This document shows, piece after piece, positions 1 through 64,000 of a stretch of 64,000 nucleotides of DNA. This stretch comes from Hanleya hanleyi (taxonomy: Eukaryota > Mollusca > Polyplacophora > Lepidopleurida > Hanleyidae), in assembly GCA_036873755.1 (NCBI GenBank), contig JAVTVY010025395.1:1-64000 (forward strand), written 5' to 3'. Below the pieces are notes generated by a model that was not told the DNA's origin, made no database searches, and saw only the letters and a list, made by a program, of their open reading frames with translations. The translations under genes were made by a program, and so were the position numbers. Within the stretch, counting starts at the first letter, position 1; every line of letters begins with the position of its first letter.

Positions 1-441
1 CATCCTACATACTGCGTCCATGACTCTAACGGCGCACATGACTTCGTGGACACACAACTTAGAAAGAACAACCGTTCTTTCCAAAGTAGTCACACTGAAC
101 TACGCTACAATAGCAATCTCATTGGCAATTGTTGCACCCGCAATGTGATCTATTTACTCACATGCACCAAATGCTCCAAACAATACGTTGGAGAAACCAA
201 GAGAACCTTCCACGAACGTATCCGAGAACATTATGACACACGGAATCATAGTTTAAACCCAGCACCACTTCATTTCTGGTCAGCCGGCCACACGACTGAC
301 CACATTAGCTTCCACATTATCGAAGTAATGACATCAGACCCAGATCTCGAAGCTAGCACCAAATCACGCCAAGCTCGAGAGCGTTACTGGATCTATCAAC
401 TCCACACGAGAGCACCCATCGGCTTGAACGAAAAGGATTAA
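1..441 (+). CDS. GIY-YIG endonuclease domain, C-terminal piece of a Penelope-like retroelement (5' cut by window edge)
   Basis: The frame is open from base 1, so this is a C-terminal fragment and the GTG at 46 is not a real start. Visible are the GIY-like NVIYLLTC (about nt 141-164), a C-x2-C pair, the YIG-like QYVGET (nt 181-198), the following RIREH arginine, a His-rich stretch (LHFWSAGH), and the closing RERYWIYQL...PIGLN block carrying the catalytic glutamate. This C-terminal signature (E-x-x-W-I-x-x-L...P-x-GLN) is typical of the endonuclease of Penelope-like elements, which nicks target DNA for retrotransposition. The reverse transcriptase would lie left of the window. A virus- or Polinton-borne GIY-YIG nuclease is the alternative, because a C2H2 gene follows 266 bp later. 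Confidence 0.75.
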   Translation, partial: HPTYCVHDSNGAHDFVDTQLRKNNRSFQSSHTELRYNSNLIGNCCTRNVIYLLTCTKCSKQYVGETKRTFHERIREHYDTRNHSLNPAPLHFWSAGHTTDHISFHIIEVMTSDPDLEASTKSRQARERYWIYQLHTRAPIGLNEKD

Positions 442-707
442 GCAAACCTTTGATTTTTCTCTCTTTACCATATATACCTACCTCCAAAGTTGCGCTTATC
501 CTTTCCGGCCAAACTACAGAGAGTACAGACATTCCTTTGTCTCGCCACAAACTCGTAGCGCCACAATAGCCACTTACACAGAGTGACGCCACTCTCCAAC
601 ACAATAAACACTATGGCGTTACAATGACAGCTTCACAACCGGATGATTCTTTGTCACAATGACGTTACTATGGACACACGTAAACTATCACGCCAACACA
701 CTACAAA

Positions 708-1169
708 ATGAAACGTAAGTGTGATTTATGCGGCAAGGAATACGCCGACCGCTACGGACTGTACCGGCACCGACGCATCCACCACTTCAAAAGAGGGTTT
801 ACCACCTGCCACTGCGGTAAAACTTACAAACGGAAAAGTGACTACCACAAGCATCAGCTGAGGTGCTTCTTCCAGGCGGCTAGTATAGGGGACGAACTGC
901 CCCCGTTTAACCACCTCACTGGGGCAACCACTACACCCCAGGAAGAAGCATCAAGTGGCACTACCCTTCTACAGCCTGTGGTCACATCCACTGTAGCTAG
1001 TCCATCACAGACTGCAGACCCAGTCGATCAACCAGCCCAATCACCATTCAATGACATTCTCAGAGAAGCAATGATTTGCTCAAACATCGAGACGACCTCG
1101 GACCTAGACACCACACCTCAGGCCGACACAGATTGGGACTCGTTCCTATCCAGTCTTTTAGACTTTTAA
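708..1169 (+). CDS. Two-finger C2H2/CCHC protein with an acidic hydrophobic C-terminus
   Basis: This is an intronless ORF of 153 residues. Finger 1 is C5-x2-C8-x12-H21-x3-H25. Finger 2 is a CCHC variant, C34-x-C36-x12-H49-x3-C53. Residues 54-130 form a low-complexity Thr/Ser/Gln/Pro linker, and the tail (DTDWDSFLSSLLDF) is an acidic-aromatic patch of the sort found in transactivation domains. DNA binding and activation are inferred; no specific family is recognised. An AATAAA-type signal lies about 70 nt after the stop (near 1240). Small single-exon C2H2 genes are common in invertebrate virus-like transposons, and the finger spacing resembles that of the 190-aa protein at 48556-49128, so a mobile-element origin is likely. 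Confidence 0.65.
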   Translation: MKRKCDLCGKEYADRYGLYRHRRIHHFKRGFTTCHCGKTYKRKSDYHKHQLRCFFQAASIGDELPPFNHLTGATTTPQEEASSGTTLLQPVVTSTVASPSQTADPVDQPAQSPFNDILREAMICSNIETTSDLDTTPQADTDWDSFLSSLLDF

Positions 1170-1490
1170 GACTTTACACGTCACATCGGAAGTCTATAAA
1201 TGCAAAGTGAATAACGAAAATAATAATATATTCAACATAATAAATTAATCTTTATTCACTAAACTGTGCTTTTTCTTCCGTTTATTGGTCCATTCATCCC
1301 CCGTTTTTGGAGACCACACATTGTGTCATACCACCACGTAACAGATTATATTACCGGCCTACACTATAGCCAATATATCACCCACCGGCCCACGCCTGCG
1401 GCAGATATGTCAATCATTGACCCATACCGGCCCACACCATAGCAACCGGGCCGCTCACTAGCCCACAACGGCCTACGGTCACATAGTTAC

Positions 1491-1552
1491 GAACCATACA
1501 GGCCTACACAGGCCTACACAGGCCTACGGTATTTCTCCACTATATAAAGCGG
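1491..1552 (+). promoter_or_regulatory. Pol II-type promoter: GGCCTACACA repeats plus TATA box
   Basis: Several direct copies of GGCCTACACA (about 1491-1530) precede a TATATAAAGC box at 1541-1550. No long ORF follows, because a tandem array begins about 120 bp downstream. It is probably the promoter of a mobile element whose body has been lost. Related GGCC-TAC motifs are scattered from 1350 to 1490. Confidence 0.4.
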
Positions 1553-1669
1553 CCGAATGGCCTTTCACACACAACCTCTGATGAGATCACATCGATCGAA
1601 ACCGGTCAGGTTTTTACAGACAGAAGTCAACTCCAGCCTTTGCCGAGTACTGATTTTCTTCACTCCATA

Positions 1670-2640
1670 CCATAGATCATCGATGCATCAAGAAACTTCA
1701 AAGGAATGACCAAACCAGTTTCCCTGATTCGGTGAAAACCTTGGCGGCCATCTTTAATTTATGCAAAATCTTCAATGATATATATCTCTGATACCATTCA
1801 AGTGTTCTATACGAAACTTGGTATACAACATCGATGTATCAAGAGATCTGCAATGTATAGCCACATCAGTTCCTCTGAGTGGCGGGAAGGATGGGCGGCC
1901 ATCATTAATTTATGCAAAATCATTAATGATCTCTATCTCTGATACTGTTCGAGTGCTCGATGTAAAATTTGGTATATATCATCGAAGCATCAATAGACTA
2001 CGATAAATGACAGTTCTGGCGTTTCTGATTGGGCGGAACCTTGGCGGCCATCTTTAATTTATGCAAAATCTTCAATGATATATATCTTTGATACCATTTC
2101 AGTGTTCTATATGAAACTTGGTATCCAGCATCGATGTATCAAGAGACTTGCAATGAATAACCACATCGGTTCCTCTGAGTGGCGGGAAGGATGAGCGGCC
2201 ATCTTTAATTTATGCGAAATCATTATTGATCTATATCTCTGATACGGTTCAAGTGCTCAATGTAAAATTTGGTATACATCGATTAGACAGTTCTGGTTTT
2301 TCTGCTTGGGCGGAAACCTTGGTGGCCATCTTTAATTTATGCAAAATCTTTAATGATGTTCATCTTTGATACCATTTCAGTGTTCTATATGAAACTTGGT
2401 ATACAGAATCTATGTATCAAGAGACTTGCAATGAATAACCACATCAGTTTCTCTTGAGTGGTGGGAAGGATGGGCAGCCATCTTTAATTTATGCGAAATC
2501 ATTAGGGATCTCTATCTCAGATAATTTTCAAATGTTCGATGTAAAATTTGGTATACATCGTCGATGCATCAGCAGACTTATGTAATAAATACCGGTTTCT
2601 CTGATTGGACGGAAACGTTTGAGGCCATTTCTAATGGCAA
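1670..2640. repeat. Tandem array, ~151-bp monomers in two alternating variants
   Basis: The block GGCGGCCATCTTTAATTTATG recurs at about 1742, 1893, 2043, 2195, 2321 (GGTGG variant) and 2474 (GGCAG variant). The spacing is 150-152 bp apart from one shortened unit. Each unit also carries ATCGATGTATCAAGAGAC and a '...CTGATACCATTTCAGTG...' stretch. Odd and even units form two subtypes, giving a ~300-bp higher-order dimer. The array is non-coding and the short ORFs inside it are chance. Confidence 0.85.
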
Positions 2641-2680
2641 AATTTTTCATAATCTGTATATTTGTTACTTGACTGCTTGG

Positions 2681-3049
2681 TGTTCCTGAAGTCTTGTTTT
2701 AAATTGAATACATTATGAATGGCTGGTGCCCAGAGCCGAGGGGTTTTCAGATGCGCAGCTTCGTATTTCAAGTTAGGTTCATCTACGAATAATACTCTCA
2801 ATCAGCACATTCGGTTCATGCTACAATAAAACCTATCGCCATCGGGGCACGTTTTCGCACCTCTTTATTGCGACTGGTTTGAAAGTTTCTCCAGGACCGA
2901 AACCGCGGGCGAAGGAGGTCGTAAAATCATAAAATAATTCAGATTCAGACACATATCTCGTGTTTGACTGAAAGATTATTGAGAAATATTATAAAGAACA
3001 CACAGTTTGCAGATGGAATTACGAATTAACGACAATGATAAATTGTACG
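2681..3049. other. No gene seen
   Basis: Unique-looking sequence with no ORF, RNA gene or repeat that I can support. Confidence 0.5.
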
Positions 3050-3225
3050 CATTCTTTGCGCATCGTGCGAAGTGGCAGTCTATAAATGCCTGCATGATCT
3101 CCGAGGGAACTCCGCACGTTATTCGCATCGTGCGGAGATCGTTTGCGCATCGTGCGGAGATCGTTTGCGCATCGTGCGCGTATCGTTTCCGCATCGTCTG
3201 CGCATCGTCTCCGCATCTATAGTGC
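3050..3225. repeat. Short GC-rich tandem repeat (GCGCATCGTGCGGAGATCGT type)
   Basis: Degenerate 10-21 bp units built on GCATCGT-GCG/CTCC repeat across this stretch. Because the unit is nearly frame-neutral it opens ORFs on both strands at once (ARG-rich on one, MRK-rich on the other). These are not genes. Confidence 0.8.
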
Positions 3226-3244
3226 TCATTTTATTGGCGTACTG

Positions 3245-3413
3245 TAGCTCTTGGGTTTTAAAACCTCCTCACACATTGGGGTTCACAATATTGTCACCGT
3301 CATTTATTGCCATCTTTATTGGTCTCCATAGCTCATGAATGATAATGCCTAGGTTCACCAAATTTACATCGCATTTGCATATGGTTGAAAATATGTGAGA
3401 TTGACTTTTTTGT
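3245..3413. repeat. 168-bp direct repeat, left copy
   Basis: It is nearly identical to 5014-5181. Both begin near TAGCT...GGGTTTTAAAACCTCC and end near ATATGTGAGATTGACTTTTTT. The two copies bracket the 44-bp minisatellite exactly. The inner part (CTAGGTTCACCAAATTTACATC) also resembles the interspersed repeat at 13395-13765. Confidence 0.9.
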
Positions 3414-3414
3414 G

Positions 3415-4945
3415 TTCCATCTCATGGTGATGTGTGTTAGCCCTGGTGACATGCATGTTATCTCGTGGTGACATGCATGTTATCCCTTGGTGGCGTGTGT
3501 ATTATCTCATGGTGACATGCGTGTTAGCCTATGGTGGTATGTGTGCTATCGCATGGTGACATGCATGTTATACCATTGTGGCATGTGTCCTATCCCATGG
3601 TTGCATGTGTGCTATCTCATGGTGATGTATCCTATCCCATGGTGGCATATGTACCATCTCATGATGACATGCATGTTAGCATGTGTGCTATCCCATGGTG
3701 GCATGCGTGTTATCCCATGGTTTCATGTGTACCATCTCATGGTGACATGCATGTTATCCCATGGTGGCATGTGTGCTATCTCATGGTGACATGCATGTTA
3801 TCCCATGGTGGCATGTGTGCTGTCTCATGGTGACATGCATGTTATCCCATGGTGGCATGTGTGCTATCTCATGGTGACCTGCATGTTATCCCATGGTTGC
3901 ATGTTGGCTATTTCATGGTGACATGCATGTTATCCCATGGTGGCATGTGTGCTATCCCATGGTGGCATGCATGTTATCCCATGGTGGCATGTGTGCTATC
4001 CCATGGTGACATGCATGTTATCCCATGGTGGATTGTGTGCTATCTCATGGTGACTTGCATGTCATCCCATGGTGGATTGTGTGCTATCTCATGGTGACAT
4101 GCATGTTATCCCATGGTGGCATGTGTGCTATCTCATGGTGGCATGCATGTTATCCCATGGTGGCATGTGTGCTATCCCATGGTGACATGCATGTTATCCC
4201 ATGGTGGATTTTGTGCTATCTCATGGTGACTTGCATGTTATCCCATGGTGGATTGTGTGCTATCTCATTGTGACATGCATGTTATCCCATGGTGGCATGT
4301 GTGCTGTCCCATGGTGGCATGTGTACTATTTCAGGGTGACATGCATGTTATCCCATGGTGGCATGTGTGCTATCTCATGGTGGCATGCATGTTATCCCAT
4401 GGTGGCATGTGTGCTATCCCATGGTGACATGCATGTTATCCCATGGTGGATTGTGTGCTATCTCATTGTGACATGCATGTTATCCCATGGTGGCATGTGT
4501 GCTGTCCCATGGTGGCATGTGTACTATTTCAGGGTGACATGCATGTTATCCCATGGTGGCATGTGTGCTATCCCATAGTGACATGCATGTTATCCCATGG
4601 TGGAATGTGTGCTATCTCATGGTGACATGCATGTTATCCCATGGTGGAATGTGTGCTATCTCATGGTGACATGTGTGCTATTTCAGGGTGACATGCATGT
4701 TATCCCATGGTGGCATGTGTGATATCCCATGGTGGCATGTGTGCTATTTCAGGGTGACATGCATGTTATCCCATGGTGGCATGTGTGCTATCTCATGGTG
4801 ACATGCGTGATATCCCATGATGGCATGTGTGCCATCTCATGGTGACATGCCTGTTATCCCATGGTGGCATGTGTGCTACATGTATCTCATGGTGACATGC
4901 CTGTTATCCCATGGTGGCATGTGTGCTATCATTTGGTGGTATAGG
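3415..4945. repeat. ~44-bp minisatellite (two ~22-bp half units)
   Basis: About 35 copies are present of a unit whose halves read approximately CCCATGGTGGCATGTGTGCTAT and CTCATGGTGACATGCATGTTAT. Higher-order duplication is evident, for example the 4201-4330 and 4440-4530 blocks. The many MVACVLSHGD-like ORFs are frame-open because the unit lacks stops; they are not proteins. Confidence 0.95.
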
Positions 4946-5013
4946 TATTCTTGGATGCTATTTGAATTCACCAATCAACTGAAACAAGTTCAAAATGAAT
5001 GTAATAAACTATA

Positions 5014-5181
5014 TAGCTTTGGGGTTTTAAAACCTCCTCACACATTGGGGTTCACAATATTGTCACTGTCATTTATTGCCATCTTTATTGGTCTCCATAG
5101 CTCATGAATGATAATGCCTAGGTTCACCAAATTTACATCGCATTTGCATATGGTTGAAAATATGTGAGATTGACTTTTTTT
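5014..5181. repeat. 168-bp direct repeat, right copy
   Basis: Right-hand partner of 3245-3413, with only a few substitutions between them. It abuts the end of the minisatellite. Confidence 0.9.
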
Positions 5182-5639
5182 CTGAGTCGCTGGGTCAAAG
5201 TTGCTGCGTTTGACTTTCTGTCTCTCTGGGCTATTGTGCAGTTCAAGTTTGGGATAATGGGAAAATTCCCAAAAGTTTGAGCGTAACTGTTCGTACAATT
5301 GTGATTCGTCTTTATGGCTTTGTTTCTTTCTGTTTCAAGGAATCTGCTCCGAAATGGACTGTGTCAGTTGGATGAGATGGTCAAAAAGTTGTATGACTGT
5401 ATCAAGGGAAGTTGACCTCAGTCACATAATCTATGTCTGAATTTAATTAAATCCAGAAACCTGAAATCTGACATTCATTTTTGTGAAACTGGTGCGGAGA
5501 AGATTCACCCAGAGGGTAATTCATGGAATAAGAACAGATGGTGATGAATCTAAGCTGACGTGGCACCCCTGGTGTTTTGCACAACCCCTGTCCCATAATC
5601 CCAGATGAAAGATTTTGGATAGTGAAAATGTATTCCAGT

Positions 5640-6115
5640 TTGATTTTTATGATTCCAAGGGAGATGGCCATATTGGATTCTTCTAACGACGATTGTAAAT
5701 GATTGATATCACAGAGGCCATATTGAATTACTGTATGAAACTGCATGGATGATCGGAACCGGGAAGGATGGCTGCCTTGGTTACAACATGTACAATGTAG
5801 ATCCTCCCTCTGAAGTGCATCAATGGTTGAAAGGATGGTGGCCATATTGGATTTGTCGACTGACCTGACTGAAGTGAGGTTTTCTATGAGCAAAATATTG
5901 TGGCAGTCATATGGGAGTTCACTATCATTGTGCATAACTGATTGGAAGTATGGCCTTGTTGGATTCCTGATCCATGTTAATGATGTTACATTGCTCAGAC
6001 ATGTGAATTTGAGCGAAACAGGGGTGGCCATATTGAGTTTCTTCAGAGAAGTGTGAATAAAAATGATTTAAAGCTTGGTGGCCATATTGGATTTTTGTAG
6101 GAAACTGCATTGATA
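5640..6115. repeat. Dispersed GCCATATTGGATTT motif cluster
   Basis: The motif GCCATATTGGATTT or a close variant occurs at about 5668, 5718, 5840, 6028 and 6081, each in a loosely similar context (a preceding 'GGTGG' or 'GAGATGG', then 'CTTCT/TGTAG...'). It is probably a decayed tandem repeat. ORFs spanning it show no recognisable domain. Confidence 0.5.
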
Positions 6116-6934
6116 ATGTGAAGATGGAACAGTGCTGGCCAGTTTGGATTTCTCTTCTGACATGACTGAAGTGCATTTATGAATTAGAAGTTGGCAGTCG
6201 TAGTGGATTCTCTGCCGAAATACATATACGATTGAAATACATTGTAATTGGTGATGAACATGGTTTGCTTGATTGCTACATGTATAACATAGACTGCCGA
6301 TCAGCCTTGGACAGCAGAGGGAATTTCCCCAGAGAACATACATATGGACAAGTTTCGATTATGTATGAAAATTTTTCTGTCTCAACTCAACTACGATATA
6401 TTCGCTCGATGAAAACATGAAAAATGTTAGTTTTTTTTTGCTCCATGCATGCGATGGATGGTGATGCTTGATTCAAAATTTGGGTAAAGAATACCCAGAA
6501 ATGAGTTAAATTTTGCGCCACGGCTCCACTCGCATGTCATGTGACAATTGTGTCGGATCACGTGAAATATACGTGACATATTTTGTTCAATCAAAATCTG
6601 GTGATACAGAACCATTTGGCACACTCTAATTTGCTTTCAGAGAAGACTCAAAGTGTAGGTTTAGTAATACATGTATTTTTTGCAAATTTGATTTTCTTGG
6701 TGCTATATCTGAAGTCTGGTGTTTCTATTGTGATCACAGCGGCAAATTCCAGATTTACAAAATGGAGGATAGTTTGAATTCTGCCCATGGCCAACTGGAT
6801 ACGAGTATCCTGAGGTCAAGGTTCATTTATGCATACATACAGACACACACACATTGAATACTTACTATATCCCCCTATTTTCACTTCAGGCTGAGGAGAT
6901 TTATCTAAGATAAAAAAGGTGCTTCTGTAACAGT
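6116..6934. other. No gene seen
   Basis: AT-rich sequence with a short CA-type microsatellite near 6826-6850. No supported feature. Confidence 0.5.
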
Positions 6935-6936
6935 TA

Positions 6937-8599
6937 CGGTAATTTCCCTAATAATTCACCTTCCAAATTTAATTCGAAAACGGTCGATTTTTCCGTCGTG
7001 ATTTTTTCCATCCTAATAAAACGAAAATGGTCCCGAGCATTTTCAATATACTCGTGAAACAATAAATTCGAACACTCCCGTTATCGTCGTGGAGTTCCTG
7101 CCGCTGAAAGTAAAGTGAATATGTTACTCAGAATAATTTCTGTACAACTAAATCGTGACCAACGATAGGCATTGACACAGAAATAAAATACAAAAGTTCA
7201 CTTTTTGTGGTTACGAATTCTCCATATATCATAGAACTATGATCAGAAGTCCCTAACCGGGTTCTTCTTAGCAGGAGGTTGGAGGCGAAAATGCCCGTCA
7301 ACTGGCCATTTTGAGGCACCCAACGAGATCAATAGAAAAAAAAATTAACAGCAATTGGAACGATATTTTCGATGTCTCATTTTCTTTAATAAACAGATGA
7401 TATGGAAGGACAAAGATATAAATGTTCCCTCTGCTTGTCCCTGTCAGGGCTTCAGCGTAATAGTTAGTTTGTGCACAACTCCTATGTCGAGGGAGCCATT
7501 ATTTCATTTCTTCAGATGTGCATGATCTGTCTCATACATTTTGACTGCAGAAAGGGAGTAGTTGTGTATTTCATTTGTGCTACGGGGAGATGTCAACAGA
7601 CATGGATGCTGGTGTTTTATTCACTCACCAATCCAGAACGACGTTTCCATGTAATAAAATGACAGACGTCAGTGTTTCCAACAACATGATAATCCAGTTT
7701 ATAATCAAAGAGGAATCAACTTTATGGAGCGGACGAACATAAAATATGCACCCTCGCTGGGTCCGTCAGATTGACATCTCACGAGTGACGTTGTAGACAA
7801 GTCAATGTACAATACAACCCGATCATCATTGCAGGAATTAGACGTTTAGTTTTTATGTATTTTCAATCCTTGACAAGCTGGACATTTCACCTTTTACTTC
7901 GTGTTTGATGGATAATGAACCAAACGTCGGCATCACGGTACATATTTAGCCGGGAAATATGGTCGACTGACTGCAGGCATGTGTTGCAATACTGTCGGGC
8001 TATCATCCCTATTGCGGTAATGGAAACTTCCACTGACCCGGTGTTGTAATCCCACATGGCTTCCCGACGAATCGAATTGGAAGAGTTAACTTTCAAAATA
8101 GGGAAGTAAGGCACAAAAGTTTTCAACACGCATATCGTGAGGGCAGATTTTTCTTTCGTTTCGTAGACTATATTTTCTTTGTATTTCATTCTTGAAACTT
8201 GCAACTCTGGTGGACAAATTCACGACCTACGCAATTTAATGACAATAACTACACAGGGAATGCTTGAAGTTGAAGAAAAAGAAAAAAGCATTTACGGCGA
8301 CAGATGGGTGATAAAAACTTCTGGGTCGGTAGCTTTTCGACTGACATATTTTAAGGATGGCCCAGAGTCTTTTTAAATGAACAATGATAGAGATATCAAA
8401 CATAATACACGGTTATCAATAGATCACAACGATCATGGTGAAGCGGTCCGCCATTTTGGATCTTCCGTGAATATCAGCGTAACATATAATTTGAACACAA
8501 GCCTTTTTCTGGAATTAGCGCGACAATTAATTCGAAAGTAGCCAATTTTTCAAGTTGCGAGTTTCATCACTGCATCGCGAATTATTAGGGAAATTACCG
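6937..8599. mobile_element. Tc1/mariner-like non-autonomous element with ~21-bp terminal inverted repeats and TA flanks
   Basis: The left end begins CGGTAATTTCCCTAATAA and the right end is its reverse complement. Both ends are bordered by TA (6935-6936 and 8600-8601), the target duplication expected for Tc1/mariner-type elements. The 1.66-kb interior contains no recognisable transposase; its ORFs (up to 105 aa) show no DDE/D motif. Superfamily assignment rests on the TA duplication alone. Confidence 0.75.
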
Positions 8600-8601
8600 T
8601 A

Positions 8602-9234
8602 GTCACAAGATTTTGACGTTCTCTTGCCAGCTGGCTATGTGATATTTTGTGGTCTGGTAAAATGCGTACATGGTACAATTTGGTTTCGTTCACAACCACA
8701 TCAAATGAATTTCAAATTGTCTCAGATTTCCAACTTTTCTTGTAAACCCGTGTCACATGTATTTTCTATTTGATGGTGTCCATTTTTTATCGGCGTAGAT
8801 GAAAGTTTGTCATCTGTTCATGTCTTTATTGTGAGGAAGGTGAAATAACCGAATCGGGTGTCAAAAACAGTTGATGATCTGCGAGTTCAAGATCCTCAAT
8901 TTTCCTGTATCAAATTAACACAATAACAATGGTCACAGCAGTTCAGCTAAGGTCTGGTCCATGATGGCAATCTCTGGATTATTCACTGCTACTTCTCATG
9001 CATTCTTTCGGGGAAATATCCTTAAATAACTTGCATAACCATGGAGAGAAGTGTGATTGAACAATCCAGAAATTGCCACCATGAACAATGTGATAGCTGA
9101 TCAGACCAACAAAGCTGTTGTTGTGAATCTTGAAATCATGCGACGAACCGTTATACATTATATTTCCAGATATGTACATAAAACACCTACATGTACATGT
9201 TTGAACTTGAGTTTGCCAGTGGCCGTGTGGTTCA
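8602..9234. other. No gene seen
   Basis: No ORF with a recognisable domain, and no repeat identified. Confidence 0.5.
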
Positions 9235-9372
9235 TGGCGCTTCTCTCCTGATAGCTAGCCTCGCACTGCTGAACCAGCACAGGTTCAAGCCCCGCTGGTG
9301 CTTGTAGTGGGTTTGTCACAATATGACTGGAATAATGTTGAAAGCGACGTTAAATCCTATTCACTCACTCAA
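9235..9372 (+). mobile_element. tRNA-related SINE (internal promoter and 3' tail)
   Basis: A Pol III B-box-like GGTTCAAGCCC lies near 9282. It is followed by the body TATGACTGGAATAATG, then GAAAGCGACGTTAAATCC and a TCACTCACTC tail. The tail recurs at 18846-18912. This tail type is one I associate with gastropod SINEs (from memory). Confidence 0.65.
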
Positions 9373-9763
9373 TCATGGTGCTCGTGTGAAAGTTTGCCAG
9401 TTACTTGCCATCGGGCAGTGGTTGTCTCCGGGTACTCCGGCTTTGTCCATTCAGCTTTCCTGTTACTGTAGGAGTGAAATAACCTTGAGCATGACATTAA
9501 ACGAAATTTCCCCCCCCCCCCCAACCCTTTAGGGTTGGTGAGATTAATAAAGTCGATAAAGGTTTTGGTACGGCCAGAATTTCTCATTTCTCTGTTATAA
9601 TTGGCAGTCTGGTCCTTCCATGGGTTAGGGCTGTTTCAAAAAAAATAAATAGGTGGGATAGGATGGTATACAGAGAGATAGGATGAATGTCATATGGATG
9701 GTTGGGGTGACTGATTAGAAAAAGAAGTCCCCCCCCCCCCCATGTACTATTTTCTAGAACTGC

Positions 9764-10197
9764 AGGCCTTCCAGTATTTCCTATATTTTTGAGTCATTCC
9801 TATATTTTCCTATATTTTACTCAAAACCTCCTATATTTTGACTTTTTCTCATGAAAATTTTCATCATTGCTCTGTAATGAGTCAAACTGACACGCGGAAA
9901 TACATTTCAGAAAAAAAAATTCGCCTCCCTTCGCTCGGCAAATATGAGAACATTTCAATCTCCCTAGGCTGAATCAAATAAGAGAACAGGTCACCTGAAA
10001 AGACCACCACCATGACCGCATTCAGTGAAAGTAATTTGATTAAACACTAGAAAACTACCAAGTTTGGAACATATAATGTAGTACAGACCTGTCTTACACT
10101 CCTTTATTTCCTATATTTTATACAGAAAATTCCTATATTTCTCCTATATTTTTGCAAATTTCCTCCTATATTTTCACTGTGAGCCACTTGAAGGCCT
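9764..10197. mobile_element. hAT-like MITE, copy 1
   Basis: A 434-bp element with inverted ends AGGCCTTCCAG.../...CTTGAAGGCCT. It is flanked by AGAACTGC (9756-9763) and GGAACTGC (10198-10205), a 7/8 match to an 8-bp target duplication. The interior is full of CCTATATTTT runs. A second, inverted-orientation copy sits at 15574-16023. The size of the duplication suggests the hAT superfamily. There is no coding capacity. Confidence 0.6.
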
Positions 10198-10205
10198 GGA
10201 ACTGC

Positions 10206-13200
10206 CCTTTACGTGTTACAGCTATTCGCAACTTCACAGTTCTACTGTTTTCACCATCTCAAAACCGGAGTATTGCTTCTAGTTTAGCCAGTTCAAAACC
10301 TCTACCATATAGTAAGCATAGGACAACTGTGACGAGAACTAGCTGAAATAAACATACCTGTGAGCACCAGCGATCACTGGGATGTGAAATCACTCATTGA
10401 CTGAGTGGCTATTTGAAAGGCCATCACGCACTCAGCTTGACAGTCGGAGTTAACTTGCAAGTTTGCAACTCCAAACACCGCAAATCTGTTCAACTTTACA
10501 CTTGCTAGAACAACATTGAGTGTTTGTAAATATCGCAACAGCCACAAACAGAAAACTATTATGAAATCCCCTGTAATCATGTGCCTCTCTAATTATACAG
10601 AAAAACATGGATAAAGTTTAATAAGAATAAAGCATAAATGTTCATACATGATGATAAACATTGAACTCTGACTTTTGATGATGCATATTTCTTGATATCA
10701 ATTGGACATAAAATAATGGTATAATTCAGGGAAATTTGATACAAAAATTGATGAAGAATGAAATCATGGACTGGGTATCATGTTAGTTTCTTTCACATGG
10801 CTGACTCTCATCAAAACTTGGTAGTTCAAAGGAAATTCATGTATTTAGACTCTCTGAAAATATGGCAAACATATTCCATCACATGTTAAAACCAGGGTTT
10901 GTGTTATACCTTGAAAATGACAGTTTAGATACAAGGCCTTGATAAATAGAAAATTGTACTGAAGACCTTGAAAAAGAAATTCCTGTCCGTTGTCAATTCA
11001 GTTCTTCGGTTGTAGCTCACAGGTGTACTGTTCTTTGCCGTCAAATGGCAAAATTACCCCCATCATTGTGATATATTCTTTAATCATCCAAAAACAAATT
11101 TCAAGTGTAATTCGAAAGACAACGTATGAACAATAGATTTGTTAACAGGACATTCATATTCATGTTTGAGTGGAAAAAAAATAAAGAAAATTGATCGGTA
11201 CAGCTCAAATATAAATATGTAAATATGCTTTGAAAACGAACTATTACCTTGAAATTTGGAAGCTTCAACAGGCATCATTTTAATGTGGTAACCCATTTTC
11301 AGGGTTCCTGGGGGTTGCCATATGAAAAATAATTGTGACCCATGATTTTAATAATAAGGTCCCCATAATTTTGATCAATAGTAGGACAATAGGAGCTAAG
11401 GTTAATAATTATCCAATAGGTTGCCACCGGTTGAGAGGTTACCATCAGCACTCCTTAAATTGAGGGCTGCTTGAAGGTATATGTGTATATGAATGCTGTA
11501 AAACCCTATCGATCAGCTATTCCGTGTCGATCACCGAATACTAGATTGTTTCTTGTGCGTCACGAAGTACTTAATGATTATTAATTGTTCAAAAAGAGCA
11601 TTATCAAACGATTTACACAAATCTATTTATGCCTTCCAACATGCTTGGAGAGGAAACACCATACCTCTATAAACAATCCCAATTCTGCTAGAGAGTGTTA
11701 GGGCAATAATTTTGAATAAGTTGTCTTAATCCCATAATCTGATAAGTGACAAGTTTGAATTTTCTTTCCAGAGTTTTGACGTATGTACATGTTAAGTGTT
11801 AAATATTATCAGTGTGAAAAGTCTTGATTGTTCCTGAATATTCTTTATGAAATGTTACTTAGATTTAGCTTTGAAAGAAATCTGTTTCTCCTTTGGTGCC
11901 AATTGTTAATGAGATAGTTAGTTTGGTTGAGGATTGGAAATTGCCCACATTCTCAACAATATAATCATCTTTTCCTTAGCTTTTTAATGATGATCTGACA
12001 TGTTGTTCAATAATCTTTGAGTCTCCTTAGCAAACTCATGTGTTTATCGTCTCCTGTCATGCCTGTGAGACACTTTTTTTTTAATAGCATATTTAGAGCT
12101 TTGGCGAAGATCCTGGAATTCAACGATAATCAGTTACTTTTTACTAAGCTTTATCAGGTAACTACAGGTAGTATAAATTAGGTTAATTAGATTATGATAG
12201 ATAATAACTAATGTTGTCAAGAGATTGGGATTTCCTCCCCCCTGAACTCAGAAAAATATGCATTATGTTGTTTATATACCCTGTAGATAATTGTATATAC
12301 TGTTATCATTTTAGTATTATGAAATAAAAAAAAAACATGAAAACATGATGGCTTTGGTACATGTACCGACCCCTGAATGTGAAATGTATTATGGGTTTTT
12401 TAGATTGACATGTTGTGTTATCATATCACTGCATATTTTTGGTCACATATCTTTTTTCAGTGTATAGAAAAGGAATTCGCCAAAACTTGGGTATCAACAC
12501 AAGACAAACACATCTCAAATTTAGCAACACTTCCCTGCCAAAAGGTCAACAAAGAGGTCAAAAACAGACTGAATTCAAGTTGCTTGTAACTAACTTAGGT
12601 ATTTTCTCGGTATAAAATATAGCTTTCCAAGCATAATTTAAGAATTTTTCACTTCACAAGCATAAGGCAAGAATCAAGCAACCCTCCTGCGCCCAACCTT
12701 AGGGTTTAATGGGGACTTGGCAGCTGTTAAAACGCTGTAACGCCCTACTCCTTTGGGAAAAATATTCTGTGAATCCCCACCTACACCTCAACCGAACACA
12801 GTTGATGCCCCACCATCCTTAGGTAAAAGATATATTAACTGAATCCCAACAAAGCTCACCATAACTACCACATAGTGAAATATTGATGGGAATTCCCACT
12901 TACAACCTCCAGCCAATAACATTTCCTTGACTGGTAAGGGACAGAAAACGTGTGAAAGCCCCACTTCATGTTACATGTACCGGTACAAGTCTCTTAAAGT
13001 TTCAGTGACCAGTAATTTTAGAAGAATAAGATATAGACAGATATAAAAAAACATCATGCCAGGTTTCTAATCATTGTGTTATTGTATGATGAACATGAAG
13101 AATTTTAGTTTTCTTAAATCATATACATGTACACTCTTACATGCCCATCGATAGACGAGGTCGTATAGTGCAATGACTATTTTCTATCTGTCCATCTTGT

Positions 13201-13394
13201 CTGTTATATTTTGTATATGTGAGCCGTGCGATATCTTCTAGGTCACGGATTGGTACCAAACTTTAGTATACTTTACCCAAGGGTCAAAGGTCAAGGTCAC
13301 TTTGACTGGAAAACAGAAAATCATTGAAAATCAAGTTTATGCTAGCAGTACAGTTGAGAGATGTGGTTTGTGATGGCGAAGAAGCTTATTGATT
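10206..13394. other. No gene seen
   Basis: About 3.2 kb of AT-rich sequence. The longest ORFs are under 75 codons and show no domain. There is a degenerate GGTCAAGGTCAC-type segment at 13240-13320, a motif common in mollusc repeats. Confidence 0.5.
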
Positions 13395-13765
13395 AATTTC
13401 TCTCTGCCAATTTTAGCCATATGGTCCATCTTGCTTAATTGTTAACACACTATCTCTTGAAGTAATATTTTCAGGCTTCCCAAATTAATGTGACATGCAA
13501 CTGATGATAAGTCTCAAGCCTATTGAACATGACTGACCTTGACCTATTTATCCAGATCAAATTCTGTTATTGGTGATATCTTTTGAAGGATTACATCTAG
13601 GCTCACCAAATTCATACTACATATGCAACTGATTGAGAAGAAACCATTCCAGTTTCACTGGCCTTGACCTATTTTATCAAGGTCAAATTCCACTTCTTAC
13701 AATATCTTGAGGGATCATGGCTAGGTTCTCCAAATTCAAACTACAGTAAATATGGAACTGGTGAG
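13395..13765. repeat. Interspersed repeat with ~130-bp internal tandem units
   Basis: Three loosely similar units each contain TGACCTATTT-ATC(C/A)AGGTCAAATTC, then a 'TATCTTG/TTGAAGGAT' segment and GCTAGG(C/T)TC(A/T)CCAAATTCA. The last block is shared with the 168-bp repeat near 3.3 and 5.1 kb, so these belong to one family. Confidence 0.6.
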
Positions 13766-14802
13766 TTGTACAATGTTTTATGAAGAATCATATTAGACTC
13801 CCAAAAATTTCCACTTAACTCTTAAAGTTTTGGTTCCTGCAGTTGAAGGCGTGGGTTGGTGTATATTGAAGCCAGAACTTCTACAAATTCAAGTTAATCC
13901 TTCAGCAAGAGAGCTGAACCGATACAGGAGGCACTGGCAGGTGCATTGAGATGTCAGAGTAGTTCGTTCATCTACTCGCTTTGCTATCTCTTCAGCAGGG
14001 GGCAGGATTTGTAACTATTGACAACTGTTGAAAAGTTATCCTACTATTCCAAGAAATAACCAAATGTTTACATCTACGAAAAGTTTTGGCAACTTCATGT
14101 TGAAAATAGTCCAGATATCATTGATTACAAATATTTCCTATGCTGAAGAGATAGGAAAGAGAAGGGAAGAACGAACTGCTGTGAGCCACGTCCCATTGCA
14201 CTTCCCAGAGCCATCGGCACAGCTCTGTTAACCTTAAGTTTGTGCAAGTCGGAGATTGTTCAGTATATGTGCAGAACAATGCTTTGCTTAACCCTCTCTG
14301 TACTGTAAATTGTAGCGATAGAAATATAGTTCAATGATTGCCTGTCATTGTCATACAAAAATAAAGAATTTCTACATAAATATTTTTGCCACGGTATATC
14401 TTGTTCGAAAGCTTGGAGTACTGTCTTTGGAACTATGTGGGTGATAAGAATATTTTCGCTTCTATCATGTTCATGACAGTGTTGATATCAGCTTGGAACT
14501 GTTAAAAATACCGGTACAGAGGGAGTTGAGTTTATTGTCATTGTACCATAGTTTCATCTTGTAAATAGACTTCATGATGTCGTTGAAATCTGGAAATTGC
14601 CTCATTATGATTTGTCCTGTTTAGATAGCGAAGATATTTTATTTCTATGCCTTCAGCTTTTGATATAAGCTGTATTGAAGAAGCATTTGTATGCTGCTGA
14701 AATTGAGTTGACAAGACTTTATGTTCAGTCATGTCAGTGGCATGAATAAAAGCTATTTTTCTAATGTTTGTTAAGTCTGTGTTCGATTTTCGAGATATTT
14801 AC

Positions 14803-15145
14803 CCTAACCAATAGAATAATTCGAATCTATGTCCACTTACCTTTCATAAGACACCTTGTTTATGAGGGACTGTCCAATTTTGGCTTTGCAAGACATCCGA
14901 AATCGGATGAGGCTAAAACTGTCCACATCACCGCTGTGCATGTATTGTTTGTCGCACATTCTTGTGGCATGTAATTGACATTCTGATGATGCAACATGGC
15001 GGCAATGTAGACAGTTTTAGCCCCCCCCCCCCCCATCCGAGTTTATATGTCTCGCAAAGCCAGAAATGGACAGTCACTCATAAATAAGGTGTCTTATGAA
15101 AGGTAAGTGGACATAAGAGTCAAATTATTTGATTGGTTATGATCA
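14803..15145. mobile_element. Foldback (long inverted repeat) element
   Basis: The left arm (about 14803-14931) and right arm (about 15013-15145) are inverted copies. They share GTGGACAT, CTTTCATAAGACACCTT, CTGTCCA, GCTTTGC and AAAACTGTC blocks. A central spacer of about 80 bp and a poly-C run at 15020 lie between them. Mismatches show age. There is no ORF of its own. Confidence 0.75.
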
Positions 15146-15573
15146 ATGGGTTTGGCAAATATTGCCCGTCCGCACTTTCCCAAGAACTACATGTGATGAG
15201 TGGTTTGGCTCCAGGGCCTTCTTCTCCGACACGTACTATAGAAAAGGCCCCACGGGAGTTACCTTTGATCTAAGTTTTCTATTCAATCAAGTCAAAAGGT
15301 GGTCTTAAAATAATTTACAATGAGAGACCTTACAGTATATATCTGACCAAATTAGGCATTCAGTTCTATAGCACCATGAAGTTGTCTCGCGAGACTTTTC
15401 AGTAATTGTGTGACATCCTGTAGTGTGATGCTGAAAAGTGATGGCTGGGGCTGATTACCTATCTTTTGGATCCAACAATTGTAAGTTATAACGATGGAAC
15501 AATATTATTACAATATTTCACGAATGTAACGATGGTACAGATCCAATACTGCTGGTGATGGTACAGAAAATAC

Positions 15574-16023
15574 AGGCCTGCAAGTGGCTCACAGTGAAAA
15601 TATAGGAGAAAATATGGGAACATTTGCCAAAATATAGAAGAAATATAGGAATTTTCTGAATATTAAAATATAGGGAATAAAGGAGTGCCAGATAGGTCAC
15701 TACTACATCATGTACATTGTATGTTCCAAACCTCATAGTTTTCTGGAGTTTGACCGCATTTTAATAGTAAAAATAATTAGCTTAAAGTGGTGGTGGTTCA
15801 GAGCCGTCTTGCTGCTTGGATCAAAAAAAGAGATTTACATGTTTTCATATTTTCTTTCTGAAATGTATTTCCTTATGCCAATTTGACATCATCTCAGAGC
15901 ATCAGTGAAAGTTTTCATGAGGAAAAGTCAAAATATAGGAAATATAGGAGGTTTTGAGTAAAATATAGGAATGACTCAAAATATAGCAAAAACACAGGAA
16001 ATATAGGAGGCACTTGCAGGCCT
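15574..16023. mobile_element. hAT-like MITE, copy 2 (inverted relative to copy 1)
   Basis: The inverted ends are AGGCCTGCAAGTG.../...CACTTGCAGGCCT. The flanking 8-mers GAAAATAC and GAAATTAT match at only 5 of 8 positions, so the target duplication is decayed. The interior repeats the AAAATATAGGA motif of copy 1 on the opposite strand. Confidence 0.6.
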
Positions 16024-16031
16024 GAAATTAT

Positions 16032-17821
16032 GACCAGTATACTGAGTCAGAGATCTACAGCTTTCAGGAGTCTGTTTCACCTCCGATACATTTTCTCTGC
16101 CAATGTACATGAATTTTATAAGACCATCCAATCACAATCATGCATCGTTGGTTGACCGCCAATGAAAGACTTGAGAAATTTCAGGACTCCTCCTTTACTA
16201 AGCAGTTCCTACAACACCAACATGATGGTCAGATTATAGCCACAAATTACATACAGGATGTTTATTTGTGATATTCGACAACTTCGAACCGTTTAATTTC
16301 TGTTGTCATTTTCTTGCATTTATTTTGAAGGTTTTTTAGCCATGGAAAAGGTGTTTCTATCTGGTCGTCTCATGCAAGCTAGAGTACCTGCCACAGACAA
16401 GCAGTCAATTCGACCCCCTCTGTGTTCCCAATGCACGGGGCACAAAGGACAGTTCAGCAAATTATTATTGGTATAACTATAAGTGTTATAACTCAAAATT
16501 CAAAAGTAGCGCCAAGAAATGCCCCTCGTGGTTGGTTACTTCTAACAATGTAAAGAAAATGTTAAGGTTGTGGTTTACTGTTTAAATGTCGCCTACAGAC
16601 AGGACAGATGAAATGATATCTACAGTGCTGCATCAAAAAGCATTCTGTAGATTATGCCAAGTTAATCAGTGGATCCCAAGGCTTATAGTGAACTGCTGTA
16701 TGTGTAGAATGGGCGCTAGACTGAAATACGTAAATTTTAATAGTTTATGTACACAATTTCCTTCATATCGAAGTTCGGCAAAAGAAGCAGTTAATTCCTC
16801 TAGCTCTTTTCACCTATCTGGCAAACCGTCTTGCCATTCAGGAAAACTGTCAATTATGCCCAGTGGTTGTGGCAGAAGCAGAGTAAAAGAGAACATACAA
16901 CAGTTGAAAACAATAAATAACATTTATTTTGATATAATTAACAAAACAAGTCCTACTGACATGACTGAAGATACATTACAATGGATCTCAAAACTCCATC
17001 ATGAAGCATGATGGGATATCTTCCAACTCCTGTCCGTTATAAATGAATGATGATGCCCTGGCATACCTATTGCTGTAAAATTAAACAAGAGCCCAAGAGC
17101 TTCAAAATGCACCTGCATAAAATACAGACAGTAAAAGGGTCATCACATTTGAGCAGATGTGATGGAAATGCATTCCTACACTAGAGATTTTGGCAAGCCT
17201 AAGGTAGATATCAACCAAGTTTTTGGGCACAGACTTAATATTGTTGAAATCCTATATTTTCCTGTTTTTTGTGTCTGTGCAATGTATCTTCGAGCAACTT
17301 GACCATTATTCTCTCCCAGGCCTTAACCAGATACTGTTAGTGGACTCCGCATTGGAATTAACCTTCTAATTACCATACAATTTTGGAAGATGATCGAGGC
17401 TCCGACAACAATTGTAGAGACACACAGGAAATACATGTACACCACAAAAACTGATGCAACAGAATTGCCTGTTCCAGATATTCCCAATAGTAACCTGGTT
17501 CACATGCAAATGAGCTTTACATTTGGAGACCAGGTGCAAGGGTAGATAAAGTGCTCAATCAAGGTTAAGCCATGTCCATGTTAGGCCGGTGGGTGGACAA
17601 GAAAATGTAACCTGAAGATAACATTTCTGCCTACAATGATACAGAATAAGCTATTATCCTGTAGATATATATCCCTGGACAAGACCCTTCTTTGTAAGAT
17701 GAATACGGTACTCAAGTTGTCATGTTCGCCCGGCCTGCCAGTGCTTGCTTGAAGTAGGTTTGCCAAAAACATCACAAATGAAGCAGAGCTTTAGAAAGTC
17801 AAGAGGATTCAAACCCTCACT
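16032..17821 (-). other. Probable acylphosphatase 3' UTR and downstream sequence; no other gene
   Basis: This region lies immediately 3' of the acylphosphatase stop on the minus strand. The nearest AATAAA-type signal that I can see on that strand is near 16930, which would give a 3' UTR of about 0.9 kb (inference). A 141-codon plus-strand ORF at 16586-17011 has no recognisable domain and is not called. Confidence 0.35.
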
Positions 17822-17942
17822 TCAGCATGTATGGCCAACATTGAAGCGTTTGTACTCTAGCTTTGATACTGTCTTCTCATTTTTGAAATCACACTTCTCT
17901 ATTCTTGAATATGGACTCCCAGTCGTCTGTAACCAGGATTTC
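17822..17942 (-). CDS. ACYP: Acylphosphatase, last coding exon
   Basis: The minus strand shows an acceptor (pyrimidine-containing ...ATTGCAG, AG at 17943-17944). After it come one base completing a split ATG codon, 39 codons and a stop at 17822-17824. The peptide contains KSWLQ, GSPYSRI and EYKRFNV, the conserved C-terminal landmarks of acylphosphatase (family pattern K-x-W-L, G-S-P-x-S-x-I, F-x-N-E, L-x-Y-x-x-F). The split codon matches the AT left at the end of the upstream exon at 21670. Acylphosphatase is a ~100-residue cytosolic alpha/beta enzyme that hydrolyses carboxyl-phosphate bonds such as acetyl phosphate or 1,3-bisphosphoglycerate. Confidence 0.93.
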
Positions 17943-18530
17943 CTGCAATTATAATTAGGCAAATTGAATCAACCATAACGTCCAGACAGTTTAAGCTGTC
18001 CAAGCTGATACTGCATGCATTTAAACCCCATCAAAATGTCATGAAACGGGCATTATTCATGAAAATGGCCATTAATTTTTGTTGCAATTTATTAATGGGG
18101 AAATTCTTAAAGACCTTAATTTGAAAGATTTCCAGATTAAATGAAATTAATTTAGGTGGAATAAAAAATTGCTGTCCAATCAATGGTCATTGATGTGATG
18201 GAAGTCGAATTAGGGGGGTCGGTGAAAAGCCATTAATTTGTTACCATAATTTTAATGACTATTAATTCTATGATAATGGTATTTTCCTAACTTAATTTAA
18301 CAGCATTTAAAAGTCATTTTGTGCAGTTTTTTCCAGGAGTTTTAATGAACTACATTACACAATTTTCGACACGATTATTAACATGTAGGAAAGATATTGG
18401 CGATCTTCAGAACTACAAAATGTGACTCTCCAGGAGTTTCCAGCACATAAACCAAAATTTTTAAGCACTTTTCTGGATGGAATTTGAATTTTAGGTGCTT
18501 CCAGCAATTTCCAGGAGGTGTACGAACCCT

Positions 18531-18606
18531 GATAACAAGATTCATTGTTTACTGTGGTGGGTGGTTGGGATAACAAGATTCATTGTTTACTGTGGTGGGT
18601 GGTTGG
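18531..18606. repeat. 38-bp tandem duplication
   Basis: Two exact head-to-tail copies (18531-18568 and 18569-18606) of a unit starting GATAACAAGATTCATTG. It lies in the acylphosphatase intron between exons 17822 and 21670. Confidence 0.9.
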
Positions 18607-18616
18607 GTGGGCACTG

Positions 18617-18659
18617 GTTCCTGTTGCTTCAATGCATTTTGCTGAGAAGCAACAGGAAC
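18617..18659. repeat. Hairpin with 14-bp perfect stem
   Basis: GTTCCTGTTGCTTC (18617-18630) pairs with its perfect inverse at 18646-18659 across a 15-nt loop. It is related in sequence to the hairpin at 18777-18820. Confidence 0.7.
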
Positions 18660-18776
18660 TTAATAATGTGATGTCTGGCACTATAATATCACTTGTCTTT
18701 ATTGCACCATGTAAGCGTCCTGTCTGTGTCTAGTGTACTGTCCTCAGTGTTTTATAGGGTGGATGGAGGGTGTCCG

Positions 18777-18820
18777 GTTCCATGCTGCTTCAAAGATTTC
18801 TTCTTTGAAGTAGCAGGAAC
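18777..18820. repeat. Hairpin, related to 18617-18659
   Basis: GTTCCATGCTGCTTCAAAGA pairs with TCTTTGAAGTAGCAGGAAC with one bulge and a ~5-nt loop. Two related hairpins 120 bp apart suggest a small interspersed foldback rather than an RNA gene. Confidence 0.6.
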
Positions 18821-18845
18821 ACAACTGGGCTGGGTGGTGCTTGGT

Positions 18846-18912
18846 TGGTTCGTCGTGATACAGCTGAAAATACTGTTGAAAGTGACGTTAATTCTATTCA
18901 CTCGCTCATCCT
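18846..18912 (+). mobile_element. SINE 3' tail fragment
   Basis: GGTTCGTCGTGATACAGCTG, then GAAAGTGACGTTAATTC and TTCACTCGCTCA match the tail of the SINE at 9235-9372. The 5' tRNA-like head is missing. Confidence 0.55.
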
Positions 18913-19224
18913 TGTTTACTGTGACATCCACTGGATTATATGCCTATCTATCAGCTCCAGGTGTTGGATAGTGAGTGGAGGGGGAGGGGGGACTTTTATG
19001 AGGTTATGATCATCTTTGGTACCCATGACTAGCTAGCCACAGGAATAACACATGAGATTGATCTAATCAAAACCCCTCGGCTTTCCCCCAGTGATTTAGA
19101 CCCATGTGTAGTGTAAATTGGGGAAGAGATAGTACTATGTGGGATGATCAAGCTAAAGGTAATTTACAATTTGTAGTGTATGGATGTATCAACAGATCAG
19201 GGTATGGAGTAAAGAACTAAGCAT

Positions 19225-20111
19225 GCTATATATAAAGTAGTACAGTTCTGCAGATACAGTTAGTTGCATTCAAGCATATAGGACAAAAACAGAAATAAAT
19301 ATACCTGTAAAGGGGCATAATTCTGTGAAATATGGGCCGAGGGGAACCACTTTCGATAGGCATCTGATTTAGTACTAGATAAATGAGTGTTAAAATTTGG
19401 TGGTTGTGTCTCCAGCGGTTTTGCCTAAAATGCGGTACGGTAACGGTTGGACATACATGGTGATGACAATACCCCGAGGCCAAAATGGCCGAGGGGTAAG
19501 AATACAAGAAGATAAATAAGTTTTCTAAATTTAGCACCTGTACTGAACACGGATATTCAGAAATAACTTGTACATGTACATTCAACTACAGATCACAAAA
19601 TCGGAGATTATTACATCCGAAAGGGGCATAACCCCATAAAATACGGGCCGAGACAACTAATCTTTTTGTAGGTATCTAGAATACAACTGGATAAAAAAAG
19701 TTTCCTAATAATTTGGTAGCTGTACCAAACACAGTTAATTATATATAACAAGCATATATCACAAAGTCAAAGATAACTGCACCCAAAAAGGGGCATAACT
19801 CTGTAAAATAAGGGCCGAGGCGAGTAAATATAATTAGCTATATCGAAAATAGTTCTGCAGATATAGTTGGTTACATTCAACCATATAGGACAGAAATAGA
19901 ATTTAATATATCTGTAAAGGGTCATAACTCTGTAAAATATATGGGCCGAGGGAGCCAATTTCGATAGGCGTCTGATTAAGCACTAGATAAATAAGTGTAC
20001 AAAATTTGGTGGCTGTGTCTCAAGCGGTTTTGCCTAAAATGTGGTAACGGACGGAGGACGGACGGACGTACATGGCAACGACAATACCCCGAGGCCAAAA
20101 TGGCCGAGGGG
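19225..20111. repeat. Interspersed repeat, two copies ending in a CCCCGAGGCC/GGCCGAGGGG hairpin
   Basis: Copy 1 (19225-19496) and copy 2 (about 19620-20111) share four blocks: AAAGGGGCATAACTCTGTAA, ATATGGGCCGAGG, CGATAGGC(A/G)TCTGATT and AGCGGTTTTGCC. Each copy ends in a perfect 10-bp-stem hairpin with an AAAAT loop (19472-19496 and 20087-20111). Copy 2 contains two further partial GGGGCATAA units. The repeat has no ORF and its class is unknown; a terminal hairpin is compatible with a Helitron-like 3' end but no other hallmark is visible. Confidence 0.75.
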
Positions 20112-20189
20112 TAAAAAACCTAACTGGCACTATGAGCTGCAAGTATGTCATTAAAAATAAGTATATTTTTATGTTTCAATAAGTTGTTG

Positions 20190-21115
20190 GTGGTTGGTGG
20201 CCTTGATATTTGACCTCAACTGACCTTGTTTCCCACCAACACATGTACATCAACTCAAAACAAGGGTTATGTGTAACCCGGCAGCTCGCCGTTTTGGGTT
20301 TTGTCAATAACATGCAGTTTCGCATAAAGATCGAGCCCTTCAGGTTGTACATCACTAGCAATGACAATACACATTGTTATAAAAATTTGACTTCTTTGTC
20401 AGTGATGTTGAAGTTGGTTTGAAAGATGAACTATATTATAAAACTGAAATAAAGATTACCTTTTCTAAGTCCAGCCTAAACAGAAAACATTAACCCAGAA
20501 AACTTTCTGAGTTCAAAAGAAGTCAAAATTATTCTAAGTCCAGCCTAAACAAAAAACATTAACCTTCCAGCTTGAGTCTAACGTTGTGCTAAACATAAAA
20601 ACTTAACCGGACACCAACACCGCCACTCTCTCCCGAGTCCCCCTCTCTCACCCAATACCTCGCCTACTTCGTATACGGCGAGCTGAAAATGTTATTTTCA
20701 ATGATTTCCTGAACTCGGTACATTAATATGACCTTGACCTTTTGACCTCACCAGGTGTCCTGATTGTCATATTTAAGCTGGAGGTATTTCCTTCGGTTTT
20801 ATCGCAATCCAATTCCTTTAAATGTACCAAGACCCTGTTTTCAATAATTTCCCGTTTTGGAGGTGTTGACTGTTTGGCCTCAATTTTGGTACCTGATATA
20901 TTGTCTCCGATGACTCGTATATCCACTCAAAAAAGTTGATTTTCTGACCAAACTGACCTTGACCTCAATTTTGAATTCTGATGCAATTTTGAATTCTGAT
21001 GCATCGCTTCACATACCCAATCACCAAAAATTGTGATTTTCAATGCGATTTTTTTTTCAGGTGACAGTGACCTTGACCCTTGACCTATTGACCTCAGTTT
21101 TGATATGTGACGGCT
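20190..21115. repeat. Degenerate TGACCTTGACCT-type repeat region
   Basis: Repeated TGACCTTGACCT / TTGACCTCAATTTTGA blocks occur at about 20205, 20730, 20880, 20955 and 21070. There is also a direct duplication of TTCTAAGTCCAGCCTAAACA at 20464 and 20533. The pattern is intronic and non-coding. Confidence 0.45.
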
Positions 21116-21669
21116 GTGTTACTGAATAGGAGAGATTTGAGAGAAATCATTTAATTTGTTAAAAAAAAATCTAATTAATGAAAGTCAGAAAGAGCCTTCT
21201 CATTCCTAAACCCTCACAATCAGCCATGGCATGCAGCAATTGCCATGATTGCCGGAGTGAATGCTGCCTCAGCATTTTTACCATGGTCAAATTGGAGTTA
21301 TTTTTGATGCCACAAATATTTGTCGACGCAAGCTTTCCTTAGTGTGAGGCAGGCTTCATTCCATATAAAATTTAAACAGGATTTAGGACAAGGTGTTTTC
21401 AAGAACAATTTCAATTACTATTATTTCACACTGAAAGATACTATATAACCTTAAGATAATCATAATATTTGACTGATTCATCCACATAACTGTGGTTATC
21501 TATTGTCGAAAAATAGCCTTACTGAAATCAACTAATATGGGTTCGTAGTCTTGCCTCCTTCTCCCAGTATCTTAGTTTTAACAAGGTCACGAAGGCTGTA
21601 AATATGGTTAAGAGGACATTTCTTGGGGACTAATCAGAAATCAGACAGAAGTGAAAAAAAACCCCTCAC

Positions 21670-21779
21670 ATGCTAGATATTTTTGTTCTGGGGCCCTGGA
21701 TGACTCCCTCCACAGTATCCCGGTAAGTGTTCCTGACACATCCCACAAGTCCCAGTTCTAATGCCTTCTTCTGTGTGAA
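21670..21779 (-). CDS. ACYP: Acylphosphatase, internal exon carrying the catalytic Asn
   Basis: The minus strand shows the acceptor TTGTTTTCTCCCCAG (AG at 21780-21781), then 110 nt, then the donor GTGAGG (GT at 21668-21669). The 36 codons include GLVGCVRNT and EGVIQGP. In the family these correspond to the 'G-x-V-G-W-V-x-N-T' loop, whose Asn (human Asn41) is catalytic, and the 'V-x-G-x-V-Q-G-P' strand. Cys replaces the usual Trp of that loop. The exon ends in AT, which completes Met with the G of the next exon. The exon is only 36 codons and both borders are canonical, so I regard it as real and probably functional. Confidence 0.95.
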
Positions 21780-21929
21780 CTGGGGAGAAAACAAATAAAT
21801 TCGTATAATTATCCTATTTCCCTGGCCTACATCAGATCTTACATTGTGACATGTGGCAAGCTGATGGTATTTGCCTGGTTCATTATTCATCTCACTGCAG
21901 GAAATATGTACATCTACATTCATTATGCA

Positions 21930-23865
21930 TCCACCTCCCTTTATTGTGCACCTCTCCCTTTATTATGCGCCCTGTCCCTTTATTATGCACCCTCTTATCT
22001 CATTATTATGCACCCTCTGTCCCTTTATCATGCACCCTCTGTCCCTTAATTATGCACCCATCTTCCTTTCTGATGCACCCTGTTTCTGTAGTATGCACAC
22101 ATATCTGTTAATCATAAAATCCTGTCCCTTCATTATGCACCCTGTCCCTTTATTAAGCACCCATCTTCCTTTTTATGCACGCTGTCCATTTATTATGCAT
22201 CCTCTGTCCCTTTATTATGCTCATGCCCATGCCCCTTAATTATGCTCCCCGTCTCATTATTATGCATCCTGTCCCTTTATTATACACCGTCCCTTTAGTA
22301 TGCACCCTATCCCTTTATTATGCAGCCTGTCCTTTTATTATGTTCCCTCTGTCCATTTATTATGCAACCTGTCCCTTTATTATGCTCCTGTTCCTTTATT
22401 ATGCACCCTCTATTCCTTTATTATACACCGTCCCTATATTATGCCCCCTCTGTCCCTTTATTATGAAACCTGTTCCTTTATTATACACTGTTCCTTTATT
22501 ATGCCCCCTCTGCCCCTTTATTATGCACCCTGTTCCTTTATCATACACTGTCCCTTTATTATGCCCCGTCCATTTATTATGCACTCTCTGTTTCTTTATT
22601 ATGCACCCTCTGTTCCTAAATACACTGTCCCTTCATTATGCCCGCTCAGTCTGTCCCTTTATTATGCCCCCTCTGTTCCTTTATTATACACTGTCCCTTT
22701 ATTATGCCCCGTCCCTTTATTATGCTGTCCCTTTATTATGCCCCCTCTGTCCCTTTTTTATGCACCCTCTGTTCCTTTATTATACACTGTCCCTTTATCA
22801 TGCTCCGTCCCTTTATTATGCACCCTCTGTTCCTTCATTATGCACTGTCCCCTGTATTATGCCCCATCCCTTTATTATTCACCCGGTTTCTTTATTATAC
22901 ACTGTCCCTCTATTATGCCCCCTCTGTCCCTTTATTATGCATCCTCTGTTCCTACATTATACACTGTCCCTTTTTTTATGCCCCCTCTGTCCCTTTATTA
23001 TGCACCCTCTGTCCCTTTATTATGCACTCGCTGTTTCTAAATACACTGTCCTTTATTATGCCCGCTCTGTCCCTTTATTATACACTGTCCCTTTATTATG
23101 CTCCATCCCTTTATTATGCCCTGTCCCTTTATTATGCTCCATCTTTCCGTTTATTTTGCACCCTCTGTTCCTTTATTATACTGTTCCTTTATTATGCCCC
23201 CTCTGTCCCTTTATTATGCACTCTGTTCCTTCATTATACACTGTCCATTTATTATGCCCTGCCACTCTATGCACCCTCTGTTCCTTTATTATACACCGTC
23301 CCTTTATTATGCCCCCTCTGTCCCTTTATTATGCACCCTCTGTTCCTTTATATTATACACTGTCCTTTTATTATGTACCCTCTGTTCCTTTATTATACAC
23401 CATCCCTCTGTGCCCCGTCCTTTTATTATGCACCCTCTGTTCCTTCATTATACACCACCCCTCTGTGCCCCGTCCTTTTATGATGCACTCTCTGTTCCTT
23501 TATTATTCACTGTCCCTTATTATGTCCCCCCTGTCTCTTTATTATACACTCTGTCCCTTTATTATGCCCCTCATGTCCCTTTATTATGCACCCTCTATCC
23601 CTTTATTATGCACCCTCTGTCTCTTTATTATGCACCAGGACCCCTGTCCCATTATTATATTCCCTCTGTCCCATTATTATGCATCCTCTGTCCCATTATT
23701 AAGTTCCCTCTGTCCCATTATTATATTCCCTCTGTCCCATTATTATGCACCCTCTGTTCCGTTATTATGTTCCCTCTGTCCCATTATTATGCACCCTCTG
23801 TCCCATTATTATGTTCCCTCTGTCCCATTATTATACACCCTCTGTCTCTTCATTATGCACATTAG
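21930..23865. repeat. ~20-22-bp minisatellite (CCCTTTATTATGCACCCTCTGT type)
   Basis: Roughly 90 imperfect copies of TGTCCCTTTATTATGCACCC are present. Variants carry TACACTG in place of GCACCC, and in the distal part CCCATTATTATGTTCC. The array opens a 574-codon plus-strand ORF rich in PFIMHPLSLYYAP, plus parallel ORFs in other frames, because the unit contains no stop. It lies in the acylphosphatase intron between 21779 and 25674. Confidence 0.95.
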
Positions 23866-25673
23866 CACAGGTGAGCCCAACTTGTCCAATATGAAGTGAC
23901 TGAAATACATCCTCCTTTCATATGTTGATGTCTACTGGTCATCATCACAGTCACAAACACTGCCATCTTGTTTCCAGAGGCAGAGCTCCTGACCTCTAAA
24001 ACTGTCAAATTTTGTCTAAAAATGGCCAAGATAGTAAGACCAGATATGTGATCATCTGATCCATGCCCTCCAGGGTTTGAATAGATATGGATTGATGCAT
24101 ATATATGTGAAAACTAAAATTGATATGGCAATATACAAGCCTGGAAATAATTTTTTCACTGGTGCCTGACACTTTGACAGGCATCAATAACTTGGTACCT
24201 GACATTTGGAATGGGATGCCTGACAAAAATATCAGGCCTCAGCGCCCTATTTCGTAATCAGCACTACAAAACGTAGAACCTACTACATTCACTATCAACA
24301 CAGCTTACAACTGTATGATCAGGAATAGACTGAAAAGAAAAAAAAACCCATCAAAATTGCTTCTCAACAACTTTTTAGTACCTCCAAGGATATCCACAGC
24401 ATTATCTAGCTGCACTTAGTTATGTAAAATGTATGGGCATGCACCCAAAATGAATACACAAAAAAATGATACCTTCAATATTTCTTAGAAAAAAAAACCC
24501 AAAACCAAAGTTCTTCTGTTGAAAATCCAAGCATATAAATCTATGCCTCTCAATTATAATTAGGAGAATCAACCACCCAAGATTGTTCATTTTATAACAT
24601 TGGAAGGGCCTTGGAAATGGTAATTTTTCATTGAGAAGTGATCGTCAGATGCGACGCTGTAGTTATTGTTGCAAAGGTCAATTCCTGAGTCTAAACTTGT
24701 TTGTCCGCGGTTTTGCAGTTCAACAGTAATTGCAGCTTTTGTACATCAATGTCTAGTGTACCAGTTTTGTTCTGTTTCGGGTGGCAGCTAGCTGTAAAAT
24801 ATCAGATCAGCATCGTTTGCTGCAACAATTTGGCATGTGTGCCAGAACGATCCTGTCAGAGGGAATCCCAGTTCAGGGATTTCCCCACAATAATGATGAC
24901 GTCAGCAATAATGTGAACATGGCGTTCGGCGATAATGGAACGTGGTCGAGCAGGAGACTTTGACCAGCCATGCAGGACAATTGTCATTGCCAGTTTGACG
25001 AATAAAAGTGTTTTTTTTTTCAGCTTTGAAATAGCGTGAACTTCCCTGCTCAAAAACAGTGAAAAACTGCTGCGACTGATTAAATTTTCCAGTATAAAAT
25101 GGCACCGGACAAAACGACCAGGTCCGAGTGATTTGTGCCCGTCAAAGCTTCATTCGGTGTCGGACATTGTCCGTGACCGGCCCGTTATTTCCAGGCTTGA
25201 TATACTTCAATTGCGGTATAGCACTATACCTCACAGGGTTAGATCTAGGGTCCCACAGCGTCCGTAAAAAGGACACAAGTATAGAATCAAATGACATGAT
25301 TTTTGCATAAAATCAAATGATTTTATTTCTGAAAACATACTTGAAACAGCCAAAAAGTGAACTTGACCATGAATGGACAGTAAATGTTGCAAGAATAAAC
25401 AAAAAAATCCCTATGGTTAAATTTTTTATCATATGTATGGCAAATTATGGACTTTCGGACTTCTTGCAAGACATCTGAGAAATTTCATGTTTTCAAATAA
25501 GGACACTACTTCAAATTCCTGGATCTAACCCTGCCTCAAATGAGGCACTGTACCCCAACTTAAGTATAGTACCTCATGAGGTATTCAACCTAACCTGTTC
25601 AACGTCCCCTCCACTTCACCCCCCAAAATAAAACCCACGACACTTGTCCTTCACACCACCACAAAATACTCAC
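23866..25673. other. Intronic sequence, no further gene
   Basis: No exon-like segment with splice signals was recognised here. Poly-A and poly-T runs are frequent. Confidence 0.4.
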
Positions 25674-25690
25674 CTTTCTGAAGAACACAC
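25674..25690 (-). CDS. ACYP: Acylphosphatase 17-nt micro-exon with catalytic Arg
   Basis: The minus strand shows acceptor GTTTTATCTTGCAG (AG at 25691-25692), then GTGTGTTCTTCAGAAAG, then donor GTGAGT (GT at 25672-25673). Preceded by one G from an upstream exon, it reads G-V-F-F-R-K, the acylphosphatase phosphate-loop segment ('GRVQGV-x-FR') with the catalytic Arg (human Arg23). It is in frame with the exon at 21670-21779. The combination of a phosphate-loop match, two consensus splice sites and the correct phase makes chance unlikely despite the tiny size. The preceding exon (start codon through '...VQ') was not found in the window by eye. Confidence 0.85.
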
Positions 25691-25692
25691 CT

Positions 25693-27384
25693 GCAAGATA
25701 AAACAATGTACAGGATTAGTTCTGTGACCGCCATGGAAGTTCTGTTCTACTGTCTGTCCCAGATATAACCCAGAAACTCTGGCTGTGATAGGTGAAAATA
25801 GGTAAGGGGGCGTGGCATTCCTATCACAGCCCAGATCGCGCCTAGGTTAAATTTTGGCGATAAAAATTTATGCGCGAAAAGCGGCTTTTCGCTGACGAAA
25901 ATAACGAAACGGGAGAGAAAAAATATGCCAATTTGATACAGTTTGACCGACCTTAGCTTCTTTAACCATGTACCATCTCTCATGACTGTATTGATGCTGA
26001 CAAAAAGTGATCAAATGTGTGAGAAAAAACTTCCATTGATTTTAACGTTTTCGCGCCTTTCTGCCATCTTGTGACCTTCATGATCACGTGAATAAACAGA
26101 CGTCGCTATTGGTTCTTGATGACGTGAGTCAGAAAACCAACCCCATTCTGCGCATGTCCCTGTAAACTATGGCGAAAGAAACCCAACGGCAAAATGACAA
26201 AATCCGTGTCTGATGTCAGATTTCATCTAATTAAAGGAGTCATTAGGTGGTTGTCATAGTGCTGGAGATGCCAAATCATATTATTTATTCGACAAAATGC
26301 TTTTTGTGCGTCTGTCTCAATTCCCCACGCTGTGTGCAGTTAAAGATCTCGAGCGACTGACGTCTTATTTATTTTTTTCCTTTTCGGTCTGTATATGTGA
26401 TTCGGGCTAAGGGGTCAGCAACAACAACCAAAAATAAAAAAATAGACTCCTTAGCCGATGTTTTCGGGCTATCCCAGATAATATATCCGAGACGTTTGTG
26501 GTGATATTTCGGAGACAATTGATTAGAGGATATTGAAACTTCACACAGGAGATAAACTAAAAAGTACCAATTTTATTCCAAAGTATGAAATCCCTTCCAG
26601 TAGTTCTCAACAAATCGCGAAAACAAGAATTAGATGGGAGATTTGTAGGTTATTTTTCACGTCATGACGTCAAGCCTGCGTGTTATAACAATGGCAGATC
26701 AAAGTTACCGTGCAACACGAAAATTGGACATTTGATAAATACGCCGTGGGTAAAACGAAACTATCCATTATTATCAGTTTTTAGAATACCTTGCACTGTT
26801 CCATGAACCTCAAATTCTACAGAAACAATGTCTGTCATTGTAGACATCAACCGTTTTCTTGCCTGAGTGCTAGAAAGTCTTGAAATAATATTAAACATTG
26901 GCTGTCCGTGACGCTGTCTGCTAAACTATTCTCCCCAAAAGAGTAGGCAGGGGAGATAACTCTAAATTATGTGGAGGACTTTTAACCCCGTCCATTTGAC
27001 AAATCATGGAGCCTACTCTTGATAGCAGGGGAGAGTGAGGACACATGGGACAGGGGAGACTTGGGACACCCCTTATTTAGTACCCTTGTGGAAGCCAATG
27101 GAGACAGAGCTTACATGTGCTGTTTGGTTTTCATACCGCCACCCGCATTTACCATTCTGATTTTTCCTGGAATCATTGAAGTGAGTAAATCTTTCTTTTT
27201 ATGTTTTTTAACTTGAAAAGCTACATTTTGGAGACCACGCCCATTTGTTTATACGGTGCAATATAAGGTATATGATACCGATATCTTGGCACAGGATTGT
27301 CTTTTATATAGGGCACACATGACACTGAGCGAATTTGTGAGGGCAAGGACAGTTGAGCAAAAAATCGCCATTTTGCTAAGTTGC
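25693..27384. other. No coding gene; promoter-like patch at 26050-26180
   Basis: On the minus strand, 26050-26180 holds a TGACGTCA-like element, a CACGTG E-box, CCAAT (ACCAATAGCG) and then AAGATGGCAG, a common context for a start codon. The 18-codon ORF that follows shows no acylphosphatase sequence and no donor, so I do not call it as exon 1. The rest is unassigned. Confidence 0.3.
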
Positions 27385-27960
27385 CCCCCCCTGAGAGTTT
27401 TTGCCTTTACCTGGTGCGGTTGAAATCGAAAAAAATATATATATCCTAAAAATAATTGTGTTTTAATTTAACGGTAAGAGAAAATATAAGTAGGCCTACA
27501 CAATATATGAAAGGTCTAGCTCGATTGCGTTATGATTACATTTATAACCTGAAATTGAGATCCGCAGCATGTGCTATTTCATGAAAAAAATGTCTAAATC
27601 GAGTCATTTAAACACATAATTCGACACGAAGGACTCCTTGGACCAAAACGCCATTTAACCTGATGATGTGCGGTAGCATTATATCTCCACTACTGGGAAA
27701 TCTTTTTGGTCCTTCGTGTCTAAATGTGTGTTTGAATGACTCGATTTAGACCATTTTTTCACGAAATAGCGCATGCTGCAGATTTCAGTTTCATGTCATA
27801 GCTATAATTATAACGCAATCAAGGTAGAACTTACACACATACTGTGTACATATATTTTCTCTTGTCGTTACAATAAAACAACTATTTGTAGGAAATTTGA
27901 TATGTTCGATTTCAACCGCACCACGTATAGGCCAAAACCCCGCCTTATCGTACAATCTCC
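27385..27960. mobile_element. Foldback element with ~240-bp arms
   Basis: The left arm (about 27385-27655) and right arm (about 27690-27960) are inverted copies. The outer ends read GGTGCGGTTGAAATCGA and TCGATTTCAACCGCACC. The inner blocks are CAGCATGTGCTATTTC and AAATCGAGTCATT against their inverses. The central spacer is only about 35 bp, and there are no coding sequences. Confidence 0.8.
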
Positions 27961-28659
27961 TTTCAGCAATCTGCATTGGATACCGTATTCCATTACGGCG
28001 TGAAAATCTAACAAAAAACGGTTAGGTGGACCCTCAATTTTTTTTCCGCCTCTTCAAGTTGTCACAGGGCCTGGGAACATGGGACAAAAGTTTAATTGGA
28101 ATCGCTCTTACAGATATTTTGGGAAATTGGGCCGGATTTGACCATTTTTTTTTTTACTTATTAAGAGGTTTCCAGAAAAACTGAAGCAAGCTTGGAGGGG
28201 AATGTTCTAGATCCAATTTTCTATATCATATAAGTACTGTGTCTTACAGTAATGGTTTAATCGTGCTCTTTCAGAAATATAGTGCAACCTTGGATTTTCC
28301 ATGCAGGAAGCGTCTGAGATGTTGGCTGGGGTTTCCTCAACTCGTTGTCCCATCACCTCTCTTCCTCAGACTTCCTGCTTCCGCGATCTTGAATGGGAGC
28401 TCATATTCTGGTGGATCTCTGTTTTGGCAGATTGGTCCGTGATTGAGGTCAAATTCACTCTTAAATCACTGCTCACTCGAGCATATCAGCCCATATTTTT
28501 CGAAGGGGGACAAAAACCGTGCTGCCACTTCTGTCTCAGACTAGGCTTCCAGCACTCCCCGATTGGCTCGATTCGGTCCTTCCTCATAATCTTCAATCTC
28601 TGCCAGCAAGAGATCACTTCTCACCTTGCTTGCAGAGAGAGGCCGCCTCGAACTTCGTT

Positions 28660-28770
28660 CGCTCTTGGAGGTATAAAAGGCTCCACTCAGAGTCATCTGT
28701 CTACCTGACCGTACTTTGTGGTTCCTGGATAAAGTCTCAAACTATTATTTTATAATAAACTGTTTTTCAC
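28660..28770 (+). promoter_or_regulatory. TATA box followed closely by polyadenylation signals (LTR-like)
   Basis: GGTATAAAAGGCTCC (TATA at 28671-28680) is followed only about 75 nt later by TATAATAAACTG (28751-28762). This spacing is typical of an LTR R region. The 400 bp upstream carries an open frame without a recognisable domain. No inverted TG/CA boundary, primer-binding site or internal region is evident, so at most this is a solo LTR. Confidence 0.35.
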
Positions 28771-30624
28771 TGAATATTAGTGATGTTAGTGGCTATATCC
28801 ACCATGTCCACACAAGAACCATACTCGTATAAACCATGGTTTCGTCATTCAAGCAAACAAAGTGTGAAAGTTACTGCTCCTCACAACCTGTACAGGCGCG
28901 TTTTATGTGAAAGTTCGATAAAATTCATCAAAGAAGAGGTGAGCTGTCTTTATTTTAGCCGATTAGATTACCTGACATATCTAATTTGCATCTCGAGGGA
29001 TAAACATATAGCAAATTACAATTAAAAGGATATACATGATATCTGAAATCGGTGTACCAGTGCAGCATCTTTTTTTAACACCTGTTCTGGTACCAGTACT
29101 AACATTCACACTCATTGGATCGGCATCTTGATGTGTTCTATGGCATGGGTTGGTCCATGCGATGAAAAAAAAGGAAGGAAAATTAATATCTGTACGCCCA
29201 CAGGAAACAAATTTCGAGCGGAACCCTCCATTTTCACTCTGAGATACCTCCAAGAGCGGAGAGTATCTCTTAGAAGGACACTATCGATGCCGTGCTTTCC
29301 TGGGGTTCCTTGTAGTCACAGATACAGGTCCAGTGCCCTTTGCTGTATCACTCAAATTGTGTTTCTTGCCGACTTGCCATAACGAGTCGGAGTATCCCAG
29401 TATCTGACGAATAAATGACTCGCATAGCTGGAGCAGTTTGTTGGTCGAGATTTGTTTCATTCCTCTCACCTATCGCAGTAGGTTGTTCGTCCAATGTAAA
29501 GAAAAAACTTTAGATTTAGTGTCATACTGGATCTCTTCCTGTACTACCTTGAGAGGTTCTGTTGTGCTGTTTCCCCTGAATAATATGGAGTGAATTGTTT
29601 TAACTAAGGTTAAGTTGATATGTCAGTCTTTGTATATCATCAGTGTACCTTCTACCGAGGTCGCCTGCAACAGCTCGAAATAGCTCTGGGATGGCATGAC
29701 TTGGTTTCTGTGTATTTTCGTCTTCAGAAACTTTACACTTTACCCTTATATGTGTTGTAATGTGGACTCCACGAATATGTCTTCTGTATAGGGACAGGAT
29801 TCGCAAGGAGATAATCACTTTCAAGTCGCCTTTTTTTATTAACAGTTCAGGGTAGCTGTTATACGGACCGATGCTAGGGGCCGTGTGGATACTTCACAGT
29901 CTCCACCTGAACAACTGCAATAAAAGCGCGGCTCAAATACTAAGGCTACGTCCGAGAATCCATCGTATTCTCGGGTTTGAATGTAAGGTGCCGAGGGATG
30001 CTCTCCTGTAGAGTCATATGGTTGGGTTTTTTTAGTCGTCAGACGTCGTCAATTGTTCTCACCTCTTGCATATTGCTCCAATTTCCCTTCATGACATGGC
30101 AAAAGGCGACCTCAATCTCTGAACCGTCTAGGTTCATTGAGTCGAGGGCGTCTACATTGGAGAGTATCATTGGCAGAAATTGTAATTAACGTTACCATGC
30201 CTCAGATGATTTCCAGGAAAGAAGGTATTTTGGAGGATCTGACACTTCTTAGAGTAAAAACCTATTTTCCCAGACTCATCCACAAGTCGTAAATTTACAA
30301 TGTGGTCTATATTTCATGTTGGTTATATGGAGATGAGATATCTTCGCCTACCTGATTGGCACAGGATTGCTCTGACGGTAATTAGGGAACAAACAGCCAG
30401 TGGTTATAGTTGCGTCCACAGACTCATAACCTGGGTGACTCAGTATTGTGTAATACTCTGCGGTGAACTGGATGTTGAGTGTGTGTGTTTGGGGTTAGTT
30501 GATCGTGTGAACGTACAAAGAAATATCTCTAGTACGGAGAAAAAAATAAAAAAATAATCCAAATACGAAGAACGAAGAAAAAACAATTCGTTTAGAATTC
30601 AAGTGTGTCTTTATCAGTTTAATA
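28771..30624. other. Unassigned, possibly decayed mobile element
   Basis: Short ORFs occur on both strands (up to 90 codons), none with a domain I recognise. Nothing supports a host gene. Confidence 0.35.
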
Positions 30625-31145
30625 GTGTTGTTCATGTCATCCTATTTGACTTTATGTAAAAATTCAGTTGCCAGAAAGTCCTTCACCAGGCTTAGACTTA
30701 GTAATCACAAACTTAAAATTGAGGTTGGAAGACACTCCAGACGTAAGACACCTGTTGAACAACGTTTGTGTACCACTTGCAATACTGTCGAGGACGAATT
30801 CCATTTTGTGTTGACATGTGATCAACATATAATAGATAGAGAAATACTGTTCGCACAAATTGTAAATGATTACCCTCATTTCGTTCATTTGACGGATGCT
30901 GATAAATTTATCTTTATTATGTCCTTAGATGATATCCATTTAACGAATGCCATATGCAATACGCTGCATTCGTGGTTCACACAAAGATCCTTACAGTGAA
31001 TCTCTGTACCCATTACCTACATGTGTTAATGCAGGATGTTGTTTTAATATTGATTGTTCGAAGCTGATGCTGCTTCTTTCGTGTTATGTACTCTGCCCTG
31101 TCTAGGGTGTTCAGTACAATAAATATTGAATTGAATTGAATTGAA
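30625..31145 (+). mobile_element. Non-LTR retrotransposon 3' end (zf-RVT-like C-terminus plus GAATT tail)
   Basis: The 124-codon ORF at 30625-30999 contains TRLRLSNHKLKIEVGR and LCTTCNTVEDEFHFVLTC, followed by DKFIFIMS. This is the Cys-rich segment found after the reverse transcriptase in many LINE proteins. The 3' sequence reaches AATAAATATT and a (GAATT)n tail near 31115-31145, the microsatellite-like 3' end of such elements. The element is 5'-truncated. A related piece on the minus strand lies at 54003-55384. Confidence 0.75.
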
Positions 31146-31354
31146 TTGTCAGTACATGCAGCGGAGTGAACTTCGGAAAACGTTGGAAATTGTCCACAGC
31201 TGACAAGAACTGCGTCCCCTCTTGCAGGCAAGCGATTTATAGGGGTCGGACCACTATTACAATTTACATTGGCGGCAATGTTAAAAACTGTTAACGTCAT
31301 TGCATTTCCTCCAGTGGCGTCGGAACGTAATTGAAAGTGGGGGGGGGGGGGCAC

Positions 31355-32480
31355 AATCGCAGACCAACCGGCGAGGGCCCAGGGGCCGCCTAGGCGTCCT
31401 AGATCGCCGGAGATGCGTTCTGAGCGTTTTCCCGGAAATAAAACTGATCATACTGCATGCAAATTTATGGTTCTATTTTCACGATTTTTCCCCCAATTAT
31501 AAAGACGCATCGATATTGAAAACATCGCACCTCATGCCTGCATCCATTTGACTTTCTAGTTATATTTAACACATAGAAAACGATGACTTTTAGTTCTTGG
31601 AAGGGAAACCAATATGCCTATACCGATACGATTCGTTCACACAAAGATAAAACAGGGAAATCCTTACAGCCCAACAGGCGAGGGTCCAGGGGCCGCTTAG
31701 GCCCTGGAAGCTCTGGGATCCTAGATCGCCGGAGATGCGTTCTGAGCGTTTTCCTGGAAATAAAACTGATCATACTGCATGCAGATTCATGGTTCTATTT
31801 TCACGATTTTTGCCCCAATTATAAGCACGCATCGATGTTGAAAACATCGCACCCTATGCCTGCATTCATTTGGCTTTCTAGTTATATTCAAAACATACAA
31901 AACGATGACTTTTAGTTCTTGGAAGGGAAACCAATATGCCTATACCGATACGATTCATTCACACAAAGATAAAACAGGGAAATCCTCACAGCCCAACAGG
32001 CGAGGGTCCAGGGGCCGCCTAGGCCCCGGAAGCTCCAAAGTATCAGATTTCCAGAGATGCGTCCTAAGCCTTTTCTCTGAAATGAATTCGAACACAATTG
32101 CATGCAGATTTATGATTCTATTTTCACGTTTATTTTCGCATTTATGAGCACGAAAAATCTTTCATGACTGAATCCATTTGACTTTCTAGTAATATTTAAC
32201 ACATAAGAAAACGATGACCTTTATTTACATCATGAAACATTAAAACCAATATGATACCGATTCATTTATACAAAGCTAAAATAAGCGATCCTCACAACCT
32301 GACATGCGAGGGTCCCGAGGCCGCCTAGGCCCAGGAAGCTCTGGGTCTCAGATTGCCGGAGATGCGTATTACGCGTTTTCCCGGAAATAAATCTGAACAC
32401 AATGTATATAGATTCATGGTTCACCGTTCTATTTTCACATTTGTTTCGCATAAACACGCATCGATATTGAAGAATATGAG
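31355..32480. repeat. Satellite-like tandem repeat, ~306-322-bp unit, four copies
   Basis: The anchor GCGAGGGTCCAGGGGCCGCC starts at about 31371, 31678, 32000 and 32306. Each unit also contains GATCGCCGGAGATGCGT, CCCGGAAATAAA, TTCTATTTTCACG and GACTTTCTAGTTATATT. Copy divergence rises toward the right end. It directly abuts the virus-like element. It is non-coding. Confidence 0.9.
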
Positions 32481-32559
32481 TAGTATTTTGACAGCAGATC
32501 CATTATTATTTTGCCGGGGGAGGTAACTCTTGCATCGGACAGGCGCCACCAGCTCAAGA

Positions 32560-33640
32560 GACCAAAAACTACCTCCAACACAGAAGAGTTCCAACCTAGG
32601 GGCAGGTAAAAATTAGGATTTTTTCCCGAAACTATAAAAAACGGAATACGGACTTTACCCCTAAAATAGGGGAAAACACCTATCAACTCTAGCCAAAAGG
32701 GCTAATATCGGTCCCCGGGCTTATCGGGGCCTGCCTATCAAGTCAATGGGGTGGGTGCATGTAAAATTAGGATTTTTTTCCGAAAATATAAAAAGCGGAA
32801 CACGGACTTTACCTCTACAATAGGGGTCTGTATTATACAATATAAGGGAAAATGCCTGTATGGGATATGGGGATGGTCATTTTTTTTTCGTGGGCTTTAC
32901 TATGGGTTGTGGGGTCTCGTTTTTCTCGTCTCGCCGAGAAAAACACGATGGGAAGGGTCCCGGAGCGAATCGGTGAATTTTTTGGGAAAAGTCACCGAGG
33001 TCTGTATATAGGCCCATAGGCTGGCCATGGGAGGTATAGGTCCAACCTGGGAAATTCACACACGTTCATTGTGATATGGGTTGCTTGGATTTGTTTTTCA
33101 CGTCTCGTCATTTAGAACACGATGGGAAGGGTCCCGGAGCGAAACGGTGAAATTTTTGGAAAAAGTCACCGAGGCCTGGGTAGGCCCATAGGCCTATACT
33201 GCATGGCTATGGCTGTATAGGTCCATACGGGGTGGACGTTTTGGGATCTAGGGGGGCCACTAATGGTCCGATGGGGTCGAGTGAGGTATCAATGTGAAGC
33301 CTATGTGAGGGGGCAACCGATGGGATGAGTGCGCGGTAGGAATATCGTCATTCTGCGCATGAGCAATAGACAAAGTGTATGGAAATAGACGTTTTGGGAT
33401 CTATGAGAGCCACTAGTGGGCCGATTGGATCGAGTGGGGTATCAATGTGAAGCCTATGTGAGGGGGCATCTGATGGGGTGAGTGCGGGGTTGAAATATCG
33501 CCACTCTGCGCATGCGCAGTGGACAAAGGGTATGGAAATAGACGTCTTGGGGACTAGGTGGGCCACTAGTGGGCCGATGGGATCGAGTGAGGTATCCACG
33601 TGAAGCCTATGTGAGGGGGCTAGACTAGGGTGTCGTTTCC
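32560..33640 (+). repeat. Terminal-repeat block I (plus orientation)
   Basis: It is made of three recurring modules. R1 (about 150 bp: TGCATGTAAAATT...CGGAACACGGACTTTA) occurs at about 32607 and 32750. R2 (about 170 bp: TCTCGTC...CGGAGCGAATCGGTGAA...GTCACCGAGG) occurs at about 32925 and 33095. R3 (about 153 bp: ATAGACGTTTTGGGATCTA...GTATCAATGTGAAGCC...CTGCGCATG) occurs at about 33232, 33388 and 33538. The same modules appear inverted at 49.9-51.1 kb and 58.1-59.6 kb. Confidence 0.8.
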
Positions 33641-33649
33641 ATTCTGCTG

Positions 33650-33815
33650 CGCAGGTCACGTGGGTTGTGACGTCACTTCCGGGTTTCACCTCCAAACCCA
33701 GACCGGCCCGCCCCGGCCGCAGCGCACGCGCGCGCGCGTCATCACCGACAGTGCGCGGATGAATGTCGGGTCAAAAGGTCAAAGGTCACATCCAGGTCAA
33801 AAGGTCCAAGGTCTC
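33650..33815. promoter_or_regulatory. GC-rich cluster of host-type transcription-factor motifs
   Basis: In order it contains an E-box CACGTG (33657-33662), a CRE/ATF site TGACGTCA (33668-33675) overlapping an ETS-type CACTTCCGGG (33674-33683), a CG-alternating stretch (33725-33740), and a perfect DR1 nuclear-receptor-type site AGGTCA-A-AGGTCA (33776-33788). A further GGTCAAAAGGTC copy lies 10 bp on. It sits just inside terminal block I. CCAAT-type motifs follow at 33953 and near 34104. Motif identity is visible; binding is inference. Confidence 0.5.
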
Positions 33816-34189
33816 CCTTTCGGCAACGTTCGGAGACAATGTTGCGGCATCGATATACAGAGCTTGAACCCCAAAAGGGGATTGTAAATTAACCTGGGAA
33901 GGATGGGCAGTTCCATTTGGACCAATCAGCGGTCGAGAAAAAGAGCCAATGAGCGATCGATAAAAGCACCATTGGACGGGTACTAGAATTTCGCTCACGT
34001 CTGCGCCTACATCCGGGTAATGGAATGCTTTCGCCTACGTCTGCGCCTACTAATGTTTTCTGGACATGGATGGGTTACCTTGGGCTCCATTCTAGGCCAC
34101 TGATTGGCTAATACGGTGTTCAAAGCCAGTTTCATGCATTATGCTCACATAGAAAACACACAAGACAGGGTTTTTTGGTGAGATCTCAT

Positions 34190-34199
34190 TTTTTTATTC
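34190..34199 (-). terminator. Polyadenylation signal region for the leftward capsid/protease transcript
   Basis: The plus strand shows TTTTTTATTC, i.e. GAATAAAAAA on the coding strand, about 180 nt past the protease stop. It follows the hairpin repeats and is the likely 3' end of the gene cluster. Confidence 0.5.
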
Positions 34200-34235
34200 A
34201 GTGAACAACAACAACGTGAGAACAACCACGTGAAA

Positions 34236-34395
34236 ACTGAAGCCCAGAACAGGGGGCTTGTACATTGAAAGAACTGAAGCCCTGAACAGGGGGCTTCTAC
34301 ATTGAAAGAACTGAAGCCCAGAACAGGGGGCTTGTAAACTTAAGCCCAGAATAGGGGGCTTGTACATTGAAAGAACTTAAGCACAGAACGGGACT
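34236..34395 (-). repeat. Five tandem ~30-38-bp units, each a small hairpin, in the protease 3' end
   Basis: The units contain AAGCCC-x6-GGGGGCTT (inverted repeat) plus TGTACATTGAAAG, at about 34244, 34276, 34314, 34338 and 34378. The last unit overlaps the protease stop codon: its final codons (FNVQVPFCA and stop) are the non-hairpin version of the same unit. The array therefore grew from the 3' end of the gene itself. Confidence 0.75.
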
Positions 34396-34850
34396 TGTAC
34401 ATTGAAATGATGGGCGGCCCAGTCATATACGAGTACATCGCGGTCCTCGGCCTTGGGGTTCTCGTCAAACATCTGTACGATGGTAGATAAGGTCCTTCCC
34501 CGGCATCGATGGTACAGATAAAACAAACAATATTGTCCGCACACGCTACTGGCCAGGCTTTGCAACGTTTGACTGTTCCAACACCACGTCTCTGTGCCTT
34601 GATCCATGAAGTCTGTTAAATCGGGATGGAGAGGTGGCAGGCCGTACGGGTCAAAGTATTCGCCCTGCTGTTCTGTTAAGTACACGCCCACCCAATGTTC
34701 ACCGAGCCGATCCATCGGGTCCGTGTTGAGAACGTATGCAGCAGGATACACACGGTCTAATGGGAACACATCTCTGGCGAACACCCCTTGAAAGACCATA
34801 CGTGTCCCTGGGTCATTCTCCAGCACGGTGGTTATCTGGTCTGTATCCAT
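34377..34850 (-). CDS. Adenain-like cysteine protease (virion maturation protease)
   Basis: The ORF encodes 157 residues from the ATG at 34848-34850, chosen because it lies one base after the stop of the upstream capsid ORF and gives the usual family start. An in-frame ATG 20 codons earlier would overlap the capsid gene. Visible features are H52 in GEHWVGVYL, D67 in YFDPYG, a Gln at 94, and C104 in SSVCGQYC, the His-Asp/Glu-Cys arrangement of adenovirus-type proteases (peptidase family C5). Such enzymes cleave capsid precursors during particle maturation. The length is slightly under that of adenain (about 200). The frame is open with all catalytic residues present, so it could be functional. 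Its 3' end has expanded into a hairpin repeat array. Confidence 0.9.
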   Translation of the reverse strand: MDTDQITTVLENDPGTRMVFQGVFARDVFPLDRVYPAAYVLNTDPMDRLGEHWVGVYLTEQQGEYFDPYGLPPLHPDLTDFMDQGTETWCWNSQTLQSLASSVCGQYCLFYLYHRCRGRTLSTIVQMFDENPKAEDRDVLVYDWAAHHFNVQVPFCA

Positions 34851-34851
34851 G

Positions 34852-36535
34852 TTAGGTGGAAAAGTCACACAGGACGTTGCGCGCCTTGTCCACTTGAATG
34901 ATGTTGTCAAACTCGGCGTAGCAGATCACATTGACGGTGGTCCCCAGGGCTCGTGCAAAGTGAATTTCCAACCGTAAATTGCCTTGCTTGGCCAGGGCCA
35001 GCTGACGATCGTTCTCTAAGGTGGGGGTCAGATCGAAACAGAACAACGTGTATCCGTTCGCGTAGTCCTCCCGACTGATCAAATTCCCTTCGTCCTGGTT
35101 GATTTGACCGGTGGCTGTAAACAGGCTCTGATAGGCTCGAATGAAATTCCTGCGCCCAAAGTTCGGTGTTAAGGCCGTGGCTGGCACCTGTTGTCCATCC
35201 ACATGCAGGGCCACAAAATTGATGCCGAAATGTTTAAAGTCAAACGGATTCTCTGGGTAGGCTCCGCTGAAACTGGTATTTTCCACACAGGCCAGGATCA
35301 ATCGCTTGGGTAGTTCCCCCAGGAACAGGTTTTCTTTGTTGGCGCCCATACTGGGCTGGTTTTGTTTCCAAGGCTTTCATGTGTCCCAATTGAACGGCTG
35401 GATTCGGTTTCACTTTTCGGACATACAGGACTGCGTCTTGGATAACAATCTTATAGTCAGCTGCATGCCCATCTACGTTAGTGGCCATCAAGGCGAAGGT
35501 CGGAGGCGCCCGTATCAGTCGGATTTTGATGGGGATCTTGTTCAAGAGGTACCGGGCTTGCATGAACATGTCTGCGTGCAGTCGACCCATGAGATCCAAC
35601 GAGGCACCGTTCGCGGTCAAAGCCGTCCGTTTGTTATATCCCACATTGTCCACCATGTCCATGTGCTCGGGTGTATCCTGGTAGAATAAAGCGGCTGTCA
35701 GTTGAGATTTTTTAGCCTCTCGACCATACGACAGCAGTGTCTCGATGTAGGCTCGATAGGGGTACGTGTTGGTCGAGTCACTGATGAGTTTATCGCTGAG
35801 AAATATATCCACCTGTTGAAACATCGAGTGCAGCCAGAGATTCGTCGGGCCCACTGTTGCTTGGTCGGCGATTCTGGTGCCATCTCCATTGACGATCTTG
35901 GCTTTCACATACAAGTATGTATGGGCTAAATCCACATAGGCCGTATCCGCATTACTGATGGTGAACTCGATGGGCCCTGTTTCGTTGATGCTGGAGAGCG
36001 GGAGATGCTCCACCCATAATCCTTGTTCGGCACTGGTCTGTCTGGGCGGCACGGTCCACAAATCAAATTCACTGTTGGTGGAGGGACAGGACTCGGCGTG
36101 GATCAAGGACATGTTTAAGAAAAGATATCCTGGGTCTTCGATGTGCGTCGTCGCTGGGTCGGTCGTCGACTGGTGCGTGGTCTCGGTGGGGCAGCTCTTA
36201 TTCCCTGCGGTGCGTTGTGCTTTGGCCACCAAGACGTCTCCCGCTTCTTTGGCGCGCCGTTTCAAGGATTCTTTGGGTGCCGTACCCCCCAAGACATCAC
36301 CGGCCACTTGCAGTCCACTGCGTACCGCTCGTTTGCCGATAGCTTTCACCCCACGCGTCACCAAGGGCAGGAACGTTTTGACGATGCTGCCGAGTATGTT
36401 CCCCAGTCCATGTCCTCGTTGCATGCGTGCACCGCTAAAGACCGGAAAGCCACCCCGGCCTGTTGGGCATAATAGTCCATATAGCTGCGTGCATCGCACT
36501 CGTAAGGTACTTTCATTATGCAAAATGGGGAGCAC
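34852..36535 (-). pseudogene. Major capsid protein, F54H12.2-like (double jelly-roll), broken by frameshifts
   Basis: Two overlapping frames make one gene. Frame A (36535-35240) opens with a Gly/Lys/Ala-rich amphipathic segment (GHGLGNILGSIVKTFLPLV). It continues through the jelly-roll body with NADTAYVDLAHTYLYVKAKI, NLWLHSMFQQVDIFLSD and LLNKIPIKIRLIRAP. Frame B (35349-34852) gives the C-terminal jelly roll (LPKRLILACVENTSFSGAYP, NPFDFKHFGINFVALHVDGQ, DEGNLISREDYANGYTLF). Near 35335 the frame changes and a short segment between the two halves appears deleted. A second frame disruption lies near 36470, where the normal Tyr-rich N-terminus is in another frame. This family forms the hexon-like shell in Polinton/adintovirus-type elements. 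The copy cannot make an intact capsomer as it stands. Confidence 0.85.
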
Positions 36536-37300
36536 GTGCTTGTCGAAAATGAAGTGTCAGCACCACTTTCCCGCGTTCGAATGCCACCGGTCGTCCCGTG
36601 TCATCTCTTATATCCACCGTGATCGTGTTGATGTCGGTTTGTCGTACGGGTAGGTAGAGCATGTGGGTGAAACTGTGGGTGACTTGATCTCCATACGTCT
36701 TTTTAATGGGCACCACCCGTAACAGAAGTGTGTTGATATCGCCCACGATGTGGTTGTCCACCACGTCCGAGTAGACGTAGAGTCCGTACATACCCGACTT
36801 CATATCCATCGGGATCTCGCCTTGGTGGGCGGTGGGACCAGCGAACATCTGTAGATCGAAACCCAGCATTTGCTGTAGGATAGGACTCAGTACGACACTC
36901 GTGTTGGCGGTGACGATAAGCTGTGCCTTGTCGTGTGCGTTGTAATCGAAGTCCACGTGATTCTTGAAGGGAAAGGATTTGATGGGTTTTGAAGTATCGT
37001 GACCTCCCGTAGAGTCTTATAATGCAACAGTCTTGTCAGACCACCCATGAACTCCTTGGGGGTATCGTATTGGCCTTCGGGGAGGGTGAGTCGGGTGTTT
37101 TTGCCTTCGTAGGTCACCTCGTACCACACTTCATTGGCTCGCACGTTGTACCACGAGTAAGGGTATTGGATATCAACGAGGCCACATTCCCATCGTCCAG
37201 GTAAATGCAACGGTTGCGGTAACTGGGTGACGTACTTGGCCACGGTGTTGTCAGGAAACACATCCAGCGAACTGTTACTGGGTAGGGTGAGGTAAAACAT
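36516..37300 (-). pseudogene. Penton-like minor capsid protein, one frameshift
   Basis: The N-terminal frame (37300-36887) starts MFYLTLPSNSSLDVFPDNT and contains LPGRWECGLVDIQYPYSWYN, a characteristic start of the minor capsid (penton-candidate) protein next to F54H12.2-type capsid genes. The C-terminal frame (36956-36516) carries DFDYNAHDKAQLIVTANTSV and GEIPMDMKSGMYGLYVYSDV. Family-type sequence switches frame near 36965-36985, so a single indel separates the halves. A TATA-like CTATTAAAAC lies at 37331-37340, 30-40 nt before the ATG. The 3' end overlaps the start of the major capsid frame by about 20 bp. The role (vertex protein) is inferred from gene order and the N-terminal signature. 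Confidence 0.75.
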
Positions 37301-37431
37301 GGCGACTGAGCTGTCCTGCTGCTGCTGTTGGTTTTAATAGGTGTTTCAGGCCTTGGGCGGTTGTGTCCGGCGTCGTGTTCGTCGCGGTGACTTGCTACGT
37401 GTCACGGCTCTGGAGATGTGGGGTGTCCTGA

Positions 37432-38169
37432 TCAAGGATGGTTTTTAAAGGTCTGAAAAGAAGGTGCCCGTTGTGGTGGTGGTGTTTTGGGGGGTGACTC
37501 CGGTTCCCATTCGGCTTCCCAAGAAGGTAGTGGGCCACTCGGCGATTGCTGGGTTCGCTGCATAAAGGCCCAGCGGTGGAGGTTCCCCACCAATTCCTGT
37601 GGTACATGCATGTCTTTCAAGCCTTGAGCGAAGACCTCCCATCCTCGAGGATCCGTGTGCGACCTGCGTTTACGCATCAGGTCATTCATTAAATCCGTCA
37701 TGTGGGTCCCGGGGACCACCTGATTCTGTACCAGTAGTTCGCCTTTATCATTCCAAGTCATGTTAGGATTCTGTTTCATCCGTTGTAATACCAGGCCAGC
37801 CTGTTTCTTGAACGATGCAGGTACACTCTTCAGGACTTCGTCTTCCACCCACTGTCGGGCTGTGGGTGGTACCCCTGGTAATGGCGGCTGTTGGAGCGGT
37901 GCTGAGGTCGGCGGTGTGTCACGTGGTGGTGGTGGTGGTGGTGGGGTAGAGAGGGTTTTGTATTGGTCCATGAACGTCATGTACCGTTGAAGCGTCTCAT
38001 TGTACCGTTGTACTTTCTCACTGTCGCTTAACCCCAGTCTCTGTAAGATCTGTTGCATCTCTCCATCGAGGGTGTTTATGGTCTTCACCGTAGGTGGGAC
38101 AGGGTAGGGCGATTGGAGGTTTTCAAGGAATCGTGGTTCGACGAGGACCATTTTTTTCGTGTGGTTCAT
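37432..38169 (-). CDS. Conserved Polinton-associated Pro-rich protein, function unknown
   Basis: The ORF encodes 245 residues. Residues 1-70 are helical (KKMVLVEPRFLENLQ; LDGEMQQILQRLGLSDSEKV). A Pro stretch including eight consecutive prolines lies around 76-83. Residues 105-175 form a compact domain with SVPASFKKQAGLVLQRMKQN and WNDKGELLVQNQVVPGTHMT. A Pro-rich tail closes it. I recognise this middle block as a recurrent, unnamed protein encoded beside capsid genes in invertebrate Maverick-like elements (from memory). It may be a scaffold or minor virion component (inference). The start codon follows directly on the frameshifted tail of the small basic protein, so the two may be co-transcribed. 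The frame is intact. Confidence 0.65.
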   Translation of the reverse strand: MNHTKKMVLVEPRFLENLQSPYPVPPTVKTINTLDGEMQQILQRLGLSDSEKVQRYNETLQRYMTFMDQYKTLSTPPPPPPPRDTPPTSAPLQQPPLPGVPPTARQWVEDEVLKSVPASFKKQAGLVLQRMKQNPNMTWNDKGELLVQNQVVPGTHMTDLMNDLMRKRRSHTDPRGWEVFAQGLKDMHVPQELVGNLHRWAFMQRTQQSPSGPLPSWEAEWEPESPPKTPPPQRAPSFQTFKNHP

Positions 38170-38171
38170 TG

Positions 38172-38508
38172 TCGGCCGAAGAGTCCACCCAATACTGGAT
38201 CCAACACGGAAGCGGCCAACGGTGCTAAGATGGCCTCAAAGAAAGCCGCCTTTCTGTAACACCTTTTTCTTTTGTGTTTGAGGGACCCGCTTCTGGACTA
38301 GGGTTCGGAGACCTGTCTTATGCTTGGCCAACTTGGTCTTCTGAGCCGGAGTCAGTGGTAAGTTGCCTTTTAACAGGTTGTACCCGATCTCGCACAGACA
38401 GCGTACAAGGCCAGGGTCCGCACCGCGTACAATTGTTCGGACCAACTCGGGTGGGGCCGTCTTCAATACACGGAGCCTCTGGGCGTGCTTCCGTACTCGC
38501 GCAGACAT
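38172..38508 (-). pseudogene. Small basic virion-type protein with frameshifted hydrophobic tail
   Basis: The start is taken as the second ATG (MSARVRKHAQRL, 38506-38508). About 90 residues follow, rich in Lys/Arg. Key blocks are LVRCLCEIGYNLLKGNLPLT and LAKHKTGLRTLVQKRVP, a combination recurring in Maverick-like elements of molluscs and cnidarians (from memory). The open frame stops at 38236 right after a GGFL block. In the next frame the sequence continues as the expected Gly/Leu/Ala-rich hydrophobic tail (ending GGLFGRQ) up to about 38172, so one indel has cut off the tail. A TATA-like GGATAAAAAGGGC lies at 38541-38553. A role as a DNA-condensing or membrane-active virion protein is inference. 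Confidence 0.65.
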
Positions 38509-38540
38509 CACGTACAACTAATGCCAGAACCCACAACTCT

Positions 38541-38553
38541 GCCCTTTTTATCC
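38541..38553 (-). promoter_or_regulatory. TATA-like box for the small basic protein gene
   Basis: The coding strand reads GGATAAAAAGGGC, 33-45 nt before the ATG at 38508. The spacing matches the boxes of the other genes in this cluster. Confidence 0.5.
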
Positions 38554-38601
38554 ACCTCAGAGAACAGAGACAAAGTCAACCATGCTGTGGTATTCATTCT
38601 T

Positions 38602-38660
38602 TTTATTATCCCCATCATCAAACACACACTCCAGCTGGGGGAGCCACTGTGGGTGTGTTT
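38602..38660 (-). terminator. 3' hairpin plus polyadenylation signal after the ATPase
   Basis: The plus strand at 38620-38660 reads AAACACACAC ... CTGGGGGAGCC ... GGGTGTGTTT, an inverted repeat starting 4 nt after the ATPase stop. The coding-strand AATAAA lies at 38602-38607. The same hairpin with the same GGCTCCCCC loop occurs at 44957-44991 and 49277-49311 near the C2H2 genes. Confidence 0.6.
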
Positions 38661-38663
38661 ACA

Positions 38664-39271
38664 TTATTTTTGCATGTACACGTGGTGAGCCTCTCCGGGA
38701 AAGATGCCGGTCCGTAGTCGAAGGTGGTCGGGGGTGGCTTGCTTGAGGTCGAAGAGCATATACCCGTGTTGAGGGGTTGTCGCATCTTTGAAGGCTTCCA
38801 ACGCAAACGGTGTGCGGCCGGGATACATCTGTCTCGCCAGGTGCAGCAGTTGAGTGGTATCTCTCGGGTTTTTGAAGACCACCAGGTAGTGGGCATTTAA
38901 GCTGATGTTCCGATGTTCTTGTTTTTACTGAACAGATTCTGCACAATGTAGATGATGCTGAGCCGTCGATTATGGCTGCCTTTGGTAAAGAGTTGGGTGA
39001 CCCGCGCATCCGTCTCCGCCATGAGATCATCCAGAACCACCAAGGTGTCGGGTTCCAAATCGGCCAGGTTGGGTAGGCCTTCCACGAACGTGATGTGGGG
39101 CATTGCTGCATACGCTGTCTGCCATTCTCCGTAACACCACACGACTCGGGCAATGGGTGGGGTGATCATGCTGTCGGCGTGTTGAAGGAGCTTCCGGACG
39201 AAGTGCGTTTTGCCGGAGCCCGTCGGTCCTACGATGACGCAAGTGAAGTGATGCTGCCACCGAGGGTCCAT
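38664..39271 (-). pseudogene. DNA-packaging ATPase (A32/FtsK-HerA type), one frameshift
   Basis: The N-terminal frame (39271-38897) has Walker A GPTGSGKTH at residues 15-23, Walker B TLVVLDDLM and the LFTKGSHNRRLSIIYIVQNL segment, typical of the Polinton/poxvirus A32 family that pumps genome into capsids. After NLFSKNKN the frame is lost. Matching sequence resumes in the next frame (38882-38664: MVFKNPRDTTQLLHL, YPGRTPFALEAFKDAT, HGYMLFDLK, PGEAHHVY). A 1-2 nt indel near 38900 therefore truncates the protein before the C-terminal third. The start overlaps the end of the membrane-protein ORF by about 43 bp. It is paralogous to, but clearly distinct from, the zinc-finger ATPase at 47103-48329. 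Confidence 0.85.
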
Positions 39272-39753
39272 GGTTCGAGGTGTATCCGCTGTTGTGGTAA
39301 CCCGCTCTTGTAAATTTCGTACGAGTGAACTGGAGTGGTGGTGGTGGGTACAACGTCGGTTGTCGTTGTCTGTTCACTGCGAGTGATGATGGTGGCGGGT
39401 ACAACGTCGGTCGTCGTTGTCTGTTCACTGTGAGGGATGAAATCCGGTGGGTCTTCAGACGTACTTAGTGTACTTGGTGTAGCTGTGGAGCTTGGTGTGG
39501 AGTTCGATGTGGCTTGTACACGGGGTGTGGTGGTGGCTGGGCTCGATACGGGGTTGACCGGTGCTATCTGTAGACTGGTTTCACTGATGGTTGGTGTTCT
39601 CAGTTGGTTAAGTAGCGTGCTGACATAGGCTACGTCGTAAAACACACCTCCGTACAACACACTCAGCAGGGTTAGCACTATCACCACAAAGCCCACTTGC
39701 GCTTTGCGCGTTTTGGGAGACGCTGTGTTCAGAGGCAGCTGCTGTTTGTCCAT
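39229..39753 (-). CDS. Single-pass membrane protein with Thr/Ser-rich mucin-like ectodomain
   Basis: The start is set at the ATG at 39751-39753 (MDKQQLPLN...), preceded at 39801-39810 by the TATA-like ACTATAAAGC. The longer frame (to 39867) would run into the integrase gene. Of 174 residues, the first ~20 are basic and polar, followed by a transmembrane helix (VGFVVIVLTLLSVLYGGVFY, about residues 21-40). The remaining ~130 residues are dominated by Thr, Ser and Pro. Two tandem SEQTTTTDVVP units come from a 33-bp DNA duplication (39350-39440). A type II or signal-anchor topology with a heavily O-glycosylated exterior is inferred. I do not recognise a family. It lies between integrase and ATPase, where some adintovirus-like elements carry membrane proteins. 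Confidence 0.6.
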   Translation of the reverse strand: MDKQQLPLNTASPKTRKAQVGFVVIVLTLLSVLYGGVFYDVAYVSTLLNQLRTPTISETSLQIAPVNPVSSPATTTPRVQATSNSTPSSTATPSTLSTSEDPPDFIPHSEQTTTTDVVPATIITRSEQTTTTDVVPTTTTPVHSYEIYKSGLPQQRIHLEPWTLGGSITSLASS

Positions 39754-39800
39754 AGCACCGTGGTCGAACGTGGAATGAAGGATGACGGTAGTGGTGTCTG

Positions 39801-39810
39801 GCTTTATAGT
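39801..39810 (-). promoter_or_regulatory. TATA box for the membrane-protein gene
   Basis: The coding strand reads ACTATAAAGC, about 48-57 nt before the ATG at 39753. It overlaps the last codons of the integrase gene. Confidence 0.5.
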
Positions 39811-40877
39811 CGTTTCACCTGGTTGGCAGCGACCCAGGAATTGAAGGAACTGGGCCAGCCTTGCCATTTGACGAAATGAAACAGTTTGCCACGTCGACGT
39901 TCCGTTTTCAAAATCTGCTCCACCGTGTAGTAGTCTTGCTTTGTTTTTACGACAGGCTGTAATTCCATCTCGTAAAACGTCCCTAGCAACGGTTCCCCTT
40001 GAAGATCTTCCAGTTCATAGACTCGCTGCTGTTGAGGTAGGCGCCGTTTAATCAGGAAGTGCTCAGCGCTCCAGTTGGGCAAGTAACTTTTCTCAAATTG
40101 ACCTTTGACTTTACTGATCCGTACAGGGTCCCCGACCTTGTACACCGCCTTCGGCGTTCGCTGCGATTGCCTGGGGTACAAGACACACCGGACTTGGGCT
40201 TCATTGCGTTGGGTCACGGTAATGGGGGCTCTCTCTATACTCCGATGATAGGCTCGATTGTGATCACTCACAAGTTTCGGGAGAACATCGATGTACCGTC
40301 TTGTATTCTTATAGGTGAAATATTTATACATACGGCCTTTGAATGTCCTGTTGAACCTTTCCACCACGGAAGCCTTGGTCTCGTTGTACGTATGGAAGAA
40401 AAACACCTTCTGGGCTTTCAGAAACTGTTGGAACGGTCTGTTGAGGAATTCCGTGCCTTCGTCGGTTTGCAAATACAAAGGTTTGCGCCCGGTCTTGAAG
40501 ATGTCTTTGAACGCCGCTATGAGATTCGCTCCCGTTTTCGTCCGGATGGGTACCACCCACGCATACTTGGATAGGATATCGATGCACGTCAAGATATACC
40601 GATTCCCATCGTTGTGTTTGGCAAAGGCGCTCATATGGACCAAATCCGCTTGCCACTGGGCATCTATTCCTCCCACGATGACCCGGTTCCGTAGAAAATG
40701 GCGACGGACAGATCGATGTAAGGTATAGGTGTCTTGTTTTCTTAACCAATCTCGGACTTGGGCACGTTGTATCCCCTGGGGTTTGGCCGCTCGATAGAGA
40801 GCCGACAATGCACTATAGGCCGCCGGACTGTCAGGACTGTAGTATAAGTTAGCCAACACCTTCTCCCAGCGCTTCAT
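39804..40877 (-). CDS. Retroviral-type DDE integrase with C-terminal chromodomain
   Basis: The gene is intact, 357 residues. The rve core has D78 (WQADLVHM), D139 (LQTDEGTEFLN) and E173 (ASVVERFNRTFK), spaced D-x60-D-x33-E. An N-terminal helical region (1-60) precedes it. An SH3-like segment (AVYKVGDPVRISKVK) and a chromodomain (about 316-357: YTVEQILKTERR...FHFVKWQGWPSSFNSW) follow. This domain order is diagnostic of the Maverick/Polinton integrase, which inserts the linear element into host chromatin. The chromodomain may direct target choice. The start ATG (40875-40877) follows a coding-strand TATAAATAAA at 40911-40920. No internal damage is visible, in contrast to the capsid genes. Confidence 0.95.
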   Translation of the reverse strand: MKRWEKVLANLYYSPDSPAAYSALSALYRAAKPQGIQRAQVRDWLRKQDTYTLHRSVRRHFLRNRVIVGGIDAQWQADLVHMSAFAKHNDGNRYILTCIDILSKYAWVVPIRTKTGANLIAAFKDIFKTGRKPLYLQTDEGTEFLNRPFQQFLKAQKVFFFHTYNETKASVVERFNRTFKGRMYKYFTYKNTRRYIDVLPKLVSDHNRAYHRSIERAPITVTQRNEAQVRCVLYPRQSQRTPKAVYKVGDPVRISKVKGQFEKSYLPNWSAEHFLIKRRLPQQQRVYELEDLQGEPLLGTFYEMELQPVVKTKQDYYTVEQILKTERRRGKLFHFVKWQGWPSSFNSWVAANQVKRL

Positions 40878-40910
40878 GGTGACAAATGATGATGGACCCT
40901 GGCTCTATCG

Positions 40911-40920
40911 TTTATTTATA
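40911..40920 (-). promoter_or_regulatory. TATA box for the integrase gene
   Basis: The coding strand reads TATAAATAAA, about 34-43 nt before the integrase ATG. It partly overlaps the stop region of the upstream 151-aa gene. Confidence 0.55.
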
Positions 40921-41371
40921 ACGGGTATATCTTGGGCCGGAGGTTCTGATTTTCTTCGTTGGCTTCCACAGTGTCCATGGTAAATAACCAGTCCAACTCG
41001 TCTGATGACCGCTTGATAAGCACTTGATCCACATCTACCACGGCATCTTCCAATGCAGACCATAGATCAGGGTGAAGGGTAAAATGCACTGTACCCCCAT
41101 CTAGCCGAGCCAATTGAGCAAAGAAAGGGCCGCGTCGGATGTACACATCGTGACACAAGTGGGTGAGGTCGCCGTCCAGTTCACCAGACAACACCCGTTT
41201 GAATTTGGTCCAGCCCTGCCGGGACAGACGAATGTGGGCCGGGCACGGTTGTGTAGGGTCCGCATCACAGATGTCTCCCACCTCCTCCATGATATCGACC
41301 TTATCCGCATACACGTGCAGGAAAACCTCGGGGCTCAAGCTGAGATACGCCAGTATTATATGCTCCGTCAT
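40916..41371 (-). CDS. Unknown 151-aa acidic protein
   Basis: This is an intact ORF, MTEHIILAYLSLSPEVFLHV..., rich in Asp and Glu. It has two beta-rich looking stretches (DVYIRRGPFFAQLARLDGG and TVHFTLHPDLWSALEDAVVD). The second pattern (strand, basic turn, strand, then W-x-x-L) vaguely recalls PC4-type coactivator folds, but I cannot support that assignment. It is the first gene of the leftward cluster. A strong TATA (CTATAAATAC on the coding strand, 41410-41419) lies 40 nt before the ATG. An early or regulatory role is only a guess from its position. Confidence 0.6.
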   Translation of the reverse strand: MTEHIILAYLSLSPEVFLHVYADKVDIMEEVGDICDADPTQPCPAHIRLSRQGWTKFKRVLSGELDGDLTHLCHDVYIRRGPFFAQLARLDGGTVHFTLHPDLWSALEDAVVDVDQVLIKRSSDELDWLFTMDTVEANEENQNLRPKIYPL

Positions 41372-41409
41372 GGTCAGTACGTGAATGGTACCAGATTTGA
41401 CTGTCTCTC

Positions 41410-41419
41410 GTATTTATAG
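41410..41419 (-). promoter_or_regulatory. TATA box for the 151-aa gene
   Basis: The coding strand reads CTATAAATAC, about 39-48 nt upstream of the ATG at 41371. It is the first promoter of the leftward gene cluster. Confidence 0.6.
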
Positions 41420-41464
41420 GGAGAATCCCGTGAGATCAAAGGATCGGGTGGTCATGTCACCCCC

Positions 41465-41990
41465 GAAATGTTCCCCCCCCCCCTAATTATTTTTCTTACC
41501 CCTTGAGCTAGGGGGCTGAAACTTATTACACTATACCCCTAGTTCAAGCTCTACCAGAAAATGTAAAAAAAAATCCAAGATGGCCGCTTTGATGACGTCA
41601 CAGTGATGTCATTTTCAAAAACGGCATTTTTTGGTCGATTTTTCGGTCAGATTTTCCGAATTTTTTATTTTTGCAATTTCTCTACAAAAACTGTACGAAA
41701 AATTAGCAAATATTAATGTGATATGAAATAAAATATTTTTTGCCCACTTTTCATTGAGAAAAAGCAGAAATTTTGAAGAAATTTGACAAAAACATCGCTT
41801 TTCTGGTACCCAAGTTGCCGCCATCTTGATCCTCTGCTCGGGCGGTTATGCAAATCGGCTCAAGATGACCGAAATAAGATAAACTATAAAGTCACGGAGT
41901 TTCAGCTCTTCATTTTTTGCCGTTCCGGAGATACATCGAATTTTGAGTTATGCGCGCTCGTACAAATGACGTCATAATTTTGGCTTTTTA
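41465..41990. repeat. Interspersed repeat (AATCCAAGATGGC / GATGACGTCACAGTGA family), uninterrupted copy
   Basis: It is collinear with 52030-52760 and, in inverse orientation, partly with 63715-63895. Shared blocks include TTGAGCTAGGGGGCTGAAACTT, AAGCTCTACCAGAAAATGT, AAAACGGCATTTTTTGG, CTTTTCTGGTACCC and CGTTCCGGAGATA. It follows a poly-C run. It is non-coding and serves as the empty-site reference for the insertion at 52487. Confidence 0.8.
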
Positions 41991-42697
41991 GTCCCTCTTA
42001 GCAACTCCTTATTAGGCCTTGAGTTAAAATCAAACTCACAGCGGAACCAAACCCATATACTCCAATCACCTACCGCTGGCCTTCAATTATTCCTTGCAAC
42101 AGAGACTGGAAAAAATATTACAAACAATTCACTTCTTTGGCAGAGGTTGCCTAACGGGTTAACGGACCGGAACTATTTTTAATAGTGGTCTTGTCCCTAT
42201 ACGAGAGTGACGGTGTGAAATAACGAATTTTACAAAACGAGGAACGCAAAATTATAACTTGGTGGAACAGAGAACAGAGAAAATAGGAAAATATGGTGAA
42301 CGTGGAATACGTCCAGAACGTGTGTACGCAAAATTAGTTTTCCTCAGAACTGAGAACGGATAATGAAAATTACCCCAAAACGGAGTACGAAAATACCCCT
42401 TGCCCCCCCGCGATGTTGGGTTTCACCTGTATGGCTGCTCCTTATTCAATGACATGGGCTTGGGCCAGATGTTCAATATTTAAATTTTTTGGCTTTCTTT
42501 CCCCATGTTTCATTTATGGCCAGGATATCTATGTTGTGTCTGTTTGCCAGGAGAGAAAAATAGTGTTCAGCAGAGTGGAAAGACGTTAATTAATAAAAGG
42601 TTCATTGGGGGCGCTTGGCGCTTGGCTGAAGACGGCAGTAGTAGTATTAACGGATTACAACGCGTATTGACCTACTTTTTTGTTCCCCCGGGTAAAA
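41991..42697. other. No gene seen
   Basis: No ORF with a domain. In a complete Maverick this side of the cluster could have carried the polymerase; none is visible. Confidence 0.4.
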
Positions 42698-42775
42698 TTT
42701 GTGGCGGAAGTGTGGCGGGGTTTCCCAGTGGGGGATTCCCCAGTGGGGGTTTCCCAATGACGATCACGTGATCAA
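42698..42775. promoter_or_regulatory. Triple kappaB-like cluster with ETS-like and E-box motifs
   Basis: GGGGTTTCCC (42717-42726), GGGGGATTCCCC (42730-42741) and GGGGGTTTCCC (42745-42755) all fit the Rel/NF-kappaB consensus GGGRNNYYCC. A GCGGAAGTG ETS-like site lies near 42703, and a palindromic GATCACGTGATC occupies 42762-42773. The second and third kappaB sites come from a short duplication (CCCAGTGGGGG). Binding is inferred. Confidence 0.45.
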
Positions 42776-42894
42776 GGCATGTCCTGACTTGTTCTGGGTT
42801 GTACAGTTCTGCCATACGGAGGATGGGTACTAGTATTTCGCTGACGTCCTAGTAATAAACATAATCTATAGGTGTTGTACCATGTTAATGTGGG

Positions 42895-43235
42895 AGTGGG
42901 GTCAAAATGGCGGTTGATGTGGGATGGGACAAAATGGCGGCCTTTGGGATGGGACAAAATGGCGGTTGATGTGGGATGGGACAAAATGGCGGCTGATGTG
43001 GGATGGGACAAAATGGCGGCTGATGTGGGATGGGACAAAATGTCGGCTGATGTGGGATGGGACAAAATGGCGGCTGATGTGGGATGGGTCAAAATGGCGG
43101 CCTGTGGGATGGGACAAAATGGCAGCTGATGTGGGATGGGACAAAATGACGGCTGATGTGGGATGGGACAAAATGGCGGCTGATGTGGGATGGGACAAAA
43201 TGGCGGCTGATGTGGGATGGGACAAAATGGCGGCT
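42895..43235 (+). repeat. ~28-bp minisatellite with a YY1-like core in each unit
   Basis: Thirteen units of GGGATGGGACAAAATGGCGG-CTGATGT occur. Ten keep AAAATGGCGG and three carry single changes (ATGTCGG, ATGGCAG, ATGACGG). AANATGGCGGC is the YY1 consensus. The array ends exactly where the left palindrome arm begins. ORFs across it on both strands are repeat artefacts. Confidence 0.85.
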
Positions 43236-44690
43236 GAGTCCGATGGAGTTGTATGAGGTATCAAAGTGAAGTCTAGGTGAAGGGGTATTTGATGGCTGGG
43301 TGGGTGCATGTAAAATTTTTCCTGAAAAAAAATAATACGGAACACGGACTTTATCGAAAAACCTGGGAAAATGCCTATATGGGGTATGGGGAGTATATAG
43401 GTCGCCGGGCTTAACGGGGCTTGCCTATCAATAGAGTTATCTCCCCCTAGTTCCAGGGTGGGTGTATGTAAAAATTTTCCTGAAAAAATACGGAACACGG
43501 ACTTTATCCTAAATTACGTGAAAATGCCTATATGGGGTATGGGGGGTATAGGACCATCCTGGGAAACCTACTCCTCGACATTTGCGGTATGGGTTGTGGG
43601 GTCTCGTTTTCTTAGTCTCGTCATTTAGAACATGATAGGAAGTGTCCCGGCACGAATCGGTGAAATTTTTGAAAAAGTACGATATAGCCCCATATAGTCC
43701 CATACTGGGGTATAGGATCAATGTTTGTCCCCCTGGGAAACGTACTTCTATACATTTGCGGTAGGGTTGTGGGGTCTCGTTTTACTCGTCTCGTCAAGAC
43801 AAACACGATAGGAAGTGTCCCGAAGCGAATCGGTGAAATTTTTGAAAAAAGTCACCGAGGCCTGGGTAGGCCCATAGGCCTATACTGCATGGCTATGGGT
43901 GTATAGGCCCATACGGGGTGGACATGTTGGAGTCTAGGTGAGTCCCTAATGGTCCAATGGGGTCGGTTGAGGTCTTATTTTGAAGCTCTCGTGGAGGAGC
44001 ACTTGACTACACTAATGGTTCGTCTGTGTTCAATAGTCTGCGCATGCGCAGTCTGGCCGTAGTATAGAAAACAGGCATTTTGGGTGCTATGTAGGGGTGT
44101 GTTTGGGATAGAGATGGGCTATTCACGGTTCGAATGGGTCGTGTGAGGTGTCAAAGTGAAGCTTGTGTGGGGTAGAGTCAGAATGGTGTGTTTTTGAATG
44201 CAAGTCGCGTTAACCTGCGCATGCGCAGTTGGTTGTAGTAAGTAAAGTGGCCATTTTGGGGCAGTGAAGGAAGGTATTTGGGGTCGAGATGGTCTATTCA
44301 CGGTTCGAATGCGTCCTGGAAGGTGTCATCTTGTAGTTCTCGGGGTGTACATTCCGGTTTGAGGGATGTTCCTGTCATCTGTGACGTCATCAGTGACGTC
44401 ATCGGTACGAGTAGTAGCGAAAGTGGCCATTTTCGGGCAGTACATGAAGGTATTTGGGGTCGAGATGGGCTATTCACGGTTCGAATGCGTCCTGGAAGGT
44501 GTCATCTTGTAGTTCTCGGGGTGTACATACCGATTTGAGGGATGTTCCCGTCATCTGTGACGTCATCAGTGACGTCATCGGTACGAGTAGTAGCGAAAGT
44601 GGCCATTTTTGGACAGTACATGAAGGTATTTGGGGTCGAGATGGGCTATTCACGGTTCGAATGCGTCGTGTGAGGTGTCATCTTGTAGCA
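43236..44690 (+). repeat. Terminal-repeat block II (plus orientation; outer part of the left palindrome arm)
   Basis: R1 modules lie at about 43301 and 43455, and R2 modules at about 43613 and 43785. NRF-1-type palindromes occur at 44038-44051 and 44215-44228. The tandem 176-bp units (44273-44670) each carry paired TGACGTCA sites (44382, 44394; 44558, 44570). Confidence 0.8.
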
Positions 44691-44835
44691 ACGTCCGCCA
44701 ACGCCAAGCTCAACGCTTCAACGCCCTGGTGAATTAGCCCAAAAGCTCTGATTTTCATGAAATTGTCATTAATTCATTGGAAATGCAGTGACACCCGTCA
44801 ACGCTCATAGTTACGCCTTAACGCTCTAGCATAAC
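44690..44835. repeat. AACGC-rich module, copy 1
   Basis: Repeated CAACGC/TAACGC words flank a conserved centre (GGTGAATTAGCCCAAAAGCTCTGATTT ... CATTGGAAATGCAGTGAC, cited in part). The same ~150-bp module recurs at 45766-45930, 48345-48505 and 49430-49575, so each copy of the 190-aa C2H2 gene is bracketed by two copies. Confidence 0.75.
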
Positions 44836-44939
44836 ACCATGATATAGACCGGAGAGAGAACAACAACAACAACAAGGATGACACATGAGAGAACAACAAA
44901 AACAACAAAAACAACAATTTTTTTTTTTCATATAGTTTA

Positions 44940-44991
44940 TTTTCCCCTCCATCATAACATACCCACGCTGGGGGAGCCGCGTTGGGTATGT
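44940..44991 (-). terminator. 3' hairpin and polyadenylation signal (left arm)
   Basis: ACATACCCACGCTGGGGGAG...TTGGGTATGT (44957-44991) forms a stem with a GGGGGAGCC loop. The coding-strand AATAAA lies near 44937-44942. It is the inverse counterpart of 49277-49332. Confidence 0.6.
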
Positions 44992-45139
44992 TTACAATTC
45001 AAGAAAGACTCTTGTCCAATCAGAGACCGCCATTTGCATGTCATGTTCGTTCTTGCCCGTTAGATGTATTCTTGTCCAATCAAAAGTCGCCATTTCAGAG
45101 AGTTCCGTCTTCGGCCATGCTCGCTCTGAACCGTTTGTT

Positions 45140-45712
45140 CTAATCATCGTCAGGCAGGCCTGGATATTCATCGGGCAGCATGTCCTGAAACAGTTGTTTG
45201 CGCATTCTAATCGCATTTTCCAGGGCCTCTGTGGGTGGTAAACCCATATCCTCTTCCAAGTGACGCTTGGTCTTCATGATGGACCTGTGCGTGGGGTCCC
45301 CTTTCATTTCAAGCGGTAGTAAGGTATACTGTTCATAGATCGCCATGGCTGTTTTCCTGATGCGGGGGCGCATTTGGGTGTACGTCTGTTGTAAATTATC
45401 CTCTCCGGCGTCCTCGATCGCTTCAGCGTGAGCATTGATAGCTGCTGTCACAATACGATCCCAGAAGGTAGGTTCTGCCTCACTTTCCTGGGATGAAGGC
45501 TGATTCTCTGAGGTCAAGCTCTCCATATCAGTAGATAGACTGTCAGCCATCTTGGATTCGGTATCAGTCGATGCACTCTCATCAATCTCTGTATCAGTAT
45601 CTGCCTCAACGGGCTCCTCGGCGTCTTCAGTCCCATGTATATTTTTCTGGTGTCGCATCATATCGTAATGTCTGGTGAACGTGCGTTCACACTCAGAACA
45701 AGTATAAGCCAT
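45140..45712 (-). CDS. C2H2 zinc-finger protein with shared C-terminal helical domain (left copy)
   Basis: The ORF encodes 190 residues. An N-terminal finger is YTCSECERTFTRHYDMMRHQ (C5-x2-C8-x12-H21-x4-H26). A ~55-residue acidic Ser/Thr/Glu/Asp linker follows. The helical C-terminal domain begins FWDRIVTAAINAHAEAI and includes MRPRIRKTAMAIYEQYTLLP and ALENAIRMRKQLFQDM. The domain aligns with the end of the zinc-finger ATPase (see 47103-48329). A coding-strand TCTATAAAAG box lies at 45758-45767, 46-55 nt upstream. The twin at 48556-49128 differs by one residue (Ala in place of Thr in INAHAE). A role as a DNA-binding regulator or packaging partner is inference. Confidence 0.75.
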   Translation of the reverse strand: MAYTCSECERTFTRHYDMMRHQKNIHGTEDAEEPVEADTDTEIDESASTDTESKMADSLSTDMESLTSENQPSSQESEAEPTFWDRIVTAAINAHAEAIEDAGEDNLQQTYTQMRPRIRKTAMAIYEQYTLLPLEMKGDPTHRSIMKTKRHLEEDMGLPPTEALENAIRMRKQLFQDMLPDEYPGLPDDD

Positions 45713-45765
45713 GTTGACGGTTGAACGACGACTGTGCGTGTTTTGGGAATACGCTCGCTTTTATA

Positions 45766-45930
45766 GACAGTAACGCCCATCAACGCTTAGCTCAACGCTT
45801 CAACGCCCTGGTGAATTGGCTCAGAAGCTCTGATTTCATGGAATTGACACCAATTCATCGAAATGCAGTGACGCTCGTCAACGCCCGTCGTTGCGCCTTA
45901 ACGCTCGTCTCAACGCTTTAACACACTTTC
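45766..45930. repeat. AACGC-rich module, copy 2
   Basis: Upstream-side partner of 44690-44835. It lies between the TATA box of the C2H2 gene and the stop of the truncated ATPase copy, and contains about eight AACGC/AACGT words. Confidence 0.75.
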
Positions 45931-45938
45931 TTAATGCT

Positions 45939-46902
45939 TTAACGTTGTTTAATGATGCGTTCGAACAAATGTTTCTTTTGTGCTATTGCTCTGACATATG
46001 CCGCTTTCCAATTCATGCCCGAGGTTTTCAACATCGACGCTGTTCTTTCAATTTCCATATGGACTGGGTCCTTATCCAACAATTTCATATGGGTCAGTAA
46101 GTCGACATATTGCTGACGTAAAGCCCGTCGTAGTCTGGGTGCCAATCTGTTATGGGCTAAAATTGCAGCTTCCTCTTTCGAATACCCTTTGCGTTGAAAC
46201 TTGTTTCCTGTGGCCTCCAAAATCTCGCCCATCTCGGCGTCCATACTTTCTTTGAACAAATCCTTCCATAGCCTCGAGTTCACATTATGTTCTTCAACCT
46301 CAGGTTGGGCCTTCACGGTTGGGTGATATTGCGGGACTGATGGTATGAAGCGGACCCGCTGTATGGGGGTGGGCTGCTGCTGCTGCTCTGCCAGGAGTGG
46401 ACTCGGCGGATGGTGTAGGGGTATATGCCGTTGTGGTGATTCCTCGCCGGGTAACAGGTGGGTCGTCAGCCGACGATCTTCGGGGGTATGGGCTTTTAAA
46501 TCTACGATCAGGTAGCCGTACGGACGAATTGTCGCTTCTTGAAACGCCCGCATAAAATGGTCAATGTTCTGAGGATAAATTCGACTACCAAACACACGGA
46601 TTTGTGCTCTGTCAATGGGATTGGAGAACACTACAAAGTATTGGCAGTTCAAGGCAATATCTCTGGACGCCTTCCCTTGAGGAAAGAGATTCTGAGTCAA
46701 ATAGATGACGGACAGATTGCGATGATGGGACCCTTTGGTGAATAGGTCGGCGATTTTCGAATTGTCCTTGGCCGCACTCATCAGATCATCGACCACTACC
46801 ACGCTGGTCTGCTCGGAATCGAAGTAATAGGGTTCGTCTATGTCGTGAGGAATTCCTGGGACAAAGCTCACATTCTGTAACCTTGTAGTTTCGTAGGCGG
46901 TG
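45939..46902 (-). pseudogene. Zinc-finger ATPase, left-arm copy lacking the finger and Walker A
   Basis: It is identical apart from about five residues to residues 90-408 of the intact copy at 47103-48329, including Walker B (SVVVVDDLM) and the C-terminal domain. Homology stops at AYETTR, the palindrome boundary. The frame then runs into a Thr/Asn/Ala minisatellite-encoded stretch and, up to 47240, into sequence antisense to the start of the right-hand copy. It therefore lacks the C2H2 finger and the P-loop. It may still be transcribed from the TATA-like region in the spacer, but any product cannot bind nucleotide by the usual P-loop. Confidence 0.85.
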
Positions 46903-47040
46903 GTGGCGTTGGTGGCGTTGATGGTGGCGTTGGTGGTGGCGTTGGTGGCGTTGATGGTGGCGTTGGTGGCGTTGGTGGTGGTGTTGGTGGTGTGCGGTGG
47001 TGGTGTTGGTGGAGTCGGTGGTGGTGTGTGTGGTGGTGGT
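46903..47040. repeat. GGTGGCGTT-type minisatellite at the palindrome centre
   Basis: About fifteen 9-bp units (GGTGGCGTT, GATGGTGGC, later GTGGTGGTG) lie exactly at the inner end of the left arm. The right arm has unique coding sequence at the corresponding place, so the centre is asymmetric. Confidence 0.85.
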
Positions 47041-47046
47041 AGAGTC

Positions 47047-47058
47047 TTTAAATATAGG
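47047..47058 (+). promoter_or_regulatory. TATA-like box for the zinc-finger ATPase
   Basis: TTTAAATATAGG lies 45-56 nt before the ATG at 47103, in the unique part of the palindrome spacer. Confidence 0.4.
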
Positions 47059-47102
47059 AATGAACATGTGTCCATCATCAGTCCATATGTATTGGTCGAC
47101 TG

Positions 47103-48329
47103 ATGAACATGTCGTGTACGTGTACGTTCTGTGAGAGAGCATTCTCTCGTCGCGATAGTATGCTCAGGCACATTCAACGCAAACACAACCAAGAGACACA
47201 GCCGAGTCCCGCTATAGGTCCAACAAGAGCAGTAGAGCATCCCTATACGATGACGGTGAGCGGCCCTACAGGGTGTGGAAAGACATCCTGGGTGATGAAG
47301 TTCTTAGAGGGAGGTGTGGCAACCCCAGCTCCGACACGTGTTGTTTGGTGTTTTAGCCAATGGCAGCCCGCCTACGAAACTACAAGGTTACAGAATGTGA
47401 GCTTTGTCCCAGGAATTCCTCACGACATAGACGAACCCTATTACTTCGATTCCGAGCAGACCAACGTGGTAGTGCTCGATGATCTGATGAGTGCGGCCAA
47501 GGACAATTCGAAAATCGCCGACCTATTCACCAAAGGGTCCCATCATCGCAATCTGTCCGTCATCTATTTGACTCAGAATCTCTTTCCTCAAGGGAAGGCG
47601 TCCAGAGATATTGCCTTGAACTGCCAATACTTTGTGTTGTTCTCCAATCCCATTGACAGAGCACAAATCCGTGTGTTTGGTAGTCGAATTTATCCTCAGA
47701 ACATTGACCATTTTATGCGGGCGTTTCAAGAAGCGACAATTCGTCCGTACGGCTACCTGTTCGTAGATTTAAAAGCCCATACCCCCGAAGATCGTCGGCT
47801 GACGACCCACCTGTTACCCGGCGAGGAATCACCACAACGGCATATACCCCTACACCATCCGCCGAGTCCACTCCTGGCAGAGCAGCAGCAGCAGCCCACC
47901 CCCATACAGCGGGTCCGCTTCATACCATCAGTCCCGGAATATCACCCAACCGTGAAGGCCCAACCCGAGGTTGAAGAACATAATGTGAACTCGAGGCTAT
48001 GGAAGGATTTGTTCAAAGAAAGTATGGACGCCGAGATGGGCGAGATTTTGGAGGCCACAGGAAACAAGTTTCAACGCAAAGGGTATTCGAAAGAGGAAGC
48101 TGCAATTTTAGCCCATAACAGATTGGCACCCAGACTACGACGGGCTTTACGTCAGCAGTATGTCGACTTACTGACCCATATGAAATTGTTGGATAAGGAC
48201 CCAGTCCATATGGAAATTGAAAGAACAGCGTCGATGTTGAAAACCTCGGGCATGAACTGGAAAGCGGCGTATGTCAGAGCAATAGCACAAAAGAAACATT
48301 TGTTCGAACGCATCATTAAACAACGTTAA
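47103..48329 (+). CDS. C2H2 zinc finger - packaging ATPase - C-terminal helical domain fusion (intact copy)
   Basis: The ORF encodes 408 residues. Residues 7-28 form a C2H2 finger (C7-x2-C10-x12-H23-x4-H28). Walker A is GPTGCGKTS (54-62). Walker B is NVVVLDDLM (121-129), followed by LFTKGSHHRNLSVIYLTQNL and FSNPIDRAQIRVFG, as in A32/FtsK-HerA packaging ATPases. After a Pro/Gln-rich linker (about 250-285), residues 305-408 form a helical domain (LWKDLFKESM, LAPRLRRALRQQYVDLL, WKAAYVRAIAQKKHLFERII) that aligns with the C-terminal domain of the neighbouring 190-aa protein. The ATPase core thus sits between modules that also exist together without it. The finger could provide sequence-specific genome recognition during packaging (inference). 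Spacing to the next gene is 226 bp. Confidence 0.85.
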   Translation: MNMSCTCTFCERAFSRRDSMLRHIQRKHNQETQPSPAIGPTRAVEHPYTMTVSGPTGCGKTSWVMKFLEGGVATPAPTRVVWCFSQWQPAYETTRLQNVSFVPGIPHDIDEPYYFDSEQTNVVVLDDLMSAAKDNSKIADLFTKGSHHRNLSVIYLTQNLFPQGKASRDIALNCQYFVLFSNPIDRAQIRVFGSRIYPQNIDHFMRAFQEATIRPYGYLFVDLKAHTPEDRRLTTHLLPGEESPQRHIPLHHPPSPLLAEQQQQPTPIQRVRFIPSVPEYHPTVKAQPEVEEHNVNSRLWKDLFKESMDAEMGEILEATGNKFQRKGYSKEEAAILAHNRLAPRLRRALRQQYVDLLTHMKLLDKDPVHMEIERTASMLKTSGMNWKAAYVRAIAQKKHLFERIIKQR

Positions 48330-48344
48330 AGCATTAAGAAAGTG

Positions 48345-48505
48345 TGTTAAAGCGTTGAGACGAGCGTTAAGGCGTAACGACGGGCGTTGACGGGCGTCAC
48401 TGCATTTCGATGAATTGGTGTCAATTCCATGAAATCAGAGCTTCTGAGCTAATTCACCAGGGCGTTGAAGCGTTGAGCTAAGCGTTGATGGGCGTTACTG
48501 TCTAT
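48345..48505. repeat. AACGC-rich module, copy 3
   Basis: Right-arm counterpart of 45766-45930. It directly precedes the TATA box of the right C2H2 gene. On the plus strand the words read GCGTTGA/GCGTTAA. Confidence 0.75.
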
Positions 48506-48510
48506 AAAAG
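48501..48510 (+). promoter_or_regulatory. TATA box for the right C2H2 gene
   Basis: TCTATAAAAG lies 46-55 nt before the ATG at 48556. The left arm has its mirror copy at 45758-45767. Confidence 0.6.
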
Positions 48511-48555
48511 CGAGCGTATTCCCAAAACACGCACAGTCGACGTTCAACCGTCAAC

Positions 48556-49128
48556 ATGGCTTATACTTGTTCTGAGTGTGAACGCACGTTCACCAGACAT
48601 TACGATATGATGCGACACCAGAAAAATATACATGGGACTGAAGACGCCGAGGAGCCCGTTGAGGCAGATACTGATACAGAGATTGATGAGAGTGCATCGA
48701 CTGATACCGAATCCAAGATGGCTGACAGTCTATCTACTGATATGGAGAGCTTGACCTCAGAGAATCAGCCTTCATCCCAGGAAAGTGAGGCAGAACCTAC
48801 CTTCTGGGATCGTATTGTGACAGCAGCTATCAATACTCACGCTGAAGCGATCGAGGACGCCGGAGAGGATAATTTACAACAGACGTACACCCAAATGCGC
48901 CCCCGCATCAGGAAAACAGCCATGGCGATCTATGAACAGTATACCTTACTACCGCTTGAAATGAAAGGGGACCCCACGCACAGGTCCATCATGAAGACCA
49001 AGCGTCACTTGGAAGAGGATATGGGTTTACCACCCACCGAGGCCCTGGAAAATGCGATTAGAATGCGCAAACAACTGTTTCAGGACATGCTGCCCGATGA
49101 ATATCCAGGCCTGCCTGACGATGATTAG
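48556..49128 (+). CDS. C2H2 zinc-finger protein with shared C-terminal helical domain (right copy)
   Basis: This is the twin of 45140-45712, with one residue difference. It has an N-terminal finger, an acidic linker and the helical domain. The N- and C-terminal modules both resemble those of the upstream ATPase fusion, suggesting that one arose from the other by gain or loss of the ATPase core. It is followed 149 nt after the stop by the conserved hairpin and AATAAA. Both copies are open. Near-identity between arms implies recent duplication or gene conversion rather than separate selection. Confidence 0.75.
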   Translation: MAYTCSECERTFTRHYDMMRHQKNIHGTEDAEEPVEADTDTEIDESASTDTESKMADSLSTDMESLTSENQPSSQESEAEPTFWDRIVTAAINTHAEAIEDAGEDNLQQTYTQMRPRIRKTAMAIYEQYTLLPLEMKGDPTHRSIMKTKRHLEEDMGLPPTEALENAIRMRKQLFQDMLPDEYPGLPDDD

Positions 49129-49276
49129 AACAAACGGTTCAGAGCGAACATGGCCGAAGACGGAACTCTCTGAAATGGCGACTTTTGATTGGACAAGAAT
49201 ACATCTAACGGGCAAGAACGAACATGACATGCAAATGGCGGTCTCTGATTGGACAAGAGTCTTTCTTGAATTGTAA

Positions 49277-49332
49277 ACATACCCAACGCGGCTCCCCCAG
49301 CGTGGGTATGTTATGATGGAGGGGAAAATAAA
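49277..49332 (+). terminator. 3' hairpin and polyadenylation signal (right arm)
   Basis: ACATACCC (49277-49284) pairs with GGGTATGT (49304-49311) around a loop containing GGCTCCCCC. AATAAA follows at 49327-49332. The layout is the same as at 38602-38660 after the other ATPase. Confidence 0.6.
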
Positions 49333-49429
49333 CTATATGAAAAAAAATTGTTGTTTTTGTTGTTCTCTCATGTGTCATCCTTGTTGTTGTTGTTGTTCTC
49401 TCTCCGGTCTATATCATGGTGTTATGCTA

Positions 49430-49575
49430 GAGCGTTAAGGCGTAACTATGAGCCTTGACGGGCGTCACTGCATTTCCAATGAATTAATGACAATTCCATG
49501 AAAGTCAGAGCTTTTGGGCTAATTCACCAGGGCGTTGAAGCTTTGAGCTTGGCGTTGGCGGGCGTTGCTACAAGA
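49430..49575. repeat. AACGC-rich module, copy 4
   Basis: Right-arm counterpart of 44690-44835, downstream of the C2H2 gene. It marks the inner edge of terminal block III. Confidence 0.75.
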
Positions 49576-51190
49576 TGACACCTCACACGACGCATTCGGA
49601 CTAAGGATGATCCCTCTCTACACCAAATACCTTCCTTCACTGCCCCAAAATGTCCACTTTACTTACTATAACCAACTGCGCATGCACAGATTAACGCGAC
49701 TTGCATTCAAAAACACACCATTCTGACTCTACCCCACACAAGCTTCACTTTGACACCTCACACGACCCATTCGAACCGTGAATAGCCCATCTCTATCCCA
49801 AACACACCCCTACATAGCACCCAAAATGCCTGTTTTCTATAATACGGGCCAGGCGGCGCATGCGCAGACTATTGAACACAGACGAACCATTAGTGTAGTC
49901 AAGTGCTCCTCCACGAGAGCTTCAAAATAAGACCTCAATCGACCCCATTGGACCATTAGGGACTCACCTAGACTCCAACATGTCCACCCCGTATGGGCCT
50001 ATACACCCATAGCCATGCAGTATAGGCCTATGGGCCTACCCAGGCCTCGGGGACTTTTTTGAAAAATTTCACTGATTCGCTCCGGGACACTTCCTATCGT
50101 GTTCTAAATGACGAGACGTGAAAAACAAATCCAAACAACCCTACCGCAAATGTATAGAAGTAGGTTTCCCAGGGGGACAACTATTGATCCTATACCCCCA
50201 GTATATGCAAATTTCACCGATTCGCTCCGGGACACTTCCTATCATGTTCTAAATGACGAGACGAGTAAAACGAGACCCCACAACCCTACCGCAAATGTAT
50301 AGAAGTACGTTTCCCAGGGGACAAACATCGATCCTATACCCTCAGTATGGGACTATATGAGGCTATATCGTACTTTTTCAAAAATTTCACCGATTCGCAC
50401 GGGGACACTTCCTATCATGTTCTAAATGACGAGACGAGTAAAACGAGACCCCACAACCTATACCGCAAATGTGGAGAAGTAGGTTTCCCAGGATGGTCCT
50501 ATACCTCCCATACCCCATATAGGCATTTTCCCGGATTTTTAGATAAAGTCCGTATTCCGTATTTTTTCAGGAAAATTTTTACATACACCCACCCTGGAAC
50601 TAGGGGGAGATAACTCTATTGATAGGCAAGCCCCGTTAAGCCCGGCGACCTATATACCCCCATACCCCATATAGGCATTTTCCCAGGTTTTTCGATAAAG
50701 TCCGTGTTCCGTATTTTTTTCAGGAAAAATTTTACATGCACCCACCCAGCCATCAAATACCCCTTCACCTAGGCTTCACTTTGATACCTCATACAACTCC
50801 ATCGGACCATTATTGGCTCCCCTAGATACCAAAACGTCTATTTGCATACCCTTGGGCCACCGCGCATGCGCAGAATGCCGATATTTCAACCCCACACCCA
50901 GTCCATCAGATGCCTCCTTCACGAATGCTTCACTTTGATACCTCATATGACCCCATCGGACCATTAGGGGCTTCCCTAGCTCCAAAACGTCTATTTGCAT
51001 ACCCTTGGGCCACCGCGCATGCGCAGAATGCCGCTATTTCAATCCCACACCCAGCCCATTAGATGCCCCTTCACCTAAGCTTCACTTTGATACCTCACTC
51101 GACCCAATCGGACCATTTTATCTAGGGACTACTCTAGGGGCGACCGAATCACCGCCAGACATGACCGCATCACCGCGGATGAATACATCT
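49576..51190 (-). repeat. Terminal-repeat block III (inverse orientation)
   Basis: R2 modules lie near 50050, 50215 and 50385. R1 modules lie near 50545 and 50700. R3 modules at 50780-51120 have NRF-1-type GCGCATGCGC cores at 50861-50873 and 51014-51026, plus one at 49856-49867. It ends near GCGGATGAATACAT (about 51177-51190), the same closing word as block IV at about 59675-59688, so this is a candidate true end of the element. Confidence 0.8.
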
Positions 51191-51349
51191 TTATACAATT
51201 AAAATTAATTAATTAATTAATTTATTTATATATTTATTCTGTGAAAACATGCAAATGTTCGAATCAAGGGAGATAACCCGAAATTTGTCAAAAATCAAAA
51301 AAGTGCAAACAGAGTTACCTCCCCCGGCAAAATGCGCGCTGTAATACGC

Positions 51350-52029
51350 TTTATATACTACTCAGGTAGGTGGCTGTCTGAGAAAATCAACTTTAAACTA
51401 ACGCCGCTTGTGATTACACATATGGGCATGTGGACCAATATAATAAACGATATAGCGAAATAGCATCCAAATAATATATCATGGTTCGAGGTAAATGTTC
51501 TTGTCCAGAAAGTTCGAAGGATTGCTCCCGCCGAATAGTCTGTTTTGTTTTGTCGAGTGATTGGAAATATCAAAAGTCCGTCTCACGAAAAGGTAGATAT
51601 TTCATGTAGGGAGCTATTGTCGAAGCCTCGCTGCAGATGAAAAGGCATGGGTGGTGGCACATTGCTGTCCCCAGGTTTGGCTATTGCAAGCATTGTCGCG
51701 TGGTCCTTACAAATAAAAGTAAAATATGAATATGAAAGAATAAAATATAGATGTCAAAATAAATAGGCAGAATTGTCGTGATGGGCTTATTACGAGATCC
51801 TGGAGAATACCGACAAATAGCTCGCACGAATTCTTCATAGCATTACCACCAGATATAGCATCTTGGATTACCTAGATTGCTCCACATAACTAACGCTAAT
51901 GCACGTAATGCCATGTTTTCTTTGAAAACTTGGATGAAATTCGCTCAAAGGTGAGTGAAAATTGATCCTAATAGCAAACTTGAGTGGAAGTCTCTCAAAT
52001 GTTAATTAACCCTATCTGGCTTGGTCTTT
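51350..52029. other. No gene seen
   Basis: Unassigned AT-rich sequence. The outer-end motif near 51325 (ACCTCCCCCGGCAAAA) is the inverse of one at about 32510. Confidence 0.4.
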
Positions 52030-52760
52030 TGGGAGGTATCTTGGCCTGGGGGGAGGGGGGGGGGGCCGAAGTGGCCTAATTATTTTTCTTATCTCTTGAG
52101 CTATGGGGCTGAAACTTAGCACACCATACCCTTGGGCCAAGCTCTACCAGAAAATGTCAAAAAAAATCCAAGATGGCAGCTTTGATGACGTCACAGTGAA
52201 ATCATTTTCAAAAACGGCATTATTTGGTCGATTTTTCGATTTTTCATTCATGCTATTTCTTCACAACTGCATGATAAATTAGTAAATATTACTGGGATGT
52301 GAAATAAAATAGTTTTTGTCCACTTTTCATCGCGGAAAAGCATAAATATTGAAGAAATATGACGAAAAATCACTTTTCTGGTACCCCACGTGGTCGCCAT
52401 CTTCAATTTACCCATGATCTTCTGCTCGGCGGGTCATGCAAAAAGGCTCAAAATGACCCCAATATGATAAACTATAAAAATACAGGCGTCTAGTCCGTCC
52501 TTCATAATTCAGCGGTCGTCCATTAAAGAATATCCGCGTCCATAATCCAAAGACCTATTCCATATCCATATAACAGTATTAGCACCAAATTCAAAAAGAC
52601 AATCATAGTATACTTGATCGTTCTAAAGTCGTTATCTAGAGAATGATGTATCTCAGTCACGCTTTGATTGTCACGGAATTTCATCTCTCCATTTTTGTCA
52701 TTCCGGAGATAGCACAGAAAGTTTGGTAGGGGGGGGGGGACATTTTGTCCCCCGGTCAGG
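52030..52760. repeat. Interspersed repeat as at 41465, interrupted by an insertion
   Basis: It is collinear with 41465-41990 up to AAACTATAAA (about 52487). It resumes at CACGGAATTTCATCTC (about 52670) through CATTCCGGAGATA. The intervening ~185 bp is the terminal-repeat-like sequence found also at 55972 and 63462. It ends in a poly-G run and ACATTTTGTCCCCC. Confidence 0.75.
52487..52670 (+). mobile_element. Solo Penelope-like terminal-repeat insertion (GTCTAGTCCGTC family)
   Basis: Block GCGTCTAGTCCGTC, then CGTCCATTAAAGAAT, CGCGTCCATAATCCAAA and TGTATCTCAGTCACGCTTTG. It matches 55972-56300 and 63462-63575, and the inverse at about 60768-60840. These sites neighbour the two GIY-YIG/RT elements, so it is likely their terminal repeat. 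Confidence 0.55.
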
Positions 52761-53807
52761 TAGGGTTATATTAACTCAAGCTGAATGAAGTTCACTCAAA
52801 CTTATCTGAAAATCAACTCAGTCTTGAGTAGGATCATTCCTACTGTCACTTGAGTGAAATATGTTTTACAGCGTGTGGCATATCTGGGGCAATGAGTATT
52901 TTTCTCGATCATGATCAGATAATTTTATTTTACGTACAACATTCAGGCTAATTTTTCGGTCTCGTTCGCAATTTCCGAGCATCTTAAAAAATTGTAATTT
53001 TCCGTACTCTGTAGCTATTTTATTCTTGATCTCCTAACCCTCGTCTACCTGACCTGATGCTTTGTTGCGAATATACTAGAAAAGGCTCATGGTGCCTGTA
53101 ATGCTAATTTCAATTTCAAGAATATAATATAATATGGAGTTGGTCGCCAGTGTAGACTGGCATTCACAACCAAAAGAAGAAATCTGACTGTTTGAAACTC
53201 AGTAGTTGATTTTGTACACTGGAACAGAATTGTGAGGTGTTTTTTTTCAAATATTCACACATCATTGACCGCGAGTACAGGGCAGAGTGTACGTATTAGA
53301 CGTCAACACTCGGTCACAGCCATTCAGTTTGTAAAAAAACACACATAGAATGTCAAACAGCGGCAGCGCCCAACTTGCCTATATATATACCATATTACAT
53401 CCAGTCCGAATCAAATCAAACTTGATAAATTTAAGCCTGTTGTCGTTGCTATCTTGGGATATATGACTAGTACAGTTGTTTGATAAGACCGTTCAACTCC
53501 GATCATAATCTCCTGTGCCGAACAAAGATCGAATTGATAAGGCTTTTAGCATAACAGCACTACGATTATATTGTAATTCTATCCTTATATTTTAGGGCAC
53601 AAGTTAATTAACAGTGGGTTGCAGAAGGCAGACTGGGCATTTTCGTTTATGTTCACAATACCAGAAGACATTTCGGAAGATCAATGCATTGAGTTCAGTC
53701 GTGACCACCATCGTTGAGATGGCAGCATTTTTCAGCGGATTCTCATTTGGCCGCTCTGCTGGATAATAAGAGGGGAGGGATTATTATCACTCACTCTGGT
53801 TTCAGTC
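52761..53807. other. No gene seen
   Basis: AT-rich sequence with no supported feature. Confidence 0.4.
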
Positions 53808-53985
53808 TGTTTCACTGAAACCAGCATTAATCTGATAACAGCAATATGGTTAAGCCAGTAGATAATAGTGGAATTAATGTTTATATCAACTAGTTTCAGT
53901 CCGTTTTGGTCAGTTTGAGACTGATTATGGTTTGATTTAGTTTGGTTTGGACAGAAATCAGTTGGAAACTAAAGATTATGACAGG
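53808..53985. repeat. ~170-bp direct repeat, left copy, flanking a LINE fragment
   Basis: It shares ACTGAAACCAGCATTAATC, GATAACA, TAGTGGAAT-AATG, TTTCAGTC-GTT and GACAGAAATC with 55478-55640 in the same order and orientation. Confidence 0.65.
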
Positions 53986-54002
53986 GTTCCGACCGTTCGG
54001 AA

Positions 54003-55384
54003 TCATCTGTTGGAAAATCAATTCAATTCAATTCAATTTTATTGTACATATACGCTCACAATGGAGCAGGGTACAAACTTTGAAATCAAAACACACAATA
54101 ATAATGCATAACAGGCTGTTGGTATGAAATTATTAAATGAGTATTCACTATTATGACTAGTATAATAAGGCAAACTTGTATATTCTATACAGATACTAAT
54201 GACGTACTCTCTAAAATAATTAGATTGAAATTCAATCCATCAGACCGAAACTAGTGACCAATCTTTCATCAGATTGAAAATATTCAATCTAATAGATTGC
54301 AAACGATAAAATGAATCTGTTGTAGACAGAAAATTCAGTCTACCACATCGAAGTCCTCAATCCAACAGACCGAATATTCAATCGAATAGATCGGTCACGA
54401 ATTCCAATCCGACAGACCGAAATCCCAGCCCAATCATCTCAGAGAGTATAGTAGGGAACATAAACATATAGCAGACCCAAACCGCAACTCACTGTGCTTC
54501 GAGAGAGTATGCACATAATTTATAAATAGACCAAGGCTGTATACATACCATATTATTGTGGGTTTGTCTTACGGTGAGCAAGTACATTATGCAAGTACCG
54601 TGAAATAATAACTGCCACCTCGAGAGGTGGGTCCAGTAGGAGACTTAAAAGAGCATTCAAATCCAGACAAGCTGCTTGAGGGAATTGATATAGAAGATAT
54701 GTAAACATCTCTATCCGGAGTTGTTTATAAAATAAACATTCTAGAAGGAAATGTTTCTCATCTTCTACTCTACCTAAGTTACATAATTTATAAATACTTT
54801 TTTCAAGCAAGACAATGCGATAACGACCCATCTCAATTTCTCATGGATGCGTACTAAGTCTCAAGTGTGTTAGAGCTTTCCTGTATTTCTTATGTTTCAC
54901 AACGTTGAGATATGTGGAGAAGGATATTTCATTCTTAAACATTCCATAAGTTCTGAGTGTACAGGAGAATATTGGAGATGGTTTAGTGGCATCTTCAAAT
55001 TTCAAGGTAAAGGATTTCTGGAGCTCCTTTTGCAGCGTGGGTATAAACCGAGTACCATTAAATGGGACAGTGTCAATTCCATGATTAACAAGGAGACTGT
55101 GTGTACTGGTGAACCAAGAACTTATGTTCATAGATTTCTTTATCTGCAGTATAGGCTTTGTACACCAGCCTATTGTGGTCAACTGTTTGTAGGCGGAGCC
55201 AGCACTTCACCATGCTCATATACACCTGACAAGAGGATGGGTAAAACCCAAGATTCGCAAGAGGGCCGATATTAGAAGCTCTCTTGGGAACTTCCAATAT
55301 GGATTTACTTACTTTGAATGTAACTGCATTGCATGGGAGTTTGTCCCAGTTATGAAAGACGTCGGCACGTCTGGGAGCAAACAA
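54003..55384 (-). mobile_element. Degenerate non-LTR retrotransposon 3' half
   Basis: On the minus strand it runs from 55384 (a post-RT segment with NIGPLANLGFYPSSCQVYMSM) through 55182-54841 (RKALTHLRLSTHP) and, after a frameshift, 54831-54553 (Cys-rich LCNLGRVEDEKHFLLECLFY). It reaches a 3' end with an (AATTC/GAATT)n tail at 54003-54035. It has the same layout as 30625-31145 but is a different, more decayed copy. Confidence 0.7.
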
Positions 55385-55477
55385 TTGGGCACCCCAATAG
55401 TCAAGAACTATGTGTCCGCTAGATAGAACAGAAATGACGATGACGATAGGGTCAATCTGTGTCTGTCTATGTGACTG

Positions 55478-55640
55478 AAACCAGCATTAATCAGATAACA
55501 AAACATGCTTGAGCTGATATCTATTAGTGGAATGAATGCTCATTTTAGTTTCAGTCGGTTACAGTTAGTTTACGTCGAATTATCTTTCGGTTTATTTGAC
55601 AGAAATCTTACGGAAAACAGCTGGAATCTGTCCCAGGTGC
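55478..55640. repeat. ~170-bp direct repeat, right copy
   Basis: Partner of 53808-53985. The LINE fragment lies between them. Confidence 0.65.
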
Positions 55641-55971
55641 AGTTTTCCTCGCACCTGACGTAAATGGGAAACCTGACAGAAAAGAATTGTATATAGCTGA
55701 AACAGAGAGCAAACAAGACATTAATCAGTTCGGAAGTAAAGAATATGGAAGGGTAACGAGATTCGAAAACTTGATTTTTCGGGAAGTGAACCGAGATAGT
55801 TCTGGACCCTTCGAGACGAGATATTAATCGGTGCTACTCGGTTATCGAGAAACAGTCTCGTTCGATAAGTATTTAGATAATATACTCTATGAATCGCTAT
55901 CTATTTTAGTTAACGGCATATGCCGTAAGCCCTCATAATGTAATACTTGTGCCCCCGGCAAAAGGAATATA

Positions 55972-56300
55972 AGAGTCTAGCCCGTCATTCAATATTCAGC
56001 CGTCGCCCATTAAACAATTTCCGCGTCCATAATCCAAAGACCTAATTTATATAATAGAATTAGCCCCAAATTAAAAGAATAAATCATAGTATACATGGAA
56101 ATATGCTAGTTTCCCGCAAGAGAGAAGCGGTCTACAGTTTTCAATTAGTCATCGAAAAAAACGTGATGGAGTAGACATCACGATGTCCCAAAAGTATCAA
56201 ATCTCTATCGCCGATCAGTATTCTTAATCCATGTGATTTTCATTGGAAAGTCGTTATCTAGATTATCTAGAATGTGATGTATCTCAGTCACGCTTTGATT
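55972..56300 (+). repeat. Penelope-like terminal-repeat-like sequence
   Basis: Same family as 52487-52670 (GTCTAGCCCGTCATTC, CCGCGTCCATAATCCAAAG, GTGATGTATCTCAGTCACGC), with an extra ~130-bp stretch inside. It lies about 500 bp upstream of the plus-strand GIY-YIG element. Confidence 0.55.
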
Positions 56301-56799
56301 TTGACTGTTCATAGGAGCACTATGAGGATCTTGTAATACATGGGTTCACGATTGAAAAGTGAAATTAGACAAAAGTTTCGAAATGTAAATCCATAGATCT
56401 TGTAGGCTATGCTCGTATTTTGCTATCACCATGCGATATGTTCCGCTAAATTATGGAAACTTTGAGCGGAGGCGCTTGGTGGTATGCCCTGTTTTATAAG
56501 TTTCTGCAATAATGTCAATAACACAGGATCACGCAAATGCTGCTAGGCGAGACACGTATACGCCATATGCAGGTCCCACTGGAATATTACTGTCCAGCTA
56601 TAGATAGTTTACGATGTCAAATATTGTAATCGTCTCTGTTGTCGTAAAGTCGACGAGAGAGAAGGCCCGCTTGATTTTTATAGAGATATAGGTCTAAATG
56701 TGATGTGCAGTTAGGGCCATCGTCTGGATTCTCTGCACATCATAACTTCATCATGAGCACAACAAAAGAAAATAATGGTAAGACGTTTATTTAATCCAA

Positions 56800-58134
56800 A
56801 TATATTTATTTAATTTCCTGTAAGAAGTATGGTAAACAGTATGTTGGCAAGACCACACACAAAGACTCCATCTGAGGGTGAATGGTCACAGAAAATCCGT
56901 TGGGAAAAGTGCAATTGCTCATAGGTAAGCATTTTTCTTGACCCGACCATGGTTGGGATAACTTTAGTATTCAGATCATAGACGTCTACCCATCTACCAA
57001 GGACCCCCTTGGATTTGAGAGAATAATTCGAGAGAGGAAACTTCTGGCTGTTAGAACTTAAGCCAGTGTTTCCGTACGGTTCAAATGATAATGTCAAAGG
57101 GTCTGCATTCATGGTTGGAGAAAGTTTGCGCTGATTCACGATCATATCACTTACTTATTATTAATTCACACAGCTTACGTACAGTCCTGTATGCGTTACC
57201 TTTGAGCGCTTTAAATCTTATAGCCAGAGATATACAACGATCTGTGTCTTCAGGAAATATAATACCACCCACAATCACTAAAGTTTGTCATTTGGAGCGA
57301 TATGCAAGAGGTGGAAAAAATTGACGACGTCTGGTGACTAAAAAGCAACCATATAGCGTGAGATATAGCGTATTTTCGATTGTCCAAGACCGGTTCTTCT
57401 TGAAACTCAATTACCCAAATACAGGACTGGATATAATTAATCTACCACGAATCCTGAGTAATCCAGAGGTAGGCAACGCTGTACCAAACTATTTTAAGTT
57501 CTTAGAGCCCCTTGCATTTCATATAAGTATACTAAATATATAGCCACCAAAATATTCAATTGCTCTAATGCTGTCAAGGAGTTTGATTGGAACTTATACA
57601 CGTCTGGAGACTACAGTTCTGATTGTGAATCGTCGAACGTTATCTATACACCATGCACACATATGTTTACAGGTAAACTTGATATAGTGAGTGATAAGGA
57701 CGTAAAATACTAATACTGAAGGGACCCAGCTATAGAGATGAAGGACGACAAGAAAATAGTCCTGACTGCATTGGAACAGTACGTTATTGACTGAGCTAAG
57801 CGAGAAACAGCCGAACTTACTCGCTGATTGGCTAGACCTCACCAAGAGCAAGGTCGTTAAAACAATCCGCCATATTGACAGAAGTGCCCTTCCCGAAGCA
57901 AAACAAGTACTGAGAAACTTCAATTCGCAAGAAGTTCTAGCAAATCTTATAGAAAATTCGACATAGTCCCAACAGACAAAGCTCCAAATAATATAATATT
58001 CATATGTAATTATTACTATTACCAGGTGTTGCTTAAGGAATTGTAAGGAGGCTTGAAGAGTGTAAGCATACCATCATCAAATACGTCTATTTATTCCCGA
58101 ACTGCGTTCACTCTGAAAGATTTATTCAACAATC
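56800..58134 (+). mobile_element. Degenerate retroelement with N-terminal GIY-YIG, truncated by terminal block IV
   Basis: Discontinuous plus-strand frames in order: GKQYVGKTT (about 56826) and WDNFSIQIIDV with FERIIRERK (GIY-YIG); LNLIARDIQRS; LKLNYPNTGLDIINLPRIL; KLDIVSDKD; and VPTDKAPNNIIFIC (about 57965), which in the related full elements precedes the reverse transcriptase. Sequence stops at 58134, where terminal-repeat modules begin. There are many stops and frameshifts. The order agrees with the minus-strand copy at 60743-63462. Confidence 0.65.
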
Positions 58135-59690
58135 ACATAGGCCTATGGGCCTACCCAGGCCTGGGTGACGTTTTTCAAAAATTTCACCGTTTTGCTCCGG
58201 GACACTTCCTATCATGTTTGTCTTGACGAGACTAAGAAAACAAATCCAAACAACCCTACTGCAAATGTCTAGAAATGGGTTTCCCAGGGGGACAAACATT
58301 GGTCCTATACCCCTAGTATGGGACTATATGGGTCTATATGGGGCTATATGGTACTTTTTCAAAAATTTCACCGATTCGCTCCGCGACACTTCCTATCATG
58401 TTTGTCTTGACGAGACTAAGAAAACGAGACCCCCACAACCTATACCGCAAATGTATAGAAGTAGGTTTCCCAGTAGGACAAACATTGGTCCTATACCCCC
58501 AGTATGGGACTATATGGGTCTATATCGTACTTTTTCAAAAATTTCACCGTTTCGCTCCGCGACACTTCCTATCATGTTTGGCTTGACGAGACTAAGAAAA
58601 CGAGACCCCCACAACCTATACCGCAAATGTCGAGAAGTAGGTTTCCCAGGATGGTCCTATACCCCCCCCCCCCATACCCCATATAGGCATTTTCCCGTAA
58701 TTTAGAATAAAGTCCGTGTTCCGTATTTTTTCAGGAAAAATTTTACATACACCCACCCTGGAACTAGGGGGAGATAACTCTATTGATAGGCAAGCCCCGT
58801 TAAGCCCGTCGACCTATATACCCCCCATACCCCATACAGGTATTTTCCCGGATTTTTCGATAAAGTCCGTGTTCCGTTTTTTTTTTTCAGGAACAATTTT
58901 ACATGCACCCACCCATGACTGGATGCCACTTCACCTAGGCTTCACATGGATACCTCATGCAACTCCATCGGACCATTAGGGGCTCCCCTAGATCCCAACA
59001 CGTCTATTTCCATACCCTTTTCCCACAATTCCCTGTCTGCGCATGCGCAGAATGGTGACAACGCTCGAGCCGCTAGTCCAGTCAGATGTCCCTTCATCAA
59101 TGCTTCACATGGATACCTCATACGCCTCCATCGACCCACTAGGGACTCCCCTAGCTCCCAACACGTCTATTTTCATACCCTTTGGCCACCGCGCATGCGC
59201 AGAATGCCGATATGTCAACCCCACACCCAGTTCATCTGATGTCCCTTCACGAATGCTTCACATGGATACCTCATATGACCCCATTGGACCATTAGGGGCT
59301 CCCCTACATCCCAACACGTCTATTTTCATACCCTTGGGCCACCGCGCATGCGCAGAATGCCGATATGTCAACCCCACACCCAGCCCATCAGATGCCCCTT
59401 CACGAATGCTTCACATGGAAACCTCATATGACCCCATTGGACCATTAGTGGCTCCCCTACATCTCAACACGTCTATTTCCATACCCTTGGGCCACCGCGC
59501 ATGCGCAGAATGCCGATATTTCAAACCCACACCCAGCGCATTAGATGCCCCTTCACGAATGCTTCACTTCGATACCTCAATCGACCCAATCGGACCATTT
59601 TATCTAGGGACTACTTTTTCTCCACGGAAACTTTTTTTCCGCGACCGCATCACCGCCAAAACCGCATCACAGCGGATGAATACATTCCCT
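58135..59690 (-). repeat. Terminal-repeat block IV (inverse orientation)
   Basis: R2 modules lie near 58165, 58360 and 58545. R1 modules lie near 58705 and 58860. Four R3 units (58920-59610) have GCGCATGCGC cores at 59039, 59191, 59344 and 59497, spaced 152-153 bp. It closes with ACCGCATCACAGCGGATGAA near 59665-59685. No genes are attached to it in this window. Confidence 0.8.
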
Positions 59691-60263
59691 GCAACAATTG
59701 CAGCTAGCTTTTTGGTGATTCTGCCGGAACTATACTGCACTTGACCTCTCCGATCTCCACGTGACCTCCACAAATGACCTCTACATCCGGGTGAAAGTTA
59801 ACTCAATTTATTTGCTATATACTACTGACGTCATCAAAATAATCTTTTGAATTGTCCCTTCCTTTTTGGTTAGAGTGTGGCTTATAATAAGAGAGATACA
59901 CTTGTGGCCCAAGGCTAGCCATAATACCTTAAGTAATTTTATCCCAGTCTGTTAGAGTTAAACTGCATGCCAATAATTATACATATTAGATTTCAGACCA
60001 TATGTTGATATTGGACGTAAAACAAAATATCAACCCATAATAATAGCCTGCTTACAGGACTAAAATACAACCAACTCTTACTTAGCAAACGCCAAAAATA
60101 TATAATTATTCACAGTAATATTGATTAATCTTTTTTATTATTAGTTATTCATGCTTGAATTTATAAATGTGTATTAAGACAAAGATGTAATGATGAACGT
60201 GTCGAACTAAATTACCTATGTGAGAAAAGGAGAAAAAATGTAAGATAAAAGGAAACAAAAAAA
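59691..60263. other. No gene seen
   Basis: AT-rich sequence with no supported feature. Confidence 0.4.
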
Positions 60264-60360
60264 GTGGAGTCCCGACTGGGTTCGAACCTGCACAATGTCG
60301 AGCTCAAACCCGCATTCTGACAATCCCAACATACTTACCCACAGCGCTATGGCCTCGACA
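60264..60360 (-). other. tRNA-like / Pol III promoter remnant
   Basis: On the minus strand, ATAGCGCTGTGGG resembles an A box and GGTTCGAACCC is a perfect B box about 55 nt later. The presumed acceptor arms do not pair and the intervening sequence is too long for a standard tRNA, so a SINE head or tRNA pseudogene is more likely than a functional tRNA. Confidence 0.35.
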
Positions 60361-60424
60361 GCTCCCAACACCGATTTCTAAAGGTGCCCAATACATGTGC
60401 ATAATAGTGGGTCAAATGGGACAC

Positions 60425-60645
60425 TGGTATTGTAGGACACTTACAACCGTCACTGTTGTAACGGCTTAGAATGTCCGCTTGGCTAACAATGTCCTACCCT
60501 ATAAAATGGACCGTAACACGGAGTTATGCCGTAGGACACGCCAATCCTTCCAAGGGCAACCCTAACCTGGAGAGGAGGGCCCTACGGACCCTCATCTCCA
60601 GGTTAGAGTGTCCTACGGACACTCCAATACAGGGGACATTCTTAG
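60425..60645. repeat. Cluster of TGTCCTAC inverted words with a 12-bp-stem hairpin
   Basis: CTAACCTGGAGA (from about 60562) pairs with TCTCCAGGTTAG (ending about 60606). GTAGGACAC or its inverse occurs at about 60433, 60488, 60531 and 60609. No ORF is supported. Confidence 0.55.
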
Positions 60646-60742
60646 CCTCCACACCGGCATCATTGAAAACTGTTGACCGATTCTCTCTTGCAGGAATCTA
60701 GCCTATGTTTATGTATAATATATTTTTTTGTTTTTTGTTTTT

Positions 60743-63462
60743 TTAATTTGGTACTAATTCTGTTATATGGAATATGGAATAGGCCTTTGGATTATGGATG
60801 CGGAGATTCTTTAACTGGATACGGCTAAATAATGAATGACGGACGTGACGTTTGTAATCTGTTTTGTCCTTCAAATTCTGTAAAGGTTGATTTTTATCCT
60901 TCAATGCATCATTTAAATAGCGATTATCACCGGCGAGAAGATAGTCTATTTGGCGTTGGTGGAGGAAATGGAACGGGCTTTGAAATGATCTGTTTGACCT
61001 GCATACAGTTTCATAAGAGAACAGATATAGGTCAGGACCCATCGGAATACCTATAAGCTGTTGATATACTGTGTTGCCACATTTGACATAGATATTAATA
61101 ATGAGAAACTCAAGCAACTGAAAAAACAAAGAAATATCTCATGAATGATATCCCTGGTATATGTAGTAGAACTAACGAATGCTTTATGGCTGCCGACATT
61201 AATATATCGGCGATGAGTTTTCTTGAACACCGATAATGTTAATGAACTAAGACGGTCAATAAGGTCCTGATGAGGGATAGTGGTATAGAGATTCGAGAAA
61301 TTTCGTTTGGATACATGCCTGTACAGTATTTGTCCTTCGCATCAAGTTCCTCTGTAAGACATTTTGAGTTTTTCAATATCCAGAGATTGCCAGAGATTTT
61401 CGAAAGAGCGGCGCGTTGCCTTTCCCAAAATGTGTTTACCTCCAGAAGGGCCCTCGTCAACAGGATGTGAAAGCAACTTGATGGTGCAGCTTCTGGAACC
61501 AGCTTGAATCTAGCTTTTTATGGTGTTTATGCAATTTGGAAGCTCAGTACACTTTGTGTATATAGTCATGAGTGGCTGAAAGACAAAGATCTCTTTTCTT
61601 CAGAAACGTTTTGTGATTGATAAATATATCTTCCCGAGTAAATGCTGTTTGGAAAAAAGTAGTCGTGTTCGTCGATGGATATGCCCATTCGCAATTCCTT
61701 AGCTAGCACCTGGTAATAGTAATATTTACATACGAATATTATAATATTTGGAGATGTCTGCTGGGACTATGACAAATTTACTCCGGAGATTCGCTAGAAC
61801 TTCTTGCGTATTAAGATTTCTCAGTACTTGCTTTACTTGGGGAAGGGTACTACTGTCATCATGGCAGATTGTTCAACGACTTCTTCTTGTCGAGGTCCAG
61901 CCAATCAGCGAGTACTGAAGGTTCATTTTTTTCTCGCTTTGACCACTCAAAGATATACTCTTCCAATGCAGTCAGGACTATCTTCCGGTTCGCCTTCAAG
62001 CTTAGTCTTCTCGGCTCTCTATAATTAGGTCCTTTCATCAGGAGTGTTTTTAGGTCTTCATCGCTAACTATATCAAGGTTAACAGTCACAACATGTTTGC
62101 ATGGTGTATAGATGAAATTCGACGTGTATATGTGTATATGTGTATATGTATATGTATATGTGTATATGTATAGGCTTCAGACGTGTATATGTTCCAGTCA
62201 AACTCCTTGACAGCATTAGAGTAATTGATTATTTGGGTGGCTATAGGTTTTGTATACTTAAGCGAAATGCAAGGGGGTTCTGTGAACTTAATAGTTCGGT
62301 ATGGCGTTGCGAACCTTTGGACCATTCAGGATTCGTGGTAAATTAATTATGTCCAATCCTTTATCCAAGTAGTTGAGTTTCAAGAAAAGTCGGTCCTTAA
62401 ATGCTTCGATTATATTCACTTGGCGATACAATCGAAAATACGCTAAATCACGACAAACGTAAATGATTGTGGGTTGTATTATATTTCCTGGAGAAACAGA
62501 TCGTTGTATATCCCTAGCTATTAGATTTAAAGCTCTCAAAGGTAACACATACACGATTGCGTGCAAGCTATGTGTACTGCCGGATGTGTTAGTTAAACCC
62601 ACTAAGTAAATTAAACTGATATGATCTTGAATCAACGCACTATTAAACTTTCTCCAACCACAGCTTGGTTGGGTTTAAATAACTGGGTAATATTGGATAT
62701 ATTTGAACGGCGGTTTATAACATTGCCGAAACCTTAGGCATTATCATTTAAACCATACGGAAACTTTGATCCAAGCTCCAGCATCCAGAAGAGTTCCCGC
62801 TCTCCGATTTTTCTCTCAAATCCAAAGGGGGAATCCTTGGTAGGTGCGTAGACTATGTATGTAATCTGAATACTAATATTGTCCCAGTCATGAACGGTGT
62901 CAGAAAAACGTTTACCTATATGCAATTGCTTTTACCTGACGGATTTTCTGTGACCGTTCACCCTCAGATGGAGTCTTTGGGTGGTCTTGTCAAGATACTC
63001 TTGGTCACACTTCTTATAAGAGATAAATACAGTTTAAGTAGAAGAACTGAGACCAACGTACGAATTAACGGAATATGACTAAACAGTTAACGTAGAACTA
63101 AACGAAGCTGAAGTATTAAAGAGTGGACATGTGAGACATCCACGGTGCCCACACCTGGAAATCTTAAAATGATTACATAGACAAGTTGGTGCTAACCAAT
63201 CAATAAGCGCAGTTTTGCAAGGTTTGATATCATGACCTTGCTATGCTGTCAGAATTTTATCTGTCATTTCAATTGAAAAATGTCTTAGTGCATTTCGAAC
63301 TATAAGAGACTCGTCCGAGGAACCTTCTCTAGAATTCCTCGAATCTGTCTTAACATTATATTCCTTATTTGTAATAATAGTGAAGTTAGGATGTGCAGGG
63401 TCCGGCATCGGGAACAACTTGTCACCCAGCAGAACCCAGACATACACGGGTTTAAAATACAA
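60743..63462 (-). mobile_element. Degenerate Penelope-type retroelement with GIY-YIG upstream of reverse transcriptase
   Basis: On the minus strand in order: a Cys block ISRCGHRGCLTCPLFN (about 63165-63120); GIY-YIG remnants (about 63000-62734; WDNISIQI...GERELFWML...FPYGLND); LNLIARDIQRS and GLDIINLPRIL (62635-62288); FTEPPCISLKYTKPIATQII (62325-62086); VNLDIVSDEDLKTLLMKGPN and YREPR (62089-61859); LWILKNSK (61460-61239); then the reverse-transcriptase core VYQQLIGIPMGPDLYLFSYE and a mutated Y/F-x-D-D region RQIDYLLAGDN (61129-60743). The usual catalytic DD pair reads DY here, and stops and frameshifts are frequent, so it is dead. Terminal-repeat-like sequences lie at 60768-60840 and 63462-63575 in opposite orientations. 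Confidence 0.75.
62118..62178. repeat. (TATGTG)n/(TATA)n microsatellite
   Basis: About ten GTATAT/GTGTAT units interrupt the retroelement frame. Confidence 0.9.
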
Positions 63463-63575
63463 GCGTCTAGTCCGTCATTCAATATTCAACCGTCGTCCAT
63501 TAAAGAATGTCGGCGTCCATAATCCAAATACCTAATTCATATAATAGCATTAGCACCAAATTAAAAGAATTAAAG
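63462..63575 (+). repeat. Penelope-like terminal-repeat-like sequence
   Basis: GCGTCTAGTCCGTCATTC, GTCGTCCATTAAAGAATG and GCGTCCATAATCCAAAT as at 52487 and 55972. It is followed by a short tandem repeat of ATTAAAGATAGGGTCTC (63565-63640). Confidence 0.6.
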
Positions 63576-63714
63576 ATAGAGTCTCAAGATAATTAAAGAT
63601 AGGGTCTCAATTAAGATAGGGTCTCGATTAAAGACAGACTCGCAAGGCTGGTAATTTGTCCAACTAATGATAACGATTGACATATTACCTTGGCAACTAT
63701 GACTTTAATGATTG

Positions 63715-63895
63715 GGGGGGGGGGGACATTATGGCCCCGGTACCAAACTTTCTGTACCATCTCCTCCGGAACGACCAAAAATTGAGAGCTGACGCTATGA
63801 ATTTATAGTTTGTCATATTGAGGTTATTTTAAGTCCATTTGCATACCCCCCCCCCCCCCCCCCCCCCACCGAGCAGAGGATCGTTGACAAATTCA
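63715..63895. repeat. Inverse partial copy of the 41465-type repeat, split by a 22-nt poly-C run
   Basis: GGTACCAAACTTTCTGTACC and TCCTCCGGAACGACCAAAAA are the inverse of the 41.9 and 52.7 kb copies. A run of 22 C (63846-63867) precedes ACCGAGCAGAGGATC, the inverse of the GATC-CTCTGCTCGG word of the other copies. Confidence 0.65.
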
Positions 63896-64000
63896 AAATG
63901 GCGCCCATGTAAGGGATTACGTCCAATTAATCGAGGCACTTTCTCGATGCATTCGAGATGGAACGAGAAATTTCTCGGCTGAAACCGGGAGGGCAGAACC

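Follow-up and report, generated by a model that had tools for sequence, protein, structure and literature searches.

A palindrome with mirrored gene pairs in a Polinton-like element of the mollusc Hanleya hanleyi

Results

Two gene pairs in mirror image

We analyzed a 64,000-nucleotide window of the Hanleya hanleyi genome (GenBank assembly GCA_036873755.1, contig JAVTVY010025395.1, positions 1 to 64,000) and confirmed that it contains a real palindrome at 43,238-50,807. Two nearly identical arms flank an asymmetric centre with a 5-bp match at the fold point, and outside the arms' terminal-module arrays lie end motifs; the outermost ends differ from each other. The features of this element, with module labels A, P, B, C and D being our own naming, are:

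42,637-42,647, plus strand: likely left end motif AGTAGTAGTAT, with AGTAGTAT beginning at 42,640
42,648-43,237, plus strand: left outer end, unmirrored; about 240 bp of sub-terminal sequence and a minisatellite
43,238-44,903, no strand: left arm, outer part; tandem terminal modules (A fragment, P, B, C, D)
45,140-45,712, minus strand: left copy of the gene for a 190-aa C2H2 protein
45,939-46,900, minus strand: left ATPase gene copy, cut at the fold point and lacking the first 89 codons
46,896-47,039: GGT/GGC-rich array, overlapping the start of the centre
46,901-47,367, no strand: asymmetric centre, with the GGT/GGC-rich array and the sole copy of the ATPase 5' end
47,103-48,329, plus strand: right ATPase open frame, 408 aa; C2H2 finger, P-loop ATPase of putative packaging type, helical C-terminal domain
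48,556-49,128, plus strand: right copy of the C2H2 protein gene
49,365-50,807, no strand: right arm, outer part; modules D, C, B, P and part of A
50,808-51,362, minus strand: right outer end, unmirrored; A units (153 bp) to 51,117, then sub-terminal sequence
51,355-51,362: likely right end motif ATACTACT, the end of the sub-terminal sequence

A repeat search delimited core arms at 44,904-46,900 and 47,368-49,364 (1,997 nt, 99% complementary, 467-nt spacer) and found more inverted blocks beyond them, out to 43,238 and 50,807. A single gapped local alignment linked all of these blocks, running inward from 43,238/50,807 as far as the centre and opening several large gaps within the outer arms. 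The two approaches confirm the mirror-image arms with shared gene pair and terminal modules proposed in the initial annotation, and together give arms at 43,238-46,900 and 47,368-50,807; chance could not plausibly produce an inverted repeat of 2 kb at 99%. The palindrome had been placed at 43,236-50,802, which holds for the arms, but the element itself likely ends further out, at 42,640 and 51,362; its centre is asymmetric as described, but measures 467 bp rather than 464 bp. The constant sum of paired coordinates, 94,268, extends over 1,980 nt (44,921-46,900) instead of the 1.76 kb first given, and across these inner arms we counted 17 substitutions (0.86%) and no indels, with a 12-nt indel immediately outside. 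Comparison of 42,400-43,237 with 50,808-51,800 revealed no left/right similarity beyond 43,238 and 50,807.

The two gene copies differ little. The expected five or so residue differences in the ATPase and one in the C2H2 protein proved exact: five residues changed among the 320 shared ATPase codons, alongside five synonymous codon changes, and one of 190 residues changed in the C2H2 protein, alongside one synonymous change. Both arms carry the C2H2 gene as described, but the ATPase gene only in part, the zinc finger and P-loop encoded by the first 89 codons being confined to the right copy. Because the ATPase 5' end occurs only once, one copy must have been cut at the fold. There, GGCGG at 46,896-46,900 faces CCGCC at 47,368-47,372; this 5-bp microhomology, adjoining a GC-rich repeat, is weak evidence.

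At E≤0.001 the ATPase has 616 relatives among 3875 candidates, 120 of these listed, and we built its alignment from 12 of the listed relatives. Its Pfam matches (finger, Pox_A32) all fall under the curated cut-offs. It is 39% identical to the ATPase piece of a neighbouring element and 41% identical to the ATPase of L001, a distant element found among genome contigs, whose own ATPase matches Adeno_IVa2 above the cut-off. The structure model (mean pLDDT 64) offers hints only: it gave no fold match at E≤0.001 in PDB or BFVD, and its best named viral matches, at a weak E of 0.03, are adenovirus IVa2 and a packaging ATPase. The C2H2 protein scores 22.2 bits against Pfam zf-C2H2 (cut-off 25.2), and none of 65 candidates was a relative. 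Both ends of the C2H2 protein resemble the ends of the ATPase protein.

Outer arms and tandem modules

The left outer arm is an inverted match of 49,365-50,807 with differing unit numbers, and divergence here exceeds that of the inner arms, identity being 94.5% over 605 nt and 89.5% over 780 nt. Extra tandem units amount to about 145 bp in the right arm and about 350 bp in the left, and only 6 of 21 pieces of the left outer arm match the right at 98.75% or more, the remainder being lower or partnerless. The same terminal modules are present at other element ends in the window, including a third, solitary terminus. With the outermost 490 nt of the arms aligned to this third terminus, the arms prove closer to one another than to it: among 48 variable gap-free sites, the third terminus alone differs at 29, the right arm alone at 13 and the left arm alone at five, and at one all three differ. 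A left-arm block at 43,327-43,546 is 95% identical to the third terminus and equally similar to the right arm, and the left outer arm as a whole differs from the third terminus by about 9.5%.

When modules were compared in three sets, 27 of the 32 differences had the base of another unit of the same arm, a pattern compatible with exchange between units. Unit exchange may explain the outer-arm divergence; if it does, gene conversion selectively homogenizing the inner arms would not be needed.

Likely ends of the element

On sequence grounds the palindromic element likely spans 42,640-51,362, or 8.7 kb. The window contains four copies of AGTAGTAT, one beyond each of its four terminal-module arrays and all in the correct orientation; no other 8-mer is common to all four outward zones (600 to 1,000 nt in size). 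AGTAGTAT includes (AGT)2, and (AGT)2//(ACT)2 is given as the Polinton/Maverick end motif in PMC8097293; its position outside the terminal modules argues that these are Polinton-related. The interval 42,640-51,362 accordingly bears both terminal (AGT)2//(ACT)2 and inverted repeats. The motif lies 598 nt from the last shared module on the left, where there is a GC step near 42.6 kb, and 245 nt from it on the right. The right end may lie further in, because 51,189-51,362 is host-like in GC; 51,115-51,133 and 51,175-51,188 recur identically in the third terminus.

The outermost sequences (about 600 bp left, about 555 bp right) are unrelated except for the motif and one doubtful stretch of 50 nt. 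The left includes a minisatellite (27-bp unit, 13 copies, 42,888-43,237) and a 28-nt stretch, 42,821-42,848, similar to 33,974-34,001 within the neighbouring element. Since the outermost 598 bp on the left and 555 bp on the right are unrelated, at least one end was uncopied or later replaced.

None of 18 pairings of candidate ends showed a 6-bp target duplication. Left ends at 42,637 or 42,640 agree with right ends at 51,133, 51,188 or 51,362 in at most two of six bases and thus give no evidence that the 8.7-kb element integrated as one unit. The best of the 18 pairings joins 42,637 with 59,826 (flanks GACGGC / GACGTC, five of six), the other 17 agreeing in 0-2 bases; we did not accept it, because 18 pairings would yield one agreement in five or six bases by chance about 8% of the time and because no viral gene was found at 51.4-58.1 kb (ORFs inspected, three of them Pfam-scanned).

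Neighbouring elements and missing genes

Two further elements lie in the window:

32,479-41,481, minus strand: neighbouring element, probably truncated; left end motif, terminal modules, and protease-like, capsid-like, ATPase and integrase plus chromodomain genes
58,137-59,826, minus strand: third element, a solo terminus

The neighbour's integrase matches PF00665 (RVE) and its chromodomain PF00385, both above cut-off; its ATPase frame is broken, and its protease-like gene scores 17.1 bits against Peptidase_C5 (cut-off 21.3). One capsid-like piece, without a Pfam match, has 664 relatives at E≤0.001 among 5006 candidates, and two of the 120 listed are named F54H12.2-like, a label given to Maverick capsid proteins.

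The genes for the capsid-like protein and the integrase, at 34-41 kb, are probably part of this second, truncated element, separate from the palindrome and probably cut at 41,482. We considered a single 18.9-kb element at 32,479-51,362 encompassing these genes and the palindrome, because a 23-bp block is common to its two ends and the 52 nt that follow the motif outscore every one of 1000 shuffles. We set it aside as the less likely reading: the modules are only about 78% alike though the neighbour keeps long open frames, the flanks agree in only two of six bases, and the two parts are separated by 1.15 kb of DNA that is host-like in GC (0.396) and has a repeat at 41,482-41,890, of which a second copy lies at 52,075-52,478.

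Within the palindromic element, the long frames at 43.3-50.2 kb outside the modules are only the two gene pairs and frames overlapping them; none encodes an integrase, capsid or protease. A tblastn search of the whole window found no protein-primed DNA polymerase B (best E 0.98), the single, distant query being the L001 polymerase, so that a strongly diverged gene could escape. L001 was the one distant element with a DNA_pol_B_2 polymerase (70.8 bits, cut-off 25.8) among the genome contigs searched, and the repeat search found no long inverted repeat in it. Viral contigs queried with the ATPase, its alignment, the terminal-module pattern and the capsid-like piece yielded no confirmed relative, and neither these nor the genome contigs searched yielded a non-palindromic parent element. 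There were no Rfam matches at gathering scores.

Discussion

With middling confidence, we interpret the locus as a defective element of Polinton origin, in which fold-back or template switching at the 5-bp microhomology lengthened the terminal repeats to about 3.5 kb. In this view, a mirror-image copy of one end, with its terminal modules and its ATPase and C2H2 genes, would have taken the place of whatever genes the other end had carried. A strand reading inward from the copied end may have stalled or broken off within the GGC-rich array that lies upstream of the ATPase gene; the 3' end of this strand could then have paired with the GGCGG/CCGCC match inside the ATPase gene and been extended back towards the end. 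By an alternative route, a broken left end could have invaded the right terminal repeat and copied inward. Later, the inner arms would have gained about 0.9% substitutions, and the tandem modules would have gained, lost and probably exchanged units. The sequence fits extension during replication or after integration, without deciding between them; that a single template switch made the arms, that it preceded integration and that replication was protein-primed is what we infer.

Doubtful on balance is a more specific history in which the locus preserves an accident of Polinton replication as an integrated fossil: a protein-primed strand, once displaced, would have folded back at the 5-bp microhomology in the GGC-rich array, and the resulting self-complementary mini-genome would have integrated as the 8.7-kb unit. 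To our knowledge, Polinton replication has been inferred from the polymerase gene rather than observed. If true, this history would provide direct sequence evidence for strand-displacement replication of Polintons, and evidence for helper-riding defective Polinton genomes. The sequence of a fold-back product still records where the strand broke and where it switched. With a collection of loci of this kind, the mode of replication could be tested on genome sequences alone, and it would become apparent whether Polintons shed helper-dependent defective genomes.

Extension of the terminal repeats after integration, by host repair or by recombination between the element's own inverted repeats, is unlikely in our estimation, even though it requires no replication intermediate and the Galileo transposon presents the same two features. 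Excerpts of PMC3573991 describe Galileo copies that recruited internal sequence into their terminal inverted repeats (TIRs) and whose two TIRs hold unequal numbers of tandem units. Recruited internal sequence and unequal tandem units are both found here, a likeness of mechanism only and not of membership, and by this analogy Galileo-type recombination would account for the arms equally well. It would need an extra large deletion, in which the rest of the element was lost and both end motifs were kept; nothing in the sequence separates it from terminal-repeat extension by fold-back or template switching.

The locus was initially read as an integrated snap-back genome. The arms do mirror one kind of end, around an asymmetric loop with the 5-bp microhomology, but the terminal sequences at the two ends are unrelated and none of the 18 end pairings gives a 6-bp target duplication. 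Inverted end duplications are known from defective adenovirus genomes. AAV provides an analogous class with symmetric and asymmetric snapback genomes (PMC8235507, in excerpt). In a strict version, a displaced single strand would have folded on itself, been filled in to a molecule with identical ends and integrated in that form, and the minisatellite and neighbouring sequence would have supplanted the outermost left end afterwards. Yet 42,640-43,237 has its own end motif and the 28-nt patch shared with the neighbouring element and so looks like a genuine different end, which leaves the strict version rather improbable.

Two separate insertions in opposite orientation, followed by deletion of both inner parts, would explain why outermost ends and outer arms differ, and these elements do cluster, with two other ends (32,479 and 59,826) within 27 kb. 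Such a history is quite improbable, as it requires that two young, nearly identical copies lay next to each other and that a deletion had one endpoint in each, and the inner arms differ by only 0.86% against the 9.5% or so separating the left outer arm from the third terminus. False palindromes are a recognized problem in long-read data, but an assembly fold-over, also raised initially, is very improbable given the scattered substitutions without an indel in 1,980 nt, the whole extra tandem units in each arm and the differing flanks.

The palindromic element resembles Polintons/Mavericks in its (AGT)2//(ACT)2 end motif, inverted terminal repeats and putative packaging-type ATPase, and the neighbouring element in its integrase and capsid-like gene; it differs from them in that no polymerase, capsid or integrase gene or target duplication was detected in it. 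AAV snapback genomes likewise hold one moiety and an ITR in self-complementary form, symmetric or asymmetric (PMC8235507, in excerpt), but derive from a single-stranded parvovirus genome and are seen in particles, whereas ours is a genomic locus. MVA-CR19, with its expanded ITR, is by contrast a viable poxvirus with a long unique core left. Galileo 2RT copies of Drosophila mojavensis share TIRs lengthened by internal sequence, unequal tandem units and loss of the transposase gene; Galileo is, however, a P-element superfamily transposon, with TIRs of at most about 1.26 kb that recruited 121 bp rather than two genes, as far as the excerpted PMC3573991 reports. Even if post-integration recombination made them, the terminal repeats described here, at about 3.5 kb, exceed the range of 46-1,447 bp that PMC8097293 gives for intact elements of vertebrates.

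Results

The palindrome proposed in the initial annotation was borne out by alignment, and the asymmetry of its centre held, but the centre measures 467 bp, not the 464 bp given there.

Features of the palindrome and its genes
43,238-46,900: left arm, inverted match to the right arm
47,368-50,807: right arm, inverted match to the left arm
467 bp between the arms: centre, asymmetric
47,103-48,329: right ATPase frame, open end to end, with C2H2 finger, P-loop ATPase and helical C-terminal domain (structure model of low confidence)
48,556-49,128 and 45,140-45,712: copies of the C2H2 protein gene, 190 amino acids

Inward from 44,921 the arms align over 1,980 nt with 17 substitutions and no indel; 12 substitutions are genic, altering the residue in six codons and leaving it unaltered in six, in agreement with the few residue differences claimed earlier, and five are intergenic. 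The outer arms are built of tandem modules, with extra units of ~350 bp on the left and ~145 bp on the right, and identity between them is lower and uneven: 94.5% over 605 nt, 89.5% over 780 nt. Six of 21 left-arm pieces of 80 nt or less match the right arm at 98.75% or better, the remainder at 77-97.5% or not at all; block 43,327-43,546 is 95% like the third element's solo terminus, and equally like the right arm. Three sets of modules were compared, one of them pairing units that are perhaps not real counterparts; in 27 of the 32 differences the base seen is also found elsewhere among that arm's own units. Given this pattern and the patchy identity, unit exchange after duplication would be a sufficient, if unproven, cause of the outer divergence.

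The left ATPase copy starts at codon 90, abutting a GGC-rich array (46,896-47,039), and GGCGG/CCGCC is common to both sides of the switch point. The fused finger-ATPase-helical domain protein, whose ATPase is probably of packaging type, has 616 relatives; 3 of 120 among the matches listed bear names from chromosome-size contigs in a coral, Oculina patagonica. The C2H2 protein had no relatives among 65 candidates; in a single comparison it resembled the ATPase protein at its two ends, finger and C-terminal domain (E 1e-6 and 6e-6), without the ATPase part. Because of this likeness, and because similar sequence flanks the gene on both sides, ~1.07 kb apart, the C2H2 gene probably arose by duplication of the neighbouring ATPase gene.

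Vertebrate Mavericks are described as carrying (AGT)2//(ACT)2 at their ends (PMC8097293). With this motif in mind, and prompted by ACTACT noticed beyond the right arrays, we counted 23 AGTAGT sites over the two strands of the window; the four 600-nt zones outside the terminal module arrays hold 7 of these, against 0.43 expected. There are four copies of AGTAGTAT in the window (3.2 expected by composition), once per zone and correctly oriented; it is alone in this among 4,234 8-mers with exactly four occurrences, and no other 8-mer, however frequent, is found in all four zones. The distance of the left motif, 598 nt, was known when the zone width was chosen: at 300 or 450 nt no 8-mer falls in all four zones, and at 600, 700, 800 and 1,000 nt only AGTAGTAT does. 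By these motifs the palindromic element likely ends at 42,640 and 51,362, the neighbouring element at 32,479, and the third, solo terminus at 59,826. The right end of the palindromic element may lie further in, because a competing ACTACT lies at 51,128-51,133 and 51,189-51,362 has host-like GC (0.293); ACTACT also occurs at 59,610-59,615. The match of the solo terminus (58,137-59,826) to other termini and a diverged inverted repeat (57,167-58,137 with 61,612-62,574) stop at precisely the same position, 58,137. No target duplication was found in 18 pairings of candidate ends (three left by six right); the best, 42,637 with 59,826, is flanked by GACGGC / GACGTC (5/6 bases; all others 0-2), and these do not look like partner ends.

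The neighbour's genes (34.4-41.4 kb) comprise an integrase with chromodomain above cut-off, a protease-like gene with a match below cut-off, a capsid-like gene, and an ATPase gene with a frame break; relatives of the capsid-like piece include proteins named from the molluscs Liolophura sinensis and Littorina saxatilis (2/120 each among the matches listed), which makes a mollusc the probable host. These genes and the palindrome could be a single element, as the 52 nt following the motifs at 32,479 and 51,362 align with a score that none of 1000 shuffles reached; at the least, then, both belong to one family. However, the genes end before a repeat starting at 41,482, GC falls there and climbs again at ~42.6 kb, and the neighbour's terminal modules are only ~78% like those of the palindrome, so the two are probably separate elements.

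The window looks eukaryotic and is AT-rich, its GC being 0.39 between 6 and 32 kb; an island at 32.5-51.2 kb reaches 0.48-0.52. The palindromic element is flanked, ~0.7 kb beyond each of its likely ends, by a direct repeat (41,482-41,890 / 52,075-52,478, 80.6% identity), probably by coincidence. Long tandem arrays occur at 3,411-4,930 (22/44-bp) and 21,917-23,860 (18-22-bp); the latter gives overlapping long open frames that are unlikely to be genes.

Discussion

Judged by published Polinton feature lists (PMC11071308, PMC8097293), the palindromic element is not classed among Polintons in the strict sense, as searches within it for polymerase, integrase and capsid genes and for a target duplication found none; we regard it as derived from a Polinton, defective, and with lengthened terminal repeats. 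A search of titles and abstract openings, which is no proof of absence, turned up no description of Polintons that are palindromic or mirror-ended.

The outer ends bear on its origin: 42,640-43,237 and 50,808-51,362 had nothing detectable in common except the motif and a doubtful 50-nt match, equalled by 25 of 1000 shuffles. On the left, the outermost sequence has the look of an original end of another kind, so the more likely course is that the right end was copied over to the left within one element. The initial annotation proposed an integrated snap-back genome; the mirror arms and asymmetric centre agree with this, but a pure snap-back yields the same end on both sides, whereas the outermost sequences here differ, and pure snap-back is not favoured. 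Age alone is an unlikely cause of the differing ends, as the inner arms are only ~1% apart. The assembly fold-over artefact also raised there is unlikely, since the inner arms differ by dispersed substitutions and no indel, each arm has gained units of its own, and the flanks are different.

Inverted end duplications are known in adenovirus; no paper on these was among the matches listed by our literature search. The right end could have been copied onto the left while the element replicated, through a template switch, or else by repair that involved both terminal repeats; this second route has been described for Galileo, in copies whose TIRs are extended or recombinant (PMC3573991). Elsewhere, a terminus was duplicated and the opposite side lost in MVA-CR19 (PMC11680203), and for AAV there are descriptions of snapback genomes (PMC8235507).
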